Part shown: piece by piece, positions 1 to 22,442 of the stretch
How positions within the stretch are numbered: position 1 is the stretch's first letter
Layout of the letters: the number at the start of each line of letters is the position of its first letter
Assembly (NCBI GenBank): GCA_030377945.1
Contig: JAUCGD010000040.1
Coordinates: 1 to 22,442, forward strand
Direction of reading: 5' to 3'
Source: Desulfobacterales bacterium HSG17
GTDB taxonomy: Bacteria; Desulfobacterota; Desulfobacteria; Desulfobacterales; Desulfococcaceae
DNA length: 22,442 nucleotides
Notes under the pieces: generated by a model
The model's input: the letters and a program-made list of their open reading frames with translations, nothing else
Database searches by the model: none
Told to the model about the DNA's origin: nothing
Translations under genes and position numbers: made by a program

Positions 1-151
1 GGAACATTATAATGGAAGATACAAAAAATACCATGCACATGATGAAAAAAATGAATGTAACTTCGGTGATACAGTAAAAATTATCGAGACCAGACCTTTG
101 AGCAAGCTAAAACGTTTCAGAGTTTGTGAAATCGTTAAAAAAGCTGTTTGA
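1..151 (+). CDS. rpsQ: 30S ribosomal protein S17, 3' end only
   Basis: The window opens inside this gene. The frame starting at base 2 is open and gives about 49 C-terminal residues ending in [15 protein letters not shown] before TGA at 149-151. The pattern [18 protein letters not shown] is the conserved C-terminal part of bacterial S17, a primary 16S rRNA binder of the 30S body. It lies 17 bp before rplN, the normal S10/spc order. The start codon and N-terminal half are outside the window. Confidence 0.93.
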
Positions 152-168
152 TTAAAGGAGTTTGAAAA

Positions 169-537
169 ATGATTCAGAGCGAAACTAGATTAACTGTAGC
201 AGACAACTCCGGAGCAAAGGAATTGTATTGTATCAAGGTCCTTGGTGGATCTAAAAGAAGATATGCCAGCATTGGTGATATCATAACGTGTTCTGTTAAA
301 GAGGCAATCCCAAATGCAAAAGTAAGCAAGGGAGATATTGTTCAGGCAGTGATTGTTAGAACTAAAAAAGAGATATCCAGACCTGATGGTTCAATGATCA
401 GATTTGATGATAATTCTGCTGTGATTTTGTCAAAATCAAAAGAACCAGTTGGAACACGTATCTTTGGTCCGGTGGCACGGGAATTAAGGGCAAAAAGATT
501 TATGAAAATTGTCTCTCTTGCACCTGATGTGCTTTAA
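169..537 (+). CDS. rplN: 50S ribosomal protein L14
   Basis: The 122 residues equal the family's usual length and start [18 protein letters not shown], the L14 hallmark, with a C-terminal [19 protein letters not shown] motif. L14 sits at the subunit interface of the 50S and contacts L19 and 16S rRNA in bridge B8. A good ribosome binding site, AAAGGAG at 154-160, is 8 bp before the ATG. First complete gene of the spc-type run in this window; there is no promoter between rpsQ and it, so it is probably read through from S10 genes to the left. Confidence 0.98.
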
Positions 538-563
538 CTATACGTGTTTGGAGAAAATATCCT

Positions 564-893
564 ATGGAAACAATGAGAACTAGAATTAAAAAAGATGATA
601 AGGTTAAAGTGCTAACCGGTAAAGATAAGGGTAAAATCGGTAAAGTGCTCAAGATTGTTAAAAAAACAAACCGGGTCATTATAGAAAATATAAATGTTGT
701 AAAAGTTAACCAGAGGCCAACACAGGCAAATCCACAAGGTGGTATTGTGGAAAAAAATATGCCTATCCATGTTTCTAATCTAATGATTATGTGCAACTCA
801 TGTGTAAAGCCTACAAGAATTTCAATGAAATTATTAGAAGATGGAAAACGGGTTAGAATCTGCAAACAATGTAATCAGCAGATAGATTCTTAG
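564..893 (+). CDS. rplX: 50S ribosomal protein L24, zinc-ribbon type
   Basis: 109 residues. The N-terminal KOW motif (about residues 8-35, KDDKVKVLTGKDKGKIGKV) identifies L24, an early assembly initiator that binds the 5' end of 23S rRNA. The C-terminal part carries C77-X2-C80 and C100-X2-C103, a zinc-ribbon-like set found in many but not all bacterial L24 proteins. The ATG at 564 is chosen because GGAG (550-553) lies 10 bp upstream; an in-frame ATG at 573 would remove three residues and cannot be excluded. It follows rplN by 26 bp and precedes rplE by 21 bp. Confidence 0.97.
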   Translation: METMRTRIKKDDKVKVLTGKDKGKIGKVLKIVKKTNRVIIENINVVKVNQRPTQANPQGGIVEKNMPIHVSNLMIMCNSCVKPTRISMKLLEDGKRVRICKQCNQQIDS

Positions 894-914
894 TACCAAA
901 GGTGGAGATAATAA

Positions 915-1454
915 ATGTCAACTCTTAAAGAGAATTACATAAACGAGATTGTTCCTCAACTTACTAAAACCTTTAATTTTATAAATGTATTACAGGTTCC
1001 CAAGTTAGAGAAAATCGTTTTAAATATGGGGTTAGGTGTTGCGGTAACAAACCCCAAGATCGTTGATCTCGCTGCTGCAGAACTTGCACTGATTGCCGGT
1101 CAAAAACCAATAATTACAAGAGCTAAAAAACCAATTGCAAATTTTAAGCTTCGTGCTGACCTGCCAATTGGTTGCAAAGTTACCCTGCGTCGTGAAAAAA
1201 TGTATGATTTTTTTGACAGACTTGTGAGTATTGCTTTACCGCGTGTTAGAGACTTCAGGGGAATATCACCTAAAGCTTTTGATGGCAGGGGTAATTACAG
1301 CCTTGGTATTACCGAGCACATAATATTCCCTGAAATTGATTATGATAAGACCGATAGTATTAAAGGTCTTAATGTTACTATTGTTACAAGTGCAAAAACT
1401 GATGAGGAAGCCAGAGAGTTTTTAAAACTTTTGGGAATGCCTTTTAAAAATTAA
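915..1454 (+). CDS. rplE: 50S ribosomal protein L5
   Basis: The 179 residues match the normal L5 length. Recognisable parts are the N-terminal [14 protein letters not shown] strand region, the [19 protein letters not shown] loop, RVRDFRGIS, and the C-terminal [20 protein letters not shown] helix. L5 binds 5S rRNA with L18 and forms part of the central protuberance, contacting P-site tRNA. The ribosome binding site GGTGGAG (901-907) is 7 bp before ATG. The 101 bp after its stop is the largest internal gap in this operon arm. Confidence 0.98.
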
Positions 1455-1555
1455 CAGCCACGGGTGGATTACAATGGTTATCACCCACAGCAGAACATGA
1501 AAGAGTTAATAAAATTTAAATTAGTTTTTTCATATAAAGGATACAGGAGGAAAGC
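1455..1555 (+). other. 101-bp rplE-rpsN spacer with a small hairpin
   Basis: Other spacers in this operon arm are mostly 1-45 bp. This one holds a weak hairpin, GGGTG at 1462-1466 pairing with CACCC at 1482-1486, with an extra G-T pair inside and a loop of about 14 nt. No T-run follows it, so it is not a typical terminator. No convincing promoter was seen. Its 3' end carries the strong AGGAGG site for rpsN. S8 autoregulates the spc operon in Escherichia coli near this point; whether this hairpin is related is unknown. Confidence 0.3.
1545..1550 (+). promoter_or_regulatory. Strong ribosome binding site that fixes the TTG start of rpsN
   Basis: AGGAGG lies 5 bp before TTG at 1556. No ATG exists at the start of the conserved S14 sequence, so this site decides the start. 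Confidence 0.8.
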
Positions 1556-1741
1556 TTGGCTAAAAAAGCTTTAATCGTAAAGGCGGCAAGAAAACCAAAA
1601 TTTTCTGTGCGTGCCTATAACAGATGCCCCTTATGCGGTAGACCAAGAGGATTTATTAGAAAAGCTGGTGTTTGCAGAATTTGTTTCAGAAAGCTTGCTT
1701 CAGAAGGCAAACTTCCTGGTGTTACCAAATCAAGTTGGTAA
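1556..1741 (+). CDS. rpsN: 30S ribosomal protein S14, short zinc-binding type
   Basis: 61 residues, the size of the short zinc form of S14 rather than the form of about 100 residues in Escherichia coli. C24-X2-C27 and C40-X2-C43 form the zinc site, in [21 protein letters not shown]14 belongs to the 30S head, near the decoding site. Translation starts at TTG, supported by the AGGAGG 5 bp upstream. It lies between rplE and rpsH, the canonical position. Confidence 0.97.
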
Positions 1742-1785
1742 AGTATAGATTGAAAAACAGCAGCAGATTTTAAGGAGATTTTAAA

Positions 1786-2184
1786 ATGGCAAGTAGTGAT
1801 CCAATTGCAGACATGCTTACAATCATTCGAAATGGTGGTAAGGCAGGGTTTGCGAAAGTGGATATCCCCGGATCGAAAATTAAGCTGAAAATGGTGCGGG
1901 TGCTTAAAGAACAGGGATATATCAAAGATTTTAAATACCTGGAGCAAGAAGTCCAGGGTGTTCTTCGCGTTTATCTTAAATATGTGAGTGATGAGCAGCC
2001 AACAATCTTTGGAATTAAAAGAGTAAGTAAACCCTCATGTAGAGTTTACAGCAAATCAAAACAGATTAAGCCGGTTTTAAACGGTCTTGGCATATCAATT
2101 GTTTCAACCTCAAAAGGGTTGATGACTGATAAACAGGCTAGAGAAGCGAATCTCGGCGGTGAAATTCTTTGTAACGTATGGTAA
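1786..2184 (+). CDS. rpsH: 30S ribosomal protein S8
   Basis: 132 residues, normal for S8. The N-terminus SDPIADMLTIIRNG, the central KRVSKPSCRVY and the C-terminal LGGEILCNVW are S8 signatures. S8 binds the central domain of 16S rRNA early in 30S assembly and, in Escherichia coli, represses the spc operon by binding its mRNA. AAGGAG at 1772-1777 lies 8 bp before ATG. The stop is 13 bp before the rplF ATG. Confidence 0.98.
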   Translation: MASSDPIADMLTIIRNGGKAGFAKVDIPGSKIKLKMVRVLKEQGYIKDFKYLEQEVQGVLRVYLKYVSDEQPTIFGIKRVSKPSCRVYSKSKQIKPVLNGLGISIVSTSKGLMTDKQAREANLGGEILCNVW

Positions 2185-2197
2185 GACAGGAGTAGAT

Positions 2198-2740
2198 ATG
2201 TCTAGAATAGGAAAAAAGCCGGTTCAGCTTCCAGATAAGGTTCAAGTTACCCTTAAGGGTGATATGATTTCAGTCAAAGGACCTAAAGGTAATCTTGAAC
2301 GTAAGGTACACCCGGCTGTTAAAATAAATATAGATAATGAGATTGTAATTTTTGACACTGATAAAAGTGACAAGAAAAAAGTTGCTTTACAAGGCTTGTT
2401 CCGCTCTCTTGTAGCCAATATGATAACAGGAGTAACTGTTGGGTATGAGAAAAAACTTGTACTGTCAGGTATTGGGTATCGTGCAGAAGTTAAAGGAAAA
2501 AGCCTTATACTGAATATTGGATACTCCAACCCGGTTGATTTTAAAATTTCTGATGGGGTTAAGGTAAATGTTGAAAAAAATACAGAAATTACCTTGTCTT
2601 GTATAGATAAGGAACTTCTTGGTCAGGTTGCTGCTAACATAAGAGATTTAAGACCACCCGAACCATATAAAGGTAAAGGTATTATGTATGCAGGAGAGAG
2701 AATTATAAGAAAAGCTGGTAAGACTGCTGGTAAGGAATAA
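2198..2740 (+). CDS. rplF: 50S ribosomal protein L6
   Basis: 180 residues from the ATG at 2198, beginning [15 protein letters not shown], which matches the family start exactly. A longer reading from 2159 would overlap rpsH by 26 bp and add 13 residues unlike L6; AGGAG at 2188-2192 supports 2198. The two L6 alpha/beta repeats are visible, ending with [16 protein letters not shown], the C-terminal signature. L6 sits near the sarcin-ricin loop and the factor-binding site of the 50S. Confidence 0.97.
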
Positions 2741-2777
2741 CCTAAAGGTCATACGTAAAAGGCAGGAATATAAAGAT

Positions 2778-3146
2778 ATGGGAAATACATCACCAAGGCT
2801 TGTATCAAGGCTTAAAAGAAAAAAAAGAATCAGGAAAAATGTTTTTGGTACCCAGGAACGCCCAAGAATGAGTGTGTTCAGAAGTTCAAAACATATTTAT
2901 GTCCAGATTGTTGATGATACTCAAGGCACTACACTTGTATCTGCATCTACCCTTGACAGGGAATTTAAAGAGGGCAAGGAAGAGGGCAAAAAGGTTGAAA
3001 TAGCAAAGGTAGTTGGAAGCCTTATTGGCAAGAGAGCTCTTGATAAAGGAATTACAAAAGTAGTCCTGGACAGGAACGGATTTTTATATCATGGTCGCAT
3101 TAAAGCGCTTTCTAACGCTGCTCGCGAAGCAGGATTGAAATTTTAA
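2778..3146 (+). CDS. rplR: 50S ribosomal protein L18
   Basis: 122 residues, the usual length. [29 protein letters not shown] and the C-terminal [28 protein letters not shown] (parts of the conserved L18 core and end) identify it. The N-terminus is rich in lysine and arginine for 5S rRNA binding; L18 brings 5S rRNA into the central protuberance with L5. Canonical place between rplF and rpsE; 18 bp separate its stop from the rpsE start. Confidence 0.97.
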
Positions 3147-3164
3147 ATTTTTGGAGGGACACCC

Positions 3165-3659
3165 TTGGCAAGACAGCAGATGGAAGATAATGGATTAATT
3201 GATAAAGTCGTTAGGATCAACAGGGTTGCAAAAGTTGTAAAAGGTGGTAGAAATTTTACTTTTAGTGCACTCGTTGTTGTTGGTGACGGTGAAGGCAGTG
3301 TCGGTTACGGTCTTGGGAAAGCAAAAGAAGTACCCGAAGCAATTAAAAAAGGCATGGAAAAAGCTAAACGGAATATGGTCAAAATTTCTTTGCTTGATGG
3401 AACGGTTCCTTTTGAAGTTGTTGGTAGAGCCGGTGCCGGCAGAGTTTTACTAAAACCTGCATCCCCTGGTACTGGTTTGATAGCAGGTGGTGGAATTCGT
3501 GCTGTCCTTGAAGCAGTTGGAGTGACTGATATTTTAACAAAATGTATTGGAACCCATAATACTCAAAATATTGTAAGAGCTACAATGGCGGGGCTTCAAT
3601 CCCTTTGTTTAAAAGAAGATGTAGCAAAACGACGCGGGCTTAAACCCGAAGAAATATAA
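3165..3659 (+). CDS. rpsE: 30S ribosomal protein S5
   Basis: 164 residues. It has the double-stranded-RNA-binding-like N-terminal domain (about 9-75, [37 protein letters not shown]) and the C-terminal domain with [15 protein letters not shown] and [15 protein letters not shown] [11 protein letters not shown]5 affects translational fidelity and has mRNA-unwinding activity at the entry site. The start is TTG at 3165, because GGAGGG at 3153-3158 is 6 bp upstream and the conserved sequence begins right after it. Residues in the region associated with spectinomycin resistance look ordinary ([11 protein letters not shown]). Confidence 0.97.
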
Positions 3660-3669
3660 AGGTTTAAAA

Positions 3670-3852
3670 ATGGCTGATAAAATAAAAGTTACACAGATAA
3701 AAAGTACAATTGGAAGACCAGCCAAACATGGCAGGATTGTCCGTTCTCTTGGATTAAGAAGAATGCATCATACTGTTGAACATAATGCTGACTCAGTAAT
3801 TTTGGGACAGGTTAAAAAAGTTTCTCATCTTGTGAGAGTCGAGGAGGTATAA
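3670..3852 (+). CDS. rpmD: 50S ribosomal protein L30
   Basis: 60 residues, normal for L30. KVTQIKSTIGRPAKHGRIV and LGLRRMHHTVEH are diagnostic. It is 10 bp after rpsE and 1 bp before rplO. Its last codons (Glu-Glu-Val, 3841-3849) double as the ribosome binding site of rplO, so translation of the two genes is probably coupled. Its own Shine-Dalgarno is weak and overlaps the rpsE stop. Confidence 0.97.
   Translation: MADKIKVTQIKSTIGRPAKHGRIVRSLGLRRMHHTVEHNADSVILGQVKKVSHLVRVEEV
3841..3848 (+). promoter_or_regulatory. rplO ribosome binding site inside the end of rpmD
   Basis: GAGGAGGT encodes the last residues of L30 and lies 5 bp before the rplO ATG at 3854. It is the strongest Shine-Dalgarno in the left arm. 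Confidence 0.8.
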
Positions 3853-3853
3853 T

Positions 3854-4288
3854 ATGCAGCTTCATGATCTATCACCTGAGAAGGGTGCAAAAAAAAATAG
3901 AAAAAAAGTTGGCAGAGGGCCGGGCTCTGGTATGGGTAAAACATCCACACGAGGTCATAAAGGTCTTAAAGCAAGGTCTGGCGGAAATGTAAGGCCTGGT
4001 TTTGAGGGCGGTCAAATGCCAATTTACAGAAGGCTTCCCAAAAGAGGTTTTTATAATATATTTAAAACAAACAATGCTGTCTTGAATGTTAAAGATCTGG
4101 ACCGATTTGAAGATGGCACGACCATAGATATTGATGTGTTAAGAGATGTCGGGATGGTCAAGGGTCGTGTGGATGGAGTCAAGATTCTTGGCACAGGAGA
4201 AGTTACAAAAAAATTCTCTTTAAAAAATGTTCTTGTTTCCAAAACTGCAAAAGAAAAAATTGAAACTGCTGGTGGAAGCATAGAATAA
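3854..4288 (+). CDS. rplO: 50S ribosomal protein L15
   Basis: 144 residues, as in the family. The glycine- and arginine-rich N-terminal tail (about 10-50: GRGPGSGMGKTSTRGHKGLKAR, GGNVRPGFEGGQMPIYRRLPKRGF) threads through 23S rRNA in late 50S assembly; the C-terminal half is the globular domain (VKILGTGEVTKKF ... AGGSIE). It starts one base after rpmD and precedes secY by 30 bp, the standard order. Confidence 0.98.
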   Translation: MQLHDLSPEKGAKKNRKKVGRGPGSGMGKTSTRGHKGLKARSGGNVRPGFEGGQMPIYRRLPKRGFYNIFKTNNAVLNVKDLDRFEDGTTIDIDVLRDVGMVKGRVDGVKILGTGEVTKKFSLKNVLVSKTAKEKIETAGGSIE

Positions 4289-4318
4289 CTAAATAGAAGT
4301 GATGTAAGGAACATATAG

Positions 4319-5635
4319 ATGATCCAAAATAGCTACCAGAATTTGTTTAAACTACCTGAGCTTAAAAGAAAGATTTTTATTACTTTGGCGCTGCTCTTTG
4401 TTTACCGGATCGGTATTCATGTGCCCACGCCTGGTGTAAACGGAGCTGCTCTTTCTTCTTTTTTTGCTGCTGCTGAAGGTACACTGTTTTCCATGTTCAA
4501 TATGTTTTCAGGCGGCGCTTTAGAAAGATTTTCCATATTTGCATTGGGAATAATGCCTTATATTAGTGCTTCTATTATCCTTGAGTTGATGACTGTGGTT
4601 GTACCGCATCTTGCCCAGCTTAAAAAAGAGGGTGATGCCGGTCGAAAAAAGAAAACTCAATATACAAGGTATGGAACAGTAATTTTGAGTATTATTCAGG
4701 GGCTGGGTATCAGCGTGGGTTTGGAATCCATGACTTCACCGTCTGGTGTTCCCATTGTTCCCTATCCTGGATGGGGTTTCAGACTTGTCACTATAATAAC
4801 GTTGACAGCAGGAACATCGTTTATCATGTGGCTTGGTGAACAAATCACTGAAAGAGGCATAGGAAATGGTATATCCCTTATTATTTTTGCAGGTATTGTT
4901 GCAAATATGCCTTCAGCCATGGGAAACACTGTACGGCTGATGACAACTGGAGAAATGGGAATATTCGGAATTATTATTCTTGCAGTTCTCATGGTTGCGG
5001 TTATTGCAGCTATCATTTATATGGAACAGGCACAAAGACGAATTCCAGTACATTATGCCAAGCGTGTTGTTGGCAGGAAAATGTATGGCGGGCAAACTTC
5101 GCATCTTCCTTTAAAGATAAATACCGCAGGTGTTATACCGCCAATTTTTGCATCTTCCATTATAATGTTCCCTACTACTATTGCACAGTTTATTGATATA
5201 CCGATTATGAAAACTGTGGCAAGCATGTTCAGCCCAGGAACAGTCTGGTACTATCTCCTGTATATAGGATTTATCATATTCTTCTGTTTTTTCTATACAG
5301 CTGTACAGTTTAATCCTGAAGATGTTGCTGAAAATATGAAGAAAAACGGTGGATATATTCCCGGTATAAGACCTGGTAAAAGAACCAGTGAATATATTGA
5401 CAGAGTACTGACACGAATTACACTTGGCGGTGCTTTATATGTCTCTGCTGTTTGTGTATTACCGACTTTCCTGATGGGAAAATTTAATGTTCCCTTCTAT
5501 TTTGGCGGTACTGCTCTTTTGATTGTTGTCGGTGTCTCCATTGATACTATTTCCCAGATTGAATCACATTTGATTACAGGTAATTATGATGGTTTTCTTG
5601 GAAGATCTGGCACCAAAAGAATAAAAGGCAGGTAG
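4319..5635 (+). CDS. secY: Protein translocase channel subunit SecY
   Basis: 438 residues with ten hydrophobic segments, the normal size and topology of the SecYEG pore in the inner membrane. Signatures include the N-terminal [10 protein letters not shown], the plug-region [30 protein letters not shown], the cytoplasmic loop [13 protein letters not shown] and the C-terminal [23 protein letters not shown] and [15 protein letters not shown]. It exports unfolded proteins with SecA and inserts membrane proteins with FtsY/SRP. TAAGGA (4305-4310) is 8 bp before ATG. Only 40 bp separate it from infA; adk and map do not follow. Confidence 0.98.
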
Positions 5636-5675
5636 GTCGGATAAACGTTTAAGATTTAAGGAGATTGATAAGACT

Positions 5676-5894
5676 ATGGCAAAAGAAGAACCCATAAAAG
5701 TTGATGGGAAAGTACTGGAAACACTGCCCAATGCCATGTTCAAAGTTGAGTTGGAAAATAAGCATGTATTGCTTGCTCATATTTCAGGCAAAATGAGAAT
5801 GCATTTTATTAAGATTCTGCCGGGTGATACAGTATCAGTTGAAATTTCACCCTATGATTTAAGTCGTGGCAGAATCACATATAGATTTAAATAG
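5676..5894 (+). CDS. infA: Translation initiation factor IF-1
   Basis: 72 residues, the standard IF-1 length, a single OB-fold: [37 protein letters not shown] and [15 protein letters not shown] are near the family consensus. IF-1 occupies the 30S A site during initiation and helps IF-2 and IF-3. AAGGAG at 5658-5663 is rather far (12 bp) from the ATG. Its stop overlaps the rpmJ ribosome binding site. Confidence 0.98.
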
Positions 5895-5904
5895 GAGTAA
5901 ATAG

Positions 5905-6018
5905 ATGAAAGTCAGAGCATCTGTAAAAAAAATATGCAGGAATTGTAAAGTAATTAAAAGACGTGGTGTCCTAAGAGTTATTTGTATAAACAAACGCCAT
6001 AAACAGAGGCAGGGATAG
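5905..6018 (+). CDS. rpmJ: 50S ribosomal protein L36, zinc type
   Basis: A 37-codon gene from ATG 5905 to TAG 6016-6018, starting [21 protein letters not shown]11, C14, C27 and H32 form the complete L36 zinc ribbon, so this is the zinc-dependent form. L36 stabilises 23S rRNA near the L7/L12 stalk base. AGGAG at 5893-5897, inside the infA stop region, is 7 bp upstream. Canonical position between infA and rpsM. Confidence 0.97.
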
Positions 6019-6030
6019 GGGGAAAGAAAT

Positions 6031-6402
6031 TTGGCACGTATTGCAGGAGTTGATTTACCAAGAGATAAACATGCATGGGTAGCTTTAACCTATATTTTCG
6101 GAATAGGTCGCACAAGATCAAAACAGATACTTGCTCAAACAGGTATTGATCCAACTACGAAAGCAAATGATCTTACTGAATCAGAAGTTAATGATATCAG
6201 AAAAATCATTGATGCTGATTTTAAAGTTGAAGGTGAGCTTAGAAGTGAAGTTTCCATGAATATTAAAAGACTTATGGACTTAGGTTGCTACAGAGGATTA
6301 CGCCATAGAAAAGGCCTTCCCTGTCGTGGTCAAAGGACTAGTACAAACGCCAGAACAAGAAAAGGTCCAAAAAGGACTGCAGTTAAAAAGAAACAAGCAT
6401 AA
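6031..6402 (+). CDS. rpsM: 30S ribosomal protein S13
   Basis: 123 residues starting at TTG 6031, since the conserved [21 protein letters not shown] begins there and a purine-rich AGGGGGAAAG site precedes it. The helix-two-turn-helix core ([13 protein letters not shown]) and the C-terminal [23 protein letters not shown] tail (here [20 protein letters not shown]) are intact. S13 lies in the 30S head and contacts P-site tRNA and L5 in bridge B1b. It opens the alpha-operon part (rpsM-rpsK-rpsD-rpoA-rplQ), 12 bp after rpmJ. Confidence 0.97.
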
Positions 6403-6423
6403 TATAAAAGGTATTCAATAATT

Positions 6424-6819
6424 ATGGCTAAAAAGTCTAAAAAAGTTATGTCCAAAAAACGGGTGAGAAAGAACATTTCCTCAGGAATTGCTCACATTCA
6501 ATCCACGTTTAATAATACAATCGTTACAATTGCCGATGAAAACGGGAATACTATTTCGTGGTCAAGTGCAGGCATGCAGGGGTTTAAAGGCTCAAGAAAA
6601 AGCACACCTTTTGCAGCAAAACTTGTTGCAGAGGATGCCGGTGCAAAAGCTATGGAGCATGGTATGAAAAATCTTGGTGTGTTTGTAAAAGGTCCAGGAC
6701 CAGGAAGAGAATCAGCTTTAAGGGCATTACATGCGCTTGGATTCCAGATTTCCATGATTAAGGATGTTACACCGGTTCCCCATAATGGTTGCCGTCCGCC
6801 AAAAAGAAGAAGAGTTTAA
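6424..6819 (+). CDS. rpsK: 30S ribosomal protein S11
   Basis: 131 residues, usual length. [21 protein letters not shown], the [18 protein letters not shown] region and the C-terminal [15 protein letters not shown] are strict S11 signatures. The asparagine-glycine pair in [10 protein letters not shown] is where S11 is often isomerised to isoaspartate in other bacteria. S11 forms the 30S platform near the E site, with S6 and S18. The ribosome binding site is weak (AAAGG, 12 bp from ATG). Confidence 0.98.
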
Positions 6820-6850
6820 GTTTTTAAGGTTTTGATAAAGGAGAAAAACA

Positions 6851-7477
6851 TTGTCAAGATATAGAGGATCAGTTTGCCGACAATGCAGACGTGAAAATAT
6901 GAAGCTTTTTTTGAAAGGTGATAGATGCTTTTCAGATAAATGCAGTTTTGATAGAAGAGGATATCCTCCAGGACAGCATGGACAAAGAAGAACTAAATTG
7001 TCAGATTATGGAATTCAGCTGAGAGAAAAACAGAAAGTCAGAAGACTTTATGGTATATCTGAAAAACAGTTTAGAATCTCTTTTAAAAAAGCTGACAGGA
7101 AAAAAGGTATTACAGGTACAAACCTTTTAAGCCTTTTGGAAACCCGCTTTGATAATACAGTTTTTAGAATGGGATTTGTTAATTCCAGAAATCAGGGTAG
7201 ACATTTTGTAAAGCATAACCATTTTACAATAAATGGTAAAAAGGTTAATATACCTTCTTATCAGGTAAAAAAAGGTGATGTTGTTGAACTTCGTGAAAAA
7301 AGTAGAAAAATACAATTTATAATAGATTCTCTTGATGCCATTGTAAGACGCGGTGTTCCTCAATGGATCGAGATTAATAAAGAGAATTTTAAAGGCGAAG
7401 TTGTTGGAATACCTGTGCGTGAAGATATCACTCTTCCCATCCAGGAACAATTAATTGTAGAGCTTTACTCAAAATAG
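6851..7477 (+). CDS. rpsD: 30S ribosomal protein S4, zinc type
   Basis: 208 residues starting at TTG 6851. The N-terminal zinc site C9-X2-C12-X13-C26-X4-C31 is complete, followed by RRGYPPGQHGQRRTKLSDYG and the S4 RNA-binding domain (about residues 98-160, LLETRFDNTVFRMGF, GRHFVKHNHFTINGKKV). S4 nucleates 30S assembly and, in Escherichia coli, represses the alpha operon. GGAGAAAAA precedes the start. It is 31 bp after rpsK and 46 bp before rpoA. Confidence 0.97.
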   Translation: MSRYRGSVCRQCRRENMKLFLKGDRCFSDKCSFDRRGYPPGQHGQRRTKLSDYGIQLREKQKVRRLYGISEKQFRISFKKADRKKGITGTNLLSLLETRFDNTVFRMGFVNSRNQGRHFVKHNHFTINGKKVNIPSYQVKKGDVVELREKSRKIQFIIDSLDAIVRRGVPQWIEINKENFKGEVVGIPVREDITLPIQEQLIVELYSK

Positions 7478-7523
7478 ACAGGCTATTAATATGTTTATCC
7501 AAATATTTATTCAGGAGATATAA

Positions 7524-8546
7524 ATGTCATCTGAGAAACTTGCATATGTAAACTGGAGAGAGATGATCAAGCCGGAAAAGCTTGATGTAACAACAACTTC
7601 AACATATGGTAAATTTGTTTGTGAACCCCTTGAAAGGGGCTTTGGTATTACTATAGGAAACTCTTTGCGCCGAATTATTTTGTCATCTATATATGGTGCG
7701 GCAATTGTTTCTGCTAAATTTGAGGATGCTCTTCATGAATATAGCGTGATATCCGATGTACGACAGGATATCGCTGAGATTATTTTGAATCTAAAAGAGC
7801 TCAAACTCAAGGTTGATGACATAGACGAGAAGATATTGACATTGAATGTCAAGGGTGAATGTGAAGCCACTGGTGCTGATATTGTCAGCCCTGATGGAAA
7901 AGTTGAAGTCCTGAATCCGGAACAGCTTATTGCTTCAGTCTCAAAAAAAGGCAAATTAAGTATAACAATGGTTGTGAAAACCGGAAAAGGTTATGCCCTT
8001 GCTGCTGCAAATAAAGATGAAGAGGCTTCAATTGGAACAATTCCTGTTGACAGTGTGTTTTCTCCAATCAAAAAAGTAAAGTATGTTGTAGGGACATCAA
8101 GGATCGGGCATAAAACAGACTATGATAAGCTTACGCTTGAAGTTTGGACAGATGGTTCAGTAACACCCGATGATTCTGTTGCCTATGCTGCAAAAATTTT
8201 AAAAGAGCAGTTGAATCCATTCATCAATTTTGATGAGGATCTGGAGCCAGACTATGCTGATGAAAATTCAGATGATTCAGATGCTGGTTTGAATGAAAAT
8301 ATCTATAGATCAGTTGATGAACTTGAATTATCTGTCAGAAGTTCTAATTGCCTGAAAAATGCAGATATAACCAGTATTTTTCATTTGGTTCAAAAAACAG
8401 ATACAGAGATGCTCAAAACCAAAAATTTTGGCAGAAAATCATTGAATGAAATAAAGGAAGTACTTGCAACCATGGAACTTTCACTTGGTATGGATCTTGA
8501 GGGATTTGACCCGCCAGAAGAAGAGTTCAATGAAGAAGGAGAATAA
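7524..8546 (+). CDS. rpoA: RNA polymerase alpha subunit
   Basis: 340 residues. The N-terminal dimerisation and assembly domain (about 1-230) has FVCEPLERGFGITIGNSLRRIILSS-type sequence and GTSRIGHKTDYDKLTLEVWTDG; the C-terminal domain (about 265-330) has LELSVRSSNCLKNA, holding the arginine used for UP-element contact, and GRKSLNEIKEVL. The linker (about 238-262) is unusually rich in Asp and Glu. Alpha nucleates the polymerase core whose beta and beta' genes lie at the other end of this window. AGGAG at 7513-7517 is 6 bp before ATG. Confidence 0.98.
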   Translation: MSSEKLAYVNWREMIKPEKLDVTTTSTYGKFVCEPLERGFGITIGNSLRRIILSSIYGAAIVSAKFEDALHEYSVISDVRQDIAEIILNLKELKLKVDDIDEKILTLNVKGECEATGADIVSPDGKVEVLNPEQLIASVSKKGKLSITMVVKTGKGYALAAANKDEEASIGTIPVDSVFSPIKKVKYVVGTSRIGHKTDYDKLTLEVWTDGSVTPDDSVAYAAKILKEQLNPFINFDEDLEPDYADENSDDSDAGLNENIYRSVDELELSVRSSNCLKNADITSIFHLVQKTDTEMLKTKNFGRKSLNEIKEVLATMELSLGMDLEGFDPPEEEFNEEGE

Positions 8547-8552
8547 AAGAGC

Positions 8553-8909
8553 ATGAAACATAGAAAATCAGTATTAAAATTAAATAGAACATCAAGCCAT
8601 AGAAAGGCTATGTTTCGGAACATGGTAACTTCCCTGTTTAAACATGATAAAATCAAGACAACCGAAGCAAAAGCAAAAGGTTTAAGAAAAATTGCAGATA
8701 AGATGGTAACCCTTGCCAAAAGAGGAGACCTGCATGCCAGACGTCAGGCTCTTTCTGTAATTCGGGAAAAAGATATAGTTCATATCCTTTTTGATGAAGT
8801 AGCTCAAAAATTTAATTCAAGACAGGGTGGCTATACAAGAATTATCAAACTTGGGCCAAGAAAGGGTGATGTAGCATCCATGGTACAGATTGAATTGATT
8901 TATGATTGA
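8553..8909 (+). CDS. rplQ: 50S ribosomal protein L17
   Basis: 118 residues, typical for the short bacterial L17. [24 protein letters not shown] and the C-terminal [24 protein letters not shown] are diagnostic. L17 lies on the solvent side of the 50S near the exit tunnel. It starts 6 bp after rpoA, whose last codons supply GAAGGAG as ribosome binding site. It is the last gene of the left arm, followed by the hairpin at 8974-9007. Confidence 0.98.
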
Positions 8910-8973
8910 GATTGTCTGATTGATTTAGCATAACAGATAAAAGCTGTTTGACATCAAAAGCAGTTTAAAATAT

Positions 8974-9007
8974 AAATCCCCGGCAGGTTATAACTTGTCG
9001 GGGATTT
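8974..9007. terminator. Bidirectional hairpin terminator between rplQ and the GGDEF gene
   Basis: AAATCCCCGGCAGG at 8974-8987 pairs with CTTGTCGGGGATTT at 8994-9007: a 14-bp stem with two G-T pairs and a six-base loop TTATAA. On the + strand it is followed by TTTCTATTT; on the - strand A/T-rich sequence follows. Its place between two converging genes, ending 5 bp from the stop of the GGDEF gene, fits termination of both transcripts. Confidence 0.85.
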
Positions 9008-9012
9008 CTATT

Positions 9013-10029
9013 TCATCTCTTGTTTTGTTTGGCTTTATAGAGGCTTTTATCTGCTGCTTTTAAAAGTATTGCTGAAGAATCCATTCCCTTTTCAAATACA
9101 GAAGCAAGACCATGGCTTAATTTTACATGAAAATTTATATTTTCTGAAGATAAAGGTTCTTGGGCGAGTTTTTGTTTTACTCTGTTCACAAAGGTTTGTG
9201 CCTGGCTTTTATTTGTAGAGGGTGAAATTGCCACAAATTCATCTCCTGCAAATCTTGCAATAATATCAGAATCTCTTTTCAAACTAATCAGGCAGTTTGC
9301 AACGTGGCACAGGGCAAGATCTCCGTTGTCATGGCCATAGGTATCATTAATAGATTTAAAATCATCAAGATCAAGAAAAAGAATGCTTAGATCAATATGA
9401 TAGCGTTTGGATCTTTGAAACTCTCTTTCAAGGATTTTCTCCATAACTCTGCGGTTTAAAAGTTTGGTCAGGGGATCATGGAAAGCTAAAAATTTTAATT
9501 TTTCATGTGCAGTTACATTGGAAAGGCATAGAGATACTTTAAGTGCCAGTTGTTCCAATAGTGAAGTGTCAATCCCCGGTTCAAACCTGTGGATATCCTG
9601 GTCTGCCTGGTTAAAACTGCCCACAATTTTACCATCCATGGTAATTGGTGCAATGGCAATGGAACCAATATGATAATTTGATGCCATGGGTATCAATGGT
9701 TTAAAGTCGTCTATCTCTTTATTGGATAGCAAAGGTTTTAGACGCTTCTTGGTTATATCTGTAAAGTTTTCTTTTGATATAAATGAGGTTGATGTGCTTA
9801 AAAGCTCAGAGTCCTGAATATTATGAAAATATTTTGAAATGCTGCTCTCTTCAATAATGGAGACCCATGTATAGGGAACTGAAAATTTTGAACTGATTTC
9901 AGATAACAGCTTTTCAATAAAATCCTGAAAATTTAAGATAGTTAAAATACTGAGTTCAATTTCATGAAATTTTCTGGCAACAATTTCATTGTGTTTAACT
10001 CTTTCGAAAAATGATTTTGGGATTTTCAT
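9013..10029 (-). CDS. Diguanylate cyclase with DUF484/GAF-like sensor domain (GGDEF family)
   Basis: 338 residues, predicted soluble: no signal peptide or membrane segment. Residues about 10-175 resemble a DUF484/GAF-type sensor domain (KHNEIVARKFHEIELSIL, IGSIAIAPI). Residues about 178-338 are a GGDEF domain: DPLTKLLNRR at 185-194, the metal-binding region FLDLDDFKSINDTYGHDNGD, and the signature as AGDEF at 261-265. Ala replaces the first Gly, a variant known in active enzymes of the family. RDSD at 252-255, five residues before it, is an intact inhibitory (I) site, so the likely activity is GTP to cyclic di-GMP with product feedback. No EAL or HD-GYP domain. The ligand is unknown. The ATG at 10029 has no strong Shine-Dalgarno. 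It converges on rplQ. Confidence 0.9.
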   Translation of the reverse strand: MKIPKSFFERVKHNEIVARKFHEIELSILTILNFQDFIEKLLSEISSKFSVPYTWVSIIEESSISKYFHNIQDSELLSTSTSFISKENFTDITKKRLKPLLSNKEIDDFKPLIPMASNYHIGSIAIAPITMDGKIVGSFNQADQDIHRFEPGIDTSLLEQLALKVSLCLSNVTAHEKLKFLAFHDPLTKLLNRRVMEKILEREFQRSKRYHIDLSILFLDLDDFKSINDTYGHDNGDLALCHVANCLISLKRDSDIIARFAGDEFVAISPSTNKSQAQTFVNRVKQKLAQEPLSSENINFHVKLSHGLASVFEKGMDSSAILLKAADKSLYKAKQNKR

Positions 10030-10056
10030 AATAGCGCAATATGGACATTTATTATT

Positions 10057-10084
10057 TTTTTAGATGTACAAGTACCTGTGTCAA
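10057..10084 (-). promoter_or_regulatory. Possible sigma70 promoter of the GGDEF gene
   Basis: On the - strand, TTGACA (10084-10079) is followed after 16 bp by TAAAAA (10062-10057), about 28 bp before the ATG at 10029. The -35 is perfect, but the -10 matches only 4 of 6 in a very A/T-rich stretch. Confidence 0.3.
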
Positions 10085-10196
10085 ATTTTTCCCATATCTG
10101 TTTTTAATTTGTATTGGGAATAAAGTCAATAAATAAACCATAGCACCATAGCAATAATCCTATGTATTATCCAAGGAACTTTTATTTTAAAACAAA

Positions 10197-10211
10197 CAGA
10201 ATGGCATTCTG
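10197..10211. repeat. Short perfect inverted repeat, CAGAAT-GGC-ATTCTG
   Basis: Six-base arms with a three-base centre in the region between the two divergent genes. It could be an operator or a chance palindrome; no second copy was seen. Confidence 0.3.
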
Positions 10212-10311
10212 AAAAATTCGATTAATTAACAGCTCCAAAAGAGCTTTAAAATCAGGTTAAATATGTAATCAAAGTTTTAAAATATTGATTGTATTCCATT
10301 GTTGTTGGTGA

Positions 10312-10467
10312 TATTCATTCAATATCAATACTAAGTCGAAGGATAGTAATGAAATAATTGAAGTAACATATGATCCAGAAATCACTAAAAAATTCGTTGT
10401 CAATTTAAGAACAATGTCAATGGGGATAGCGAATGGAAAAAATGGGTTGACCCGGAATTTTGTATAA
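10312..10467 (+). pseudogene. Possible remnant coding stretch, no start codon at its beginning
   Basis: This frame is open for 51 codons up to TAA at 10465-10467 and reads like protein in its middle (SNEIIEVTYDPEITKKFVVN). It has no ATG, GTG or TTG before its second half and no ribosome binding site. The promoter of the next gene overlaps its end. I do not recognise the family. It may be the C-terminal debris of a lost gene or a chance open frame in A/T-rich DNA. Confidence 0.2.
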
Positions 10468-10476
10468 CATTATAAA
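10447..10476 (+). promoter_or_regulatory. Sigma70-type promoter of the solute-binding protein gene
   Basis: TTGACC at 10447-10452 and TATAAA at 10471-10476, each 5 of 6 matches, are spaced by 18 bp. Transcription would start near 10483, giving a leader of about 19 nt that includes the AGGGGTG ribosome binding site (10491-10497) before ATG 10502. Confidence 0.55.
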
Positions 10477-10501
10477 TGATTTGGCTTTACAGGGGTGAAA
10501 A

Positions 10502-11425
10502 ATGAAAATAAAATTACTGAATGGGGGCCACACATTACGTTCAGGCATTAAATTGAATTTTAAAAGGAGCTTAAAATTCCTATGTTTTCTGCTTTTTTTA
10601 TTAATCCCTCTATCTGTTTTTGCAGAAGAAGAAGTATTGAGAATCCTGACCGGGCAGGGGCATGCTCCAAAAAAAATCATTGAACAATTCGAAAAACAGA
10701 TTCAAACTAAATATCAGCACAAAATAAAACTGGAGGTTACCTTTTTAACTGGGCCTGATGATTGGTACAAAACCATCAGAGGAGGGAAAGTTGATTTGGT
10801 TTTGTTAACCCATCACCATTTTAAGGACAAGCGCTTTAATTATATAAAAAATCATTTTTTGCTGCCGCTTGATTTGAAGAACATACCAAATTTTCATCAT
10901 GTGATACCAGCGCTTCAAAAAGCTGATTACTTAACTGATAACGGGAAAATATATGGGTCTCCAGTCAGTCAGGGACCATATGGCCTGGCCTATAACACGG
11001 CAATATTAAAAGCACCGCCTGAAAGTTGGGATATCCTTTGGGACCCTCGTTTTAAGGACAAATATATCATTGGAGCCAATGAATACATATATAACGTGAA
11101 TATCACTGCTTTGGCATTAGGGTATTCTAGAGAAACCATTAACAATTTTGACAATTTAAATAATCGTGAATTCAGAAAAAAACTCAGCCAACTGGCTGCA
11201 AATTCACATTCATTCTGGATTGGTGTGGACACTGCTGACGATTTGTCCGGTATGACTCTGGCTACATCATGGGGCGATTCTCTGGGCCCGCTTAACAAAA
11301 GAGGAAAACCCTGGAAGATGGCAGAACCCATCGAAGGAATGCCCTGCTGGATTGATAATTATGCCATTACATGGACTTTGAAGGACACTTTTCTTTATGG
11401 GTGTGTTGAAAATCTGATCAGGTAA
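10502..11425 (+). CDS. Periplasmic solute-binding protein, PotD-like, 3' end lost at a rearrangement junction
   Basis: The open frame has 307 codons. Residues 1-41 form a signal peptide: basic region KLNFKRSLK, hydrophobic core LCFLLFLLIPLSVF, likely cleavage after VFA41. The mature part resembles type II solute-binding proteins of the spermidine/putrescine or iron group (PotD-like): VDLVLLTHHHF, YGSPVSQGPYGLAYN, SWDILWDPRFKDKY, ATSWGD, and EGMPCWIDNYAI at 279-289. In PotD-like proteins that last motif is followed by roughly 40-60 more residues. Here, from about residue 292, the frame is antisense to the start of rplD, so the last 15 or so codons are not native. No permease or ATPase gene adjoins it. 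It could also have been the sensor part of a longer membrane protein. The substrate cannot be told. Promoter at 10447-10476. Confidence 0.75.
   Translation: MKIKLLNGGHTLRSGIKLNFKRSLKFLCFLLFLLIPLSVFAEEEVLRILTGQGHAPKKIIEQFEKQIQTKYQHKIKLEVTFLTGPDDWYKTIRGGKVDLVLLTHHHFKDKRFNYIKNHFLLPLDLKNIPNFHHVIPALQKADYLTDNGKIYGSPVSQGPYGLAYNTAILKAPPESWDILWDPRFKDKYIIGANEYIYNVNITALALGYSRETINNFDNLNNREFRKKLSQLAANSHSFWIGVDTADDLSGMTLATSWGDSLGPLNKRGKPWKMAEPIEGMPCWIDNYAITWTLKDTFLYGCVENLIR
11370..11383. other. Junction: truncated solute-binding gene meets truncated rplD
   Basis: On the + strand, likeness to solute-binding proteins runs to WIDNYAIT (codon ending 11371). On the - strand, likeness to L4 runs from its start to IKKSVLQ (codon 34, 11378-11380). 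Both end within about 10 bp of each other, each losing its 3' part. No insertion sequence ends, target duplication or repeat were seen here. Confidence 0.75.
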
Positions 11426-11479
11426 TTCAGCTTCAGACACTTTTTTACCTGCATTGTTTAATACATCTACAGCAGCCAT
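11378..11479 (-). pseudogene. rplD: 50S ribosomal protein L4, first 34 codons only
   Basis: From ATG at 11479, preceded by GAGGAA (11489-11484), the - strand reads MAAVDVLNNAGKKVSEAELP and continues to about IKKSVLQ, matching the N-terminus of bacterial L4, which is about 200 residues long. Beyond codon 34 the frame enters the antisense of the solute-binding gene and stops at 11267, giving a non-native tail of about 36 residues. It follows rplC, the canonical order. As L4 is essential, a full rplD must exist elsewhere in the genome, or this contig is chimeric here. Confidence 0.85.
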
Positions 11480-11637
11480 ATTCTTCCTCATAAATTTTGA
11501 TCAACTATGCATCACTGCAAATTATGCAATACCCATAGTCGCATTATATTCTAAATCTTTTATTTTGAGTTTTTAATTCCGAGGTTTGAGGAATGGGATT
11601 TTAAACCATCTCATCTCTCTTTACTTACAGCTCAAAT
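11480..11637 (-). other. 158-bp rplC-rplD spacer
   Basis: It is much longer than the 10-30 bp usual between rplC and rplD. It contains a TATAAT (11548-11543 on the - strand) with no recognisable -35 at the right distance, near-repeated TATGCA words (11506-11511 and 11523-11528 on the + strand), and the rplD ribosome binding site. No strong terminator hairpin or RNA gene was seen. Confidence 0.4.
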
Positions 11638-12261
11638 CTAATTTATTACTTTCCGTACTTCCAATATTCCTGTTTTACACCCAGGCACAGGGCCTTTAAC
11701 AAGCAGAAGATTTTCTTCATGCTTAATATCTACAATTGTGAGATTTTTTACAGTTTCTCTATTTGTCCCCATATGCCCTGGCAATTTTTTACCTTTAAAA
11801 ACTTTTCCCGGCCAGGCGCTATTTCCTATTGAGCCTGGTTTGCGGTGATTTCTACTACCATGTGTTTCTGGTCCACGACTGAACCCATGTCTTTTTATTG
11901 TACCTTGAAACCCCCGCCCCTTGGAAATCCCGGAGATATTAACTTTATCTCCAACAGTAAACATATCTGTTGAAAAAGTAGCACCTGATTCAACTTCATC
12001 TATGTCATCTGTCCTGAATTCTCTTAAAACACGGAATCCTTTTTCAGTAGTTTTTTTCAGGTGTCCACTAATGGGCTTATTAAGTTTCTCAACTTCTTTT
12101 TCATCAAACCCAAGCTGTAGAGCATTATAACCATCTGTCTCTTTTGTTTTAATCTGGGTTACTACACAGGGACCTGCCTGCACCACAGTTACAGGAATCA
12201 ATTTTCCATCTGCAGAAAACACGTTGGTCATTCCAATTTTTTTTCCAAGTATTGCACTCAT
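11638..12261 (-). CDS. rplC: 50S ribosomal protein L3
   Basis: 207 residues, normal for L3. The N-terminus ([20 protein letters not shown]), [23 protein letters not shown] and [20 protein letters not shown] are diagnostic; the long internal loop reaches toward the peptidyl-transferase centre. L3 starts 50S assembly. The glutamine in [13 protein letters not shown] is the residue methylated by PrmB in enterobacteria. It follows rpsJ by 18 bp with only a weak Shine-Dalgarno, and is the last complete gene of the right arm before the broken rplD. Confidence 0.98.
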
Positions 12262-12279
12262 AATTTATTCTCGTTTGAA

Positions 12280-12588
12280 CTATAATTTAATTTCTACATC
12301 CACGCCCGGCGAAAGATCAAGTTTCATTAATGCATCAACTGTCTGCTGGGTTGGTTCAAGAATATCCATCATTCTTTTATGCGTTCTTATTTCAAATTGT
12401 TCCCGTGATTTTTTATTTACATGGGGAGAACGAAGAACAGTGAATTTATTTATCCGTGTAGGCAGTGGTACCGGTCCTACAATTCTGGCTCCAGTCTTCC
12501 TTGCTGTATCAACTATATCCAAAGAAGATTGATCTATAAGCTTATGATCATATGCTTTAAGCCTGATTCTAATTTTAGTTTTCAACAT
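12280..12588 (-). CDS. rpsJ: 30S ribosomal protein S10 (NusE)
   Basis: 102 residues. [51 protein letters not shown] and the C-terminal [12 protein letters not shown] are standard S10. S10 belongs to the 30S head and also links NusG and NusB to RNA polymerase in antitermination. Only 20 bp separate it from tuf, with AGGAAT as ribosome binding site, so there is no room for the long S10 leader of Escherichia coli; str and S10 genes appear to be one transcription unit here. Confidence 0.98.
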
Positions 12589-12608
12589 GATAGAACGTAT
12601 TCCTATAC

Positions 12609-13796
12609 TTACTCTACAATTTCACCGATAACACCGGCACCAACAGTACGTCCACCTTCTCTGATTGCAAACCTAAGCTCTTTTTCCATTGCGATTGGAT
12701 TTATAAGCTCTACATTTATGGTTGCATTATCTCCGGGCATTATCATTTCAACGCCTTCGTCAAGGGTCAGTACACCTGTAATATCTGTTGTTCTGAAAAA
12801 GAACTGAGGTCTGTAACCACTGAAAAATGGAGTGTGACGTCCGCCTTCTTCTTTACTCAATGCATACATCTCTGCTTTGAATTTTGTATGGGGAGTTATT
12901 GTCCCAGGTTTGGCTACAACCTGACCTCTTTCTACTTCGTCTCTTTTGGTTCCACGAAGAAGAAGCCCTACATTATCACCAGCCTGGCCTTCATCAAGAA
13001 GTTTTCTGAACATCTCAACTCCGGTACAGGTTGTTGTAGCTGTCTCTCTGATTCCAACAATCTCTACTGATTCACCGGTTTTAACAACTCCACGGTCTAT
13101 TCTTCCTGTTACAACAGTTCCACGGCCTGAAATACTGAACACGTCCTCTATGGGCATAAGAAATGGTTTTGCTGTATCTCTTTCTGGTTCCGGCACATAG
13201 GAATCAAGCACTTCAAGAAGCTCAAAAATTGGTTTGGCGTCTTCATCGTCAATAGCTTCACATTCAAGGGCTTTAAGAGCGCTTCCTTTTATGATTGGAA
13301 CATCTGTAAACTCATAGCTTTCAAGAAGCTCCTGCAATTCCATTTCAACAAGCTCTATCAACTCTTCATCATCCACCATGTCGCATTTATTTAAAAATAC
13401 AACTATTTTAGGTACACCTACCTGGCGGGCAAGAAGGATATGCTCTCTTGTCTGGGGCATGGGACCATCATCTGCACTTACTACAAGTACTGCTCCATCC
13501 ATCTGGGCGGCGCCTGTAATCATATTTTTAATATAGTCAGCATGGCCCGGGCAGTCCACATGTGCGTAGTGACGGTTATCTGTCTCATACTCTACATGGG
13601 CTGTTGCTATTGTTATTCCACGCTCTCTCTCTTCTGGAGCTTTGTCTATCTCATCAAAGGGAACAAAATCAGCATGGCCTTTCATGCCAGCCAACTTGGT
13701 AATCGCTGCTGTAAGCGTAGTCTTTCCATGATCAATATGACCTATTGTTCCTATGTTCACATGCGGCTTTGTCCGCTCAAATTTTTCCTTAGCCAT
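12609..13796 (-). CDS. tuf: Elongation factor Tu
   Basis: 395 residues. GTPase motifs are intact: GHIDHGKT at 19-26, the switch I threonine in RGITIATAH (T62), DCPGH at 81-85 and NKCD at 136-139. Domain II (about 210-300) and domain III with [15 protein letters not shown] and the C-terminal [15 protein letters not shown] follow. EF-Tu brings aminoacyl-tRNA to the ribosomal A site. It lies directly after rpsG; fusA, normally between them, is absent. Two near-identical Shine-Dalgarno units precede the ATG (13801-13829). Confidence 0.99.
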
Positions 13797-13800
13797 CTTC

Positions 13801-13829
13801 TTTACTCCTCTTGGTTTATTCCTCTTTGG
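13801..13829 (-). promoter_or_regulatory. Tandem duplicated ribosome binding site before tuf
   Basis: On the - strand, CCAAAGAGGAATAAA is followed at once by CCAAGAGGAGTAAA, then AGAAG and the tuf ATG. The second unit (GAGGAG) is the working Shine-Dalgarno; the first (GAGGA) is an imperfect copy 15 bp upstream. Confidence 0.6.
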
Positions 13830-13872
13830 CTTACCTAATTCTATAAAATATTATTAAAACAATTTAATATAA

Positions 13873-14340
13873 TTACCATCTGAAATGAGCAAATGCCTTG
13901 TTGGCTTCTGCCATTTTATGTGTATCTTCTTTTTTCTTCATTGCTCCGCCACGACCGTTATAAGCATCAAGCAACTCTGAAGCAAGTTTATTGGAATAAC
14001 TTTTTTCAGAACGGTTTCTACTGAAATTAATCAGCCACCGAAAGGCAAGAGCTGTCTGTCTGGCAGGTTTAATATCAGTTGGAACCTGGTATGTAGAGCC
14101 GCCAATTCGTCTGGATTTAACCTCGACTGCAGGCCTTATATTGTCAATTGCTTTCTTGAATATATCTAAAGCAGGCTCTCCAATTTTTTCTTCTGCCATG
14201 CGCAAAGCACTTACTACTGATTTGCGGGCTGCATTCTTTTTTCCGTTTTTCATGACGCAGTTAACAAATTTTGCAGCAAGTTTTTCTTCTACTGTAGCAC
14301 TCTTTGTTATATTATCAAGGTTGATTTCTTTAACTGCCAT
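13873..14340 (-). CDS. rpsG: 30S ribosomal protein S7
   Basis: 155 residues, the usual length. KFVNCVMKNGKKNAARK, PAVEVKSRRIGGSTYQVP and the C-terminal GGAMKKKEDTHKMAEANKAFAHFRW identify it. S7 starts assembly of the 30S head, lies at the E site, and represses part of the str operon in Escherichia coli. AAGGAC lies about 8 bp before ATG. Normal place after rpsL (57-bp spacer); 76 bp then separate it from tuf. Confidence 0.98.
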   Translation of the reverse strand: MAVKEINLDNITKSATVEEKLAAKFVNCVMKNGKKNAARKSVVSALRMAEEKIGEPALDIFKKAIDNIRPAVEVKSRRIGGSTYQVPTDIKPARQTALAFRWLINFSRNRSEKSYSNKLASELLDAYNGRGGAMKKKEDTHKMAEANKAFAHFRW

Positions 14341-14397
14341 TCTTTATGTCCTTATTTGGAAACCGTTTTTAAATAATTTCCACTACTATTTTAATAT

Positions 14398-14769
14398 TTA
14401 TTTAGGTCTTTTTGCACCATATTTTGAACGACCATGTCTTCTATCATCTACTCCGAGAGTATCGAGAGCGCCTCTGACTATATGGTACCGAACACCTGGA
14501 AGGTCCTTTACTCTGCCACCCCTGACAAGAACAACTGAATGCTCCTGGAGGTTGTGACCCATTCCTGGTATATATGCAGCAACTTCCATTCCAGTGGTCA
14601 AACGAACCCTTGCTACTTTTCTTAAAGCAGAGTTAGGTTTTTTTGGAGTTGATGTGTACACCCTGGTGCATACACCACGCTTCTGAGGACCACCATTTAA
14701 AGCAGGGGTACTAACCTTTTTTTCCGCTTTTTTTCTACCTTTTCGAACCAACTGATTAATGGTCGGCAT
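14398..14769 (-). CDS. rpsL: 30S ribosomal protein S12
   Basis: 123 residues. [30 protein letters not shown] and [21 protein letters not shown] are near consensus. The residues where streptomycin resistance usually arises, K43 and K88, are wild type, and P91 is conserved; D89 is the residue methylthiolated by RimO in some bacteria. S12 forms the decoding centre. It is the first gene after rpoC and has its own promoter (14827-14855). AAGGG, about 8 bp before ATG, or GGAG farther up may bind the ribosome. Confidence 0.98.
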
Positions 14770-14803
14770 AACTTTCCCTTACGCTCCTTCTAAAATTTAA
14801 CCT

Positions 14804-14819
14804 TTGTCATATACGACAA
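14804..14819. repeat. Near-perfect 16-bp palindrome at the rpsL transcription start
   Basis: On the - strand TTGTCGTATATGACAA: the arms TTGTC and GACAA pair perfectly, with 14 of 16 positions symmetric. With +1 predicted at about 14820, it forms the very 5' end of the mRNA, where it would fold as a small hairpin, or it could be a DNA operator. Confidence 0.5.
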
Positions 14820-14826
14820 AATAATA

Positions 14827-14855
14827 ATTCTACTTTCATTTGGTTAAGATGTCAA
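14827..14855 (-). promoter_or_regulatory. Strong sigma70 promoter of rpsL (str operon)
   Basis: On the - strand, TTGACA (14855-14850) is a perfect -35, a 17-bp spacer follows, and TAGAAT (14832-14827) is a 5-of-6 -10. It lies in the 104-bp spacer after the rpoC stop, giving a leader of about 50 nt before rpsL. It should boost rpsL-rpsG-tuf-rpsJ-rplC above any read-through from rpoC. Confidence 0.8.
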
Positions 14856-14873
14856 GTTTTTTTTATCTTTCAT

Positions 14874-17800
14874 TTAAACTTGTTCAACTTCCCTAGCCTC
14901 TACTCCAAGATCAGCATATCCCGGGAAGCCTGTTCCGGCAGGAATTAGACGACCCATGACAACATTTTCTTTCAATCCTTTAAGACCGTCAAATTTTCCT
15001 TCTATTGCCGCCAGAGTCAATACTTTTGTTGTCTCCTGAAATGATGCTGCAGAGAGAAAACTGTCCGTGGACAATGATGCTTTTGTAATACCAAGAATCA
15101 GAGGTTCACCCTTGGCAGGCTCCCCACCATTTGTGGCAACTTCCCTGTTTGTCTCTTCAAACAAAAGCCTGTCAACCTGTTCGTCAGGAATAAATTTAGT
15201 ATCACCAGTAGTAATAATTTTTACTCTTCTCATCATTTGATGAATTACAACTTCAATATGCTTATCATTAATCCTTACACCCTGGAGTCTGTAAACTTCC
15301 TGTACTTCATCCACAAGGTATTTGGCAAGAGCTACCTCACCCATGATATTCATAATATCCTGGGGGTTGGCACTTCCTGCAACAAGAGGATCTCCGGCTT
15401 TAACATAATCACCGTCATAAACTGTGACATGGAGTCCTTTGGGAATAGAGTATTCCTTCTTTTCACCAACTTCAGCAGGGATAACAGCAACTTTCTGCCT
15501 TCCTTTTGTCCCTTTTGACACCTCAATATACCCATCAATTTCAGTGAGTACTCCAGGATCTTTTGGCTTCCTGACTTCAAACAGCTCAGCAACTCGTGGG
15601 AGACCACCTGTGATATCCTTGGTTTTTGTTGTTGCTCTTGGCAGTTTTGCAATTACATCTCCTGCCATAATCTGATCATCTTCATCAACTATAAGAATAG
15701 CATTAACAGGCAGATAATACCTTGCAGTTGTTTTAGCATTAGGAAGTTTAATTCCTTTGCCATCTTGATCTTTTATAGTAATCCTTGGCCGGATCTCTGC
15801 ATCTTTACCTTCAATAATTGTCCGGGAGACCTTACCAGTTACAGGATCAATCTGTTCTTGAACAGTGGATCCAACTTCTATATCTGCAAATCTGACACGA
15901 CCTGAAACTTCTGTAATAATCGGGGTCGTAAAAGGATCCCAGACAGCAATAACATCACCCGGTTCTACTTTGTTTCCATCTTTGAGAAGTAAAGTTGCAC
16001 CATATATTACAGTCTCTTTGGCTATTTCGCGACCATCTGCACCTGTAATAGTTATACCGCCGCCTTTTCTGTTCATTACAATTACTTCATTATCAGCAGA
16101 AACAACGGTCTGAATATCATCATTATATTTTAATATGCCGCCAACCCTTGCTTTAATTTCTGCAACTTCAACTTTTCTTGAGGCAGTACCACCAATATGA
16201 AAAGTTCTCATGGTCAACTGGGTTCCAGGCTCACCAATGGACTGGGCAGCAACAATACCAATTGCCTGACCAATTTCAACGGTTACACCGTGGGCAAGAT
16301 CACGACCATAGCATGTTGAGCAGACACCATGTCTTGAATTACAGGTAAGAACAGAACGAATTTTAACTTTTTGAACCCCGGCATCTTCAATTTTTTTAAC
16401 ATCAGCTTCATCAAGTTCTTTATCCGCACTAACAATCAATTCATCTGTATAGGGATCAAGCACATCTTCTTGTATAACTCTTCCAAGCAGTCTCTCTCCC
16501 AGGGTTTGAATTATTTCACCCCCTTCATACAGTGCTTCGACCTCAATACCATTAATGGTACCACAATCTGTTTCAATAATGGCACAGTCCTGCCCAACAT
16601 CAGCAAGGCGCCTGGTCAAATATCCTGAATTTGCAGTTTTCAAGGCAGTATCAGCAAGACCTTTACGCGCACCATGTGTGGAAATAAAATATTGCAGTAC
16701 AGAAAGACCTTCTCTAAAACAGGCAGTAATAGGATTTTCAATAATTTCACCAGAAGGCTTAGCCATCAAACCACGCATACCTGCAAGTTGGCGCATCTGA
16801 TCTTTACTGCCACGGGCGCCGGAGTCTGCCATTACATAAACTGCATTTAACTCTTCAGGCGTATCATCTTTTTCTGAACTCTTGGGATTTTTCATAACTT
16901 TCATCATGGCATCGGCAATATCATCTGTGCTTTGAGCCCAGATATCCACAACTTTATTATATTTCTCTCCCTGGGTAATGAGTCCTTCTGAATATTGTTC
17001 TTTGATATCTTCAATACTTTTTTCAGATTCGGCAATTATCTTCCATTTTTCATCCGGGATTATCATATCTCCAATACATATAGAAAGACCACCAAGAGTT
17101 GAATGCTTATATCCAATATCTTTAAGCCTGTCAGAAAGAATAACAGTCTCTTTTAAACCAATATTTCGATATGCATAATCAATGAGTTTTACAATGGAGG
17201 ATTTGTCCATGAGCCTGTTTACAAGATTAAAAGGCAGAGTAGTTTTTCGTTCATCCACTTTAAATATGGTATAATAGTCACCCACTTTTCTGACACCGGT
17301 ATGCTGATCCTGTTTCATACCATAAAGCTGTTCAACAACTATTTCTGATACCTGGAAAATATTTTTAAACTCTTTTCTGGTAAGAAGGTCTGTCTTGCCT
17401 TTACTCTTTTTAACTTCCTTGTCAGTATATTTTTTTAAGACCTTGTCAAACTCTTTTCCAGCCTTTAATTCTTCCATTGCAGCTTCACAATCTTCCAGGG
17501 TTTGAGTTCTAATCCTGGTCAAAGACAAGAGTGTGTCACCGGGAATTGACTCCCATAGAAGAATTCTTCCTGTGGTGGTTTCATATATTTCATTTTCAAT
17601 TCTAACTTTTATTCGGGCATGGAGTGCAAGTTCACCTGCATCATAAGCATGTCTTACTTCTTCAAGGCTTGAAAATGAAATTCCTTCTCCTTTTTGCTTG
17701 TTTATTGCCCTTGTCATATAATAAATTCCAAGAACAATATCCTGGGTGGGCACAATAATTGGCTGACCATTTGCCGGAGACAAAATATTATTGGTGGATA

Positions 17801-19253
17801 GCATCATTATTCTTGCCTCAAGCTGTGACTCAAGGGAAAGAGGTATATGAACTGCCATTTGATCACCATCAAAATCTGCATTAAAAGCCGGACAGACCAG
17901 AGGATGAAGCTGAATTGCTTTTCCTTCAATCAAGACAGGCTCAAATGCCTGGAATCCAAGGCGATGAAGTGTTGGTGCTCTGTTTAACATGACAGGATAC
18001 TCTTTTACGACAGATTCAAGTGCGTCCCACACTTCAGTCTCTTCTCTCTCAACCATCTTTTTGGCACTTTTAACTGTTGACACAAGACCTTTTTTCTCAA
18101 GATAACTATAAATAAAAGGTTTAAACAATTCCAGCGCCATTTTTTTAGGAATACCACACTGATGGAGTCTTAACTCTGAGCCAACAGTAATAACAGTACG
18201 ACCAGAGTAATCTACACGTTTACCAAGAAGGTTCTGCCTGAAGCGTCCCTGTTTACCCTTTAAGGTATCACTTAACGATTTCAAAGGCCTTTTATTCGTA
18301 CCTGTAACCACCCTTCCGTGACGACCATTATCAAAGAGAACATCCACAGCTTCCTGGAGCATTCTCTTTTCATTTCTGACAATAATATCAGGAGCATTGA
18401 GATCAACAAGTCTCTTCAAACGGTTGTTTCTGTTTATTACCCTGCGATAGAGGTCATTTAAGTCAGAAGTTGCAAAGCGCCCGCCCTCAAGGGGGACAAG
18501 TGGCCTTAAATCCGGAGGAAGAATTGGACATGCAGTCATGATCATGCGTGTAGGTTCAATACCAGATGTTAAAAATGCATCTATAACTTTAAGTCGTTTG
18601 GCCATTTTTTGTTTTTTAGCCACAGATTTTGTCAAACGAATTTCTTCTCTAAGTTCATCATGCACCTGCTGCAGATCAATTGCTTCAAGCAGTTTTAAAA
18701 TTGCTTCGGCGCCAATTCCTGCTTCAAAATCTTCTCCAAAAGTATCAAGAGCTTCATAATATTGATCATCGGTCAAAAGCTGAAGAGGTTTCATGCCAGT
18801 ATCTTTAGGATCAATAACAATATAGGAATCAAAGTATAAAACTTTTTCAAGATTTTTCAGAGTCAAATCAAGAACATTTCCTATCTTGCTGGGCAGGCTT
18901 TTCAAAAACCAGATATGCGATACAGGTGAGGCAAGTTCAATATGAGCCATTCTCTCCCGGCGCACTTTTGACTGAATGACCTCAACACCGCATTTTTCAC
19001 AAACAACCCCGCGGTGTTTCATCCGTTTATATTTACCGCAATTGCATTCGTAATCCTTGGTAGGACCAAAAACCTTTGCACAGAAAAGCCCATCTCTTTC
19101 AGGCTTGAAAGTTCTGTAATTTATTGTTTCCGGTTTTTTAATTTCACCATTAGACCATGATCTTATCTGGTCTGAAGACGCAAGGCTAATTTGAACGCCC
19201 TGATAAACCTTAGGATCTTTTGGTTTTGCGAAGAAATCATATATATTGTCCAA
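14874..19253 (-). CDS. rpoC: RNA polymerase beta' subunit
   Basis: 1459 residues, starting at TTG 19253, with AAGGAG (19265-19260) overlapping the rpoB stop. First zinc site C70, C72, C85, C88; catalytic NADFDGDQ with D460, D462, D464 binding the active-site magnesium; funnel and rim helices about 730-790; bridge helix about 847-883; second zinc site C897, C971, C978, C981; trigger loop about 1005-1230. The trigger loop is interrupted by a long SI3-type insertion (about 1025-1212), as in Escherichia coli. Numbering equals that of Escherichia coli through D464 and is shifted by 83 at the second zinc site because of an extra segment at about 573-671 (see 17241-17537). Lies 10 bp after rpoB. Confidence 0.99.
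17241..17537 (-). other. RpoC insertion, residues about 573-671, parvulin-like
   Basis: In Escherichia coli beta', the strand ending in GRAILW is followed almost directly by LPYSIVNQ. Here [11 protein letters not shown] (563-572) and LPFNLVNR (673-680) are separated by about 100 residues. The order of elements resembles a parvulin peptidyl-prolyl isomerase (PpiC/rotamase): a strand LLSLTRIR, a helix with [17 protein letters not shown] (594-610), a [11 protein letters not shown] turn, and a final strand [11 protein letters not shown] (660-670), comparable with GYHIIKV plus charged end in PpiC. Both histidines typical of active parvulins are missing (the first strand has none; Thr662 replaces the second), so it is probably a binding or structural module. 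Confidence 0.55.
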
Positions 19254-19263
19254 TGTCTTCTCC

Positions 19264-22200
19264 TTATTTAATGCCTTCTAAAAGATTTATATCCAAACCC
19301 AGACTATTCAGTTCTTTTGTCAGAACCCTGAAAGATTCAGGCATCCCAGGCTCAAGAACGCTCTGGCCTTTTACAATTTTTTCATACATTCTGGTTCTTC
19401 CTACCATGTCATCTGATTTAACAGTCAAAAACTCCTGTAATGCATGGGCAGCACCATAGGCTTCCATTGCCCACACTTCCATCTCTCCGAGCCTCTGTCC
19501 ACCAAACTGTGCCTTACCACCTAATGGCTGCTGTGTTACCAGAGAATAGGGTCCAATGGAACGAGCATGAAGCTTATCATCAACAAGATGATGCAGTTTA
19601 AGCATATACATTGTTCCAACCGTAACCTTTTTATCAAAGGGCTCGCCGGTTCTGCCATCATAAAGTACAGATTGACCTGACTCATCAAAACCTGCAATAT
19701 CAATAAGTTTTTTGATTTCATCTTCATTGGCACCATCAAATACAGGTGTTGCCATATGCACACCTTTTTTATAAAACAATGCAAAATCAACAAGCTCATC
19801 ATCAGACATTTTTTTAATTTTTTGAACTACTGTATCTGCTCTTTTATTTGTCTGCTGAGTCTGGGTAAGAGAAAAAATTTCCATGACTTTTTCTCTTAAT
19901 TTATCAAGCTTCATTTCATTAAGCAGTTCATCAATCCGCTGTCCAAGTCCAAAAGCTGCATGGCCAAGATGAATCTCAAGAATCTGCCCCACATTCATAC
20001 GTGAAGGTACTCCAAGAGGATTTAAAACCATATCAACCGGTCTTCCATCTTCAAAATATGGCAAATCTTCAACTCGTAAAATCCTTGAAACCACACCCTT
20101 GTTACCGTGGCGTCCTGCCATTTTATCACCCACAGACAAAACTCTTTCCATGGCAACACTGATTTTAATCATCTTTAAAACGCCGGGTGGAAGATCATCA
20201 CCTTTTTCAAAACGGGAGACCAATCTGTTAAAATGTTCCCTTGCTTTTTTAATTTGCTTTTGAGCACTTTCAAGTATGACCTGGGCTTTTTCAGTAATTA
20301 CAGCATCTTCTACAGCAACATTAACAAGTACTGCAATGGGAATACCCTTTAAAAGGTTCTTTTTTACTTTAGTTCCTGATTTGATTAAAACCTTTCCTGT
20401 TTTTTCAAGGTCTGCAACAGTTTTTTTGCCTTTAAGGATGGATTCAACTTTTTCCTGTGCTACACTGGAAATAATTTTAATTTCATCATCTCTGTCCTTT
20501 TCAAGCCGCTCTATCTCTTCATCTTCAATAAGCCTTGTACGGTCATCTTTTGGCAAACCTCTTCTGATAAAAACCTTGGCATCAATGACTTTGCCTCTGA
20601 CTCCCGGAGGTACACACAAAGATGTATCTTTTACATCACCTGCTTTTTCACCAAAAATTGCCCGTAAGAGTTTTTCTTCAGGCGAGAGTTGGGTTTCTCC
20701 CTTTGGTGTAATTTTTCCAACAAGGAGATCTCCCGGATTTACTTCAGCACCAAGATATATAATTCCACTCTCATCAAGATTCTTTAAAGCTTCTTCTCCA
20801 ACATTGGGAATATCACGGGTAATCTCTTCTTTACCAAGTTTAGTATCTCTGGCAAGGACTTCATACTCTTCAATATGCACGGAAGTATAGACAGCATCTT
20901 TAACAAGACGTTCGCTGACAAGAATAGAATCCTCATAATTGTATCCATCCCATGGCATAAACGCCACAGTCACATTTTTTCCAAGAGCAAGCTCACCCAT
21001 TTCAGTGGATGGGCCATCTGCAATTACCTGACCTTTTTTAACTTTTTCACCCTTTTTAACAATGGGTCTATGGTTAAAACAGGTGTTCTGGTTGGAGCGT
21101 ACAAATTTTGAACATTCATATATGGAGACAACCTTGTCAAAATCTTCTTCTTTTGTATCATCATTGCGTACGACAATCCGTTTGGAATCTACATCATCAA
21201 TCACACCATCATATTCAGATACAATTGTAACTCCGGAATCTCTTGCAACAATACTTTCCATTCCTGTACCCACAAGAGGTGCCTCACTGTTTATTAATGG
21301 AACTGCCTGACGCTGCATGTTTGAACCCATTAAAGCCCTGTTTGCATCATCATTTTCAAGAAAAGGAATTAATGATGCTGATACAGATACCAACTGGTTT
21401 GGAGAGACATCCATGAATTTGACATCAGCGTTTTCAATCATTTCAAATTCACCTGCAACCCTTGAAGACACCAGAGGATTAATAAAGTTTCCTTCGACAT
21501 CAAGAGGCGCATTGGCCTGGGCTATTGGCTGAATGCCTTCTTCAAAGGCTGTTAAATTTTTAATCTCCTTTGATGCATGTCCATCATTGGCAATTCTGAA
21601 TGGTGTTTCAATGAACCCGAAATCATTTACACTTGCAAAGGTGCATAAGGAGACAATCAGACCAATATTTGGCCCCTCAGGAGTTTCAATGGGGCAGATT
21701 CTTCCATAATGGGAAGGGTGAACATCCCTGACTTCAAAACCTGCTCTCTCCCTTGTTAAACCTCCTGGACCCAAAGCTGATAATCTTCTTTTATGGGTAG
21801 TTTCAGACAGAGGATTGGTCTGATCCATAAATTGTGACAACTGGGAAGTACCAAAAAATTCTCGTACAACAGCAGATACGGGCTTGGGATTAATTAAATC
21901 ATGGGGCATCATGGCATCCACTTCCTGCATGCTCATTTTTTCCTTGATAGCCCTCTCCATTCTGACAAGACCAATTCTATAGTGATTTTCAAGAAGCTCA
22001 CCAACTGCACGGACACGCCTGTTGCCGAGATGATCAATATCGTCAACCTGACCCTGGGTGTCTTTGAGTTTGATTAATGTAGCAGTTGTTAAAAGTACAT
22101 CTTCTTTTCTAAGTGTCTTTACATTAATTTTTGTATCAACTCCAAGGCGGTGGTTCATTTTCAACCTTCCAACCCTGGAAAGGTCATAATAGGTCTGCCT

Positions 22201-22442
22201 GAAAAAAAGATGATCAATAAAGTCCTGGGCAACTTCCATGGTGGCAGGATTTCCAGGTCGAAGCCTCCTGTAGATATCCATTAAAGCTTCTTCTTTTGTC
22301 TCTGTTTTATCCGCGGCAAGGGTTTTGCGCATGGCATCAGAATTTGCAGGGTCAACATGGAGGATATAAAAATTACTCAGCTCTTTTTCTTCCATTGATT
22401 CAAAAGTATCTTCTGTAATCACGTCTCCTGCTCTAAAAAGGA
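19264..22442 (-). CDS. rpoB: RNA polymerase beta subunit, 5' end outside the window
   Basis: The frame is open to the right edge (residues [13 protein letters not shown] at the edge), so about 1059 C-terminal residues are present and roughly 300 N-terminal ones are missing. A GTG at 22422 is internal, not the start. The rifampicin region (about 21769-21846; [20 protein letters not shown] and RLSAL) has wild-type residues at the usual resistance positions. Further signatures: [67 protein letters not shown], and the C-terminal [21 protein letters not shown]2-like helical insertion (about 21.0-20.2 kb region, before [10 protein letters not shown]) is present as in Escherichia coli. It forms the catalytic core with rpoC, 10 bp downstream. 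Confidence 0.99.

Follow-up and report, generated by a model that had tools for sequence, protein, structure and literature searches.

Two inverted joins, each within a ribosomal-protein gene, in a 22.4 kb Desulfobacterales contig: very probably a laboratory artefact

Results

Gene content and layout of the contig

The window analysed here, a stretch of 22,442 nt assigned to Desulfobacterales bacterium HSG17, seems to be a whole contig, since the contig recorded as encoding its own ORF has this same length. RpoA places it closest to Desulfobacula-like Desulfobacteraceae, with 91% identity for locus L001 and 93% for locus L004 among the best 80 of 576 confirmed loci. The contig is made up of two arms, each 11 kb long (Table 1). 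The left arm begins within a gene that we take, from operon order, to be rpsQ and continues in the normal order to rplQ, which is adjoined by a gene for a GGDEF protein (diguanylate cyclase) and followed by a gene for a solute-binding protein; the right arm begins with the start of rplD and runs to rpoB, which is open at the contig end. The gene order within each arm is that of the normal rpoBC-str-S10-spc-alpha cluster of Desulfobacula-like relatives; in the relatives, however, the whole cluster runs in one direction, whereas the arms of the contig face each other.

Most of the ribosomal gene names in both arms are presumed from operon order together with sequence, and secY likewise from its tblastn position and operon order; names based on Pfam are those of the GGDEF and solute-binding genes only. 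In the right arm tuf comes directly after rpsG without fusA (12609-14340). Since the same order is found in the six relatives that were read there (G001, G003, G005, G006, G007 and G029), the absence of fusA between rpsG and tuf is normal for the group.

Table 1. Features of the 22,442-nt window, with coordinates, strand and the evidence for each.
Feature	Position	Strand	Evidence
Inverted secY fragment at the contig end	1..20	-	exact 20-nt match
Second inverted join (secY antisense, rpsQ sense), sharing 5 nt (AAGAT)	16..20		reverse-complement match; blastn start
rpsQ (S17; presumed name), C-terminal part with stop, cut by the second join	16..151	+	alignment with 6 relatives
Left arm, rplN to rplQ, normal order	169..8909	+	ORF list; comparison with relatives
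secY (presumed name)	4319-5635	+	tblastn position; operon order
Source of the inverted fragment, inside secY	5152..5171	+	exact reverse complement of 1-20
GGDEF (diguanylate cyclase) gene adjoining rplQ	9013..10029	-	Pfam PF00990, E 2.8e-43; L002-L006 have homologues downstream of rplQ
Solute-binding protein gene, 293 codons, cut by the first join	10502..11380	+	homologue alignment; Pfam
First inverted join, 2-nt overlap TG	11379..11380 (uncertainty 11379-11387)		homologue ends; blastn starts; per-base matches
rplD (L4), first 33 codons, cut	11379..11479	-	L4 likeness; DNA match to relatives
Right arm: rplC, rpsJ, tuf, rpsG, rpsL, rpoC, rpoB	11638..22442	-	ORF list; relatives

The join between rplD and the solute-binding protein gene

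On the plus strand the solute-binding protein gene passes straight into antisense rplD near 11379-11380, which confirms the observation in the initial annotation that two genes are cut here at one point. The L4 N-terminus does start at 11479 on the minus strand, as was then proposed, but it comprises 33 codons and ends at 11381, and not 34 codons ending at about 11378; thereafter the likeness of the frame to L4 is lost. The L4 start was sought in ten relative genomes and is present in eight of them. Blastn identity to the rplD of these relatives begins at 11379 in all eight cases: bases 11379 and 11380 match 8/8, base 11378 matches 0/8 and the bases to its left give only sporadic matches. Base 11384, which lies inside the rplD match, differs from all eight relatives.

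From the other side, the solute-binding protein is indeed cut, though not at about 11371 as previously placed: its alignment with ten homologues extends to residue 293, which ends at 11380, about 9 bp beyond. Its nearest complete homologues have 384-389 aa, against 293 codons here. The two residues that follow in the fused ORF of the contig, K-D, are absent from all 24 of the best-ranked motif-fitting homologues and occur in 10 of the 98 that fit the motif (out of 119 listed besides the contig's own protein). Because of these ten, identity to the solute-binding protein could extend to about 11387, giving an overlap of up to 9 nt (11379-11387), in which case the odd base 11384 would derive from the solute-binding gene. 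On the alignments we would therefore set the join within 11379-11387, best placed at 11379/11380. The 2-nt overlap at this position is uninformative by itself, since 18% of random breakpoint pairs have one in common.

The sequence around the join gives no sign of a repeat, as had been noted before: there is no inverted repeat of at least 9 nt in 11280-11480 and a repeat search found none at the join. Evidence on mobile elements was taken from the ORF list and four Pfam scans. A 9-nt direct repeat, GACACTTTT, occurs at 11384-11392 and 11436-11444, inside the rplD fragment, and is probably due to chance. The fused end of the solute-binding ORF appears in none of the ten aligned homologues or the 24 best motif-fitting ones (two overlapping sets, drawn from the best 120 of 325 homologues passing). 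A search of related genomes for the same junction had been advised, and the exact 27-nt join sequence was found in 0 of the 114 loci examined.

A second join at the left end

A further inverted join, which the initial annotation had missed, lies near the left end of the contig. The repeat search revealed that the first bases of the contig are the reverse complement of secY, the match of 1-20 to 5152-5171 being exact; in a shuffle test no such match arose in 100 trials (0/100), even allowing 3 mismatches. Blastn identity to the rpsQ region starts at base 16 for G004 (locus L112) and at 20-23 for L001, L003, L005, L006 and L007, the only five, out of nine listed loci, that reach the left end of the contig. 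The AAGAT overlap sits inside a run of 11 matching nucleotides out of 12 (16-27), a match that random breakpoint pairs within the contig produce at a rate of 7.5e-5; the single mismatched base, 21, carries the rpsQ base. With this mismatch included, the echo covers 1-27 and 5145-5171. The join spans about 5.1 kb, from rpsQ to secY; 20 nt beyond it the contig stops.

Origin and spacing of the arms

Identity to G001 is 88.3% for the rplN-rplQ part and 86.0-86.8% for the right arm, which matches two G001 contigs (86.0% for the one carrying rpoB-rpsG). For G029 the values are 76.1% for the left arm and 75.8% for the right, the right-arm sum including matches to a second tuf. Since the arms are about equally distant from G001 and from G029, they are likely to come from one genome; two close strains are a possible source. 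Identity to G004 is uneven, at 96.9% over 16-1159 (rpsQ-rplE, on contig C85 of G004) against about 85-90% in the other stretches compared, and the high stretch may represent a recombination tract or a mixed-strain MAG contig. On that same G004 contig, rplD-tuf is only 87.2% identical.

In G001 and G029 rplC, rplD and the genes from rplN to rplQ lie in one direction and in normal order. G001 has 3935 bases between rplD codon 33 and the start of rplN, and the contig has 11211 from rplN to the first join, which would put the two cut points of this join 15,146 bases (~15.1 kb) apart, in agreement with the earlier figure of about 15 kb. The estimate depends on two assumptions: that the solute-binding gene belongs natively after the GGDEF gene, and that the left arm continues unbroken beyond base 10137, where its alignment to L004 stops. 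The solute-binding protein gave no tblastn match at E 1e-3 in the best 80 RpoA loci; in ten relative genomes it had some match in eight, strong in two only (53% and 45%).

rplD in related genomes

Seventy of the 86 genomes in the family of G006 contain 71 rplD starts between them, and 16 have no match. All but one of these starts (70/71) lie in open frames of at least 210 aa; the remaining one is in a 95-aa frame heading for a contig end that lies 140 bases off and probably cuts it short. In the relatives whose loci were read, rplC and rplD are intact and adjacent. Full-length L4 was also sought in a large protein collection (7918 of 8000 scored candidates passing). The exact 33-residue L4 start of the contig is absent from the 120 matches listed, among which the closest (P0128) agrees at 31 of 33 residues, so these gave no intact copy from the same species. 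In the MAG G003, contig C781 has two copies of rpoC on one strand (L105 and L108; 1-4320 and 14538-15425; residues 21-1458 and 1-296), which may reflect a misassembly or a wrapped circle.

Discussion

The contig is, with high probability, a chimera formed in vitro, most likely during phi29 multiple displacement amplification (MDA) of one Desulfobacula-like cell or of a low-input sample. That the joins arose in vitro, that phi29 was the polymerase and that the cell has an intact rplD are inferences, and the broken ribosomal gene is very probably a product of the laboratory and not of biology. The initial annotation already gave an artefact at least an even chance against a real event; the artefact is now strongly favoured, because of the second inverted join, the fit of both arms to one genome, the normal gene order in the relatives and the published statistics on amplification chimeras.

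Those statistics are taken here from excerpts of three reports. Lasken and Stockwell (2007; PMC1855051) describe 475 chimeras that phi29 produced from a single E. coli cell, of which 406 (85%) were inverted, with about one chimeric junction per 22 kb and at least 2 complementary nucleotides in 76.8% of the chimeras. Most of the inversions (337/406, 83%) spanned less than 10 kb and 69/406 exceeded this distance; above 10 kb, inverted (69) and direct (58) joins occurred in about equal numbers, and just 34.8% of the former showed complementarity. Elsewhere, overlaps of 3-13 nt are given for more than 95% of chimeras, with distances mainly below 5 knt (PMC5372508), and same-strand read pairs are reported to rise 10-20 fold in amplified samples (PMC3842359).

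Such amplification fits well with a 22.4 kb contig that has two inverted joins, both of them inside a ribosomal-protein gene. As in the excerpted account of MDA chimeras (PMC1855051), the joins are inverted, the intervening segment is left out, the overlap is of a few nucleotides, the joined loci share a neighbourhood and the frequency is about one junction per 22 kb. At both joins the second segment is inverted relative to its genomic orientation, taking the native direction from the relatives. An overlap of 2-21 nt is the rule for most such chimeras; it is 5 nt, exact, at the second join and 2 nt, possibly up to 9, at the first. The second join, at about 5.1 kb, is typical of MDA in both distance and overlap. 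The first is less so: at ~15.1 kb by G001 spacing it lies beyond the usual limit of 10 kb, and a 2-nt overlap at that distance would be atypical. Its inversion is also the weaker evidence, because inverted and direct joins are about equally common at such distances. Also counting against a chimera are the uneven identity to G004 and the length of the arms; as both are 11 kb long, the chimeric molecule must have been well represented.

In the mechanism that we propose, a freed 3' end bearing the sense strand of the solute-binding gene (or, in the other direction, a strand from rplD) would act as primer, anneal by a few bases to the displaced strand of the other locus ~15 kb away and, on extension, leave the two arms joined back to back. 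A further event of the same kind would have joined rpsQ to antisense secY ~5.1 kb away. At that join the mismatched base 21 is the rpsQ base, so the strand out of rpsQ probably primed the synthesis, with secY serving as its new template.

A chimera could instead have come from metagenome assembly of two species, or from ligation during library construction without phi29. The sample may be a metagenome, identity to G004 varies along the contig and putative chimeric read pairs make up ~3% of an unamplified control as of amplified samples in the excerpt consulted (PMC3842359). In that control, however, same-strand (inverted) pairs are only 0.02%, against two inverted joins here. A de novo assembler would have no evident reason to create the first join from correct reads, because no repeat was found there, and a join between species is disfavoured by the nearly equal identities of the arms to G001 and to G029. 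We consider an origin of this kind very unlikely.

Of the explanations in which the join is real, a partial inverted duplication, in which the stretch from rpoB to rplD codon 33 is present once more, inverted and downstream of the solute-binding gene, while an intact operon persists elsewhere, would produce the same geometry and the same short overlap, would keep L4 function safe and would find no difficulty in a 15 kb span. Tandem inversion duplication, a term in use for bacteria, likewise joins neighbouring loci in inverted orientation through a short overlap, as in the contig. Such duplications are expected to carry a short palindrome or inverted repeat at the join; in 11280-11480 the contig has no inverted repeat of at least 9 nt. 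They require, however, parental copies that survive in direct order beside the inverted one, and the contig has an unrelated second inverted join: a natural origin would need this join at 16-20 as well, again cutting a ribosomal-protein gene. The near-absence of partial rplD genes among the 71 family matches, the one exception being at a contig end, and the lack of the 27-nt join sequence in 114 loci also argue against it, and we regard the duplication as unlikely. Likewise unlikely is that a Desulfobacula-like cell has a true inverted duplication of the rpoBC-str-S10 region, asymmetric and an intermediate in gene amplification, with the truncated rplD as junction debris. Least credible, to the point of being negligible, is a simple inversion broken within rplD and within the solute-binding gene. 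One side of it would resemble the first join, but the S10 operon would be split and the cell would lose its rplD, an essential gene in model bacteria; the relatives read keep rplC and rplD intact and side by side.

With an in vitro chimera as the favoured reading, the gene order across the first join is unsafe to use, as are the predicted proteins in which the solute-binding protein and L4 are cut short. The second join suggests a cheap check for amplification chimeras, which is to scan contig ends for short stretches that echo a nearby gene in reverse complement. Were an asymmetric inverted duplication nevertheless true, it would raise the dosage of RNA polymerase and ribosomal genes, and a real join would be a rare snapshot of the inverted amplification of core transcription and translation genes.
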